A DNA stretch of 64,000 nt from the NCBI GenBank assembly GCA_002794775.1, contig NBAY01000003.1, forward strand, positions 558,001 to 622,000. The letters run 5' to 3'. The position numbers and the translations under genes are program-made. Source of the stretch: Porodaedalea pini. Lineage: Eukaryota > Basidiomycota > Agaricomycetes > Hymenochaetales > Hymenochaetaceae. The notes under the pieces were generated by a model. The model did no database searches. It worked only from the letters and a program-made list of their open reading frames with translations, and was not told the DNA's origin. Positions 1-64,000 of the stretch are shown here, one piece after another (the first letter of the stretch is position 1; each line of letters opens with the position of its first letter).

Positions 1-800
1 CATCAATAGAAGGCACCTCGCTGGCTATAGGAGAAGATGTCGAGGACCCTGGAATAGACGAGCTCGTAGGAAGGATGATGGACGAAGAAGGATTCAGAGC
101 CGGGATGTCGCTCGTCTCGATGCTATTGGACAAGTTCAGTGTGAGGTTTCCCGAGTCGAGGTGCAGCTCCAAAGTCACGTCTGGAGAAGTCGACATAGGA
201 TTGGCAACCCCCAACGCCCATATCGCGCTCTGAGCGACCGTATCGTCCTTGGGAACGGTGAATGCGAGGTTCTGTGAGGTGGTGGGTGAAAGCTGACAAG
301 TCGTACGTCAGAAATAGAACTATCTCAGCCATTAATATAATACTTACATCAATTAAAGGGCTGTATAGTGTCGCTATGCGGGGCGGATTTGGATCTGGGT
401 TCGGTTCGACTAATCCTGTGGCAGTCCTCTGCGAAAGCGTTACACTTCCGTCAGAGTTTGGCCACATAATGACCATTTTCGCGTCTGCCATCTGAGTTCC
501 AAACCCCCTGGAAGTGGCCCCAACGTGAGACGTCCTCTTGAATAGATGTAATAGAACGATACGCACATGGCTATCCATCCCAGCTGGTTTAAAGCAGTCA
601 ATTGATCTAAAGGCAGCCTCCTTAGTATTGGTTGACTCGTATAAGAGAGCGAGTGACTCACAAGTGACCGTACTAGAATTTACAAAGGCAGTCACACACA
701 TTAATTCACTGCAGAAGTTGTCGCCTTGTACACTATCTGCTAGAGACGGGCGAATAAAAGAGAGACAGAAAAAAATGACAATAGGCGGACGTAAGAACAT
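1..800 (-). CDS. DOMON-domain secreted protein (CDH cytochrome-like), partial
   Basis: The start at 800 opens a hydrophobic signal peptide (FFCLSFIRPSLA) followed by a Cys-containing mature N-terminus. Four exons can be joined in frame: 662-800, 567-606, 348-507 and 1-292, with GT-AG introns of about 55-60 nt. The joined product contains GWIAMGFGTQM and MVIMWPNSDGSVTLSQRTA, which are hallmarks of the DOMON/cellobiose-dehydrogenase cytochrome fold. The Met in the first motif is the usual haem ligand. The last visible exon ends in a Ser/Pro/Thr-rich linker, so the C-terminus lies beyond the left edge. It could be a stand-alone DOMON protein or the N-terminus of a cytochrome b561 fusion. The family call is secure; the full architecture is unknown. 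Confidence 0.8.
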
Positions 801-1580
801 GACTGGGCATTAAGGAGATATAGATCAGAGAAAGTAAGAGAGAAAGGTCGGATTCTCCTTGATTGCGGTCAGGCAAGGCGCATTCTTCCAACGGGGCGGT
901 TGTCCCAGCGCGTGCAGCTGAGGATGGCAGCTTTTATAACAAAGACCGAGTCTTGAGAACACGGCGTATCAGTTTGTCAACCAAGAATGCTAATTTCGCA
1001 TGCGGGGCTGTGGGCGGCGCTTGTCAGATTATGCGAGAGAAGCGCAAAGACAGCGCAAGATGTCCTGGAGAAGAAAAAGGGCGCGCGCCGTGCGTCGGGG
1101 TGAGTGCTAAGATCAACGAGTTTGGTTCCACGGTCGAGGTCAGTGCCCAATAGCACCTCCCATAACTGTTCTCAGACTTCCCATGGTACAGCTTCTCACC
1201 CACGATAATCAAGAGCACAGTCTGTTTCATGTCACTTGAGCCAAGGTAAGCTTATGAAAGTACTTGTTATGGAGGAGGTCAAGCGCTGATTGCTGTCGAC
1301 GCATGCGGTCACGGTGGCATTTCCCTGGTGGTAAAGATCGACGCGATACGCGTCGCGTCGCGGAAGCAAGCCAGAACCCAGAGCGGATTGCACTCAGGAA
1401 ACTTCAAGACGCATGTGACGTTCACAATGAAGTGCTAACAGAAGGATCATGTAAGAGCCAATGCATGCGATTTTATTTTTCTACTTGCACAATTCTAACG
1501 TGACAATTCTGAACGTACACACAATCCCAAAGTACTCGCACATCCTCCAAGGAATGAGGTGCTGTTATTTTGTTCAGCCT
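801..1580. other. Intergenic region, no gene seen
   Basis: This 0.78-kb stretch lies upstream of the DOMON gene and downstream of the nucleoside diphosphate kinase. The open frames here are short, lack splice-compatible continuations and have no recognisable domain. It should contain the DOMON promoter. Confidence 0.5.
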
Positions 1581-2281
1581 TTACTCGAAGATCAAATCCT
1601 CAGCGACGTTCTTGTACTGGATGAGGCCCTCAGGGAACCAACTGAAAGCATAATTATTAGTATTCGAAGCGCATACACGTGAGGTACATATCAACTCACA
1701 GAGCAATCTCCTTCTTGGCGCTGTCGACAGAGTCGGAGCCGTGGCAGATGTTACGGCCGACGGCGAGAGCGTAGTCACCACGGATGGTGCCTATAAATAA
1801 TAATAATAATCGCTCAGCCCTTTTTCGATTAAATAGTGGTAAATTGTAACCACTAACCCGGGGACGACGCGAGAGGGTTCGTCGCGCCGAGCATCGCACG
1901 ACCAGTCTTAACAGCGTCAAGACCTTCCCAGACCATGGCAACAACAGGACCGGCAGCCATGTACTTGATCAGACCAGGGAAGAAAGGCTTGCCCTTAAGA
2001 TCCTCGTAGTCTACATTCATCGATCTCGATCACGACTGGGAAAGAATGCATATTGCATAGCAGACTCACGCTTCTCGAGGTGGTCAGGCTTCGCGTGGAC
2101 CATCTTAAGCGCAACGAGTTTGAAGCCGCGCTGCTCGAAACGAGCGATGATGGGGCCGACGAGGTTGCGCTGGACGCCGTCCGGCTGTGTGCGCGTGTAC
2201 GCGTTAGCAACAACACACAAAGGTGAGGACGCAACGGCTGGCCACCTTAATCATGATGTAGGTCTGCTCAGTTCTCGACAT
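1581..2281 (-). CDS. YNK1: Nucleoside diphosphate kinase
   Basis: It transfers the gamma-phosphate between nucleoside triphosphates and diphosphates through a phosphohistidine. Five exons (2246-2281, 2070-2184, 1858-2010, 1700-1790, 1581-1641) join in frame to a protein of about 150 residues, the usual family length. Visible family motifs are [19 protein letters not shown], the KPFFPGL loop, [15 protein letters not shown] and the active-site segment RNICHGSDS with the catalytic His. The C-terminus ends in a WFPEGL-containing tail as in other eukaryotic NDKs. The start at 2281 is the first Met before the YIMIKPDG core. It is divergent from QCR7 with only about 0.2 kb between starts. Confidence 0.95.
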
Positions 2282-2488
2282 GGCGTATGAAGGATTGCAA
2301 GGAGAGATGAGGAGTGCAGAGAGAAGAAGAAAGAGTTGCAGTAGTGAAAGCAGGATGGCTGATTTTATCGGTCCGTCGCGTGGCAATCGACCGAAAGCGG
2401 TTATATAATTGACCAAACAAAGACAAACCGGCTTCACCCATTTGCTCACCAGTCTCGCAAGCGTTTCCAACTCATTCGACTGTGCAAA
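2282..2488. promoter_or_regulatory. Shared divergent promoter of NDK and QCR7
   Basis: The 207 bp between two divergent start codons must hold both promoters and both 5' leaders. Pyrimidine-rich tracts precede each start. No specific factor site is claimed. Confidence 0.5.
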
Positions 2489-3072
2489 ATGACTATCTTC
2501 GGTCCCCTGGGTCTGTCGTTCGCACCCCAAATACGAAAGTCGCGCACACTCTACCGTTGGCTCAAGCCATTCTCGGACTGGTACGCGCAGGTCGCTGGCT
2601 ACAGACAGATGGGTCTCAAGTACGACGACCTCCGTGAGTGCGGCACCGGCCCTCCGACTCATCCCTTGCGTCGTAATGTCTAAATACCCTTGCCCTTAAT
2701 CTTTCAGTTGTTGAAGAGCGTGACGATGTGCAGAGGGTAAGCCGATGGTTTCTAGGGTTGTTTTCACGCATTGTTGACGAGCTCTCTTAGGCCCTTAGCC
2801 GTTTGTCTGAACGCGAGTCTTACGACCGCATCTACCGCTTCCGCGTCGCCTCGCAAGCTAGCGTCCAGCACCGGAACCTTCCAAAGGAGCAATGGGTTAA
2901 GCCCGAGGAGGTACGTTGCTTTTCATTCGTGTTTTCTGCACAGGATTGCATCTGACTTGACTCGAATGCTTTCTAGGACACGCGCTACCTCAAACCCTAC
3001 GTTGAGGAAGCCTGGAAGGAGGACTTGGAGAGGGCCAAATGGGACAATGTCCAGGTCCAGAGGAAGCGGTAA
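2489..3072 (+). CDS. QCR7: Cytochrome b-c1 complex subunit 7
   Basis: This is a matrix-side subunit of ubiquinol-cytochrome c reductase (complex III) that contacts cytochrome b. Exons 2489-2633, 2708-2736, 2791-2910 and 2977-3072 join in frame to about 129 residues, the normal QCR7 size. Family features are the N-terminal helix leading to a GLKYDDLL segment, [18 protein letters not shown], then [19 protein letters not shown], and a C-terminal acidic/basic helix ending in QRKR. Intron 3 begins GTACGT and intron 4 ends TTCTAG. The start is the first Met after the divergent promoter. Nothing unusual was seen. Confidence 0.93.
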
Positions 3073-3292
3073 ATATGGTCAAACCCTCAGTCAGTAGATG
3101 AGGCTGTCTTCGCGAGCCTAGCTTCGAATATCATCACACAAGCTCTTTGTTGAATTGATCTGGATAATGTGATAGCAAAGTGGCTTTCAAGGGAGAATAA
3201 ACATTACATTCGCAATCTCTAATATAAAATGGAATATGAAGTACACTTGGGAAGAAACCGAAGGGTCATTGCACGCAGCTTCCCCTCGAAAA

Positions 3293-3717
3293 CTATGTAG
3301 ACTGAAAAGAAAAGGCACATCATACGAAATCACCCAAACAAAAGAGCCACAATTCGTAGAGCAATACAAAATCAGCTATACGGCGGACTGGAGCATATTA
3401 TCGAACTCACCAAAGGCACGCATGTTATTTGCTTTCTGATGCAGTTCGAGCATGCCCCTCCTCTCTCGGCACTATCGCACTAACAAAACAGTTGGTCAGT
3501 TCATATATCGTCCACCGCACCGCAAGCCAGAAGCAACACATACCTTAAGCTTCTTCTCCTTGCAGTTTACGCAGGCTCGACCACGAGTGACTTTGCCTCC
3601 ATTATTCTCAATTTGTTGAGGGGTCCAGTTTTTGAAATCGTGTGAGGATTGCATTGTTGGATTGGTGCGTATCGGAGTAAAATTGTCGAGTGGGTTCGTT
3701 GTGCATTTTGAGGACAT
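3293..3717 (-). CDS. Very small stand-alone Zn(2)-Cys(6) protein
   Basis: Exon 3544-3717 ends within a Cys cluster. Intron 3480-3543 (GTATGT...TTAG) joins it to exon 3411-3479, giving a complete C-x2-C-x6-C-x8-C-x2-C-x6-C zinc binuclear cluster (from ACVNCKEKKLKC to ITC), the Gal4-type fungal DNA-binding motif. A further intron (3302-3410) leads to a two-codon exon and stop at 3293, predicting about 83 residues. An upstream in-frame Met (3783) exists but lies in less protein-like sequence. There is no room for the usual dimerisation coiled coil or the large fungal transcription-factor domain. It could be a truncated regulator, a stand-alone DNA-binding protein, or part of a longer gene if the last intron is wrong. 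Confidence 0.55.
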
Positions 3718-3928
3718 GCTGGGAGCGACTATATACTCCAGCCGAAATCCGGAAACTGTCTGAAGAGGACATAGCCTGACCATGTACTAGAAAAAAATGG
3801 CATCACTTGCGGAGGGGAGCCAATACTTGGTAACGCCGAGATCCTATCACGACTGAGCTGAGGCGGTAGCCAAAGCGCGTATTTTCCAGTGGAGAATGCA
3901 GTCAGAACTTTACGCCACCAGCTGCGCG

Positions 3929-4541
3929 TCAAGAGCAACAGAAAGCACGGGATCTATCGAGATGCCCGTTTCCGAGAAGCCGTGTCGGGAATTCCTCAAT
4001 ATGGTATTTGGCTTCTATGACATCGTGCGGACGCAGCGTGTGCCAAGGGTTGCTCTCGCTGGGGTCATTGTAAGGATCGGGCTTCGAGCAACGTCCGCCG
4101 AAATTAGACAAGGCGATAGCTCGAAAAGTACTCCGGTCGTCCGTCAAGTCATTCATCAGCGCAGCATTGGCGCATTTTGTTTGGTAACACGATCATAAAT
4201 GTCCGAGTTGATCGTGCCCACAGGCCACGAACCTGCAAGGCTTTACTTCAGAATCTCTGGAAATATCCATTTCGACTACGCAGACTTAAGTTTTGACTCA
4301 CTACATGTAGGCGATGCCCATACATGCGAATTCGGTTTCACTATAGGCCGCGCGGAAGGAAATTTGACTCTTCCCTAGTAGTTCAGGGTGTAGGTGGAAA
4401 CTCGCTCGTAGAGAGTCGCCGATACAGAGAATATTAGGCCGGAGACCAAACAGGTGGACTCGTCCAAAATTGAAGTTTGACTCAGAGAATACAACAGAAG
4501 TTTCGGAGTGGACTCCGAGGACACGATGGAGAGCGCTCTAG
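3929..4541 (-). pseudogene. Unresolved coding-like stretch, possibly a decayed gene
   Basis: Two protein-like minus-strand segments are visible. Positions about 4304-4537 read through motifs such as LFGLRPNILCIGDS and end at an in-frame TAG. Positions 3929-4190 contain FRAIALSNFGGRC and PWHTLRPHDVIEAKYHIEEF. A GT-AG intron between them (about 4230-4303) keeps the frame, but a TGA remains early in the second segment. No start was found before the LINE insertion at 4822. I do not recognise the family. It may be a pseudogene, or a real gene whose introns I have not resolved. Confidence 0.3.
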
Positions 4542-4810
4542 CCATCAGCTGAAAGCAACCCCCAGCGCAGAGTCGGCTTGTTACATGGCTGGATGGTGTT
4601 GCGTTTCCATTGAATCAGCAAGCTGAGCCACTGTTTGTCGATCTTACTGACGGCCGCTGTTGTTTTATACAGGTGATGTCGGCGTTGAAAAGAAGTTTAC
4701 GTTCTGATATCTCGAAAAGCGTGTAGGCAACCAAGGATCAACAGCTGTGTGTTGTGGGCGCCCTGGCGCCAGCGTACTACATAGTAGAAGGCAGTCGCAG
4801 AAAAGACGCG

Positions 4811-4821
4811 TCGCGAGTCAC
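4811..4821. repeat. Left target-site duplication of the LINE (TCGCGAGTCAC)
   Basis: The 11-mer TCGCGAGTCAC ends 67 nt before the ORF1 start. An identical copy (17271-17281) sits directly after the LINE 3' UTR. Flanking bases differ on both sides. Confidence 0.8.
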
Positions 4822-4888
4822 TTAACCTCCTACCACCATCACTGATCGTGGGAAAAGACTTAGCTTTCTGCAATTTCTGTCTCTATCG

Positions 4889-7132
4889 ATGGTTCCGCCC
4901 CCCAACCCGAAGCCATCTACTCTTCATAGAGTCAAATCGCTTAGGTCCTTAGGCAACATCAAGGATCCGACTAAATGCGACGAGTGTAAATACGAACTCC
5001 CATTTCACAGTCGCTCGTGTGTCTCTGGCGCGGCGAAACTCTGCACTCAGTGTGGACGCGACTCAACATACAACCACAACGCATCCGTATGCGAAGTGGC
5101 AAAGAACAATCAAGTCAACTGGTCACCCGACATCGAAGCGGACCAGCACGCCGCCGCTCTGCGCAAACAGGGAGACCTCCCTCCCACCCCCGACATCCTC
5201 TCCCAGTCCAGCCTCAAACGATCTCCATCCGAGGAGGAACACCACGGACGTGAAGCCCCAGGCAACCCCGCTACGATCGGCCATATCCCAGACGATAAAG
5301 ATGCAATGGACGCTGACGACGACTTATACGTCGACAGCAAACCCCCCCAACTCGACAACGATGAGGAGGATCCGGACATCGCCGGTGAAGATCCGGCCAT
5401 CGCCGAAGAAGTCAACAGAAAGTCACGAGAGTTGGCTGAGAAGTCGGTTCACGAACTCCGTGCCCTTATTAACCAAGAGACTTGGGCGTCCTCGATGCCC
5501 TTCTACGACGATCCAGCCATGATGGGCCGATATATGGCTAGCATCGCGTCATCCCTTTGCTTCTGGATAAATCGATCCAACACGTTTGACGACGAGACAG
5601 CTCGTGAAAATTATGCTAACTCTTCTCTCAATCAGTTTCAAACTACCTTCAAAATTCACGCTCCTTATTGCAAAAATGTTTTTGACAATATTTATCGCAG
5701 CCCTCAAGACATCCGAGAGGAACAGATCTCTGACGAGCTCGCATCCATGTCGCGTTCCATTTCTTTGCTTGTATCTATGGTTTCCACCCTTTCAGAGAAA
5801 ACTAACAAATTGGAAAAACAGGCACAAAACCCCACTAAACCCAAAGTCGCTTTTTCATCTAACGTTTCTACAGCTCCGAAAATCCTGCCAGACCCTCTCG
5901 GCGCCAACTTCATTCACGACCCGCGCTTTCCCCCACCTCCCCCTGTTGTAAAGCGTCGTGTTCCCGCCCCCAAAGGCGGACGCACTAACTACGCCGCAGC
6001 TATGGCCAACACCCGTATCCCAGGGTCTGGCTTCCGCATGGACACCCAGGGAACCATTCACGCACCGGATGGTTACATGCATTCAGAACACAACGCCCCT
6101 CGACCCGGCCTCTCCACGGCTATTTATACACCACCTGTCCAGTCCGTCGGCACAGATAAGGATGGGTATACCACTGTTACATACGCTAGGGCTGCTCAGA
6201 AAAAGCCCAAGCAAGTCCCTACCAAAGTCACCACTGTCTCCGCAGACCACCCGGACGGAGAGATTATTACCAAACCTATGGATCGGGCTAACGGCTCGGT
6301 CAATACTCGTGTTCGCAATGTCAAACGCATTTACTTCTCCCTTCCCGATAACCTTGCTGTCCGCCCTCTCCCTAACTCCATTAAGAACACCGTCCGCGCC
6401 GGACTTAAAGGTTCTGCAGAGTTCAAACACCTCGTTATTCTTAACGTCGAATACACGTCCAACGGCAATCTTTGTATTTCCTTCACTAATATTCGCCCGG
6501 ACTTTGACTCCACTTTTTTCTCTCTCTCTTCGCTCCTTAACCGCGTCATTAACATTAACGGCGCCAAAGTTTTCACCCCCTCTCCCCAGTTCAAGCTCGT
6601 TCTACCGGCGGTGCCAGTTTTCGACAAACATACCAACGTTCTTTATTCTGAACGCGACCTTGTTGAGGAACTATCCTCTCTCCCCCAATTCGAGGGACAG
6701 GAATTTCTGTACCCCCCTCGGTTCATGGCGTCCATCGAACGCCTCAACACTCTCGATTATTGCAACGTCTCGATCATTTTGAAAGACACTAACCGCTTAT
6801 CATTTGATCACTTTTTCCTCCAGAATAACCGCAATGTCCCTATCTTCGGTGTCATCCGACGCCTTGAAGAGATGCGGGCCCGCCCAACTATTTCCCAATG
6901 CGATAATTGCCACCGCTTGGGACATTCCTCCGTCAAATGTCGTTCAGTAGCCCGGTGTGCTATCTGTTCGGAACCCCATCGTACTGCAGTACACGTCGCC
7001 AGATGCGCCCCATGCACGGCCTCCAACAACCTCGCGTGCCAACATTTCGCGCACTGCATCAATTGTCAAGGCGACCATAACTCCAGGTCTTCCACCTGTC
7101 CAGCACGTCGCAACTACAGGCCTCCCTTCTAA
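4889..7132 (+). CDS. LINE ORF1 (Gag-like, zinc-knuckle protein)
   Basis: This is a 747-residue intact frame. The N-terminal part has CxxC pairs (KCDECKYEL, LCTQCGRDS) and acidic low-complexity stretches. The middle is Pro-rich with an RNA-binding-like region. The C-terminal ~80 residues hold a series of CCHC-type knuckles, for example CDNCHRLGHSSVKC and CINCQGDHNSRSSTC. This is the architecture of LINE ORF1 nucleic-acid chaperones, which coat element RNA. The stop TAA is followed directly by the ORF2 ATG (TAAATG), suggesting coupled termination-reinitiation. The start at 4889 is the first ATG after the presumed 5' end. Confidence 0.88.
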   Translation: MVPPPNPKPSTLHRVKSLRSLGNIKDPTKCDECKYELPFHSRSCVSGAAKLCTQCGRDSTYNHNASVCEVAKNNQVNWSPDIEADQHAAALRKQGDLPPTPDILSQSSLKRSPSEEEHHGREAPGNPATIGHIPDDKDAMDADDDLYVDSKPPQLDNDEEDPDIAGEDPAIAEEVNRKSRELAEKSVHELRALINQETWASSMPFYDDPAMMGRYMASIASSLCFWINRSNTFDDETARENYANSSLNQFQTTFKIHAPYCKNVFDNIYRSPQDIREEQISDELASMSRSISLLVSMVSTLSEKTNKLEKQAQNPTKPKVAFSSNVSTAPKILPDPLGANFIHDPRFPPPPPVVKRRVPAPKGGRTNYAAAMANTRIPGSGFRMDTQGTIHAPDGYMHSEHNAPRPGLSTAIYTPPVQSVGTDKDGYTTVTYARAAQKKPKQVPTKVTTVSADHPDGEIITKPMDRANGSVNTRVRNVKRIYFSLPDNLAVRPLPNSIKNTVRAGLKGSAEFKHLVILNVEYTSNGNLCISFTNIRPDFDSTFFSLSSLLNRVININGAKVFTPSPQFKLVLPAVPVFDKHTNVLYSERDLVEELSSLPQFEGQEFLYPPRFMASIERLNTLDYCNVSIILKDTNRLSFDHFFLQNNRNVPIFGVIRRLEEMRARPTISQCDNCHRLGHSSVKCRSVARCAICSEPHRTAVHVARCAPCTASNNLACQHFAHCINCQGDHNSRSSTCPARRNYRPPF

Positions 7133-8010
7133 ATGACCACAACCATTTCTATTCTTTCTCTTAACGTTCGTCTCTCCGAACCTACAACTGACCTTCTTTT
7201 TAAGTCTCTCTTTCAACGCGGCAACCTTTGCCCCGACATTCTTTGTTTACAGGAAATCCCCACTATCACCACTATTGTCCCTTCTAAAACTTCACCATCG
7301 GGTGAAAAACATTTTGATACCCGAAATTCAGACCCTTTTATTTGCGTTCTTCCTCCTCAATTTACTTCAATTCGCCCTAGCTGCACGACTTTTGTCCACC
7401 CGCGCATATCTCACCTCTTCAGCTCCCAGCCGCATCTTTCCCGTCCCAATTGCCAAGTTACCATCAGCATTGATCGCAGCCCATCGCTTCCCCCTCTCTA
7501 CATTTGGAACATTTACAGCTCCCCTAGTTCCCATTCTTTTGAAGACCCTTTCCCTACCCCTTCTTCTGCTGACACCCATATTTTTGTGGGCGACTTTAAT
7601 CGACATTCTGCACTTTGGTCTGATTCCCACCTTTCTCGTTATTTCAATTCCGCTGAACCTTTTCTTCAATGGCTTGATAATTTCTCTTTAACAGTCGCTA
7701 ACCCCCCGACTGTACCCACTTTCCTGCATCCTCAAGGATCTTCAACCCTTGACCTTGTCATTAGCTCCCCAGACATTTTTCCCTTCATCAATCAGTCCCT
7801 CCTTATCGGCGACCCTTCATTCCAATTTCATTCGGATCATCTCCCACTTATATTTAACATACCCACCACATTCATTCCCCCCCCAGATACCCCGCCTCTC
7901 CGACTCGTTCGTAAACACGACATCCCTTCTTTAATTTCTGAATTCCGCAATTCCCATTTATTTTCATTTACCACTTCAGATATTCAACTTCCGGCGCACC
8001 TTGATGCCAA

Positions 8011-8015
8011 GTTAC
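8011..8015. repeat. Left 5-bp target duplication (GTTAC) of the chromovirus
   Basis: GTTAC immediately precedes the 5' LTR and recurs at 14153-14157 right after the 3' LTR, as expected for Ty3/Gypsy integration. Confidence 0.9.
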
Positions 8016-8201
8016 TGTTAGAACTCGAACCTTCGCCTTTTCCTTTATTTTCCCTTTACCATTTCTTTCCTTTTAACCGATCCTTTTTCATTATAATTAA
8101 TCATCTTTCCAATCACTTCCCACACTCCCTTCATATAACCTTCATTCGTTCCATTCCCACTCATTATGTAATGTTAGGTAGTATAGTCTCACGGTCGTCG
8201 C

Positions 8202-8208
8202 TATATAA
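8202..8208 (+). promoter_or_regulatory. TATA box of the LTR promoter
   Basis: TATATAA lies 33 nt upstream of position 8235, where the 11-mer complementary to the primer-binding site begins. The spacing fits a transcription start at about 8235. The same box recurs in the 3' LTR. Confidence 0.65.
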
Positions 8209-8234
8209 GGTCTCAGGAATCGCATGAACTCCTT

Positions 8235-8245
8235 GTTCTGCTTTT
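8235..8245 (+). promoter_or_regulatory. Predicted RNA 5' end, self-primer sequence
   Basis: GTTCTGCTTTT is the exact reverse complement of AAAAGCAGAAC at 8376-8386. Its position at TATA+33 makes it the likely first 11 nt of the element RNA. That is the arrangement of Tf1-type self-priming retrotransposons. Confidence 0.6.
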
Positions 8246-8375
8246 CCTCTTACCTCCGCGACGACCTAGCCTGAGTAAGCGTGTCCCGAGTCTACGCTCG
8301 AGTATAGCACGTCCCAGACGACTGTCAGCCGAGGCCTGCCCAGTCCGAGTAATCTCCCGGGCTCCCGCCTAACAT

Positions 8376-8386
8376 AAAAGCAGAAC
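8376..8386 (+). other. Primer-binding site (self-priming type)
   Basis: AAAAGCAGAAC starts one base after the 5' LTR. It pairs perfectly over 11 nt with 8235-8245. I saw no match to the initiator-tRNA-type site (TGGTA...) used by many other Ty3/Gypsy elements. Confidence 0.65.
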
Positions 8387-9084
8387 CTCACCCAGGCTCA
8401 TCCCCAGCGTACGTCGTCGCTGTCGACTCGCCTTCACTCAGTCTAGAGGAGCGCTCCCCTCGACGGACTTGACGTGTAAACCCCCTAAACGACAACCCTC
8501 AACCCTGCCCGGACGTTTTTGGACGTTTGTGTATTACATAATTATATCAACCGACATTTCCCGACCCTGGCTTTACGAGTTAGCCTCTGGTGGAGCACGC
8601 ACCTAACGTGGACGTGGGTAACAAGACGAGTTCAAACCTCGACGACAATCTCGTTTGTAATCTCGCTCGGATCCTACCGCCTCGTCATCAACTTCGCTGA
8701 CGAACCCGCTCAACGTTGGCGTAACCCCGGATCGAACGCGCAACCGATCCCTGTTCCTCCGCCGACGTCAAGATAGATCTCACCGACGAACAGCAACGGG
8801 CCCTTCCTGCTTCAGCCCGTTGGGATCCAGACCGACCAGGCTACGTCGCGACCAATAATAGCGGCGTCACTCACGACATCTGGTGGAGTGAAATCCGGCG
8901 CAGCTGGTATTCATCAGACGAACGAGGGAGGAGAGCAAGGTGGCCCCCAGCCGCTCCGTCGTCACCTGCACCGTCAACGTCTACGGTCAACCTACCACCG
9001 ACCCCGGGTCCTTACCGCGAAACCAACAGAGACCCCTCACCGCCGACTCCTCCAGAACCTTCGACACCCGCACCCGAACCTGCG
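8387..9084 (+). other. Chromovirus leader with an ATG-less open frame
   Basis: This 0.7-kb leader precedes the first gag ATG. The gag frame is open upstream of 9085 back to about 8725 without an ATG. It reads protein-like (DIWWSEIRRSWYSSDERG, then a Pro/Ser/Thr-rich run). Translation may start at a non-ATG codon or after splicing, or the upstream part may be a relic. Confidence 0.5.
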
Positions 9085-10167
9085 ATGTCAACAGAAGGTT
9101 TTAGCCAACAGCAAATGGCACAGATCGCGGCCATCGTTGCGAGTGCCTTCACCCATCAGGCGAACAACGCCCCTGCACCGGTCGCGGCCGCTAACCCCCC
9201 GACCCCCAACATAGACGTCGCCCGACCACGTGAGTTCACTGGTGGCGACGACTACCTCGACTTCAGACGAGAAGTCCTTCTTTTTGTATCCGCGAACCCG
9301 AGCCGATACCCTACGTCGGAGAGTAGAATTTATGTAGCTCTCTCTTACCTGAAGGGTGGTAATGCGGCGACGTGGGCGCAGAACTACGTCGAGGAGTCGA
9401 CAACGTCGGGAATCGTCACATTCACCGACAGCTGGGAGAGATTCCAGGAACGACTCGACGCCTCGTTCGATGACCCGAATCGCAAGGAGGCGGCGCTGAA
9501 GGAATTCCGGGAGAAGGTTCAGAAGGACCTCACCGCGGACAAGTTCTTCCAACAGCTTGACGTCATCATCAAACGTGCGGAACTGAAGGACGACAGCATC
9601 ATCTGTGATCGTCTCAAACGCGCCATGAACATCGAAGTGGTGCGTGGAGTCCTGAGATCAACGCCGGTTCCGACGAAGTACGAGGACTGGAAGAACAAAG
9701 CCATCGAGATCGATCGAGGCGAACAACAGATCCGCGCAATCCAACGAGGCCGCCCGTTCATACCTCAGCCTCGCCCGCAACAACAACAAGGACCCCCGGC
9801 TCGCCGTCAGGTAGCGGCCCCTCACGTCGACAGACGCGACGCGACCGGCGTCACCTTTGGAGGCGCTGGTCAACCGATGGACGTCTCAATGAACGAGGCG
9901 CAACGACGACGCGCGTGCTGGATCTGCGGCGGGCTGGGCCATTTCAAGGACAAGTGCCCGCAGGGGAAGCCAATCATCCAGCGCATGCTGGAACTAATGG
10001 CACCAGGCGAACGCCGCATCCTCGCGGACGAGCTCGGCGCGATGAAGGAATCGGCCTTCGAGGAAGTCGTAGACACTCGGAGGTCGACGGTGGAGGACTA
10101 TGTGGAGGAAGAAGAGAATGACGAAGAGGTCGTCGACTCGCAGGGTTTTGCGAGTGGTCAGGCGTAG
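9085..10167 (+). CDS. Chromovirus Gag
   Basis: This is a 360-residue frame from ATG 9085 to TAG 10165-10167. It contains a capsid-like region (EFTGGDDYLDFRREV, SYLKGGNAATWAQNYV, FQERLDASF, KEFREKVQKDLTADKFF) typical of Ty3/Gypsy Gag and a single CCHC zinc knuckle (CWICGGLGHFKDKC). An acidic tail follows. The frame is open upstream of the ATG, so the native N-terminus may be longer. A slippery heptamer near its 3' end allows -1 fusion to Pol. Confidence 0.9.
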   Translation: MSTEGFSQQQMAQIAAIVASAFTHQANNAPAPVAAANPPTPNIDVARPREFTGGDDYLDFRREVLLFVSANPSRYPTSESRIYVALSYLKGGNAATWAQNYVEESTTSGIVTFTDSWERFQERLDASFDDPNRKEAALKEFREKVQKDLTADKFFQQLDVIIKRAELKDDSIICDRLKRAMNIEVVRGVLRSTPVPTKYEDWKNKAIEIDRGEQQIRAIQRGRPFIPQPRPQQQQGPPARRQVAAPHVDRRDATGVTFGGAGQPMDVSMNEAQRRRACWICGGLGHFKDKCPQGKPIIQRMLELMAPGERRILADELGAMKESAFEEVVDTRRSTVEDYVEEEENDEEVVDSQGFASGQA

Positions 10168-10186
10168 CCATCGGGGCGACTGACCA
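10143..10186 (+). promoter_or_regulatory. Candidate -1 ribosomal frameshift signal (gag-pol)
   Basis: The heptamer GGGTTTT (10143-10149) is in the exact X_XXY_YYZ phase relative to gag (G|GGT|TTT). A 5-nt spacer leads to a perfect 7-bp stem, TGGTCAG (10155-10161) with CTGACCA (10180-10186). The loop includes the gag TAG, and C63-G64 with C77-G78 can extend the stem across one mismatch. After a -1 slip, the pol frame is open from 10149 through the whole of pol. Confidence 0.7.
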
Positions 10187-13100
10187 AGAAGAACAAGAGA
10201 CTTCGAATCTGGAACCACTAAAATATAACCAACCGTTTGTACAATACGTAGATGCGAACGACGTCGATGGTTTTCCCGACTACGAAATCTCTACCGATGT
10301 GAAAGAAAGGGAGGAATATGAGCAGCTGTTCATGAGAGGAACTGGCGGACGCCAGCTGGACCTTCTCCTGAACGTCGGACACAGAATGGAAGGTGAAGTG
10401 AGGGAGGTGGACGCACACGCACTCGTAGATTCGGGATGTACAGGATCGTGCATTGACGTAAGGTTCGTCGAACGGTACGGACTGGAGACGAAGCGTTATA
10501 TTCGACCCCTTGCGGTACTCAATGCCAACGGCACACACAACGAAGCCGGATTGATCGAGGAGTACGTCGACGTCGAACTTACGATCGGTCACCATAAGGA
10601 ACAGATCGTCCTGGCGGTAACCTCACTGGCATCGTCCAACATCTTTTTAGGGTATGACTGGCTTCGTCGACACAACCCGGAAGTCGACTGGAAAACGGGA
10701 ACACTCGACTTTACGCGTTGCCCGAGTGAATGTGTGGTGGACAGGAACGTGGAGGAAGGCATGCGGAAGGTGTGGAGAGCAGTGGAAGAGACGAAGGAGG
10801 TGAGAGAGATGCGAATGGACAAGACGTCCTGGCCCGCATACCTCGACGACTACGCCGATGTTTTTAGCGAAAAAGGTTTTGAAAAGCTACCGGAACATCG
10901 CCCCTGGGACCACGTCATCGACTTGAAGCCCGACTTCAAACCAAGCGACTGTAAGATCTACCCGCTCACGCCAACTGAGCAGCAGTCGCTCAAGGACTTC
11001 CTCGATGAAAATCTAAAGTCAGGTCGCATCCGACGGTCGATATCGCCCATGGCGTCGCCTTTCTTCTTCATAAAGAAGGCCGACAAATCGCTACGCCCGA
11101 TCCAGGATTACCGTAAACTCAACGACGGCACGATCAAGAATAAGTACCCCCTCCCTCTCATCGACGAACTTGTTGATAAGGTCAAGAAGGCGAAGTACAT
11201 CACTAAGCTTGACCTTCGCTGGGGGTACTACAACGTCCGGATCCGCGAAGGCGACGAGTGGAAGGCGGCATTTCGCACGAACATGGGCCTCTTCGAGCCA
11301 ACAGTCATGTTTTTCGGTCTTTGTAATGCGCCGGCGACGTTCCAAGCGTTCGTCAACCACATCTTCAAGGAACTGATCTACGCAAACTTGATCATCGTAT
11401 ACCTCGACGACATACTGATCCTCTCAGAAACCATTGAGGAGCACATCGACACGTCGAGGCGCGTACTTCAGATCCTCCGGGAAAATGGCCTGTACTTGAA
11501 ACCGGAAAAGTGCGAATTCGATGCCAAGGTCGTTAAGTATCTCGGTCACATCATCGGCAACGGCGAGATCAAGGCGGACCCGGCAAAGACGGAGGCGATT
11601 GCGAACTGGCCAGTCCCACGAAACCTCAAGGAGCTACAACAGTTCCTTGGCATGGGTAATTGGCTACGACGGTTCATCAAGGACTACAGTAAGGTGGTCC
11701 ATCCGCTGACGTCGCTGACGGGCAAGAAGGACTGGGTATGGGAGACCGAACAGCAGGAGGCGTTCGAGGAGCTGAGACGACGTCTCTGCTCACCTCCAGT
11801 CCTGGCCATCGCCAACGACGAGGGCCCTTTCCGCGTTGAGGCGGACTCGTCGAACTTCGCACTCGGAGGCGTGCTGTTGCAGAAACAGGAAGGCAAATGG
11901 AGGGTAGTCGCTTATAGGTCAGAAGCGCTCCTACCGGCCGAACGAAACTACGAGATCTACGACAAGGAAATGCTCGCCATCGTCTCGGCACTCAAGGAAT
12001 GGCGTCAATACCTCCTGGGCGCTCGCCACAAGATCGAGATCTGGTCCGACCATGCCAACCTCACCTACTTCAGGTCGGCACAGAAACTGAGCTATCGACA
12101 AGCTCGCTGGTGGACAGAACTCGAGGAATTCGACTTCCACCTCGAGCACAAGTCGGGGAAGACGATGGGCAAGGCGGACCTACTGTCACGCAAAGCAGGC
12201 TACGATGAGGGAAAGGATGACAACGATGACGTCGTGTTCATCAAGGACAAGTGGCTGAACCGTGGAGTGGTGAGGACGTCGCGTGAGGAAGTGTTGGAAC
12301 GAGTGGGTGACGCGCAGAGGGCGCAGGACGAGTCGGAAAGACCAACGGGAATGACGAAGGCCGACGGGCTGTGGCGGATGAAAGGCAAGGTGTACGTGCC
12401 GTCGACGATGAAGGAAGCGGTTTTACGGGAATGCCACGACTCGACCCTGGCAGGACATCCCGGATCGTCAAAGACGGTCGAACTGGTACGTCGAGACTTC
12501 TGGTGGGCGTCAATGTTCTCCGACGTTCGAGCATACGTCCGAGGGTGCGACCGTTGCCAGCGGACGAAGGCTCTGAGAACATCGAGATCAAGGCCGCTTC
12601 ACCCGAACACGATCCCGGAAGGCCCATGGGAAATCGTCACGGTCGACCTCATCGGAGAACTCCCAGACTCCAAGGGGCACAACGCAATCTGTGTCTTCGT
12701 CGACAGGTTCTCGAAACAAATGCACGCGATCCCGACGACGACAAGGCTGTCAGCAGAAGGCATGGCCCAGCTGTACCGAGACCAAGTCTTCCGCCTTCAC
12801 GGCTTGCCGAAGAAGATCATCCATGATCGAGGCACACAGTTTGACGCATCAATGATGAAGGAGCTGTACAAACTCCTACACATCGAAGGCAACCCGTCGA
12901 CGGCGTACCACCCACAGACAGATGGTCAGACAGAACGCGTTAACCAAGAGCTCGAACAGTATCTTAGGCTCTTCGTGAACCATCGCCAATCGGACTGGAA
13001 AGACTGGCTCCCCCTCGCAGAGTTTGCGTACAATAACCGCAAACATTCGGCGACGAAGATGTCCCCTTTCTACGCGAACACAGGACGTCACCCCTTGAGC

Positions 13101-13793
13101 TTTGACACGACACAAACCTCGTCTACCAACATGTCGGCGGAAGAATTCGCAAAACACATAAAAGAGACTCATCGTGTCGCGAAGGACAACCTGGTCAAAG
13201 CGGCAGACGACATGAAACGCTACCATGACCGAACGGCAGGAGCTTCGGTAGAGTACAAGGCTGGCGATAAGGTCTTCCTCAATGGACGAAATATCAGCAC
13301 AGATTCGCCCACGAAGAAGCTTGCCGACAAATGGTACGGTCCCTTTGACATCGTCGACAAAGTAGGAGCGAGCGCGTACAAGCTCAAACTCCCGAAACGA
13401 TGGAAAAAGGTCCACCCTGTCTTCAACGAAGCCCTGTTGAAACCCGCCGTCAAACCGTCCTTTGAAAGCCAGAAGCAACCACCACCGCCGCCGCCAGACA
13501 TCATCGATAACGAGGAGGAATACGAACTCGAGGAAGTCTTAGACTCACGCCTGCACCGAGGGAAACTACAGTACCTTGTCAAGTGGGTCGGCTACAATGA
13601 ACCTACCTGGCAGCCTGAGTCGGACTTCGGCGAGAACGCAAAGGAGGCGATCGCTGAGTTCTACCTCAAACATCCCGGTGCACCTCGGAGACTCGAAATC
13701 CCTCGTCAACGACTCCGTCCGCTCTTCGCCAACACCGAGCCAGACGACCGCGATCATGGTTGGTCGGGACGCCCAACCTTGAAGGGGGGGTAA
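10149..13793 (+). CDS. Chromovirus Pol (protease-RT-RNase H-integrase-chromodomain)
   Basis: The frame is -1 to gag and open from the slippery site; the first in-frame ATG (about 10330) comes late, so expression as a Gag-Pol fusion is likely. Domains in order: aspartic protease (ALVDSGCTGS), reverse transcriptase (KKADKSLRPIQDYRKLN, KLDLRWGYYNVRI, FGLCNAPATFQ, IVYLDDILIL), RNase H (VEADSSNFALGGVL), integrase with an H-H-C-C zinc finger (H at ECHDS and AGH, CDRC) and a D-D-E core (TVDLIG, IHDRGTQF, DGQTERVNQ). A C-terminal chromodomain (EVLDSRLHRGKLQYLVKWVG) likely guides integration to marked histones. No stop or frameshift was seen. The stop TAA abuts the 3' LTR. Confidence 0.95.
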   Translation, partial: CEWSGVAIGATDQEEQETSNLEPLKYNQPFVQYVDANDVDGFPDYEISTDVKEREEYEQLFMRGTGGRQLDLLLNVGHRMEGEVREVDAHALVDSGCTGSCIDVRFVERYGLETKRYIRPLAVLNANGTHNEAGLIEEYVDVELTIGHHKEQIVLAVTSLASSNIFLGYDWLRRHNPEVDWKTGTLDFTRCPSECVVDRNVEEGMRKVWRAVEETKEVREMRMDKTSWPAYLDDYADVFSEKGFEKLPEHRPWDHVIDLKPDFKPSDCKIYPLTPTEQQSLKDFLDENLKSGRIRRSISPMASPFFFIKKADKSLRPIQDYRKLNDGTIKNKYPLPLIDELVDKVKKAKYITKLDLRWGYYNVRIREGDEWKAAFRTNMGLFEPTVMFFGLCNAPATFQAFVNHIFKELIYANLIIVYLDDILILSETIEEHIDTSRRVLQILRENGLYLKPEKCEFDAKVVKYLGHIIGNGEIKADPAKTEAIANWPVPRNLKELQQFLGMGNWLRRFIKDYSKVVHPLTSLTGKKDWVWETEQQEAFEELRRRLCSPPVLAIANDEGPFRVEADSSNFALGGVLLQKQEGKWRVVAYRSEALLPAERNYEIYDKEMLAIVSALKEWRQYLLGARHKIEIWSDHANLTYFRSAQKLSYRQARWWTELEEFDFHLEHKSGKTMGKADLLSRKAGYDEGKDDNDDVVFIKDKWLNRGVVRTSREEVLERVGDAQRAQDESERPTGMTKADGLWRMKGKVYVPSTMKEAVLRECHDSTLAGHPGSSKTVELVRRDFWWASMFSDVRAYVRGCDRCQRTKALRTSRSRPLHPNTIPEGPWEIVTVDLIGELPDSKGHNAICVFVDRFSKQMHAIPTTTRLSAEGMAQLYRDQVFRLHGLPKKIIHDRGTQFDASMMKELYKLLHIEGNPSTAYHPQTDGQTERVNQELEQYLRLFVNHRQSDWKDWLPLAEFAYNNRKHSATKMSPFYANTGRHPLSFDTTQTSSTNMSAEEFAKHIKETHRVAKDNLVKAADDMKRYHDRTAGASVEYKAGDKVFLNGRNISTDSPTKKLADKWYGPFDIVDKVGASAYKLKLPKRWKKVHPVFNEALLKPAVKPSFESQKQPPPPPPDIIDNEEEYELEEVLDSRLHRGKLQYLVKWVGYNEPTWQPESDFGENAKEAIAEFYLKHPGAPRRLEIPRQRLRPLFANTEPDDRDHGWSGRPTLKGG
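13781..13790 (+). other. Polypurine tract
   Basis: GAAGGGGGGG lies three bases before the 3' LTR, overlapping the last pol codons. It is the expected plus-strand primer site. Confidence 0.7.
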
Positions 13794-14152
13794 TGTTAGA
13801 ACTCGAACCTTCGCCTTTTCCTTTATTTTCCCTTTACCATTTCTTTCCTTTTAACCGATCCTTTTTCATTATAATTAATCATCTTTCCAATCACTTCCCA
13901 CACTCCCTTCATATAACCTTCATTCGTTCCATTCCCACTCATTATGTAATGTTAGGTAGTATAGTCTCACGGTCGTCGCTATATAAGGTCTCAGGAATCG
14001 CATGAACTCCTTGTTCTGCTTTTCCTCTTACCTCTGCGACGACCTAGCCTGAGTAAGCGTGTCCCGAGTCTACGCTCGAGTATAGCACGTCCCAGACGAC
14101 TGTCAGCCGAGGCCTGCCCAGTCCGAGTAATCTCCCGGGCTCCCGCCTAACA
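13794..14152 (+). repeat. 3' LTR
   Basis: 359 bp, identical to the 5' LTR except T at 14035. It begins directly after the pol stop codon and is followed by the GTTAC duplication. Confidence 0.95.
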
Positions 14153-14157
14153 GTTAC
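14153..14157. repeat. Right 5-bp target duplication (GTTAC)
   Basis: Matches 8011-8015. LINE ORF2 continues at 14158. Confidence 0.9.
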
Positions 14158-17105
14158 ATTCCTTTTATACCTCCTTTTCTTCTTTCGCTTCTCGCTTCCT
14201 GCAAAAGCACAAACCCCGATCATACATCGGGCCCCACTCTTGGTGGACTGAGCAATGTAGTCGCGATTACCAAGCGCATCACAACAATCCATCTCCGGGC
14301 AGTCTCGCCCGACTCCAAAAAACCCTCGCCCTAGCCAAAACTACATTTTTTGGCGACCTCCTACATCGATCCGACCACTCATCGATTTGGAGACGAAAAA
14401 ATCTGGGTACCGCACGCCGCAATCACCCCATCGGCGCCCTCAGACTCCCTTCTGGGCGTTACACTCTTAACGAAAGCGAGAAGTCCAACCTTTTCCGCTC
14501 CACATTTTTTCCTGCGCTACCTAATGGTTATCGCAACCAACATTCGCTCCCTCTTCCGGTCGAAATTGAGCCGGTCTCAATCGACGAAATGCTCCGGGCC
14601 CTTTCAGGCACTGACGACGAAACTGCCCCCGGCAGTAATTGTTTCTCCTATTTTCATTTAAAACTTTTCATCGAATTCGAACCCGAATTTTTCTCTTAAT
14701 TTTTTTCTCTTTGCCTTTCTTTCGGCTACTTCCCATCATCTTTCAAACATTCGATCATCACATTCATCCCCAAACCAAAACGCTCCGACTTCTCCCTTCC
14801 CCGTTCTTTTCGTCCAATAGCCCTCGTGGATACGATGGGCAAACTTTTCGAACACATTCTTTTCAACCGTCTCCAAATTATATTCGAACAACGCTCTCTT
14901 ATTCCCTCTTCACAACATGGCTGCCGGAAAGCTTTATCCGCGCTGACGGCCTGTTACGAAGTTTTACACTTTAACAATTTCCAACCCCAAATTCATTCAC
15001 CTTCCACCTCAGCTCCAGGCCTCGGCCCCCGCGAGCCTCAATTCCGTTGTTTATTAACCTCCCTCATTACAATTGACATTCAAGGTTTTTTTGACAATAT
15101 TTCACACCCACTCCTTATTGACCGCTTAACTCGGTCCAACATTCACCCTAACCTCATCAATTGCGTTTCCCATTGGATGCGCGATCGACCCATTTCCCTT
15201 CACTTCAACCAATTTTTTTCAGAAACTTTCACCAAGCCTAACCGGGGCGTTCCTCAGGGATCCCCTCTATCCCCCCTTATTTCCATTTTCGCGGCTGCCC
15301 CAGCCATCGAAAATTACTATAAACAATTCCCTTATAATCGTCCCCTTTTCGCTTACATGGACGACCACCTTCTTGCCGCACGCTCTTTGAGTATGCGCAC
15401 CAACCTTATCCGTCTGCGTAACCAATTCTGCTTTCTTTCTTCGCAATTTTCACAACTGGGCCTTTCCATTGACCCAGATTCCGTCGAACTCATTCATTTC
15501 ACCCCCTTTCACACTACATCCACTAGCAAAGCCCCTTATTCATCACAGCCAGACAATCAACCATCTCTTATCCTATCACCATCCCTAGTCATTCGCCCTC
15601 ACTCCCATATTACATGGTTGGGTGTCATTTTTCACCATCAATTACTTCCTTCATTACACTTTCAGTCACGAGCTAACAAAGCTCTTTCTACACTTCACCA
15701 ACGCTCCTTTCTATTCCGCTCGTCTCACGGCGCATACCTTGAGTACGCCCGTCTTCTATACTTTAACCTTATTCGTTCTGTCGCCATATACGGCGCCCAG
15801 TTATTTCCTAACTCCCCTGCTATCCATTCATTTCTCAAACCGGTGCAACACCGCGCCATTTCTCTTATTTTGTCTCACAGCGTCGATAAAGATGCAGCCG
15901 GTTCTTTACTCTCAATCCCTCCTATTGATTTGTTCATTCAATACCAAGCCAAGCGCTTCATCACTTCTTATGTTTCATCCTGCCGCCCTTCTCTTCCTTC
16001 TTCTGCTGAAATCCGAGACTCGCTCCCGGCCGATATTCTTATTCCCAATTCCAATCTTTACCCAATTCTCCCGCCTATTCATTCGCGCCTTTCTCTAGTC
16101 CCCCTTACTTCTCGTAAAGACAGTCTCTTCGCTAGACGATCTTTCCTACAACTCTTTAACCACCCCCCTCCATTTCAATACTTTTTATTCACAGATGGCT
16201 CAGTCATTGAACGTGAGGGCGTTCCCATCGGCGGCCACGGTTTCTCCATCATGCATAACCGACGCGAACTCGCGTCCTTCGCTTCGTGTGCTCATACTCA
16301 GAGCAATATTCTATACGAAGAACAGCAAGCTCTCATTGCTGGCATCTCGCGCTTTTCCACCCTATTGGCGCATTGCACCCACCCTTGCCATTTGCGCGTC
16401 GTCTCCGACTCCGCAAATTGCGTCCGTCTTATCTTCTCGGCGGATTCACCCCACGCGACATTCATCACCGCCTTCCGCAGATTCTGCGGCATTTTCTTAG
16501 CACTGCACCACCCCGCGTCTACTATTGCGGTGCAATGGTTGCCCTCCCACATGGGACTACCAGGCAACTCGCGAGCAGATCACCTCGCATCACAAGCCTC
16601 ACAATCACAGCGCAAAACCCCAGCACCTGTCACATTACCCAATTTACACGCGCGATTTTCCACCGACCTTTTGGCCAAATGGCGGAACCGTGTCCTAAAC
16701 CTCCGACACCATCGCAGTGCTGCTACCGCGCCTTTCATCCTCTTTCCTAGGCGCCAGCTACGGCCCTTCCTGAGGCTTCATCCTGAGAAGCGTATCCCTC
16801 GCCATCTCCAGTCGAGAGCGATTGGCATCCTTCTCAACACCCACGATATGCATGACCGAAACCTACCACGCCGGTGCCCGGACCCCCTCTGCGCCAAACA
16901 TGACGTCCATCACATTCTCAACATATGCCCATATTTTTCACAGCTTCGCCGCCAATTTTTTCATAAATCGGTTCTCCCACTTTCATTTTCAAACTGGTTC
17001 GCCCCTTCTAACTTCATGCTTCTTATACAATTCGCATATTTCTCCTTTCGTCGCCCCCCCGACCCCATGCCTTATTATTCAGATCTTCCACCCGAACTCA
17101 TATAA

Positions 17106-17270
17106 TTCCAATATTTCTCAAATAACGGCCATTTTTTTTTACCTTATCGCAGCCACGCATTTAGCATCCACGAAGTTTTCTCTTCTTTCCTTTCTTCTTC
17201 TTCTCCTTTTCCTTTTCCTCTTCATCGTCCTTAGTAGTGCATGTAGTGCAGAGTAGTGCAAACTTATACA
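17106..17270 (+). other. LINE 3' UTR ending in GTAGTGCA repeats
   Basis: A pyrimidine-rich UTR ends with three spaced copies of GTAGTGCA (17234-17241, 17243-17250, 17253-17260). A short AT-rich end then runs to the target duplication. There is no long poly(A). Confidence 0.6.
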
Positions 17271-17281
17271 TCGCGAGTCAC
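17271..17281. repeat. Right target-site duplication of the LINE
   Basis: TCGCGAGTCAC, identical to 4811-4821. It lies 99 nt upstream of the CMC2 start codon. Confidence 0.8.
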
Positions 17282-17380
17282 GTTTCACCTTGACCGCGTC
17301 TAGCTTACGTGATCATCACGCGTGAAATCGTAGCCTTCGCGCTTTGGCTCTGTGCTTTGGCTGAGCAGAAACGGCGTGAG

Positions 17381-17723
17381 ATGCACCCGCAACTCACAGA
17401 AAAGACCTTTGGTACGTGTTTCGCTTATTGAATTTGACCTCGATCTGATTCACGTGCAGCTTGCAAGGACCTCATCGAGGCTTTAGAGCAATGCCATAAC
17501 AACTTGTGGGCAAAATATTTTGGAGGTTGCAACGACATAAAAAACGATCTGAATTTGTGTCTACGGAAGGAGGTGCGTGCTTAATCCAAATTTTGTTGCG
17601 CCTCAGCGACTAATGCATCGTTTCGCGCAGCGTATCGAACGGACAAAGCGCAATACCGAAGACTCGAAAGTTCGGGCTGAGCGGAGGAAAAGAGCGCTGG
17701 AGGAACTTCACAAGGATGATTAA
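17381..17723 (+). CDS. CMC2: COX assembly mitochondrial protein Cmc2-like (twin CX9C)
   Basis: Exons 17381-17411, 17460-17572 and 17631-17723 join to 78 residues. The product starts MHPQLTEKTFACKD and has two CX9C motifs (Cys at CKD and EQC; Cys at GCN and LCLRKE), then a basic C-terminal helix. This is the form of the Cmc2/coiled-coil-helix-coiled-coil-helix proteins, which are imported into the intermembrane space by Mia40 and support cytochrome c oxidase assembly. All three exons are short, so the gene is easy to miss. The LINE ends 110 nt upstream, so the original distal promoter is now more than 12 kb away. Confidence 0.88.
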
Positions 17724-17967
17724 AATGGCGTAGATCTACTTATCAAATCAACATGTGAGTATCAGGTCTCTAGAAACAATGATTTGCCTTTTGGCGCTAA
17801 TAGTCCGCGCGAACTACGTTCTACGCAGTGTACAGTATATAACACATCAATCCACAAGCACTGCTCTCTATAACTCATGGCGCCCTCGTTGCTATCTCCA
17901 TCATGGTGATGAAGACATCAACTTGCTTCGCGAGGTCCGTTTTCCGGTCCTCGGACGTGTGAATCCA

Positions 17968-19547
17968 CTACGATGGATCAAAACCCTTCGGAAATACTTG
18001 TCTTACATTCACGTTGATTCGCGTCGTCCGAAGATACCGACTATAAGCGGCCCAGTTAGCATTATGATCTGCTCTAGCTTCAAGATGTGCAGGGAGGGTT
18101 CCTTCCAGGATCCTCGGAACGCCTTTAGATCGTATGATTAGCTCTCTGTCAGTAATTTCCTTTACTAGTGGCTTACCATGGTAGGCTCTTCTGCATCCTG
18201 GTCCAGCCATCACGATGGCATCCCCGGATCGCAAAAGGACTGCAACTGGGTTTTGGTCCTTCGTGAGGCCTCCGATCAGGAACACAGCTGCGTTTCCCAA
18301 ACTACAGGTCACATTAGGTGCGGAGATATCGGGCGTACAAGAACAACACGCACGACAAAGAGACGAGTGGCGAGGTCGTACAGACCTCCGAGCGATCAAC
18401 GTGGCCCATCAGCGTATCCTGTAAAACAAATGTTGCAAGATCATTATCAGAGTCAAAATGGAGAATCGTTAAATGTTTTACCTTGTACTGGTAAAAATTG
18501 ACGATGCCTGCGTCTGGCTCTGTGTGAAGATGATCACATCGGAGTAAGCACTCAAACCGCTTGCAATGAGTTGCTTTCTCACCATAACTCGAGTCCCAGC
18601 TGGCCCAGTCTGGGCCCGTTTCGCCCCAGTCAGAACGTTCGTTGCAAGTAGGCAGTTCACCGCCAAACACCTCCTTCCAGTCAATTGATCTGACAATTCC
18701 TTTACAAATCGACCTCACAGGTTCTCCGACCTCTATTTTGCCTCTACTGAAATCGTACTGCTTTGTTCCCCAGTGATAGAACCACCCGATGTTCGCCCAA
18801 CGCAGCTTAGGAAGCACCTCAGACACAGTGGCTGCGCCCTGACCCGTCGAGGCCACGGGCGGCATTTTCGGCTGAGGGGATATCTCAGAGTGCTTCTGGA
18901 TGCTGGCAGGGACATTGGAAATTAACTGCTGAGGACCCTGTGGATCTGCGACAGGGTCGCTCTCCTGAGGTAGGATGACCTCCGTTTCGGAGTGAACATG
19001 TAAATTCCAGAGACCTTCGTCAGGGATCTTGTAGTGTACATCGAGATTTGTTTCGTTGGGTCTGCGTGCGTGGTCTGCGAGACTCCAGCGAACCAGCCGC
19101 TTTTGTGTTTCTGGGCATATATACTTCGGCAGAATAACCAGACCTAGAGCCCGAAAGCACTAAGCTAGCGTCAAGACTACATCGCCTAAGCATTCAAGAT
19201 AACACACCAGGGATCTGAGGAACACGGAATGCTCTTCTCCGCCTCTTTCCCGCTTCTAGTTTCAATCTGATCTCCCGAATTTCAATGGCATCTGCTCTCC
19301 CTTTCCATTTCCCCATAGCCACCTCGTCCCTTCGCTCCTCATCCAAAAGAGCAAGATCCAGGACGTCGGATAGGTCTGGAGGAGGAAACCTTGCCATATA
19401 TTTCTTTTCTGAAGCACGAAAAGTAGTCCAATTGTATGAGTTGTCGGGAAGCCGGTGGCGGGTGCTCCTCAAGTACTGCTTGCGAGCCTTGTTGTAAGCT
19501 GCGGTTCCCGGAAGTAAAGGATCTGAGTCAATGGTTTCAGAAGCCAT
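17968..19547 (-). CDS. ALKBH1: AlkB-family Fe(II)/2-oxoglutarate dioxygenase (ALKBH1-like)
   Basis: Six exons (19208-19547, 18583-19143, 18482-18519, 18354-18418, 18177-18301, 17968-18122) with 52-64-nt introns join in frame. The product has a basic N-terminal extension, then a core with the iron ligands of MGHVDRSE (H-x-D), the fold segment SLGNAAVFLIGG, LLRSGDAIVMAGP, the distal His in RRAYHGVPRI and the RINVNVRQV motif that binds 2-oxoglutarate. ALKBH1 homologues demethylate tRNA or DNA bases in nucleus and mitochondria; the substrate here is unknown. It converges with CMC2. An acidic/Pro segment between the N-terminal motif and the core is longer than in most homologues I recall. Confidence 0.88.
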
Positions 19548-19972
19548 GTTGTCTTGCTTCAGAGGATTGTCATGGAATACTTTCGTTCACGGCTGCCAGT
19601 GACGGTACAGGACAAAATGAACTGGGAGTCGCAATTGTGCGCCGATACGCATCACGTGAAATAAAGTTTACGCGTTTTTGAACGAGTCTTTTCGTCGGCG
19701 AACACATGTACATTTATGTGCTGTATTCACGGCTAACGTTGCAGACGGAGCACATACCTGTAAATCCTACTGTCATAATCGGCGTTCTGACGTCAACTCG
19801 ACTCAAATACCCGTTGTTCCCTCAGAACCTTTTGACGCACCAAATTGAAATCGTACGTTATTTCGTATCAATACTAATACAATGTGAAGATGTAAACCCG
19901 AAAGCTCAAGGCATGTCAAGAGGGCCCAAAGAAAAACCATCAAACCAATTTATTGCAGAGAACCTTCCGCTT
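19548..19972. other. Intergenic region, ALKBH1 promoter side
   Basis: This 0.4-kb stretch upstream of the AlkB gene overlaps the 3' side of the SDR gene. One 101-codon plus-strand frame here lacks any recognisable domain and was not called. Nothing else was seen. Confidence 0.4.
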
Positions 19973-21205
19973 CTACCATGCATGGTGACCACCACTAACG
20001 AGAATGCTTAAATTTGTGCCATCAGTTATTTCAAACTGAAGACAAGTCGGGAACCACTCACTCGCTTCCAGTGCAGAAAGTGGACGCATCCGACGCTAGC
20101 CATGCCACAACTCCTCTCAGTTCATCTGGTCTACCTAAGCGACCCAGAGGATTAAGGTTGGACCACTTGTCGTATAGTTCTGGATAGTTGTCGAGGTATG
20201 CTGCTGTCATGCTATGGATTCCTTAATCCGCGCATCATTTAGGTTATCGCAGAAATCGCGCACCTCGTATAAATGTGGCCTGGGGAGAGTGTGTTTACTC
20301 TAATCTTCTTCGGACCTAATTCGCAGGCCATACTACGTCCCATCTGCCGGGGACGTACTTGGGACCCGGTCTTTCAATCGCCGAGGTTTCAAAGTGCCCA
20401 CTTACCTGGATAACAGCGGATTTACTTGTATTGTATGCAACCCAAGCATGGTCCTGAAACATGAAGGGGAAACATTCTTAGCAAGTCATCTTCGCTGGAT
20501 ATTGCGACTGACCTTGTTCGTGATACTTCCGCTCATGGACGCGATCAAGATAATGCTTCCCGGCGTGCCAAACCGCACCATCTGGCGCCCAACCGCTTGC
20601 GCAGTGTGCAAAACCCCGTTGACGTTCACACTCATGACCTTCTGGAATTCTTTTGCCTGGTATGTGAGACAATCGGCGCCCTGGAGGATACCCGCAGCGG
20701 CGATGCACGCATCCATTCGTTTCTCCTTGTTTGCAATCTTCTCCACGACGTCCCAGACTGCCTGTTGGTCCGTCACGTCGACATTTGCATATTCAAGCCT
20801 CGCGCCCTCAACACCGATGCGCTTGACATAATCCCGTGTTGAAGTCCATTCCTTTCCAGGCTCAGCTGCCAGGTCAAGGCAGTATACGGTTGCGCCGGCT
20901 TCGCAAAGCGTCTCTGCCATCTCGAGCCCTAACCCCCGATTTCCGCCAGAGACTACCGCCACTCGTCCCGTGAGGTCGAATTCCTTCTGCAAGGTCGCAC
21001 GCGGCTGGAAAAATGGATCTTCTGCGGCCTTCAGCGCAGCCTGGACACCTAGTGGACCTAAGGGCGACGCCGACTGTGCTTTCTGAGCCTTAGAGGCCGT
21101 GAATGCGAAGAATCGTTGCGCCTGCAGTGGAAAAGCTCTGCGCAAAATTGGGCTGCTCAGCCTTGATGCTGGCTTCATGAGCCTGGTTGCGCGAAGGGCA
21201 GACAT
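19973..21205 (-). CDS. Short-chain dehydrogenase/reductase with mitochondrial-like presequence
   Basis: Five exons (20513-21205, 20406-20453, 20264-20343, 20062-20211, 19973-19994) give about 330 residues. The first ~45 are Arg/Ala/Ser-rich without acids, a likely mitochondrial targeting peptide. The Rossmann motif GGNRGLGL (TGxxxGxG type), NVDVTDQ (adenine pocket), the NAG-equivalent AAAGILQ, a catalytic Ser in SMSGS and the YNTSK active-site Tyr/Lys are all present. RVNTLSPGHIYT and the terminal TGSDGGHHAW are also family features. It resembles sorbose/mannitol-type classical SDRs; the substrate cannot be assigned. The last exon encodes only seven residues, fixed by frame and the family ending. 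Confidence 0.9.
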
Positions 21206-21901
21206 TGTCTTTCGAGCCGGGATGGGTTGTCACTTCGATCACTGCCCATATCATGATGTATAGTCCGCGAGATATACATGCTGACGGCCCGTGTCGCTGG
21301 GCACTCTTCATCCGACCCCCGCTGGCCAGCTGACCTGCATCCGGGGTCATATGTGAATGAGCTTCATTCTTGCATCTGCGTCCGCGTTCTCACAGGCAGG
21401 CCTTTAGGAGAGTTTGAGTCAAGATCTTCTCAATACAAATATGATCCGGAGGCTTCAACAATGAGGCATCCGAGTGATCGATTATGTAGGTAGGAAGAGA
21501 TTGAGTCATTAGATGCTCACCATTCTGCTTCTGACATCTGGCTGCATCGACAAAGGCCGGCGCGCAGGCTAGAGTTCAGAACGAAAGCATAACGTGACAC
21601 TCCGATTCTTGTAGCTTTATCCTTCGTTCGCTGTTATGTGTCTCATACGACATCGGTTTTCATCGTAAAGAAGCGGACTATATTCAAAAATACAACAAGC
21701 ACAGACGTGCCACACAGTTAACATTACAGACAAATCTCATCCAAAAGAACGAAAAGAAATGGCGCAGAACGTGAGAGCGCAGCTGATTAACCAACCAAAT
21801 TATACAAGAGCTGGAGTACAGTGAAATGCGAGGAAACAGTATGCTGCGAGCGAGTAAGCATTGAAGGCGACGTTGTATTCGGAATCCACGCACTTCACAT
21901 G
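21206..21901. other. Intergenic region, no gene seen
   Basis: 0.7 kb between the SDR start and the 3' end of the NTF2-like gene. It holds the SDR promoter and the 3' UTR of the neighbour. The short frames here are not convincing. Confidence 0.4.
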
Positions 21902-22864
21902 TTAGTCTGATTTTCGCAAGTCTTTAGGAGGCCTGACAAGCCACGGCGTGAGCCTGCCATTCAGCCGTCGAAGGACACCTATACCCCAAGCCGTCGGCGG
22001 CTCTTCGCCATTCCACTGATCTTCAAGCCTCGCGATCTTGTCCTCGTCATCCAGTTCGATGATAACTATGGATTTGACAGTCTGGATGAACGAGAGGTTA
22101 ATCGAGTTCAACTTGAAATGCAACAACCCACTCGTTTGATTCCAATCAACCTCAGTGTGTATTCTTGAGTCTGGGAGTAGATAATGCGATTCGGCTGTTC
22201 CGTTGACGCGAGAACCCTGCTTGCGAGTGTCTCTGACTTCGCAAACACCTTCGGCTAAGTCACATTCCACGATCGTATTAACTCTCGTACTGACCTGCAA
22301 CTAGACACTCACCATAGCATACCACTACACATTGGACATAGGTCTGAGTTTGACAGCAATGTGAAAAGGAAATGAACAAAGCGCGCCTGAGAAGCGATTT
22401 CGTTAACACCTCTACTATTAGTCAGAGGATCCTACAAACTACTTGTCAGAGTCTGCCACCAGAACCAGAGCACGAACCACGTACCTCAAACACCGCATCC
22501 TCTCTCCAGCTCCTAGAGAATATTTCGGGCGACGGCCGGCAACAGTAAAGCTAGACACATTCAGCTACCTCGTCCAGTACAGGGGCGCCCGCTATGAGCT
22601 CCAAGATGCATGCTTCACCTCTTTCAAGTCGTTTATCACCCGCTGGTGTCCCTCTTTGATCTCTAATGGCTCTCTTGAGCCACTAGCCCGCTGAATGTCC
22701 GACCGCCTGTGGTGGACTTTGGCTCCAGAGTAATGCGCTCCACTCGCAGCAGATCCCAATAGTCCGCTTGGCTTAGGTACGAACGACGGGTGGAAGGTCT
22801 GAGTTGGCTGATCTGATGAATCCGAGCCCGCCGACGTTGAGTGTTGCAAGCGATGTAGCTGCAT
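21902..22864 (-). CDS. NTF2-like (SnoaL-like) fold protein with a 12-nt microexon
   Basis: Six phase-0 exons fit: 22619-22864, 22485-22550, 22387-22431, 22313-22324, 22132-22230 and 21902-22081, predicting 215 residues (an upstream Met at 22912 would give 231). The motifs read ELYCCRPSPEIFSRSW, VFEDPLTNSRGVNEIASQ, WYAM, PNRIIYSQTQEYTLRLIGIK and IELDDEDKIARLEDQWNG. Together they match the alpha+beta cone proteins common in basidiomycetes. WYAM is encoded by a 12-nt exon. The intron before it starts at CAG|GCGCGC (GC donor), or alternatively at a weak in-frame GT nine bases later. A simple read-through shows an in-frame TAG, so correct splicing is essential. Ligand unknown. Confidence 0.7.
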
Positions 22865-23163
22865 TATGTGTATGGTAGGTCGTGGTCGCAGTTCAAGATT
22901 CGCGTTATGCACTTGGCGTGTTTAGAGTTTATCGGACGTCATGCGCACGGCACACGGCCGCTCCGAATCCGCTCAGCTCATCCGGCCTTACATCCGCTGA
23001 GTGCATATAATCCACCTTTTTCTAACCGTCGAAATAATGACAGACATGAAGTACAGTTATGTATGTAGCTTGCAATCCACGAGACTCCCAGCCCCTGCGC
23101 TCGATCAACGAACCTCCCCGGCATTACGTGCGTAAACAGGTCATTAAAATTAGTAGCCAGATA
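22865..23163. other. Intergenic region
   Basis: About 0.3 kb between the NTF2-like start and the STRAP stop. It contains the NTF2-like promoter. No RNA gene or repeat was seen. Confidence 0.4.
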
Positions 23164-24419
23164 TTAGTGCAAAGTTCCGTTTCCATTAGTACCGCCCTGC
23201 CATAAGCCGTATGTCGTCCCTGGAGTCGTCTGCCACAAGCGAATTGTGCCTATAGGTGCTTGCATCAGAGTTGGTTTAAATATACAAAATCTCGGCGTTT
23301 CTTACCATCCTCTGCGAGGTGCACATCAGAGTGAGACACAGGGCATGTGAAGGCCAGTCAGTGAACAATGATCAATTGGAAACAGATTTCAGACTCGCCG
23401 CTGCCGCTCGCAAACATCTCTCCATCTGGGCTGTACTCGATGCAATGCACAGGACCGTGATGTCCCTTCAAGATTTCGCGCTCCTCGCCATCCACGGCCC
23501 CATGGATGCGCACCCATTGGTCGCCCGAGTTCCCGGTTACGAAACGATCTTGCAGTATTGGATGAAGAGATGCAGAGGAAGGAGAATAAGGTAGCTCAAG
23601 ACTGTGAGTTTGGGCCTGAGCGGGAAGCGCAGGGATGAATGCTACGGTCTTGCCAGATGTAAGAACGATACGCTGCGTCTGGATGGAGTGCTCCATCGAG
23701 GTAATGGGATCCTGGAACTTCACACTAGTTATAGTTTGCCGATTTCGCAAGTCCCACCATCTGTGAACGAGAGTAAGAACATCTCTAAGCATGCAACGAG
23801 AGAAGAAGGCTTACTTAATGAAACCGTCCTCACCAGCAGTCACTCCGATGTTCTCGCCTGTCCATACCACGCTTTTTATTGTTCCATCATGACAGGGGGT
23901 GTTCGCGTCACCACCTAAGAAATCCGGTGCAGCGTCGGGGCGCGCAAGGTTGAAGATGCGGGCCTTCTTCTCCTGGCCCCCAGTAAGAAGATGTTCTGCC
24001 GACGGGGAGAGCGCGACGCTGCGGACAATATGGTTGTGTGGGAAAGAGTGCAATGCGTTGCCGGAGTACGCGTCCCATATTTTGCTGAATAATTCAGGTC
24101 AGAGGTTAGAGGTAATGGCAAACGCACCCCAGACGGCACACAAGCGACGACATAATAGGACTCACGCAGTGAAATCAGCACTCCCGGTTGCAGCTTTTGA
24201 GCAATCCAGAGACAGTTTCGTGGACCAGACCGCGCCCTTGTGGCCGATGAACGTGCCTATCCAGTCGCCCTTCCAGTCCCTAACCATAGGGTTCCCATCC
24301 TTACAGCTTGACGCGAGAAGATATGTACCATCGTCTTCCAAGACGGAGAAGGACAGATGCGTGACGGGCCGGGTGTGCCCTGGTGCGACGAGCGGGACGG
24401 TCTTGACGGGGTACGACAT
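23164..24419 (-). CDS. STRAP: STRAP-like WD40 protein
   Basis: Exons 24166-24419, 23815-24084, 23399-23760, 23306-23311 and 23164-23249 total 978 nt (325 residues). It begins MSYPVKTVPLVAPGHTRPV and carries WD repeats such as GHKGAVWSTKLS, GSADFTAKIWDAYSGNALH, VVWTGENIGVTAGEDGFIKWWD and GHHGPVHCIEYSPDG, ending LWQTTPGTTYGLW. This is the serine-threonine-kinase-receptor-associated/Unr-interacting protein family, linked to the SMN complex and mRNA regulation. The frame closes only if exon 3 ends at a GC donor (G|GCGAGT) and the 6-nt exon AGGATG is included, which restores the WD signature SEDGTIRLW. Skipping the microexon would stay in frame but lose Glu-Asp. Confidence 0.9.
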
Positions 24420-24674
24420 GGCTAGAACGGAAGCTACTAATCTTTGATGCTATCGAGACTTCGTGAACGGAAGGGTGAAAGAAGAGGCGCGCTGCGCACT
24501 ACGAGTGGCGAGAACGTGAAGGGAAGTGAGGGGTTTGGTCGAAGGTTAGATCATGGCCAACGAGGCGGACAGCAAGCATTTCTCATTTGAACTCAGCGCA
24601 GGCACGTGTAGACTGATCACAAATAATTAGACAGGAAGGCGTAAATTACAGAATTATTCCACATTCAGTTACTC
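24420..24674. other. Intergenic region upstream of STRAP
   Basis: About 255 bp holding the STRAP promoter and the TACO1 3' UTR. Nothing else was seen. Confidence 0.4.
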
Positions 24675-25947
24675 CTATTCTTCATCAATGGCACGGATGC
24701 GAGAATCTATTGTTGCTGTGAGAGGGGGGAGGAAGTATCAGAACTGAATCAAACATTTTGTTATAATAACTCACTCCAGACGCGCACACAATCACCGTGT
24801 TTTTCAAGCAACGCGTTCTTCAACTCGATAATGCTTTCCTCCAAGCTTTCATCGATGTCCCCTGGTGTATCTTTCGCTCGGTAGATATACTCGCTGGACA
24901 CGACATCTTCACTCCCTGATACTACCGAGATAGCCTTGGTCATAGCTTCTAATGATTCCGGAGGACAAAAATACTTTGGAAGTGCGTCAGGCATCGTCTC
25001 ATTGAGATAGCAAAATCAGAACAAGATGACGGACCTCTACAATACTAGAATCCTCGAGGATTTCGAAGTCCTCTCCTCCGGCAGAGCCAGCAGCCTCAAG
25101 AATAGCCTCTATCCGCGAGTCACGATCCTCAGCCTTGGGGACCGTAACTTGTACACGTCCGACTTTGTCAAACAGAAACATGACAGGAGCAAAGCGTCCA
25201 CTAAAAATGGCAGGGAACAATCAATCAGACCGTTCCGTACAAGAAAGTGCGACTCACCTATAATCGTTCAATATTTCACGCAGTTTGTGGATTGTCCGGT
25301 TTCCGTTGTCTGTCAAAGACTCTCTGAAGTTGACGGGTAAGAAGACAGTTGTATTCTGAAGGCATAACAGAGTCACATTATGACTGCAACATTTCCGGAG
25401 ACCATGGCTTCGTGGACGACATGAATAGTGGAATCTTTCCCCGCTTCGCCTGTTGCCTTCATTTACTATTATAAGAGCATGATAGACGGACAAGCGGGGT
25501 ACGCACTCGTGCTATAGCCCTTTCAACGTTATCCTTAGGTACACCAGCGGCTTTTGCTGCTTTCAGTATGTTCGCTGAAACGACGTAAGCAAACGAGGTC
25601 TTTGGGAATGAAAATGCCTAACCTAACGTATTGTTTACAGCAGGGTCTGCAGAGCCTCCAGCTATTCATAATATCAAGCTTTGGTCCAACTGGTAAGACC
25701 ATTTGAACTCACTTCGAATAGCAACCATAATATCCTATAGCAAGTGTAAGCATAGTAGTATGCGAACGTCCGAGGAGAAACGTACTCGAGCAGTCTTCCC
25801 ATACACGCTAGATTTCCTCACATCCGCTACTCCTTTTTTCTGCTTGATCTTTGACCATTTATTGTGACCAGATGGGCGGACATGAGTCTGAGTGAAACAT
25901 CGTCTTAGGGAGGAAGTACGAGCGGCAGTCTTGAACGCGGAAAGCAT
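24675..25947 (-). CDS. TACO1: YebC/TACO1-family translational activator, mitochondrial
   Basis: The first exon (25786-25947) encodes an Arg/Ser/Thr-rich targeting peptide and the family hallmark GHNKWSKIKQKKG. Downstream exons, joined at GT-AG introns, read DIMVAIR, GGSADPAVNNTLANILKAAK, GVPKDNVERAIARA, GEAGKDSTIHVVHEA, NRTIHKLREILNDY, GRFAPVMFLFDKVG, AILEAAGSAGGEDFEI, YFCPPESLEAM, and the C-terminal segment through 24675 ending IRAIDEE. TACO1 orthologues help mitochondrial ribosomes translate COX1; bacterial YebC relieves ribosome stalling. There are about eight exons, and the internal 22-nt exon (25713-25734) is confirmed by frame. Confident family call. Confidence 0.9.
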
Positions 25948-26236
25948 GGAAGAAACTCAACGCGTCGACGCGTGATTCAAAATTTCAGGCTCGTTCCGAA
26001 TCCGAGCCTCGAAAGGCGCTTGAAGGTCACAATCGCCATAGCATTTCTCAACGATGGTCATGAACATTTACTTTTGATTCTTTATCAAATACAGCGGGGT
26101 GTCTACGCTATACACTACGTTTATCCAAAGCAACAGTGACACATAAACAATATTAATAACCGAAAGAAATCCGCCTCCTTCTGCTAGTGCATGCAAAAGG
26201 CATAGAAAAACAGTGCTAGATATCAAGAACGGGTTC

Positions 26237-29058
26237 TCATCGCTTCTTCCCACTGGCAGTCTCGTCTTCGGAAGACCGAGTCGAGTTGATGCTTGTCAGG
26301 GTCCCGCGCTCAGCCGCATTCACAGCGGTCGCAAGGTCAAAGTGGAAGAATGGCGTCTCAGGGAACGTCAGCGAACCCCTCACTCCACTACCAGAACCCT
26401 CGTTAGACGATGACGATCCCGTAGACGGCTTGGATGTTCGACGCGTGATGACTTTCTCAACATCGTCCACCGGCGATTGTTCAGCATTTTCACGCGGCAG
26501 GTCATCGTAAGAAACAACGGGAGCCACTTCAGCTGGGAGAGACGCAGAGGGCCGTCCAATTCCAAAACCTCCTGCGACTAATCCGCGCCGGATCCATGGG
26601 GAGAGTACGGTCGCGAAATGGAACTGACAGTGTCTGTTCAATCATTTGTTCATGAAGGAAGGATAACAAAATGCCATACCTCGACGCTTCGGTCTGCCCA
26701 TCGTTCGACTTCTTTCCGCGTGTCAACAAGAGCTTGCACACCGGTGGTGTCAATGTGTGAACTATATCGTGGTTTGATCAGACGCCTTCGAAGATAAGCG
26801 GGAGTAACTCACATGGTAGAGAAGTCCAGTACAATGGCCTTGAGCAGAGGCTTGCCAGCATCGCGCGCCAACTCTTCTGCCTCATGTCCACGCCTTGGAC
26901 CTGGATCGTTCCAAGGACGATCACTAAGGCTAATCCCACTCATATCCTTCCCACGGCGCGTATGCTCTTTGACATAGTCCACCAGAGCCGAATTCAAGAG
27001 TGAGCAGTTGGGATAGAGCACGCTCTCTTCATAACGATACACAATGACTCCGGGCTCCGGCGGGCGCACAACAATATCGACTATCCTCGACTCCTTTCCG
27101 TGTCTTGTGTTTAATGGCAAGTAGACCTCGCGAGCAGTGTCCTGATTTCCGTCCTGGGTAAGGGTGACCTTCCCGAGGAAGTATCCGCGCGGATGAGCTA
27201 CTCGGACAAGTAGGAGGACAAGAGATGCGATGATTGACGTATATATTCCGTCTTCGATGGTCGAGAAAACCGTGACCAAAACCGTGGCGAACCAAATGAC
27301 GAACTCAAGTGGGGAGACCCGCCAGAAGCCGTACACCTGAGTGGGCTTCGCGACAAGATCCGCAACAGCGTGGATAATGATGGCAGACAAGCCGGCGTTA
27401 GGAATCCAGAAGAATGCAGGCGTGAGGCCGTAGAGCGCGACAATAACCACAATACCAGTGAAGATGCCTGCGGCCGGTGTACGTACTCCGCTCTTAGACT
27501 TCAAGGCTGACCGGGAGAAGGACCCAGTGGCGGGATAGGCATTAAAGACTGAGCCGACGGTGTTTGTAACGCCAATGGCTATGAGTTCCTGGTTCGGATT
27601 AATTTTGTATCCGTTCACTCGTCCAAATGCTAAAGAACTTTCAGTGCATTGCAAATAAAACGGCATGCAAACAGACTCACATTTTGAGATCGCAATATGT
27701 TCTAGGAGTAAGATAATCGTTGCAACCGGAAGCTCACTAGCGAGTGCTGAAATAAGACTACTATTAATTGTAGGCGGACCAACGTGCTGTAAAGCAGTGT
27801 AATAAATTCTTGAGCACATTGAACTTCGTAAAAGCCGACAAATATGCTCACTCTAAATCCGCTCGGGACAGTCTGGAGGATTTTGATGGGATAGTTTCCT
27901 TTAGAATTACGACGATGACGCATAGACAGCCAGGATGCAAGTGTCAATACAATAATGACGAAGCCGTTGCGGAGAATCGATATGAAGAAAAACGTCCGTG
28001 CTAGCCAGGCAAGGTAAGTCGTTCGTACGCCATTTAAAAATGGACAAGTGTACCTCTGTTTGGATAGCGTTTGGATAACATATCAAGAGTTATACGGATT
28101 GCATACAACGCAACGAGAGCCGGGAGACCAAATGCCGCATCCAACGTCGTACGAGGTAATCCCTTCAGACTGTTGATGATTACCTTATACGTGGCCGCTC
28201 GAGTGCTGTTGGATAACATCCATCCTAAGTCTATGCAGATGATAATCCAGTAAGTGAAGATACTCACTCGAAGCCAGTGATGCCCATGAGTCCTGGGACT
28301 TGGCCGGCAGCGATGTTGATGGCTGAGCCGGTCATGAAGCCGCTGACCGCCGGGGTGGGAATAAATTCAACGATCCACCCTAGCCTGAGAAGACCAATCC
28401 CAAGGACAATAAAACCGCAGATGAAAGACACGGCCGTTGCGATCGTCTGCGGTTCCCAGACGCCCGGGTGCGATTTATCGACATGCTTGATGATTTGGGA
28501 GACGGTAAGGGACATCACGGCGACAGGTCCAATTGATACGTCCTTCGAGGTCGCGAAGAACTGTGTATCGTCTTGTCAGCTTACCTTGCTTCCTGGGAAC
28601 TACGTCGGTTTAGTACTCACGCAGTAGATGAACACTCCGACGAAAGCTGAGTAAAGGCCATACTGAGGTTGCAAGGTTGCGATTTGTGCGTATGACATGC
28701 TCTGTGGGACGAGTACAATTCCGACCGTGATACCGGCGATGAGGTCACCGCTCAGCCACCCAAGGTCTAAGATGACGAGCGTTCAGCAGAGAGAAGCGTT
28801 GATTCCGGACGGAGATAACTGACTGTAACGACTGATCCATCCAAGGATCGGGAAGAGACTTCTCAAGTAGTCGACGGCCTAGACAAAAGAGGCAAAACAT
28901 AGGTCAGGCGGAGTCGGGATATAGGCAAGGTGACGGACATAGTCTAGCGGGCCCTTAGAAGCGACCCTTTTGACCCATTCAGTTGTGGTAATTGTCGGTA
29001 CGTAGGGATCGGGGTACCCGATTGTCCGCTTTACAAACCTTTTGGCTGAGGAAGCCAT
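26237..29058 (-). CDS. SulP-family sulfate permease with STAS domain
   Basis: The start at 29058 opens MASSAKRFVKRTIGYPDPYV. Downstream exons show the SulP transmembrane core: WLSGDLIAGITVGIVLVPQS, MSYAQIATLQPQYGLYSAF, the VSGFMTGSAINI segment, HIAISKSFGRVNGYKINPNQ, NTVGSVFNAYPATGSFSRSA and LYGLTPAFFWIPNAGLSAII. The cytoplasmic C-terminus has a STAS domain (KAIVLDFSTM, SHIDTTGVQALVDTRKEVE) followed by a Ser-rich tail. The closest characterised relatives are the high-affinity plasma-membrane sulfate permeases Sul1/Sul2 of yeast and Sutb-type transporters of moulds. About ten exons, roughly 750 residues. Substrate preference for sulfate is inferred from the family. Confidence 0.9.
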
Positions 29059-29493
29059 GGGAGAGGAACTTGAGCTTCTGAGAAGGCCCGGAGGCCTTTC
29101 TACGTCTTATATCAAGGCAGAGCGCGCAAGACCCAGGCACAATGGTTGAATCCCGTCGCTATAGCCGGCGTGGATAGAGTGCATGCGACAGCGTGTCGAC
29201 ACTAGACCTCTGACAGGAAATAACAGAGCGCCAAAACAGTACACCATCAGTATACTTGTGTAAGCCAACATTGCCGAACGTTGGTGCAATAGCACGCAAT
29301 CCAGCTGGTCGACGCGTAATCTAAATCTTCCAAAGTTTCATCCAACGATTCGCGCCCAATGATCGGAATCTGAATCAAGATCCCCTTATGCGGAAATAAA
29401 CCTTCACGCTTCCTTAAGAGAAGATAACAATGCTTGAGAGTATACGACGTGGTACACGAGGTACATGAAGGGTAATGCGTAAAGTCGAATAAA
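29059..29493. other. Intergenic region upstream of the sulfate permease
   Basis: 0.43 kb. It was checked for tRNA-like A/B boxes and none was found. It should contain the permease promoter and the 3' UTR of the NYN gene. Confidence 0.4.
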
Positions 29494-31371
29494 TTAATAG
29501 AAGTCGGAATGCAGCTCAACGAGATCATTTGCATCATTGCCGCCGCAGATAATGCCAGACGTCCGCGCCAAATCTGTGTATGCCTTTACCTCCGCCCTGC
29601 TCATCCTAACGCCGGACCCTGATTCTTGAAGCGGCTTGTACAGCTGAGGCACCCTGATGCGTTTTATTCCTTGGGTACGAAGCTTCCGCATAACGCTAAT
29701 CAGTTGAATGAAGCGAGCGCCGCCACGGACTTGTGTGTGCCGTGGCACAGCAGACTGTACAGAGTCTTTTCCGACTAGAAGATTGGCACCTGAAGACAAT
29801 GCAGCGTTCACTTTCTGTCGACGAGAGGCCTTGACAGCAGCCTTGACAGTGGCAAAAGGTCTGTCACGACAAAGTGTGCTGAGACTGCCCGAACCGTAGT
29901 CCTGAGGATTGCGCAGAGATACCCAACCCTGACGGTTCTCCCAAAAGATGTCCGAGAAAAAGACGACGCTTGCATTTTGCGCAAGCTCAAGATAGTCTTT
30001 GAGTTCACTGACGCCAACGTCTTGATAGATGGTAGGCTTCGTCTTTCGAAGTAATCCTTCAAGAGTATCGCAAGACGTACTCATATGGCCATTCGCCCGT
30101 TCCTCCAGGAGAACCTCAATTAGGACAGTGAAGGTCTCTTTGCCTGCAGCTGAAGGGATAGCGCCAACCGTTCCCGCGAATACGAACGTTGATTCCTTAC
30201 CTTGACTCGGCCTAGATGAATCCCGCGATGCCAGTGGAGCTGAAGGATCGTATGGAGCACCGTGAGACGGAATGTCGTCAATCTCCATAATGGAATCGGA
30301 GCTTCCTACGTAGCCAATATATGAAGATAAACCAGGAGTGGCCCGCGTGGATAAATTATCCGAGAGAGACGGCAAACTAGTAGCAGTATGCGCGATAGTC
30401 TTTGCTATTGTTGCCGTAGCTGGTTGAGGTGGTTCATCTTGAGTGATATCATCCATATTGGTGGCCAAGACCGAGCACGAGGACTGCTGAATGTTCTTGG
30501 GATCTAAGTGACTGCCATCAGCATCACCAGAAGGAAGGCCTGCCTCATTCGATGTATCCATCAGGACTGGACGTCTCTCGGATGCATATGTGGGGTGCCT
30601 AGCAAGTACTGCAGATAAAGGTGTCGGTAATACTGCTTTCGAAGGCTTGGAAGGAATGGTCGAATGGGCTATTAAATGCTGTGGGACAGAAATGGATGCT
30701 TGGGGTTTAGGTTCTTGATCAACACGATCTGGAACAGAACCTGTCGATGCACGTCTACCGTTCGAGACGGCATCCTCGAAGTTAAGGGCTGAGCCTTCAC
30801 ATTGAAGCACTGTTTTCCATGCAAGTACTCCAGTCGCGAGATGCTTCAAGCCATTATGAGCACTCCTTCCAGAAGGAAAGATAACGAAGACGTCATGCCC
30901 TTTCATTCGAAGGACAGAAACAGCATAGGTAAAATCGCGGTCCCCTGTAATCAGCACGATGGAGGCAGGATCTTTGCATTCTAGTGCAAAGACCACGAGA
31001 TCAACTACCTCGACGCGTGAGCTCCATGCGAGCTTCAGCTTGATCAAACGAGCTTACCAAGAAGAATTCTATCTGCTACTTCTTTCCGAGAAGCGTGGGG
31101 ACAGTGCACAAGAGTCACTCCCGAAGCCTGCAATTCTGTCTGCTGGACGGTCTTGGAAGATGACTCCAGATGAACATCCACATAGGCTTTGAATGTCGAT
31201 ATCTCATCTCCAAGTGCCGCTGCAGCTCGCCGAACGTTGCCGGCCACGGTATAGCCAGACATACGAGCAGGTGTGCAACAATTTTCTGAAATGAACGTTT
31301 CACAACCATGACAAATGTTATTTTAGGCACGAGAATTCACCATAATCCCAGAAGATGCCAATGCGCTTCAT
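29494..31371 (-). CDS. NYN-domain protein A with C-terminal OST-HTH-like repeats
   Basis: Exons 31341-31371, 31058-31285 and 29494-31004 total 1770 nt (589 residues). The N-terminus is an NYN (PIN-like) ribonuclease fold: FWDYENC (first Asp), a KEVADRIL Asp and ITGDRDFTYA, so the acidic metal-binding set looks intact. A long Ser/Pro-rich low-complexity linker follows. The C-terminus has two winged-helix-like repeats (FTVLIEVLLEERANGH...; FIQLISVMRKLRTQG...) resembling OST-HTH/LOTUS domains. The layout recalls MARF1/limkain-b1, which targets RNA. It is the most diverged of three neighbouring paralogues, and is divergent from paralogue B. Function in fungi unknown. Confidence 0.8.
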
Positions 31372-32057
31372 TATGGGCTATAACTGGTCGGTCCCTAGGG
31401 TTAGGAGCAAGAGTCTTGTCGGCCTAATTTACAGCAATGTGCACCTGCGGAGGCTAAGATTCCTCACAATGAGGAAGAATATCTGCTGATCACTTGCCGG
31501 AAAAACCGTACAGGACAAGGATATACGTATTACTTGGAGGCTGGGTGGTAGCCGGAGGCAGGCAGTCACCAAAGATAGCGACAAAGATGAAGCACCGCAA
31601 GTCAGTGTGATTCAGCAAACATGAAGGTACCCTGCACTTACGATAACTTCTCCTTTTAAGAGAGATACATACGGCGAGGTCTTTGGGGAGAGAGAGCTTG
31701 AATGAAGAAGCTGCCAGTAGACGTTGGGCTCAAGATGGTACATTGGTAGTTAGCCGAGAGTGTGCGTCCAACAGCCAAATACAAATAAACATGATCTACC
31801 TTCGATCTTTGATGGATACTATATAAGGGAAAAATGACGGAACCAGTTTGAACCCGAAGGTCCATCATGATCACTACACGCCTGAGCCGTCAGGACGCAA
31901 TTAATACCCGTGTGCTGCACGTTCAAATGCTCAGGTGCTTTCAAGCGACTGCTGCCTCAGCTGTTCATCGCTGCAGCCACCCTTGTACCCGAAGCTGCTG
32001 AGCGAATGTGTTCTGTACCTCCTGCGCTCTACCCTGACATACTTGCGAAACTCAGTG
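31372..32057. promoter_or_regulatory. Divergent intergenic region of NYN genes A and B
   Basis: 0.69 kb between the divergent starts of two NYN paralogues. The longest frames are short and unconvincing. It must contain both promoters. A TATA-like TATATAA occurs in this interval (near 31821). Confidence 0.4.
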
Positions 32058-34254
32058 ATGACAACATCTTCGAATCAAGTTGCTGTCTTCTGGGACTTCG
32101 GTGAGTCATAACAAACCCAACAACTGACTTGAATGTCAATGTCGCATTAGAGAATTGTCGTCCGTCTTGCAATACCTCGGGAAGCAAAGTCATTGACAAG
32201 ATACGGTGTCTCGTTCAAGGCTTCGGAAGCATCACTACCTTTAGAGCTTACATCGACTTGTCGTTAGAGTGTGTGAATCCAAGATCAATCAGTTTACACT
32301 CCGACCTCCAGTCATCTGGGCTCACTCTCGTTCATTGTCCTCACAATGGGAAAAAGGACGTCGCGGATAAAATGATGATAGGTATGCCATTTGCTTGATC
32401 GAAATACACTTGTTAAGACCGTCTGCAGTGGACATGCTTGCTTCTGCAATCGACAGGCCGCCTCCCGCGAGCATTGTTATTATTACAGGGGATCGCGACT
32501 TCGCTTACGCAGCTGCAGTGCTCAAGTTACGAGGATATCGCATTATTGTCATCGCTCCTCCACACATTGCCCACTCAAGTCTGAAAGTGCAGGCGGACCA
32601 GCTGTATGATTGGCAGAAAGATGTACTTGGTGGAACTGATCCAGAAATCATCCCCACCATCCCCGCGCCTCTTAAACCCATCGCCTTAGCTAGCCTAGCG
32701 TCTCAGTCGAATGAAGTGCTACCTCCGACACACGTTACTCCCCCTTCCTCCCAGCCTAAAGGATCTCCGGTTGCCACTCCTCCAATAAACTCGTCGGGAC
32801 GATATGATCTCATTCCTGCATCGCTGAATGAGCCTGCGACTCAAGTACTTTCCGACTACCGTCTGAATTCCAGTCCGCTACCACCACCATCTTCTGACCA
32901 GAAACCTGTTTTTCTTGGAGCTGATCGCGGCGAATCAGAGCTTCAACCAGTAACTGAGGGTCCAGTAGACTCACTGGCACCTCCGATCTCGATATCTCCC
33001 GGAAAGTTGACACTTGTGGACGAGCTGTCTGCTTCCCCGAGACTGGATATGGAGGTAGCCCGGTCTAGAGAAACATTCAAACAACCCCAAGTCAGAATAG
33101 CTACAGAACCTCATCACGTTTCTTCGCCCCGTATCAAATCATCGGGAACACCGACAACTTTCATCGACTCCGAAACTTCATCGTTGTTATCAGGGACGGA
33201 CATTGATGGTCTAATACTGAGCATAGGGGAATCGCTCCCATCCGAGCCGGACTACTCATCGTATGACCTATTGTCGCCAAGTAGCAGTGATTCCGACCGT
33301 GAGATTCCGCCGAGCATTTTGGATTCGCCCTATGTCCAAGTCGAACTAGATTCAGACGAATATGGTGGTTCTGCGGCGAGCAACATATCATCTACTTTAG
33401 GGCCGAGCGGCAATGGGGCAGAAGTATCTATCGAGCAGGAAGATGCACCTCCATGCTTATTAGCAAACGTTGACCGACATCATTCTTGTCCAGCAGCCTT
33501 GCCGAAGTATTCATGTCCATCAATAGCGGCTTCTCAGGAATCAAGCCCTGCTATTGCGCATGCACCCGAAATCGAGAGCACTGCTTCCGAGTCACCCGAG
33601 GCTTCATCCACAGATACCTTTGCTTCTACACATAGCCCACCGTCTCCAACTCCAATCTCGAGACAACGATTCGACACACTCATCACATTCTTTATCGAGC
33701 GAAGGGCCTCAAAAAAAGCCACGCGAATTTACTCATCAGAAGTCGCCTCAGAGATCCTGAAGCGCGATTCCCAAGTTTACAAGAAAGCAGGTGTCACAAG
33801 GCTGAAGCCCTTCATCGAGGAGGCAAGGAAAGCTGGTGTCATCATCAGTCCCGGCATGGACAACGAGGGGAACACGTGGGTGGAGATAAATCCTACATTG
33901 TATCCCATGGATGATGCTTCACAAGCTACGGAGAACCCCGTTTCCTCGACTTCATCCTCGAAAGAATTTAAAACTTCCTTCAGCTCCATCCCTGAAGTTG
34001 TTGTCAAGGCAATATTTAATCCTCTCATTAACCGCCTCCGCATAGAAACCCCATCGTACCGTTTATTTTATTCGGCACTTGGCATGTTTCTCAGAGAGCA
34101 GCACCCTGGCTTGTACAAACAAGCTGCCGTCTCGGGCCTCTCCGCTTACCTTCGAAAAGCTGAGAAACATGGCATCGTCCGCCTTGGATGTACGACCTCA
34201 CAAGGGAGTGAGTGGGTTGAGCTCATGCCGGCTCATCGCAGTTCAACTCTTTGA
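32058..34254 (+). CDS. NYN-domain protein B with C-terminal OST-HTH-like repeats
   Basis: Exons 32058-32100, 32151-32381 and 32429-34254 total 2100 nt (699 residues). It reads MTTSSNQVAVFWDFENCRPS, then KKDVADKMMI and VIITGDRDFAYAA, the NYN active-site elements. A 300-residue Ser/Pro/Glu-rich disordered middle follows. Two C-terminal winged-helix-like repeats are seen: RFDTLITFFIERRAS through WVEINPTLYP, and NRLRIETPSYRLFYSAL through SEWVELMPAHR. Intron positions match paralogues A and C exactly (within the Glu codon of FWD[F/Y]EN, and before VDML), so these are gene duplicates. It converges with paralogue C. Confidence 0.85.
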
Positions 34255-34666
34255 AGGGTGGAGCTACAGTTATGCCGTTAGATATGTCGAAGGGAAGGAC
34301 AGAGTTGTGTAATGATACGTCGTCAGTGTATTTTATCTTTTTCACTCTTGTAGCTGGATTACATATTTCATGCTGTACTTATACACCAGAGAATTGTATT
34401 CACTGTTGGCTGTCTGCCTAACGCGCAGCAGTATGCCCGTCTAGAAGAAATCGTACAGTCGAAAGTAGGCACACGAACAATATGATCATTAAGAGGAATA
34501 AGATTACAGCGATTCGTCTGTGGTTGCTGCGAAAACGGCATTTACATGTATGTGCAGTTGCAAAGATACAAACTCAGTCAAGGAACGTTACAGTAAGTAC
34601 AAGTCGGCAAGAACATAGTATTACAGGAATGTTTTACTCCTACAATTTCATTACGATTGCGACGCT
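34255..34666. other. Convergent 3' intergenic region of NYN genes B and C
   Basis: 0.41 kb, AT-rich, with 3' UTR-like sequence from both sides. No gene seen. Confidence 0.4.
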
Positions 34667-36881
34667 TCACCCATTGCGATAAGCCAGCGTGAGTTCCGCC
34701 CACTGACGACCAGGTGTGTCAATACCTCCTGTACGCACAATGCCCTGCGTCTCAGCCCGCTGGAGGTACTGAGAAAGACCTGTAACGTTGGCACGTTCGT
34801 ACAGATTCGGATGCTCCGCTCTGAAAAACATGCCAAGCATAGAATATAGCAAGCGGTGGGATGGGGTTTCCATGCGAAGGCGATTAATGAGAGGCTTGAA
34901 TATCGGCGCCGGTGTCTTGAGAGGGGCCGGGCTATGCTGCACGGGTGCCGCAGATGGTGAAACCGCCGGAGCAGTTGGCGCCGCATTCCGTGTGGCATTC
35001 GGATAGAGAGCAACGTTTATCTCGATCCAACAATCTCCCTCGTTGTCCAAGCCAGGAGTGACGATGACGTTGGCCTTCCTCGCCTCTTCGATGTATTGCT
35101 TCATTCTGAGCACACCGGCATTCTCGTATACCTTCGGATCTCGCTTCCGCATCTCCGAGGCGACAGTTGCCGAGCGAATTCGCATCGTGCCATTCAGAGC
35201 GCGTTGTTCGACGAAAACGTCTATGAGCGTTCGAAATCGAAACATCGCGGCAAAAGCAGGAGTCTTCCGTGAGTCTTGTGATCCAAAAGACAAACTCGTT
35301 GACGGCATCGTGTTTGTGGATGAAATTTCCGACGAGATACTGCTCGGAGAGCCGGTTGATGATTCGCAATTAGTCTCGTGTTGACTCTCCGCCGAAAATA
35401 TTTGTTCTGAACCAGCCTCAGTCGAAAATTCTGCAAGGTGCGAATGAGGAAGTTGCTCGCTCGTTAGAAAACTTAGATCCACACCTGACTGCTCGGCGGC
35501 GATCTTTACAGACTCTGCCAACGCATTGGGCCTAACTTCAGAAGATCTGGCGCATATCGTACAGATGCAGCGGTCCTCTGCATCCTCATCCGAGTTCACT
35601 TCGAGTGCATCTAGGGAGCTCAAAGAGCCGGGTTTAGGATGGCCGGAACACTCCGACGGGGGATCAAGCCTTGGTGACCGTCCGGTTCTTGTGAGGGGCG
35701 GTGCCTCAGGAAATGATCCAAAGCTAAAAGCCGGTACACTTGAGAATGATGTAGATAATGGCTGGGAAGAAAATGGGAAAGGCGACGTCGTTCCTTTCGA
35801 TAGATGATCGACATCAGCTGAAGCATTTAATGCAGTATCTACGGCTGCCCCGACTCCGTGCTGTCCCGTGAGCCCCTCTAGGGGCTGCAATTCCCGCGAG
35901 CCCGCATTTGCGGATGTAGACGATGCATCCATGTGCTTCGACAGCTTCGTAGATTTCGAGAACGTTTGCCAGTCCTGTCCATCCTCAGTTATTGATTGAG
36001 ATAGCGGTTCGTCACGGTCAGGTTGAAAGGAGACAACCCTTCGGTCAGAAAGGAATGATGATGGTTTGCGAGTACTGTGCCAGTATCCGGTAATGGCAGA
36101 GGCCATAGACTCATTCGGTGGTACAGGAGAGCTATCAATTGGCTTCGGCAAGTTCGCTGAGAGGGAAGCCGTCGAGCCGCCTTTAGGATTCAAGAGTGTG
36201 GGTTTAGCGTCCCTACTAGGCGTCGCTTCCCTTGACAGGGGTATCGGACGAACGAAGTCGGAGAAATTGGAGGTGACTTCAGGATTGCTCACGCCAATTA
36301 TGTCCTCCTGCCAGTCAAACAGACTGTCCGCCTGCATTTTCAGGCTTGCATGGCCAATGTACGGAGGAGCAATGACAATGATCTGATATCCTCGCAACTT
36401 GAGTGTTGCAGCTGCATAAGCAAAGTCTCGATCCCCCGTGATAATAACGATGGTTGCGGGAGGAGGTTTGTCGAGAGCGAATGCAAGCATGTCCACTGCA
36501 GCGAGAATTAGAAGTCAAATCGAGCGTCGAGGTTATAACATACCTATCATCATTTTATCGGCAACATCCTTTTTCCCATTGTGAGGACAATGAACTAGAG
36601 TGACTCCCGATGACTGGAGGTCCGAATGAAGAACAACGGATCGCGGATTTGCACATTCTAGCGATATGTCAACATAGGCCTTGAAAATTGTAACGATCGC
36701 GGAGCCTTGAACGAGTCGTCGAATGTTGTCTACGACTTTGTTTCCTGAAAGATTAGAAGGCGGGCGGCAGTTCTCTGTTGACGAATAAAGAGCGTTAAAC
36801 CCCAAAGCGTCAGTGCAAACAGCGAGACATGATACCATAGTCCCAGAATATGGCGATTTGGGATGAAACTGTTGCTGGCAT
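34667..36881 (-). CDS. NYN-domain protein C with C-terminal OST-HTH-like repeats
   Basis: Exons 36836-36881, 36544-36774 and 34667-36495 total 2106 nt (701 residues). It begins MPATVSSQIAIFWDYENC and shares long identical runs with paralogue B in the NYN domain (SSGVTLVHCPHNGKKDVADK; VIITGDRDFAYAA). The middle is low-complexity and diverged. The C-terminus has the same two winged-helix-like repeats (RFRTLIDVFVEQRALNGTM; INRLRMETPSHRLLYSMLGM). Exon 2 is 231 nt in both B and C. B and C form an inverted pair and are closer to each other than to A. Confidence 0.85.
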
Positions 36882-37227
36882 ACTTGAGCCCGCAAGGAAA
36901 GTCGAAATATAATTAGGTGAGCCAGAGGTACAAACTCATCAAGTAGCTCCGGATCTTGAAAGAGTGCAGGAGAGTAGAGCTAGCGATGTCGAACAACGAT
37001 AGACTCGCACAACCAAGCGACAGGGGTGACAATAGGTTGCAAGTATGCATGTGCAGCCCACGAGTACTTATAGTCCTGCCGGCACCGGCGTGTCGAGTCA
37101 ATATGAATGAAGGTGGACTCGGTTGTTGTTATAAACCGAATTCTTTCCTTTTACAGAACGATCATAGTCACGTGTCCGTGCTTGCAGCTCAGACTCGGCC
37201 TTCTCTCAACTTTACTAAGTTCTCATC
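36882..37227. promoter_or_regulatory. Divergent promoter of NYN gene C and MAP1
   Basis: 0.35 kb between two divergent starts. Short frames on both strands are not convincing. Confidence 0.4.
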
Positions 37228-39180
37228 ATGAACTCAACAGAAGCAGCTCCTGTTTCTTGTCAAAGCGCAGACTGTCTCAATGGAAATCCACCATCACGCT
37301 TAGAATGTCCAACATGCAACAAGTGAGTGCTCATCGCTGTCTCGATCAGCATCAGTCTCAGAAAACTTTCAAGTGCTTATCCAGCCTCCTGTGACCTAGA
37401 CTCGGTATCAAGGGTTCCTTTTTCTGTACTCAACAATGCTTCAAAGCAGGATGTGCGTGACCCCTTATGGTTTACGGGACAATTGCTAATATGTGGTGAG
37501 TCCAGGGGTAAGCATATAACAGCACAGCATCACATTGGACCGTAAGTAATGATGGAGCTAAGAAACAACACAAAATCATCCATGACATCGTAAACCTTTC
37601 AATAACGAAACCTGGTTGGTATACTTGGCCATCTTCCCTGTATATTGATCGACTAATTCGCTACTTCCAGATAACGGAAATCCTTTTGGCCAATTCAAAT
37701 TCTCTGGTTCACTTCGGCCAGTGTACCCCTTGTCCGCGAAGCGCACTGTTCCGAGTCACATCCCTAGACCAGACTATGCTGACGATGGTAGGGTTAAATC
37801 TTTCTTTCACTCTGTTCAAGGCCTGTAAGCATGTTGATTTTTCTTATCACCCTGAAATCTTAAAGTGCAAGGCGAATCAAAATCTGAAAGGCTAGCTCTG
37901 GGAAATCCTCCGCGCATATTGAATCCGGAAGAGCAGGAGAAGATGCGAACTGCATGTAGGGCGAGTACCCTTACTTTCAGCATCTCGAGCGAGTGCCTAA
38001 TTTCTGCTGGATTGTTGCGTCTAGCTCGGCCGAGAAGTACTGGACATAGCCGCCGCCGCGATTAAGCCCGGTATAACCACCGACGAGATAGATGAGATAG
38101 TTCACCAAGCTACGATTGAACGGAATGCATATCCCTCACCCTTGAACTATCGGCGCTTCCCGAAATCTGTCTGCACGTATGTTACCATCTTTCGACGGAT
38201 ATACCGACTTAAACCCAACCTTGCATCACGATTGGTCTAGATCTATCAACGAAGCAATCTGTCATGGAATTCCAGACCGCCGGCCTCTTTTGAATGGAGA
38301 CATTATTAACATCGGTTAGGCTCAACTTTTATCTCATTCGTTCAGGAAGGCTTAAAACATATCACCTCAGACGTCACCGTCTACTATGATGGTATGTACC
38401 TGCCTATGGTGCCAGTCGGAAGCATAATGAAGATCTTGATTTTGAATTTTAGGGTATCACGGAGATTTGAACGAGACTTACCCCGTCGGTGACATCGACG
38501 AAGAGTCCAAAAAGCTCATCCGAACAACTCGCGAGTGCCTAGACGAGGCCATAAAAATCTGCAAACCTGGCGCCTTGTTCCGGGACATTGGCAAAGTTAT
38601 GTGCGTTGGACTCAGCACTCAGCTCTTATCACCTCTCATCGCTGACTGGTTTGGGCCCTAACTCTCAGTGAGCCAATCGCCAAACGCAACGGATGTTCGG
38701 TAGTGCGCCAGTACACCGGGCACGGTATCAACGAACTTTTCCATTGCAATCCGAACATACCGCACTATGCCAAGAATAAGGCCGTTGGGACAATGAAACC
38801 CGGAATGGTGAATCAAGCCTATCAATGATGCTGAATTCCTGATACTGACATGCTCTGGAAGTCATTTACTATTGAGCCGGTAAGCTGCTGTCTCTCATTT
38901 CCGCCCACTCCACCAGCTGACTGAGTTTAATTGGGCTTTATCGCTCCTTCTCCCAGATGATCAATCTCGGTAGCTGGGATGGGATCCATTGGCCAGATGA
39001 CTGGACGTGCACGACGGCGGATGGGAAAAGGAGCGCTCAGTTCGAGGAAACCTTACTGTCAGTATTTCCTTTTTCACTCGAGAAGCGCCTTAGCAGATCA
39101 CTGATGACGGGGCGATGACTCACAGGATAACGGATACGGGCGTCGAAGTCCTCACCGCGGGCACGAAGCGAGAGCTCTAA
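37228..39180 (+). CDS. MAP1: Methionine aminopeptidase 1
   Basis: It removes initiator Met from nascent proteins at the ribosome. The N-terminal zinc-finger part is [20 protein letters not shown] then [12 protein letters not shown] short exon starting at 37528 ([20 protein letters not shown]) restores the frame. [18 protein letters not shown] follows. The catalytic domain retains all metal ligands: ICHGIPD region, [18 protein letters not shown] (two Asp), GHGINELFH (His), SFTIEP (Glu) and QFEETLL (Glu). About ten exons were joined by frame; small ones such as SFTIEP are unambiguous. The start at 37228 is the first ATG. Standard length (about 380-390 residues). Divergent from NYN gene C. Confidence 0.92.
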
Positions 39181-39588
39181 TGACTTCTTTTGCCTCATGC
39201 CTTGTGTAGTCAGTGAGATGCACAGCACGGAAGCTGTTAGGGTGTATTATCACGTTTCCTGTAGTGTAAATACAAAGTTCAGGGCTTAGCCTTTCTTTCC
39301 GGAATGTAAGGACGATGTGTGCGATGACGCGTTTTTGGAATACCCAGTAAACACGAATGGATCTAAGCTAGGGGGCCTACAGATGGTTATCACGGAGCTT
39401 CGGTAACTTTATGGCTTATCTTTCGATGGATTAGCTGCACACAAAAATTCCTCTGCCCTTGTCTTTGAATCACGATAAAAGAGCTGGTCGACAATGACAG
39501 AGCCAGCATCCTCATCCAGTGTCTCAGTTTCCCCACTCGCACCAACTTTCTGCCGCTCTCTGCTCTCATCGACGAAACTCTTGCCATA

Positions 39589-40146
39589 ATGTCCTCCGAA
39601 CCATACTTGGCGGTCGAGAAATGCGGCTCTCTGAGAGGCGACCCGATTTATATTATCACCAAGCATACGCCGTAAGTATTTTGAACTGCTGACAGTCATA
39701 AGAATAGGCATTGACGCTATGTCTGTCAGAGCAAAGGGAAACTATCCAGCCAAAGCCGTAAGGGCCCTGTTTCCCCTCAATCTCTGCGTAGCCGAGTTTA
39801 ATAAAGCTAATGCACCTACTGCTGGACCAGGTTTCCATCCGCTGTATGGATCTTGGGAAAGAGGCGTTAGGCAACTACAAGGCTGAAGAGGGGGGCTGCT
39901 CGCAGACGCAGGTACATTCCAACGCGTGCTCGAGATAAGCGTTTAGGATGACAGGCACTGACGCTAATCTTCTCAGTTCATTAATGGCGTCACTGATTTA
40001 CGGTACAGTCCATTCACACTGTCGACACAGAAAGTGAAAATGACACGTTCTACCTGTTCAGCTGCGCGAATTGCGGAACGGAATTTAGCAAGTATATGAT
40101 TCGCAGAGAGCCATATATCACAGTGCGTGGCCTGCCAGAGCCTTAA
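39589..40146 (+). CDS. Small spliced gene with a CxxC motif, unknown function
   Basis: Four exons fit in frame: 39589-39671, 39730-39756, 39791-39910 and 40007-40146, predicting about 122 residues. The start reads MSSEPYLAVEKCGSLRGDP. The core is SLIKLMHLLLDQVSIRCMDL then EALGNYKAEEGGCSQTQ. The end is TFYLFSCANCGTEFSKYMI with a CANC zinc-ribbon-like pair. Donors are GTAAGT, GTAAGG and GTACAT; acceptors CAG, TAG and CAG. The second intron is only about 34 nt, unusually short. Long antisense frames overlap it, so the strand is not certain, but the splice signals favour plus. I do not recognise the family. Confidence 0.45.
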
Positions 40147-40366
40147 AATTGCCACGCACCATCTTTGGATACTTCTGGACAGACTCGGACTCGGACAGCG
40201 TACTGTGATCGACGTCTCATTTTTCTCGTACCAGCTACCTAGAATTCATGTTGTACTGTTTTGCGCCGCTAAGAGATAATTCCGACAAATAAATGTACTA
40301 GAATGACAATGCTAACTTTTTAATGCAACACGATCATACGTAAAAGAACAATGAACGATTGGTGAT

Positions 40367-43190
40367 TTAGCGCTTTTTGCGTTCATTCTCCTGGTTGATT
40401 TCATCGGTGGCCTCCCTGAAGGACTCATCGCGGTCGATGACACCAATTCTTTCCACTGGCACGTCATCAGTCAGACTGCCTCTCCGTTCCCGGTGCGGAT
40501 CGCCGTGGATATTGTTGGCATCCGGCGGCGCAAGTCCAGCGTCGTAGCGAGCACTTGCACCAGTCGCAAGCGCAGGTGTATTCTTCAGTTGCTGAAGGTC
40601 CGCATAAGAGCTTCGCATGCTCTTGGAGCGCGCTCGAGAGGGCGTTCCATCACCATCAGATGGTAAGTAGGCTAGAAAATGCTCGTAATCGCCGCGGTCC
40701 TCATCATCTGAAGTATCAGGGCTCGGGGCTCTACTCGGGTCGGTGCTCTGATTCCCACTCCAAGCACTCGTCCCGCGAGAAGCACTTCGACTCCAGCCGA
40801 AGAGACGCTCATCGAGCCAGGTCTATGTCGTGATAGATGTGTAAGCGACATATTGTCAAAGGTGTGAAAAGAAATCACCATCGGATGGACGAGGAGGTTT
40901 CCCTGTGCATCTACAGCTCCAGTCCCGCTCTTTCTCCGCCATAAGCCAGGTTTGCCAGAGGATGGGGGGACGCTTGCAGAGGGGACAATAATTCGCCACT
41001 GCGCTACAATTAGCGACGGCCCGAAGATACGGAAGAATGTGACCTACATGGTTAAAATCATCCCACAGTTTTGGACCCAGTTCATTAATTAGTTCCGATA
41101 ACTCATTTGACAGTTCTTCTCGCATTCGCTTCAGCCTATCTAGGGAACGTTGTTGGCCAGGAAAGAGGGCAATTACGAGTGGTCGTAAAGATCTGAAGAC
41201 GCCATAAGCTTGATTTCTGAGAGGGCAGACAGAGTTAATGCATACTTTAGAATATCAATTCCCGCTTCGCCGAACTTCAATGCTGCGTAACTCATACATG
41301 GAAGGAGGAAGATGGTTAAGAATGGCGTCCACATTTTCCAACGTGGTGGAGCATTGGCCTTGATGGCGATGAGAGTCGCGAGAATCGCATACGTCACGTA
41401 AAGAACAGGAGCCACGCCAAGAGAGATGAGGACTTTCCATGTGGCGAGCACATCTCTGCCAGCAATTTTCACATTCGACGCGGCTAAGGCCTCTGAAAAC
41501 GAGTATGTTCTGGTGAGTAACGTTTCATACCAAAAACGACTGTGAAGATTGCATACCCTTGGCTTTCTTTCTTGATATAACAGACGCAAGAACAAAAATT
41601 GGCCCATTAAGTACGACGCCTGGAAGTGCTAACAACGACCAGACGATAAGGAGCCCCAAACGGTATCCGAACAGGCCTAATGTTTTCCAGCTTGCCGGTT
41701 TAGCCCTAGGAACCTTTTTTCCCCGCATAAAGTGTCAAAAAGTTCAAACAAGAAGGTCTAGAGAGTTTACCTGATGATCCCGCAAACCTAGGTCTCGGAC
41801 TGCCCGATTATATTTGAATACATCATCTTTCAACTTCTGTACCCGAGGTTCATCCTTGAAATGCTGATAGGCCTCGAGGAACCGCTTGTTCAATTCTACA
41901 ACTTGGCCAAGAGTTAAATGCTGTCCAGGTGTTTCATAGAGGCGACGTGCGGCTTGGATCACCTGCCATGACGCGCATGAGTAACTTCATGAGGCCTCAA
42001 AGAAAAGAAATAAGAAGGAAGGTAATACCATGAGGGTGTCATAGTCGGGGGCTCGCAAAGTCACAGTCTTCAGGCCCTCATAGATTAGGTCAAGAAGCTT
42101 GGTGCATGCCTCTCTCTTTTTGGTTCCACCCTCCTTGAACATATCGACGAGTTTCGAAGGCACGTCCATTGCAGAGCCGAACTCAACGACTGCTCTTGAA
42201 CGGAAGCGGTGCGCATGAAAATAGGACAGTCCGACTGGAACAATTTTGACCTTGACTGAAGGATCATTCGCCATAGCACCCAGGGCCATGACGGCGACAC
42301 CTGCCTTCAGCGGCAACAGATCGGTCCGGTCATGACTTCCACCTTCAAATCATTTTAATTCGTGATCTATGCGGGTAGAAAAACACATACTCACCCTCCG
42401 GGAAGATACCGATGCACCCGCCATCCTTCAGTCGTTGGTAAACAAAACGATACATATCCTGCTGGTCAACGAACGGCAACAGCTTGTATCCCAGACCATT
42501 AACACCATTCGACTTCGCCTCCGTGATCGCGTCTCGGACTCGGATCGTCCCCTTCCCACTCTCGCCTCCAAACTCTTTCTTTATCCGCACCTCAGTATCT
42601 GAAATAATTTCGGTCACCTCCGCAATTAAAGAGTTCATAGACTTGGGAAGCATAATCTGCCATCTAGGCTTTAACTCGGTCGAGAATTTTGTTCCGTGTC
42701 CAATGACTAGGCATGGATCATCGTCAGATATAGAAATGAACCCTGAACCCGGCTTTGCGTCATCTGCTGCTCTGGCCACTGGAACTACAGAGCTCATCAA
42801 CGCAGATTTTCGGAACCACAAACTACGAGACACGTACTACTCGACATGAGACTTGCAAAAAAACCGATGGCCTTCCTTTTCATGCTTTTTGCTGCAATAA
42901 GGAACTCGACCCTACGACGCGTTTCTCTGTGAACTTCTGATGTCAAGAGCAAGGGGTCGAGAAACTACAGAGCTCACGACGTAAGCATGGACCTAGCACG
43001 CCTCTACAGCAATTTGCATACCTGGTTATGATGAGGGGCGGCAACGAATATGACGGGATCGTGCCTTGGAATATGGAACGCTCCTCTGGGTCGTATTTCT
43101 CTGAAGAATATGCTTGTCACAGTACGCCAGAATAGTAGGACTAAATCATAGACGAAGTCTGGAGACCTCGCAGGCATTGCCACGGACATG
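40367..43190 (-). CDS. SCT1: Glycerol-3-phosphate/DHAP acyltransferase (Sct1/Gpt2-like)
   Basis: It catalyses the first acylation in phospholipid and triacylglycerol synthesis at the ER. The first exon (43022-43190) ends VIFVAAPHHNQ and joins FLDPLLL, giving the acyltransferase block I H-x4-D (HNQFLD). Block III is IGIFPEG followed by GSHDRTDLLPLKAGVAVMAL. VKIVPVGLSYFHAHRFRSRA is the family block IV. Two C-terminal hydrophobic regions (YRLGLLIVWSLLALPGVVLN; VLISLGVAPVLYVTYAILAT) are membrane segments. The Ser/Arg/Asp-rich tail (ERLFGWSRSASRG... ending QENERKKR) is probably cytosolic and phosphorylated in yeast homologues. About ten exons. The ATG at 43190 is the best start. Confidence 0.9.
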
Positions 43191-43540
43191 GCGTGCAACA
43201 GGAAGATAATAGAACAAGTTGTACAAGGTTTCGAGTGTCTTTTAGCGTTTGATCACCCCGAAGGCGAGAAGGCAAACATGCATAGGGATTTATAGGAGGC
43301 GAAACGGAAGGTGCAGGAGCGTGCATAGCGCGCCTTAGTACATAGTACGTAAGGCCACATGACTTCAATTCAGTTTATTTGGGGGGATCAATTCGCGACT
43401 ACTAACTAGTACTGACTTTGAAGAACATTCTTGCGCCAAAATTACAGCGTGTCTCAGCACTGTGTACAAAAGTATATAATCGTGATGGCTATAGAATATC
43501 AGGGACAGGGGAAGATAACATATAAGTGCCATCATCCCGC
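43191..43540. other. Intergenic region upstream of SCT1
   Basis: 0.35 kb holding the SCT1 promoter and the 3' UTR of the XMAP215 gene. Nothing else was seen. Confidence 0.4.
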
Positions 43541-46500
43541 TCAGCTGCCGTCCGAGTCCTTTGTCCGTGAACCGTTACTCGTCGCACTAGAGCGGTACTG
43601 GAACAAGTCATGCAGTCGATGAAGCTTTTCTTGCTCAGCAGGCGCCATTTCAGTTGGACCGCTAGTCCTCCTAGGCGACGCGGGAGATTTGGGCGATGCC
43701 GAGTCACGCTTCGCACTGGAGCCGTACGAGCCATCTCGACTGTTCGACTCAAGCTCTGCAAGTAGATGAGGGTTCAATTCACAAGAGTAAACAAAAGTTA
43801 ACCACGTACTGGAAAGCGTGTCTGCAACTGCGACGGTACGCTCCTCATCCTCGGCTGCTCTGCTAGCTAAAGCTCGCGCAATGTATTTCCGGAAGGCAGG
43901 TCCAGTGTTTTCCAACATCCTATCCACACGAGGTTTTTTGTGCGGGTAAGCCTTGAGGAAGTGATGCAGTTCGGTTATCCCCTCCTTATGCATGGCTCCC
44001 GTCGTTTCACTTGAGATGTGATTAATGATCGCAATCAACTGTTCATCTGGATCTGGCTCGTCAACGGGAGGAGGAAGCATCCCGCCGCCATTCATCGAGG
44101 CACCGCTTTGGGATGTATGTTGACTGCGCGACGAATTACGATGCTCATTTGAAGCAGTTGAGGATCTAGCTCGTGGACTCGTTGGCTGGCTGGCTGAAGG
44201 ACTCGCCTCAGATCGTCCAGCGCTATTGGAGGACCCGTTTGTTGGCTGTCGTTGTGAACCGTTTTCCGCGTTTCCTCGACTAGTGTTTAAGATGCGATAG
44301 ACATAAGGGTAGACAATAGTGGCTGACGGATCTTCAAATGAAGAAGAGAGCAGGTCGTAAACCTCGTCTCCGTAGAATGCTAACCAGAATGTTTGTACGT
44401 TAGTAGCTTAGAATTCGAAGGGGACTGTCACTGACCGACGACGTGCTGGATGATCACTTTGATCGTTCGCAAGGGCATGTCACCGCTTGGAACCTTGTTT
44501 GTCGCGCGGGCGCGCCATTCATTTGGAGGAATGGACTGCAGGAAGTGCTCAATGGCAGGGAACAGCTCCACTGGGTCCAACTCTTGTTTCTCCAAATCCG
44601 TCGGAATATTACGAGCAAGTTTCCAGATGCATTTCAGAACTAATTCTGCAACCTTCGCTTCTTTCGCTTCTGCCAGGGTTCCATTGGCAGGAAACGGTTT
44701 GACTATCTGCAAAAGTAGAGCAAACAATGATCTGATAAGGCGTCAGTCATAACTCGTTGCGGGGGTATATGCGACAGAGTTACCTCAGAACTGCCATCCT
44801 CCGGCACGTTGCGAATAGCCGAAGGATAATCATGTTGATAAACCGAGACAGATCCTTGACTTTACTACTTTCACTCTCGTCGGTTTGAAGGAGACGAAGA
44901 GTCAGCTCCTCAAAAAGGCCAGTCAGATTATCGACCTGTATTGATTCAGCCAATAAAGGATGGTCGCAAAATGCATTTATCGTCTGAATCAAGTGTTTGG
45001 CCAGACGGAAGTTTTCTGGCTCGACGATGGTCGAGGCATTTTCGAAGACATGACTCATCTGTAGAGTAATGGTCTCGATCAATCCTTCTGTGTGGTCCGA
45101 CAGCTCAGTATATGGCTGTGACAACATCCCATCTTCAGGGCCGACTTCCAAGATCTTCTGGATTTGCTTAAGGGCGTCGACACTTCGAGCAGGATCACTG
45201 CTCAGAATCTTTGAGATAGTCAAAGAAATGTCATCCCCCTCAGGTTCTTCTGGAACAGACGCCGACTCTTCCACTACGTCGCTTGTAGCAGCAGACGGTT
45301 GTCGATGGTGATCGCCATTTAGGGTTCGGAGCGCAGGTCTATCAGACGCGAGGTCGTTATGATGTGCTTGAGACGGCACAGCAAATGCGGGTGTCCCTAT
45401 ACGGGAATTACCAAGACGTGAAGGCAGGAAACTCTTAGGTCGAACAAGACGTGGAGAAGTCGGGCCAGCTGTTGCACCTTTAGGTAGTCTGGATGATGGT
45501 GCAGGAGTGCTGGCTTGGGCTTCGCTGAATGCCACGCCAGGCGAAGACGGAGCAGCCCGAACGGGAGAGGAAGGTCGTGCAAGTCGGGATGGAGCTGCAA
45601 CAGAAGGAGAAGATGGTCGTGGGATGCCTCTAATTCCGCTGGTCCGCGAGCCTGGCCTGGGGACGCCAGATGTCAGACGTGATACAGGTCCTGGTGTCGG
45701 CGCGGAAGGAAGAACATGTGAGGGACCAGCTTCAGGAGCCTCCGCATTACTTGGCCCTGCAACGCGTCGCAATCGTTCTTCCAGTTGGGTTTTGTCTTTG
45801 GGGGATAAGGGGCCAACGTACGACCATATCAATTCACCCACCAGCACATAACCTTCACTGAGGGTGGATAAAGCCGACTTGCGAACGGATGCATCTTTGT
45901 CTGAGATCATGGACGCCAATACAGGGAAGGACTTCGCTGGCTCGCAAGCACCTACCCCGGTGCGCTTTAGTATACCAGCCATCTCATCTAGAGATCCCTG
46001 TCTGGTTTTAGCCACTTTGGATTTCAATCCATAATCCATCAAAAGCTGGAAAACTCGGCTATACGCATAGACTTTGGGGAGTGTCTGAATGATCTGTTGC
46101 ACCCGGATACGGACAGCTTCACGAGCATCTCCGAGCTGAATGGAATGCATCAGTCGTGCACCTATGACAGAATAGTATCGACGAACCTTGTTAATGACCG
46201 TCGGAACAAAACATAAGGCCTCGGCGTCAGTCAATTGATAGTTGACATCACGCAGGAACGCCATAACGTTGTCCACCACGTCAAGGCATTTGCCTATAAG
46301 GTTCGGCTGAGGCTCATGAACGCGGATCGAAACGTACTTGAGGGCTAGATCTGCGTTCGCGATACCGACGTTATCTCGTTCTTGACCACTGAATCCACAC
46401 TTGTCGTCGCCCGTCGTCAGTGCCGAATAAAACTCGCATAGCATATTCAGCCCAGATATGTGGTCGTTAACTGCATTGTGGTCCCGACTGAAAAGAAGAG

Positions 46501-49500
46501 AGAAAAGATCTTTCGAAGCATGCGGCTCCACTTGAAGCTGAAGAAGATCGATGAGATCTTTACGTGTAGGACCGGATTCAATAACCCAACGGGTCCCGTC
46601 TTTGGCCAGCCTTGCTTTCTTTGCTTCAAGGTTCATTGTCGTGAATGGCGCCGCTGCGAAGAAAGTTGAAGGTGCAACAGGTGCGACGGGCTTAGCAGCA
46701 AACGAATTCGTGGGCTTCTTCAAGCCACCCAAAACAGACTTCGGAGCTATGCGTAACGGAGGTACAGCAGCGGAAGGGTCCTCAACGGTACTTGCTCTTG
46801 AGTCGGAACGTGACATCGAACCTTGAGGAAGTTTGCGGCGTACACCGGCCAGCTTGCTTGGAGCAGCTGCAGAAGCAGGCGGGGCCATAGGTGGAGGAGA
46901 TTGAAGAGGGGGGCTGATTGATGTTGGAGACGAAGTTTTAATCGGAGCAGGTGCTGGTGCTGGTTTGCTGGTTTTCTCTGGCACTGCAGCTGCTGCCGCC
47001 TTGACGAGAGGGACCACAGTTGCTCGCGAAGCGGGTTTCAAGGAATTCGTCTGCTGCATGACATAGTCAAATCCGCTCTGAGCGATTACGAAAGGCAGCG
47101 CAGCCTGGGCAGCTTTCCGAACATCGGCGCTTCGGTCCTCGAGGCACGACACAATTGGTGCAGCCCAAGTACTCAAATCAAGCGCGGCACTTGGTTCATG
47201 CTCTTTAAACCAATCGGCGATCCAATTGAGAAGAGTGCCTCTTTGCAAAGGATTGGCGGACTCTAACGCAGTCGCTAGACCGTGCACCATACTGTCGACA
47301 CCCTCGCAGGCCTCCGCTATGGCGCTCAATGTTGCCAAGCCTGCCTGTCGGATATTCGTCTTTTGATCAGCTAGGACAGTCGCAACCGGCAGCGCAAAGA
47401 AACGGGTATGCTTTTCGAATGACTTGCCCATGCCAGTTGCGACTCGAGAAACTATATCTAACGCCAAGAGCTGTACAGCCTTGTTTGTATCAGTCACACG
47501 AGCCTTGAGAATCTGTCCTATTTCGCCTGCAGAGACATAATTTTCAGCGCTCCGCAGTGCGCGTACCAAAAAAGAAAAAAGAAAAACGAACCCATGTTTG
47601 GTTTAAGGCGTTTGTTTTGACCTAGGTCGAGGACAGCCTGTAGAGTCTCTAAGGCCTCTTTCTTCACCTTCCAAGCATCGCTCTTTGCGCCCGCGAGGAT
47701 AGTTGTACCTTTCAGTAACCCATCAAGTTCTACGCGTGGGAAAAGTTCATCCATGGCGTCGACACCCGCAGCGGCACCTTTGCCAGAGCCACCAGCTTCA
47801 CCCATGTTCTGAACATCTACAGATATCCGCAGGGGCTCTGGAGCAGGATTTCCTTCAATCTTATCAAATTCACCATGAATAGTTGCGAGTAGCTGAGGAT
47901 TGATATCTCCCAGGAGTTCCTTTACGCCTAACCAATGAAAGTTAAATAGACTAGATACGGCGCTATAAAACGTGAAACTTACTTGGTCCAACGAAGAGCT
48001 TGATAGTCACTAAAGTCTTAGTAGCGCTCGTTCTCACAGCAGCATTTGAATTTCCCAGCGCAGTTTTAAGAAATTCGATAAGACTTCGAAGAGAAACACC
48101 AGATACTCCGAACTCTGTGAGGGCAGAGTCTATCCACATCAGAGAGTCGGCAAGGACCTTGGGGGCCTTCTGTTTGGCCAAACTATCGTACGCTAAGGAA
48201 GCATTAACATTGCTCTCGCGAAAAATATCAACAGAGATGCCTTACCTTGGTTTAAAACAAATTGCAACGAAGTCTTTTCCGCGAAAAGCACGAGAGCGTC
48301 TCCAGCAGGCTTTTTCAGCTTCATGTCACCAAGCTTCTCGCTTAAGTGGGGTGTTGCCAAAGCCACAGATGATCGTCCAAACGTCGGACATCTCTCAGCC
48401 AAGATAGAAAGGAGAGCGTAGAGCTTCGATGAGACCTTCAAGAGTAAATACGACTTTAGAAAGAGTTGAGCATAAAACAACGCAGGATATATACCTGGAA
48501 GTTTTTCTCGTTCCCTCCTTTTTTGATCAAGAAGCGAACGACAACTTCACTCTCTACAGAGTCCACAACACCCTCGATCCATTCGGTCATCTCCTCCAGG
48601 GCAGCTAGACGTAGCTTCCAATTTGAATCTCCGAAGTTTGTCACAATTTCAGTAGGTATGAGATCAGCTGCGAATGCTTCAGCCTCCTCAGCAGAATGCC
48701 TAAACTTGAAGGTATCAAGTGCGCCAGCCGCGGCTGGAGCAGAAGACTTTGTAGACTTCGAAGAAGACGCAGCTGCTGTTGCCGCGGCAGCTGCAGCAGC
48801 AGCAGGTGAGGGTTTCTTGGCTTGCTGTATTTAACAAAGGTCAAATTATAGTATTCAAAGTCTCAATTGCATTCGTGCTCACCATTAGACGAGCAGGAAG
48901 CTTAGCAAAAGGTTTTGCCGGCTCTGCAGGAGCAGAAGGAGGTATCGAATCTGGCGCTACTTCGGCAATGGGCTTCTTAACCATCAGGCGTGCCGGAGGC
49001 TTTGCCTTCGGCTGTGGAGGACTGAGGTCATCAACAAATGCATCTTCTGCCGGAGTGGACTTTGGAGGAGCCTTTTTCACTGGTGCTTTTGCCTGAGCAG
49101 GAGGTGCTGCTCGAGGGGCCGGACCACCGCCTGCTTTGCATTTCACAGTCGCCTTCTCATATGCCTCCTTGACCTTGACCTTCCGGACTTCGGCCAATTG
49201 ATCCATGATTGCATTTAAAGGACGCTCGCCGACAATTTTCATTAGCGTCCCCAGACACGTCGCAGCTTCGTTGCGTGCTCCTTCAAAAGAGTCTTCAAGA
49301 AGACCAGCAAGAGCTTCTGAAAGGGGTTTGACTTGCGGTGCGGATGGCGGGATGGCAGAGATAGACAAACAGCGAGATAAGAATTTCATTGTTCCTTCTT
49401 TCACCTGAGGATTCTTCGAGGTGAGTGCAGGAAGGATATTTTCAAGCACGTCTGGCAGCGTAGTCTGAAAGCAAGTGAGATAGAGCATCTGGGTAAGAAA

Positions 49501-50861
49501 ATGGGGCCATACCGTAGCAAAAACAGCGTCAAGGGCATTGCCAATGGCCTCAGTAACATTCTGCTTTCTCTCCTTCAGCCTCTCCAACATTGGTGGGACG
49601 ACCGTGTCGCGATATTTCGCAAAACTACCCATCATACCCTTTGCCAGTGCGTCTATACAATTTGCTGCTGTCATGACACAGTTGATGTTTGCATCAGTCA
49701 TGCGTCCAGCAAGCGCCTTCGCTACGTCGCCTATTTCTGGTACATCTTTGACTCGCGGCGTCGCATTGAGAACTGTCAGGAGGTCATCCAACGCCTCTTT
49801 TCGTTCTTTCCATTTCGATGAAGTGAGAGCAGCTTGAAGGCCCGAGGGTAGCTTATCAGAGATATCAACCTCCTCCGCGAAAGCGCGCGGATCCATTAGA
49901 GCATGATCTAGACAGTGATCAGTGACGAGGACTTCATAAATGATCAATGCACACCTTGGGCGACCTCTTCCTCCTCTGCACCAGCTCCAGCTTCCATTTC
50001 TCGAGCCTGGGCCCTCGTAAAGCGCTCTGGCTTTAAGGCTCCCTTGCCCTTCTCTTCGCTGTCCATCTTCTCAAAACTCTCCTTGAGTTCCTTCACTTGT
50101 ACAGGCTTGAGGTCTGCAAGCCAGGGTTCGATCGCGGGACCAATACATTGGTACAAGGTTTGTACAAGACTAGTACCCTCTGCACGGACAGTCTTATCTG
50201 TGTGCGCGAAAATCTTCGGCAAGGCCTTCAGTATTGGGGGTGGTGGAACGGCTTGGGTACCGAATGCTCTGTGAATGCATATTAGGCCCTGTAAAGCTCA
50301 AGTAACTCATTCGCATACGTACCTGACAATCTCCTTTAAAGCTACGATGCATCCTGCAACTGCTTTCGGTTGTTTGGCGCCCAGGCCAGGAAGTATGTCG
50401 CCCTATTCGAGTGTTACACGCCGAAATTGGACAGAGTGTATGCCGAACGGACGCACCACAACACCAGCACCGCCATTTTCCACTTCAACATACTGCAAGG
50501 CAAGCTCTATGGCCTGGTTCCTCGTTCCCGCACGAGCGGATCCGAAGCACTTATCGACCAACGCGGGTACTACCAATTCCCGGGTCCGCGCGGCTCCTTC
50601 TCCTGCAAATTTAACGAGTGCCACCACCGTTTCGACACCTTTCTCCTGCGCCACGGCATTAGAGTCTGTAACTATCTTCTTGAGAGTGTCTGGGTTGTTG
50701 AGATAAGGCTTGAAGGCAGGATCCGAGTCGGATGCCGTGTTCTGAAAGGTCTTGATGAGGGTTTCGTAGCCCGAGACCCGCGCCTTCCAATTCTTGTGTA
50801 CGAGGCGGTCAACAACCGGGAGCTGACTGAAGTCCTCCTCCGGCGGCGGTGGGCCGTCCAT
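43541..50861 (-). CDS. STU2: XMAP215/Stu2-family microtubule polymerase, about five TOG arrays
   Basis: The gene starts at 50861 (MDGPPPPEEDFSQLPVVDRL) and has about a dozen exons, giving roughly 2,100 residues. HEAT-type TOG domains are recognised in order: TOG1 (KNWKARVSGYETLIKTF), TOG2 (SSKWKERKEALDDLLTVL, MLERLKERKQNVTEAIGNAL), TOG3 (GDSNWKLRLAALEEMTEWIE), TOG4 (SDAWKVKKEALETLQAVLDL) and TOG5 (KVAKTRQGSLDEMAGILKRT). An Ala-run and Pro/Ser-rich basic linkers separate them. A C-terminal helical region follows (ILSSDPARSVDALKQIQKIL and beyond). Budding-yeast Stu2 has two TOGs, so this is the long, animal-like form. It binds tubulin and speeds plus-end growth in spindle and cytoplasm. Confidence 0.9.
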
Positions 50862-51073
50862 CGTCTCGTCTCGTCGAAGTAGGCGTCGACGTTAGCGTTC
50901 GCTCGAGTGGCGTGTGGATACAGGATAGTCGAACACGAGACGCGTCCGATAGCGTGACCATTCATCAACAGGCCGCAACCTCGCGTTTCGGCAATTGCCG
51001 TACAGCTCATGGCTGTCGCGCCTCAACTCGACCTCGACTCAGTCGAACGCGCTCGTCGCGCAGACTGACCACT
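50862..51073. promoter_or_regulatory. Divergent promoter of STU2 and LCL3
   Basis: 212 bp between the two start codons. No specific site is claimed. Confidence 0.45.
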
Positions 51074-52288
51074 ATGATCAGTGATTGGATCCCTTTCAGC
51101 TCAGCCTCGCCATGGCCGGCGAGCAAGAAAACTGAGGCGAAACCCAAGAGGAAACGTGAACAATGGTTAGCAAGCTATGAGGCGCAACCTATCGAAGTGC
51201 GCATTGCATCGACTCTGGCTGCTGGATCAGTCGCTACTCTGGTCCTTGTGAAGCTATATACACGATATTTACGCAGATACCCATCTCATGGCTGGATTAC
51301 TCCAGACTTATATGCCAAGAAACGATGGATGAAAGGAATAGTTACGAGGTAAATATCCTTAAATTCGTCAGGAGTAGTTGTGTGTGGTCTAAGCACACCG
51401 ACAGTGTTGGAGATCCAGATGGATTTCGTTTCTACCATACGCCTGGCTCAATAACGTTTTGGAAGCTCAGAGGCATCCCGCTTACCCAGAAAGGTCACTA
51501 TACCGTCTCTTGTTAAGTCAAACTTGTCTAATGTAGCATTTCTTCAGGTCTGAAAGATCAGACCATATCCATTCGTCTGGCGGGAGTGGATGCTCCTGAG
51601 GTAAAGACATACTCATATCTGAGTCAGAATCTCGAATGGAATTATCATCGTACCAGTTAGGACATTTTAGCAAAGAATCGCAACCATTTTCAAAAGAGGC
51701 ACTCATATGGCTGAAGCAAATGGTTTTAGGCAAGCCCGTCTACTGCCAGCTTCTCGCCCGCGATCAGTATTCACGTTCTGTACGTTGTTTAAAATCGAAA
51801 GATTTCCGAAAAGAAGAAGTCTTACGCGGACTCAGGTTGCTGCGGTAATGCTTCCTCGCCCGTTGCTTCCCGATTTCCTTACCCCCAAATTCGGAAAAAA
51901 CCTTGCCAACGAAATGCTTCGTGCTGGTTTGGCCGTAACGTACATGCAGAGCGGTGCAGTGTATGGAAGAGGCGGGAAGGAAGGCCATCTAGCTCTTGAA
52001 GCCGAAGCGAAGTCGGTAATTTCTATCATTTAGTATAAGCTTTGATCTGACCGATTCACCCCTAATAGGTATCAGAGGCGGGGGCAATGGGTCAACGGAG
52101 AGGACATTGAAACCCCTGCGGAGTATAAACGAAGACATCGCTCGCCCTCTGCTTCTGAAGAAAGTGCGGCGACGTCTGAAATTGAACCCCAGGAGATAAT
52201 TGACGTCGAAGGAGCCGCGGAGTCGGAAAGGAGAAGTAGAGGCCGACTGCGTCGGTTCTGGTCAAAATTAATAGGCTCTGGCTCGTAG
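51074..52288 (+). CDS. LCL3: Lcl3-like membrane-anchored staphylococcal-nuclease-fold protein
   Basis: Exons 51074-51348, 51405-51493, 51548-51600, 51657-51779, 51836-52015 and 52076-52288 give 310 residues. The N-terminus has one hydrophobic segment (ASTLAAGSVATLVLVKLYT). The TNase domain follows: VGDPDGFRFYHTPG, IRLAGVDAPE (catalytic Arg/Asp region), HFSKESQPFSKEAL, VYCQLLARDQYSRS and MLRAGLAVTYMQSGAVYG. The C-terminal tail is acidic then basic (ERRSRGRLRRFWSKL). Fungal Lcl3 is mitochondrial and its nuclease activity is predicted from the fold. Exon 4 uses the acceptor ACCAG at 51656, because the nearer TTAG breaks the frame. Confidence 0.9.
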
Positions 52289-52340
52289 TGTCCGGTTTCT
52301 TGGGTTTGTAAGTCCAAATACATTCATCAACACATACATT

Positions 52341-54272
52341 TTTTGTTTGGAGAACCTAAACTGACTTTTACTGCAGTTTGAGCATCTCCAGTGTGTAAGC
52401 AACATCTATTTTTCCCCCAAGCTGGTCAACTGACAATAATTCCCAGGCAGGGAATTTTGTATCAGATGATGTATAATATGGACTACAAATTACGCTTACT
52501 GCAGATTCGTAAGGCCATTTAACAGACAGCGATCCTCACAGGCGCGTGAGATTACATGACGTCGGTGTTGATTTTCACAGCTTCGAGCCTTCGCCAAGTT
52601 TCTGTCGGAGGTTCATTCGACGATTCAAAGTCGCGCTCATGGCTTACAAAGGCAGCTGCACGCAAATGCCTCCGGCGGGGTCCTGCTACACTAACCCATT
52701 AAGTATGCCGACTGACCAGGACGTATGGTGTGAGCGCTGTTGGTCACTGGTAAGGGGAGGTGTATTTAAAGGGGGATGGGTTCAAAGGCATTTGAAGAAC
52801 AGTAATACGACAACGACTTGAGCACATTCACTTAACGGAAAATCCGCTATGCCTTCAGTTTTCATTGTTGGAGCTACGGGCTACATTGGCGGTGCGTTCC
52901 CCTTTTACACACCTCGGAACAGCTAATAATTATATCAACATCACATCCTTTGACAGGCTCGGTCGTCGCCGTCCTCCAGCAAAACTACCCAACCTTCGAC
53001 CTTGTCGCCCTCGCCCGCTCTCCCTCCGCCGCCGAGTCCCTCTCCCAAACAGGTGTCCGCGTCGTCATCGGCACTTTCGACGACCACGGCACGCTCACGC
53101 AGCTCGCCTCGGAGGCGGACATAGTCATCAACGTGGCAGACTGCGACTCCATTCCTCTGACGGAGGACCTCTTGCGTGGGATTAAGAAGCGTTGGGAAGC
53201 CAGCGGGAACGTCGGGACGCTAATCCACACGAGCGGCTCTGCTATATTCCTGGATGGCTCTAATGAGGGCAGATTCGTTAAGGATGGGAAGGTTTGGACG
53301 GTGCGTCTTCCGTTATAGTTCTTCCTTTATATTTATATTTAACTCATTGGGTAGATTTGCTGATTGTGTTGTTTAGGACTCTGAGGAGGACATCAAACTG
53401 CTGACTACTTCCATGTGGCACGGGCAGGTGGACGTCCCGTACGTTTGCATATAGCTCACCCCTCCCTGTATATTGTGCTGATGCTGTCTCCTCGCCTTGT
53501 TATTGTCAATGTTAGGATTCTGAAAGCCGGTAATGAAGGCTTCGTCAACACGTACATCATTTGCCCTTCTGCCGTCTACGGCCCTCCGCTCGGAGTCGGA
53601 GGAGAGCGCAGGGCATCGGTATTTGTCAAGAACGTCGCTGGTGCGATCTTGCAGCTTAAGAAGGCAGAGGTGGTGAACGAGGGGAGCAATGTATTCGGGA
53701 TGGTATGCGTTCTTTATTCGCAGTCGAATCAACCGGTTTCTAATCTTCATTATCGTAATCATAGATCCACATAAATGATCTCATGACCATATACACAAGC
53801 GTCTTCGCCCTCGCCCTCCAGTCTCTCAACAAACCCGCTGAGGCATCGTCGTTCTCGCGCTACTTCATCGCAAACACGTACGACGCCTCTTGGAAGACGA
53901 TTATGACCGTGATCGCCAGTGACCTGCAGCGACGCGGGCTGATCGCGAATGCGGAACTGAATAGCGTGCCCGTCGACACGACAAAGCCATTTGCGAGGTA
54001 CGTACTGTACAGCAGCTCATTTATCTGCGCAGTCCAGCCCCCCTTTCGTTCCGTTCATGGTTGACATAGCAGTTTGCTACAGCCTGTTTGCTTCGAACTC
54101 GGTGTGCACCGCGCAGCGCGCCAGGGACATGTTCGGGTGGGAGCCCAAGGAGCGCAAGTTCGAGGACGGCGACGTGGCAGCGGACGTCGATACGGCTCTC
54201 GCCGTCCTGGCGTGAGCATTCGCGTCGGTTTTTCGGATTTAGTTTTCTCGCCTTGATGTCGCAAATCCCCTC
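52341..54272 (+). repeat. Tandem duplication, copy 1
   Basis: The unit starts near a T-run followed by TTTGGAGAACCTAAACTGAC and runs through the NAD-binding gene to about 54272. It then restarts with the same motif (54276 onward). Introns and flanks are nearly identical between copies, so the duplication is young. Confidence 0.8.
52849..54215 (+). CDS. NAD(P)-binding Rossmann protein (NmrA/epimerase-like), intact copy
   Basis: Exon 1 (52849-52891) codes MPSVFIVGATGYIGG with the G-x2-G-x2-G dinucleotide-binding loop. The second exon continues SVVAVLQQNYPTFDLVALAR, then VRVVIGTFDDHGTLTQLASE and DIVINVADCDS. Further exons carry VGTLIHTSGSAIFLDGS, EGFVNTYIICPSAVYGPP, INDLMTIYTSVFALALQSLN and a C-terminal FGWEPKERKFEDGD. 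It is an atypical extended SDR common in agaricomycetes (relatives are annotated as NAD-dependent epimerases or NmrA-like); the substrate is unknown. Six exons, frame intact to the stop at 54215. The upstream gene LCL3 reads in the same direction. Confidence 0.85.
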
Positions 54273-56172
54273 TTTTTGTTTGGAGAACCTAAACTGACCT
54301 TTGCTGTAGTTTGAGCATCTCCATTGTCCCCATATTTTCTACGTATGTGTAAGCAATAAAAAAAAAGCTGGTCAACTGACAACAATTCTCAGACACGGAA
54401 TTTTGTATCAGATGATGTGTAATATAGTTTACAAATTACGCTTACTGCAGATTTGTAAGGCCATTTGGCAGACAGACGTCGGTGTTGATCTCGCAGCTTC
54501 GAGCCCTCGCCAAGTTTCTGTCGGAGGTTCATTCGACGATCAAAGTCGCGATCATGGCTTACAAAGGCAGCTACACGTAAATGCCTTCGGCGGGGTCTTG
54601 CTACACTAATCCATTAAGTATGCTGACTGTCCAGGACGTACTGTGTGGTTAGTCACTGGCAAAGGGAGGCGTATTTATTATTTAAGGGGGATGATGGGTT
54701 CCAAGACGGTTGAAGAACAGAAATACGACAGCGACTTAGAAACACGTTCACTTAGCGAAGATCTGATATGCCTTCGGTTTTCATTCTTGGAGCTACGGGC
54801 TACATTGGCGGTGCGTTCCCCCTATACACACCTCGGAACGGCTAATAATTATATCAACATCACATCCTTTGACAGGCTCGGTCGTCACCATCCTCCAGCA
54901 AAACTACCCAACCTTCGACTTCGTCGCCCTCGCCCGCTCTCCCTCCGCCGCCGAGTCTCTCTCCCAAACAGGCGTCCGTGTCGTCATCGGCACCTTCGAC
55001 GACCACGACACGCTCACGCAGCTCGCCTCAGAGGCGGACATAGTCATCAACGCCGCGGACAGCGACTCCATTCCTCTGACGGAGGACCTCCTGCGCGGGA
55101 TTAAGAAGCGTTGGGAGGCCAGCGGAAACGTCGGGACGCTGATCCACACGAGCGGCTCCGGTATATTCCTGGATGGCTCTAATGAGGGCAAGTTCGTTAA
55201 GGATGGGAAGGTTTGGACGGTGCGTTTTTCGTTATAGTTCATCCTTTATATTTGTCCTCCGTTGATTGGATGGATTCGCTGATCGTGTTGTTTAGGACTC
55301 TGAGGAGGACGTCAAACTGCTGACTACTTCTATGGTGCATGGGCAGGTGGACGTCCCGTACGTTTGCATATAGCCCACCCCTCCCTGTATATTATGCTGA
55401 TGCTGTCAATGTTAGGATTCTGAAAGCCGGTAATGAAGGCTTCGTCAACACGTACATCATTTGCCCTTCTGCCGTCTACGGTCCCCCGCTCGGAGTCGGA
55501 GGAGAGCGCAGGGTACCGATATTCATCAAGTTCATCGTTGGTGGGATATTGCAGCACAAGAAGGCGGAGGTGGTGAACGAGGGGAGCAATGTATTCGGGA
55601 TGGTATGTGTTCTTTATTCGCAGTCGAATTAACCTTTTTTCTAATCTTCATTGTTGTAATCTTAGGTCCACATCAATGATCTCATGGCCGTGTACACAAG
55701 CGTCTTCGCCTTGCCCTCCAGTCTCTCAACAAACCCGCTGAGACATCGTCGTTCTCGCGCTACTTCATCGCAAACACGTACGATGCCCCTCGGAAGACAC
55801 TTATAACCGTGGTCGCCAACGATTTGCAGCGACGCGGGCTGATCGCGAATGCGGAACTGGTTAGCGTGCCCGTCGACACGACAAAGCCATTTGCGAGGTG
55901 CGTACTGTACAGCAGCTCATTTATCTGCGTAGTCCAGCCCCCCTTTCGCTCCGTTCACGACTGACACAACAGTTTGCTACAGCCTGTTTGCTTCGAACTC
56001 GGTGTGCACCGCGCAGCGCGCCAGGGACGTGTTCGGGTGGGAGCCCAAGGAGCGCAAGTTCGAGGACGGCGACGTGGCAGCGGACGTCGATGCGTGTCTC
56101 GCCGCTCTGGCGTGAGCATGCGCGTCGGTTTTTCGCATTTAATTTTTCTCGTCTTGATTTCGCAAATGCCCT
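54273..56172 (+). repeat. Tandem duplication, copy 2
   Basis: Second copy of the 1.93-kb unit, with scattered substitutions and small indels. It contains the frameshifted paralogue. Confidence 0.8.
54768..56115 (+). pseudogene. Second NAD(P)-binding gene copy, frameshifted
   Basis: It starts MPSVFILGATGYIGG and keeps the exon-intron structure of copy 1. In the fifth exon, copy 1 reads GTCTTCGCCCTCGCCCTCCA while copy 2 lacks one base (near 55708-55712). This shifts the frame and gives a TAA at 55804-55806, removing the C-terminal ~90 residues including the FGWEPKERKFEDGD region. That last part is still well conserved in sequence, so the lesion is recent. It could also be an assembly or sequencing error. 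If truncated protein is made, the Rossmann core would remain. Confidence 0.75.
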
Positions 56173-58479
56173 GTGTCGCGTCATCTGATAAATATCAATT
56201 CTTTCATGTGGTGCTAAACCCACGGATACCCTGGAGCATGTGCACAAGGAGCCATGTACGGTAACATCTGTGTTCGCAACATATCGGCGGGACCTTGCCT
56301 TTTGGGTTCGCCCTACGAATTCGAAATACTACAGGGCGAATAGCAATAGGCGTGTCCAAAATGCAGGGCGCCTAATGAACACTTCTAATCTTGCATCATC
56401 ATTCGCAGCATTTATCAACATCACCGGTCATGATATGTTGTTGATCACGGCCACACGGATCTACCGACTTGAAGCGTCGTCACTGACATGCAAGATTGAT
56501 GCCGAGCTTGAGCTAAAACCAAGTGCATTCAGATGCTAGTTTATTTTACTTTAGGCTCCCGATGTTTGCGCATGCTCGTTCATCTATACCAACCCCGATT
56601 CGTCTCCTCCGAACATCCCTCGAGTCCAAGGCTGTCACGCACTGGCAGAAGCGGGAACGAACACATCTGCTGAATGCAATGACCAGACGGTACTCTACGA
56701 ACGCCAACGCTGGCGTTTTATTTTAAGCGTTCCCCGCAGGCTAGCGCCCCGTCGAAGTATGCTCTATTTCAACAGCAGCTCTGATTTGTTCCTGGATATT
56801 TCTCCTTCTTCATTTAGCTCGACATGGTCGCATGTTTTGATGAGATCTTAGCATTTACAAATATTAATAGGCCCAGCCGGGAAAGCCGTATACGAGCGCA
56901 GCCGGACGCTGCTTGGGTACATTGACTTGGGTTCTAATTTCATATACAGTACTAGTGTCTTTCTGTGCATAAATATCCTGCACACATGTACATGTCATGT
57001 ATATTGCCACTCCACGAAATATACACCGAACTCAACCATCGACGTTTCATACCATCCTGCATTCAAGCTTTGCATTCACAGAAGTACAGCTATTTTATCT
57101 TATTTCAACAGCATCTCCCCAGCCGTACTGAATGCCGTTCCTTCATCTCACTACATTCGACATAGTCCAATGCATTTATTAGACCTTGGCATCGAAGCAT
57201 ACATTCTAAATAAATAAACGGGACCCACGGCTCGCCAAACAGTGGGTTCTCCCGTACTTATACTATACCGGAATCGGTCTGCACCGCAATACGGCGCATA
57301 CATACAGACTTCTCAACTACATGTCACCGAACTCGAGGGTCCGATTCCGACGTTTCATTGTCACCAGCACGCCAAACCGCACTCAAGACTTGCATTCAAA
57401 TCAAACGCACTACATGGATACTGACATGGATACCACTACTGTGCCCTCACGTCAACCGGCACCCGCATCCTTCTTCTATATAACTGCACTCCGACTCGGA
57501 CACGGACATGCGCAAGGAAATTCCCAAATCGTCGGTGCACGCAGATCCCAGTGATGAGTCATCCGCCCGAGCTTCTTCCCGGAGTCACTACGTAGCACGC
57601 GTGCTTCGCCCGGGGCGCCTTCCGTCAACGTCTTCTCTTCTGTCAATACTAGCGGTCTTCTCTAGATCTCACGTGAGATCATGCTTCACGAACTGTAGCC
57701 TGCCAGCGTCCGACTCTTTACATAGTATTAGTAGTCGGATGCCCGTGCTTCCCTTCGCGTTCTACGTTCTACGTCAACTATCGCGCACCCGACGTGTGCA
57801 AAATACATCTAGAGATCAATTCAGAAAACGTCAAATATTAATGAGGACGCAGTTGCATGTCATATATCAATTGCATATTTGCGTGATGCACGCTGATTAT
57901 AAACGAGAGAGAGCAAAGAAACATGCAACATACGTATCACACATCACAGAAAGGGTTGGACGAAGGAAACGATTCGAAATACATTTACAGCAGAACAGTG
58001 AAACAAGTAAGAGTCTCGGCAGTAGGACCGGAAAAAAGAAAGAATAACTCGACTGTGGTACGTTAATTAGACGAGAGGACGATGCAACGAATAATCTACT
58101 TGATATACATGAGCTGGCGTGCAGAGTGGAAGGAGGGAGGCGGTCTATTAGAGGGCGTGCGTGAGAAAGGGGGAAAGGGTGCAGAAAACGGAATAAAAAA
58201 ACCTTGCGAAAGCCAGAGAAGTGGAATGCGTGCAGAAATGAGAGGGATAGCAAGAATAATCAAGAGAGAAATTAGAGTAGCGGAACACGGACGAGAGCGG
58301 AATTGCACGCGGGCAATATTATGATTATTTTTGTAGAGGCGGAAGTCCACGGCCAGCAAGCACTCCCATATAACCCCGGTCCTTGCGTACGACGGGAGGG
58401 CAGAACAGTTGAGTAGGTAGGATAAAGCAGAAGACGGAGCGGAGCTCGGCGTTCGCGGTGAATAATAATCTGGCCTCGT
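56173..58479. other. Gene-poor 2.3-kb region
   Basis: No domain-bearing frame was found. A 179-codon plus-strand frame (57508-58047) begins 31 nt after a TATATAA box, but its product is low in recognisable structure and rich in Ser/Arg. It is not called as a gene. No tRNA, LTR or terminal inverted repeat was recognised. Confidence 0.4.
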
Positions 58480-59106
58480 TCAGCGCCGCGACGGCGGCTC
58501 GAGGTGCACTTTGAAGGCGAGCCGTTTGTCATTCGCAGCGCGGAAGAGCTTGCGGTAATGCGACGAGCCGAAAATCTGTAGGAGGATGGCCTCGTTCGCG
58601 CTGATCCACTCTGGCGGCGGCAGCCCGCGCGTCGTCCTCCAGACACCTTCGCCCGGAACCTCTTCCTCCTTGACGAGCACGAGCATGCCTGTCAGCAAGC
58701 ACTGCAGCAAGTGCAGAATGTCGGCGACGGGCTGGCACGAATGGCGCATGGCAGGGAAGAGCGCGCTGTGAAAGACCATCTCCCACTGTATCCGACGCTC
58801 CGGGGAGAAGAACGTCGACGCGTGGAGCGGGAGCTGAAGGTTGAACGGCGGCGTGCGCGGGAGGCCGCCCGACGAGCGAAACGGCGGCGCGCACTCGATA
58901 GAAAAAAGCATGCGCGCGTCAGCGCCCTTCTCGCGAAAGCCATGGCTGCGCACGAGCTGATTTTTGAGAGTGAGAAGCCAGCTGTGGGCGCGTGCGTACA
59001 GGGTGCCCAGGGCCTCGGCACTAGTGAGCGGAATACCGGTGCGGCTCGCCCACTCGTCCATGTGCTTGACGTTGGGCGAAAAAAATATTTGCGGCGGAGC
59101 GCTCAT
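58480..59106 (-). CDS. Hypothetical protein, intronless, GC-rich
   Basis: This is a 208-residue frame starting MSAPPQIFFSPNVKHMDEWA (59106); the frame stays open a further 60 codons upstream, ending in a Met at 59286. It contains ADILHLLQCLLTGMLVLVKE, a helical hydrophobic segment, and ends KRLAFKVHLEPPSRR. No catalytic motif is recognised. GC content and codon use differ from the surrounding AT-richer sequence, which supports real coding. It stands alone in a gene-poor stretch. Function unknown; it may be a lineage-specific fungal protein. Confidence 0.6.
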   Translation of the reverse strand: MSAPPQIFFSPNVKHMDEWASRTGIPLTSAEALGTLYARAHSWLLTLKNQLVRSHGFREKGADARMLFSIECAPPFRSSGGLPRTPPFNLQLPLHASTFFSPERRIQWEMVFHSALFPAMRHSCQPVADILHLLQCLLTGMLVLVKEEEVPGEGVWRTTRGLPPPEWISANEAILLQIFGSSHYRKLFRAANDKRLAFKVHLEPPSRR

Positions 59107-60583
59107 AGCTGCGAGATGGCGACGAGGGCGGAGGCGAGAGGAGGACGGGCGGGAGCAGACAGGGAATAATAGATAGAGTAATAAGTACGAGTGCGGTCTA
59201 GAGGACAGCGTGCCATCATCAGTGAGCGAAATAGCATAAGGACGCGTTGAGGATATTAGGCTCACGAGAAGACGGCAATGATGCACAGGCGCAGAGTGGG
59301 TTGAGTAATTGACTGGAGGGCGCAGCGGTGCACTTTCGAAATACGAATATGAGCTAGAGCAGGGCGGACATGGGCTCTCGGGAGGGACGTAGTGGAGGGG
59401 GGAGAGAGGGCGACGGATAGGGATGGACGTGACATTGGCCGGGCTTATAACGCATCGCTCACGCCTAGAATTGTTTTGAAAAAAAGGCCCGAAAAAACGC
59501 TAATGATTGTGGAACGTGTTGGTCACCGTGACACGTTTAGCGTCTGCCGGCCGTGTACTCGACCTGCCTTAACAACCGCAGATCACCTGCCCACTCCCAT
59601 TAGGAAATCCTATTCACTTTATTACAATAAATTGTCACGAACAAGCGCCACAATATTAACTACTACTTGAATCTCCCCGACGTCTGTCGCTCCCTCCTGC
59701 GCCGCCTCTGTCCTTCGGCCTTGCCCCCTTTGGATATCTCAACCAGCATCATATCTTCCCAACAAGGACTTACTCCCGGCGCTCTCGCCCTTTGGTCTTT
59801 ATATTCCAGATCTCGTCTCCCCTGCAATTGTTCCTGAAACCCGTACATTAATATTTCTATGACAATCTTCTCCTCTTTCTCTCTTTCTTTCTCTTTTTTC
59901 TTTGTAGTGAAACGGTGTCGTCACCTGTGCGCTTCTTAGCGACAAGGACAAAGTCTCGCCCGAAGAACAACGGATGATCTTGCATTTAGTATATAGGCCG
60001 CCTCCGACGCAACCGCTGCCGCAAGAGGAAAATTTCCTCTTCACATCCTCAAAATTAAATTGGCGGCTGGTGCGAGCCGTTTCAGCGCCGTTATGCACCG
60101 TACGCGAGGTATAAATACGCGCGCGCGGTGAGCCGGCCTCGAGAAAAAAAGTCTGCCCGGTCGCGGTTGTCGACTATTCGAGCAAACATGATCACCGAGT
60201 AAAATTTTCATAGATCCAAACTCCAACTCGAGAACAAAATGGATACGCGGAACATCGACGGCACCCCGATCTCGGAAACAGTTGTACGGAGAATTGTTGC
60301 GAAGATTTCCAGTCCGATGTGAAAGAGCGTCCATACTTACACAGTCCGGAGCGTTTCATGTAGCGTTCAAGGTGCCCCGATCGTCGCCTTGAAACTGAAG
60401 TAATTATCTACTGAATGTATGTAGCAGGCAAGATAGACAACTCGCTCAGAACTCAATGGTTTAGCCAGCTCGAATGGAAGAGCTGCATTCAAGAGATATC
60501 CGCAGCGCCCAGGACGTTAGATTAGGTTCAGACGACCAACAGCCATGATTAAAAATACAACCTACTAGTACACCACTATGGCA
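59107..60583. other. Gene-poor 1.5-kb region
   Basis: Contains a pyrimidine-rich tract (about 59855-59905). A TATAAATA box lies near 60109, followed by a 4-codon and a 27-codon mini-frame (60188, 60239). No convincing protein gene was found. A non-coding transcript is possible but not shown. Confidence 0.35.
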
Positions 60584-62073
60584 CTATCCTGCAAACATTC
60601 CCACCAGATACTGACTGACACCCTCGGGCGTCAGGATGCCGACGTCGGAAAACACGAGCGAGATCAAATCAGGTCTGGAAAAAATAGCACGATGAGCGCC
60701 TCCGACTCAGATCATCCTGTCCAGAGAAGGAGCGAGCATACCTCGTATAATCTACTTCGGGATTCAATCGAATCTGCTCGGGACTCATGGCATATTCAGA
60801 GACGAAGAGCGTATGCGAGGACGAAGAAGATGGGAGCACGGGTCTGATTGGAGAAACGGGTGGCGGGTTGAACACGGACGGGCGCGCGACCGTGCTGCTC
60901 GATGGCCGTGCAGGCTGGCGCGGGAATGAGAGAACATCAGACGTGTGTGTCGGCAGGTCGTATTGCGAAAGTGGGAAGAGGCGGTGAAATTTATAGCTAT
61001 GTCCCCGATGGAAATGGTAGGGTCAGTGAGCGGCACACATGGGATGAATGATCGATCTGCCATACCTCTCCGCCATTGCATATACAGGCTTGTTTGCGGC
61101 CTTGGCGATGATGGCCATTTGGTTGCTCCCCACGGCGTTTATCAACCCACCGCTCTCCACCACCGCTTCCGAGCCGACAAGGACGAGGTCCACTTTATCC
61201 ATCACATACGCAACGGCAGAGTCGAGGACGACTGTACACGGAATTCCGGCGGCAGTGAGAGCTTCCTGAGTCTTAATCCTGTACAGGCTTGAGTGAGAAT
61301 GTTCTAACAGTGCGGGAGAGAAGGTACCCAAGTCCACGAGGCCTTGCCTCTGTGACATATACGGATATCCGTTTTTGCTTGTGGGCAAGAAGGAGAGCTT
61401 GCATCACGACTCGTGAGTGAGAATGAGTTAGAATCTGTCTTTGATTTGAACGCAGCCCCGAAATGCGAAGGCGCGAAGCACTCACCACAGAACCATCCTT
61501 AATGAACCCCAGTGCAAGCTGTGCGATCTTTTCTCGATACGACATGGCTTCATTTGCATATTGTCTACCTTGTTCTACAAGCTCTATTTTCAAATCCTTG
61601 AAACTCTGCAACGCTGGATTGTTTAGCAAACTTCGAAAGACGGGACGTTAACTCGGAAGACTCACAGCGGATTCGTGCGGGAAGAGTGTCACAAAGGCGA
61701 TGAATAGTTCACAGCCCGCGTTTATGCTGATAGAGTTCGTGAACTGCTTCCGCAGAGCTTCTGCGCCCTCGTTCAGCGCCTGCACGAGCTCGAACATGGT
61801 TCCAGCTACGCGAAGAAACCATTGTATCAACACCCCAGAATACAGCACTGGAGTACCAAGGCACGACTGACCATTCGATTGCTCTATGAGCTCAGTCAGT
61901 GCGAGTATGGCTGCCAGTGGAGTAGAGATCTGGCATTAATGAATTGAGAAGAGGGCCTTCAAGGGTGCTTGCAAGCGCACCTTTTCGTTCGCAAGTATTC
62001 GTCGGTAAGAGCCATAGATGTCGAAGTGCGCGGGTCTACGGATACTATCGACTGGAGAAGATGGAGTGCTCAT
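60584..62073 (-). CDS. GCN3: Translation initiation factor eIF2B subunit alpha
   Basis: The start at 62073 opens MSTPSSPVDSIRRPAHFDIY. Joined exons show TPLAAILALTELIEQSN, FELVQALNEGAEALRKQF, then AQLALGFIKDGSVVLTHSHS (catalytic-fold signature), SVYVTEARPRGLGLKTQEAL, AYVMDKVDLVLVGSEAVVES, GGLINAVGSNQMAIIAKAAN and KPVYAMAERYKFHRLFPLSQ. The C-terminus ends VSQYLVGMFAG. The alpha subunit is regulatory in the eIF2B guanine-nucleotide exchange factor and senses eIF2 phosphorylation. A 40-residue Ser/Pro-rich insertion (around 60820-60960) sits between YDLPTH and MSPEQIRLNPEVDYT; it is variable in fungi. Divergent from the cyclin gene. Confidence 0.93.
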
Positions 62074-62265
62074 GGTGAACTCAATACTTTGTTCACGAAA
62101 GCGATTGTCGCCACTGTAGTAGTATGTTCAGTGTATGCGTGAGGTCGAGGTGAGGAAATGACTCGCGCGAAGCCATTCTTAGACCGCTGACATAATCCTA
62201 AGAAGGAGGCGCGTTCACGAACATCGAGCTCAACGTCAACCCTCGACGCCCTCTAGAACTACCCT
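62074..62265. promoter_or_regulatory. Divergent promoter of GCN3 and the cyclin gene
   Basis: 192 bp between the two starts (240 bp if the cyclin begins at 62314). No specific motif is claimed. Confidence 0.45.
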
Positions 62266-63772
62266 TTGTCTTGCTCTAGCTCTGATTACTCCGAGGGCCT
62301 TTCCACGATCGATATGGGTGCTGAGCAGTTTGAAGCCGGAAGCTCTTCATCTTCCCAGTGGATATTCCCAGCGTCTGCACTCCTAATTACACCCTCTGCG
62401 AGCACCTCTGCAATTTCCCTGGACAAGGAACTGTACGACCGTGCAAGAGGGATCGAATTTCTGTATCGTCTTGGAGCTTCGCTACAACTGTCAGTATGTT
62501 GATCTTGTGTCGGCGTCTCATAGCTTAGAATGCGTAGCCCAACTACAGCGTTGTTCACGGCTGCTACATGGTACCATCGGTTCTACATGCGTTTCAGCAT
62601 GGAAGACTACCATCGACAGGTCAGTGCATCAATGTCGCTTTGAAACCCAAAAGAACTGACGTCCCCCATCGAAGGATATTGCTGCGGGCTGTATATTTCT
62701 AGCCACCAAGACCGAAGAGTGCGGCCGGAAGCTGAGAGATGTTGCCAAAGTCTTTCACAGCAAACTTCAAGGTTCGAATATGGATACGGTTACGGATGAA
62801 GTGAGCTCCTCGATATAATCGCAACATTTGGAGCAGAACTGACCTGCGTCGATTACAGGAAATCCAATTATGCCAGGATGCAATTCTAAATGCAGAGGCG
62901 GCTTTGCTTGAAGCGCTATGTTTCGACTTCATCGTAGACAATCCTCACGAAGTTCTTGTTGACATCATCAAGCGGTACGCGAATGACAGAGTGGATATAC
63001 CGCTATGTGATGCTGCTTGGTGCATTGCGCACGACTCGTGAGTAGGTCAAGCGTAACCTTTGCCTCATGTTTATTCACAATGAGCGGCAAAAATCTAGCT
63101 ACCGCACGGTACTCTGCCTCCTTTCTGATGTACGGATCATTGCGGCCGCATGCTTTATCCTTGCTCAGCGGTTTGTGGACGGAGATCACTCAACTTCGCT
63201 GGACGCACGTATCGCTTCCTCCGCGCCATCGGCCTCCTTACCCACACCTCCTATGAATAAGCCCACTTCACCTGATGCATCTCGCGTGGTCGTTGAACAC
63301 TACCAGTTCAGCGAGGCCGAATTAGCGGATCTTGCTGGTATGTTCATAAGCAGTAGTGATTACCTTCACTTATGCATTCATTCATTTAAGAGGCTTTAAC
63401 GATCCTCATCGAGTTCTACGCCGCACAAAATGCAATCGGATCAGCTCCTCATCTGCAAGCCATAGGCTCGGTGAGTACAATGAGAATTCATTCGCTTATG
63501 ACACGGCCCACCGTGTTCACGCAATACAGATTCAGCCGCCTGCAACGCCTGAGTCGCGACTCAAGCTCTACAAGACCGATGCCTTTGCTGCTTCCGCGGG
63601 AGTTGCCGCCAAACCTGAGATTCATACCGGCGTGAATCAGAGCCAGAGGACACCCGACTCAACTCACGGCGGCAGCTCACCCGCAAAAGCGGGGTCTGGG
63701 TGGAAGCCTGTAAGAGGTGAGGCAGGCGATAAGACGAGCAGGTTATCCCGACCACGACTAGATCTTGAATGA
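62266..63772 (+). CDS. Cyclin K/T-like (transcriptional CDK cyclin, Pch1-like)
   Basis: The first exon has two candidate starts, 62266 and 62314 (MGAEQFEAG). It reads QWIFPASALLITPSA, then RARGIEFLYRLGASLQLPTT. A GT-AG intron (from about 62488) leads to ALFTAATWYHRFYMRFSMED, followed by DIAAGCIFLATKTEECGRKL, EAALLEALCFDFIVDNPHEV and IIAAACFILAQRFVDGD. These are the two cyclin-box folds of the cyclin K/T group, which activate Cdk9/Cdk12-type kinases phosphorylating RNA polymerase II. The tail is Ser/Pro-rich with TP sites. Seven or eight exons. Whether the partner is Cdk9 or Ctk1 cannot be told. Confidence 0.82.
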
Positions 63773-63863
63773 ATGTTTAGCTATAGGCTTTTGGAATATA
63801 TCATCATAGTCGTGCATTACTTCGTTAGCGTTCAAGGCTGATGAAATGGGTGGATTACACAAG

Positions 63864-64000
63864 TCAGTCGCTATCGCTGAATTCCAGATGCTCCTGTTCC
63901 TCTTCGTCTCTTTCATTTGTGCGCTCGAACTGGCTCACATCAACCGAAACCGTGCCTTCCTCAACCAGAGTTTCGTCGTCCAGATTGCGGTTTCTCTCGA
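63864..64000 (-). CDS. 3' end of an acidic protein gene, partial
   Basis: An in-frame minus-strand segment runs from the right edge to TGA at 63864-63866. It reads NRNLDDETLVEEGTVSVDV then an acidic stretch ending EEEQEHLEFSDSD. The composition is strongly coding-like. Family unknown, as only about 45 residues are visible. It converges with the cyclin gene. Confidence 0.55.
   Translation of the reverse strand, partial: ERNRNLDDETLVEEGTVSVDVSQFERTNERDEEEQEHLEFSDSD

What the first reader, a model, noticed from the sequence alone, without database searches (positions are those of the whole stretch)
8202..8386. Tf1-like self-priming: predicted RNA 5' end pairs with the primer-binding site
AAAAGCAGAAC (8376-8386), one base after the 5' LTR, is the perfect reverse complement of GTTCTGCTTTT (8235-8245). 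That segment begins 33 nt after a TATA box, where transcription should start. Thus the first 11 nt of the RNA would anneal to the PBS, the mechanism known for fission-yeast Tf1, replacing a tRNA primer. Three independent positions (TATA, start, PBS) agree.
Basis: partly seen in the sequence, partly recalled or inferred. Interest (0 to 1): 0.75.

Follow-up and report, generated by a model that had tools for sequence, protein, structure and literature searches.

The report
Retrotransposon RNA that primes itself
A mobile DNA element in a fungal (probably basidiomycete) genome seems to start copying its own RNA into DNA by folding the RNA's first 11 letters onto a matching site, a known trick (fission-yeast Tf1) instead of borrowing a host tRNA; a second, clearly distinct element family in the same genome does the same with a different 11-letter sequence.

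Summary
AAAAGCAGAAC (8376-8386), one base after the 5' LTR (8016-8374), is the perfect reverse complement of GTTCTGCTTTT (8235-8245), 33 nt after the first base of TATATAA (8202). None of 2000 shuffles matches it. The element (8016-14152) is a young Ty3/gypsy chromovirus: 1 LTR difference in 359, TSD GTTAC, gag, PR-RT-RH-IN, Tf2-1-type SH3 domain, chromodomain. The genome (53.3 Mb) holds 709 further exact pairs at wider spacing (control 0). All 33 loci examined keep both motifs. The decisive result is a second family (pol 54% identical, no LTR similarity): its different 11-mer AGTTTCGACCT, 35 nt after its TATA, is perfectly complementary to AGGTCGAAACT, 2 nt after its LTR (80 sites, control 0). 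The primer changed and the complementarity stayed. None of 40 tRNAs tested (of 59 hits) fits the PBS. Self-priming as in Tf1 is well supported, though transcription start and cleavage are inferred. The mechanism is published for the Tf1/sushi group and proposed for Tcn1 of a basidiomycete: a new member of a known kind. Tf1's flanking "pretzel" duplexes were not supported.

The parts
8011..8015 (+). target-site duplication GTTAC (left)
8016..8374 (+). 5' LTR, 359 nt, TGTTAG...CTAACA
8202..8208 (+). TATA box TATATAA
   Evidence: spacing of 33 nt to the primer also kept in diverged promoters of L037 (AATAAAAG) and L040, read by eye
8235..8245 (+). predicted start of R and self-primer GTTCTGCTTTT (first 11 nt of the RNA)
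   Evidence: start inferred, not measured
8376..8386 (+). primer-binding site AAAAGCAGAAC, one base (T8375) after the LTR
9085..10167 (+). gag (PF03732 capsid; CCHC zinc knuckle just under its Pfam cut-off)
10143..10149 (+). G GGT TTT, heptamer of the X XXY YYZ type in the gag frame, inside the gag/pol overlap: candidate -1 frameshift site
10122..13793 (+). pol open frame (1223 codons plus stop), -1 relative to gag: protease, RT, RNase H, integrase, SH3_Tf2-1, chromodomain
13782..13790 (+). polypurine tract AAGGGGGGG, followed by TAA (pol stop) and the 3' LTR
13794..14152 (+). 3' LTR (358 of 359 identical); second copy of the primer sequence at 14013-14023
14153..14157 (+). target-site duplication GTTAC (right)

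Best explanation
This is a self-priming chromovirus LTR retrotransposon that works like Tf1, in a fungus that is probably a basidiomycete. Transcription starts at G8235. [quoted passage not shown] The RNase H of the element's own RT cuts after nt 11, and the freed 11-mer primes minus-strand DNA, with no tRNA. The missing 11 nt are recovered at strand transfer from the R copy in the 3' LTR. Shown here: the perfect pairing, its position, its presence in all copies examined, and its maintenance through a complete change of primer sequence in a second family. Inferred from Tf1: start site, cleavage and priming.
For: Exact 11-nt complement at the expected place, 0 of 2000 shuffles. 709 genomic sites with the pair 175-205 nt apart, reversed-pattern control 0; motif counts 1415/1403 against control 17/19. 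33 of 33 loci keep both motifs; 0 of 22 motif columns vary against 68 of 204 non-CpG columns elsewhere. PBS exact in 98 of 100 listed sites (of 208) when left free, the other two not PBS junctions. Second family: AGTTTCGACCT / AGGTCGAAACT, TATA+35, 2 nt after the LTR, in both copies fetched, L041 and L042; 80 sites, control 0; pol 54% identical, no LTR or leader similarity. The unconstrained minimum-energy fold forms the primer:PBS duplex in 15 of 16 copies folded, of 40 available. No tRNA fits, 40 of 59 hits tested. Domains include SH3_Tf2-1 and chromodomain. The 11-nt length equals that published for Tf1 (PMC7175516, passages).
Against: No RNA data: the 5' end is inferred from TATA spacing and homology. 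The conservation evidence is uneven: the leader around the PBS is itself little changed (8 of 54 non-CpG columns vary), so the PBS alone does not stand out from its surroundings; the contrast comes from the R side. The two extra duplexes of the Tf1 pretzel structure were not above shuffles in 31 of 32 tests. One of 16 folded copies prefers another fold, without the duplex. Only two families were found; the other queries in this genome gave rows that look like the same two.
Confidence: 0.93

Rival explanations
1. A host tRNA (3' end or internal fragment) primes, and the match to the LTR is incidental.
For: Most LTR retrotransposons use tRNA (established knowledge). 19 of the 59 tRNA hits, and any tRNA missed by that search, were not examined; tRNA introns were left in, so matches across an exon junction were not tested.
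Against: No TGG at the PBS. The best 3'-end match is 7 of 12; 203 of 300 shuffled PBSs do as well or better; the longest internal complement is 7 nt. Two families with different PBSs both match their own LTR at the same place.
Confidence: 0.02
2. The pairing is real but serves another purpose, such as circularising, dimerising or packaging the RNA or controlling translation, with priming by something else.
For: An 11-bp long-range duplex could serve any of these. Pretzel flanks are not supported.
Against: One partner begins 1 or 2 nt after the LTR in the two families, where a primer must sit to make a correct LTR end, and the other sits at TATA+33 or +35. No alternative primer site was seen.
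Confidence: 0.04
3. Chance match, or inheritance by descent without function.
For: The copies share ancestry, so identical motifs are partly inherited; the leader next to the PBS is also well conserved.
Against: 0 of 2000 shuffles; 22 invariant columns against 68 of 204 variable non-CpG columns elsewhere; an unrelated primer in the second family.
Confidence: 0.01

Closest known systems
Tf1/Tf2 of Schizosaccharomyces pombe
   Same: First 11 nt of the RNA complementary to the PBS (for Tf1: PMC7175516, passages); a chromodomain (PMC10085805, passages); here also a Pfam SH3_Tf2-1 match.
   Different: Two overlapping frames (gag, then pol at -1) instead of the single frame recalled for Tf1; pretzel flank duplexes not supported; start and cleavage untested.
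Tcn1 of Cryptococcus neoformans (basidiomycete)
   Same: Ty3/gypsy element for which self-priming was proposed (PMC7175516, passages).
   Different: Sequence not compared here.
Tj1 (S. japonicus), Tosmo1-3, Tcry1
   Same: PBS complementary to the predicted mRNA 5' end (PMC4600332 and PMC10085805, passages).
   Different: In Tj1 a stop codon ends Gag before Pol; here there is a -1 overlap with a G GGT TTT heptamer. The pretzel fold is reported possible for these elements and is not supported here.
Pol proteins of Sanghuangporus vaninii and S. baumii (P0001-P0003)
   Same: 72-74% identical over the RT-RNase H region.
   Different: Their DNA, LTR and PBS could not be reached; one scan of viral contigs with P0001 found no relative.

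Membership tests
Tf1/sushi group of chromoviruses | PR-RT-RNase H-IN order with integrase C-terminal chromodomain | tested here: met
   Pfam gag-asp_proteas, RVT_1, RT_RNaseH, Integrase_H2C2, rve (just under its cut-off), SH3_Tf2-1 1.3e-16, Chromo 9.6e-08
Tf1/sushi group of chromoviruses | RNA 5' end complementary to the PBS just after the 5' LTR | tested here: met
   Sequence level only: 11 of 11 nt at TATA+33 and LTR+1; second family 11 of 11 at TATA+35 and LTR+2
Tf1/sushi group of chromoviruses | no tRNA-complementary PBS | tested here: met
   40 of 59 tRNA hits tested, best match at chance level
Tf1/sushi group of chromoviruses | two further duplexes flanking primer:PBS (pretzel) | tested here: inconclusive
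   31 of 32 tests in 16 copies not above shuffles; one long-form copy, L036, is
Tf1/sushi group of chromoviruses | transcription starts at the first primer base | not testable with these tools
   No RNA data; TATA spacing only
Tf1/sushi group of chromoviruses | RNase H cleavage between nt 11 and 12 frees the primer | not testable with these tools
   Needs biochemistry
Tf1/sushi group of chromoviruses | RT phylogeny places it in the clade | not tested
   No tree was built; only Pfam domains and automatic names such as Tf2 polyprotein among homologues

The most novel reading that the evidence does not exclude
Between self-primer and PBS the long-spaced copies appear to carry an extra 66-nt unit (16 long LTRs read out, and the starts of the long forms listed) that looks like a spliceosomal intron (GTGAG...TACTAAT or TATTAAT...TAG), bordered by a 24-nt repeat. 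The window's element lacks it. Three single insertions with matching target duplications hold one LTR with and one without it. In the boldest reading the self-priming leader contains a removable intron, so that splicing resets the distance between primer and PBS and leaves a genomic trace of which RNA end each LTR was copied from.
Probability: 0.08. Interest if true: 0.5.

Novelty: new member of a known kind. Interest (0 to 1): 0.3.

Why it matters
It documents self-priming by whole-primer covariation: two families in one genome use unrelated 11-mers, each self-complementary at the same two places. It shows that elements with exact self-primer pairs have reached nearly 800 sites in one fungal genome (709 and 80, the window's short-spaced form not counted). 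It does not change the known mechanism.

Tried and rejected
tRNA primer: rejected on 40 of 59 tRNA hits. Pretzel flank duplexes: not supported. Relatives in viral contigs: one scan with P0001, none confirmed. A third family: queries P0013, P0053, P0005 and P0012 gave rows that look like the two known families by identity and open-frame length; their LTRs were not checked. Splicing as the cause of the short LTR form: weakened because L032's short LTR matches the second repeat copy exactly (24 of 24, against 21 of 24 for the first, compared by eye), whereas splicing would keep the first, and because the opposite asymmetry (5' long, 3' short) also seems to occur (two cases by coordinates, TSDs unchecked). 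Repeat slippage during reverse transcription fits better. Motif conservation alone was first taken as strong, but many substitutions here hit CpG sites and the motifs lack CpG, so non-CpG columns were compared; on that measure the leader next to the PBS is also quiet (8 of 54 columns vary), so the PBS alone is not exceptional.

Selection to bear in mind: the 32 fetched copies were the 5'-junction hits of a similarity search in which only 40 of 1791 candidates were scored. The 34 rows were required to hold exact motifs, though no fetched copy failed that. The pattern demands CTC after the PBS and so leaves out copies with CCC there. One search's LTR boundaries were set by me. Searches used 16 of the 40 rows available.

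Full report
Observation. The 5' LTR is 8016-8374 and the 3' LTR 13794-14152, with one difference in 359, ends TGTTAG/CTAACA and target duplication GTTAC. TATATAA starts at 8202, the primer sequence at 8235 (33 nt), and the PBS one base after the LTR. In 2000 dinucleotide shuffles no complement reached 11 nt (maximum 10 anywhere, 8 within TATA+25..40).

The element. gag (9085-10167) holds a retrotransposon capsid and a CCHC knuckle just under the Pfam cut-off. pol is open from 10122 to 13793 in the -1 frame and holds protease, RT, RNase H, integrase, a Tf2-1-like SH3 domain and a chromodomain. The overlap contains G GGT TTT in the gag frame; the motif CAGGGTTTTGC is found in 24 of 33 loci (not all 33 need reach that region). 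The best solved relative is the Ty3 Gag-Pol. The three best-scoring homologues are from Sanghuangporus, 72-74% over RT-RNase H, a genus of Hymenochaetales, so the host is probably a basidiomycete of that kind; the genome itself is unnamed (53.3 Mb). The element sits inside a non-LTR retrotransposon (endonuclease frame from 7133, RT/RNase H frame 14826-17105).

Copies. GTTCTGCTTTT occurs 1415 and 1403 times on the two strands against 17 and 19 for the reversed control. The pair separated by 175-205 nt occurs at 709 sites, control 0 (a self-complementary pattern, so both strand counts show the same sites). The window's own short form has 130 nt between them and was not counted genome-wide. All 33 loci (window plus 32 fetched) carry both motifs exactly, R to PBS 141-143 nt. 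With the PBS left free in the pattern, 98 of the 100 listed sites (of 208 in all) read exactly AAAAGCAGAAC; of the other two one is the window's own 3' LTR end and one reads like an LTR end followed by flanking DNA. Many substitutions in these LTRs hit CpG sites, so I compared non-CpG columns: 0 of 22 motif columns vary in 34 copies, against 68 of 204 elsewhere. Drawing 22 invariant columns by chance has probability 7e-05, or 1.2e-04 when bases are matched; both ignore relatedness of the copies. Split by region the other columns vary in 29 of 47 (U3), 31 of 103 (rest of R-U5) and 8 of 54 (leader), so the contrast is clear for the primer and not for the PBS alone. In L037 and L040 the promoter has diverged with insertions and deletions, yet the TATA-like box stays 33 nt before GTTCTGC (read by eye), which supports a start there.

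Second family. A homologous pol (P0042) picked out another family. Two copies were fetched. LTRs are TGTCATGG...CGCTGACA, 424 and 447 nt, with TSDs AGTGA and GGAAG. Starting 2 nt after the LTR, AGGTCGAAACT is the perfect complement of AGTTTCGACCT, 35 nt after the start of TATATAA. In shuffles 11 nt or more was reached anywhere in the LTR 0 of 2000 times (L041) and once of 2000 (L042), and never within TATA+25..40. The pair occurs at 80 sites, control 0. Pol is 54% identical to the window's, LTR and leader show no nucleotide similarity, and each family's PBS finds at most 6 nt in the other's LTR. The primer has been replaced and the complementarity kept, which is the strongest evidence available from sequence.

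Alternatives. Forty of 59 tRNA hits were fetched; the best 3'-end match to either PBS is 7 of 12, at the level of shuffled PBSs, and the longest internal match is 7 nt (tRNA introns left in). In free folding the primer:PBS duplex forms in 15 of 16 copies folded, out of 40 available, with mean pair probability 0.88-0.97 in those 15 and 0.00 in the other. The two further duplexes of the Tf1 pretzel were tested in the same 16 copies: 1 of 32 tests beat shuffles, so this part of the Tf1 model is not supported here.

Comparison with the literature. For Tf1 the first 11 bases pair with the PBS and RNase H cuts between bases 11 and 12, and Tcn1 of Cryptococcus neoformans was proposed to self-prime (PMC7175516, passages). 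Self-priming is described as a common feature of the Tf1/sushi group (PMC10085805, passages), proposed for Tj1 (PMC4600332, passages) and predicted for 12% of plant LTR elements surveyed (PMC6317226, passages). It was looked for and not found in a Tcn1-like element of a spikemoss (PMC2864245, passages). A survey of fungal LTR elements has no occurrence of PBS or self-priming in its main text (PMC3248453, term search and passages). Listings for self-priming terms held 6, 4, 17, 2 and 3 papers, and one for Hymenochaetales with Gypsy terms showed 12 of 228. I saw no report of this element in those listings, titles and passages, but most subscription papers are not held, so absence from print is not shown. 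The finding is a well-supported new member of a known kind.

Noticed in passing
LTRs of L017, L024, L032 (5' short, 3' long); G000 C1:137428-143302 and an element nested in the L011 region on C6 (5' long, 3' short): Long-form LTRs carry an extra 66 nt between primer and PBS (GTGAG...AAT plus a second copy of a 24-nt repeat) that resembles an intron. L017, L024 and L032 are single insertions (matching TSDs) whose two LTRs differ by this unit; the two opposite cases rest on coordinates only. Short forms share variants with different long forms (by eye), so the loss seems recurrent.
   Followed up: partly
10143-10149: G GGT TTT heptamer in the gag/pol overlap, a candidate -1 frameshift site; motif found in 24 of 33 loci.
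   Followed up: partly
4889-8010 and 14826-17105: The LTR element is nested in a non-LTR retrotransposon with endonuclease, RT and RNase H; its first ORF (747 aa, no Pfam match) abuts the second (7132/7133).
   Followed up: no
29494-36496: Three neighbouring reading frames, each matching part of the NYN nuclease domain.
   Followed up: no
52419-56008: Direct repeats about 1.9 kb apart, pieces 90-93% identical, probably a tandem duplication.
   Followed up: no
13782-13793 and second family L041/L042: In both families 3 nt (TAA or TCA) lie between the polypurine tract and the 3' LTR, while 1 or 2 nt lie between the 5' LTR and the PBS, so unintegrated DNA ends would be asymmetric.
   Followed up: no
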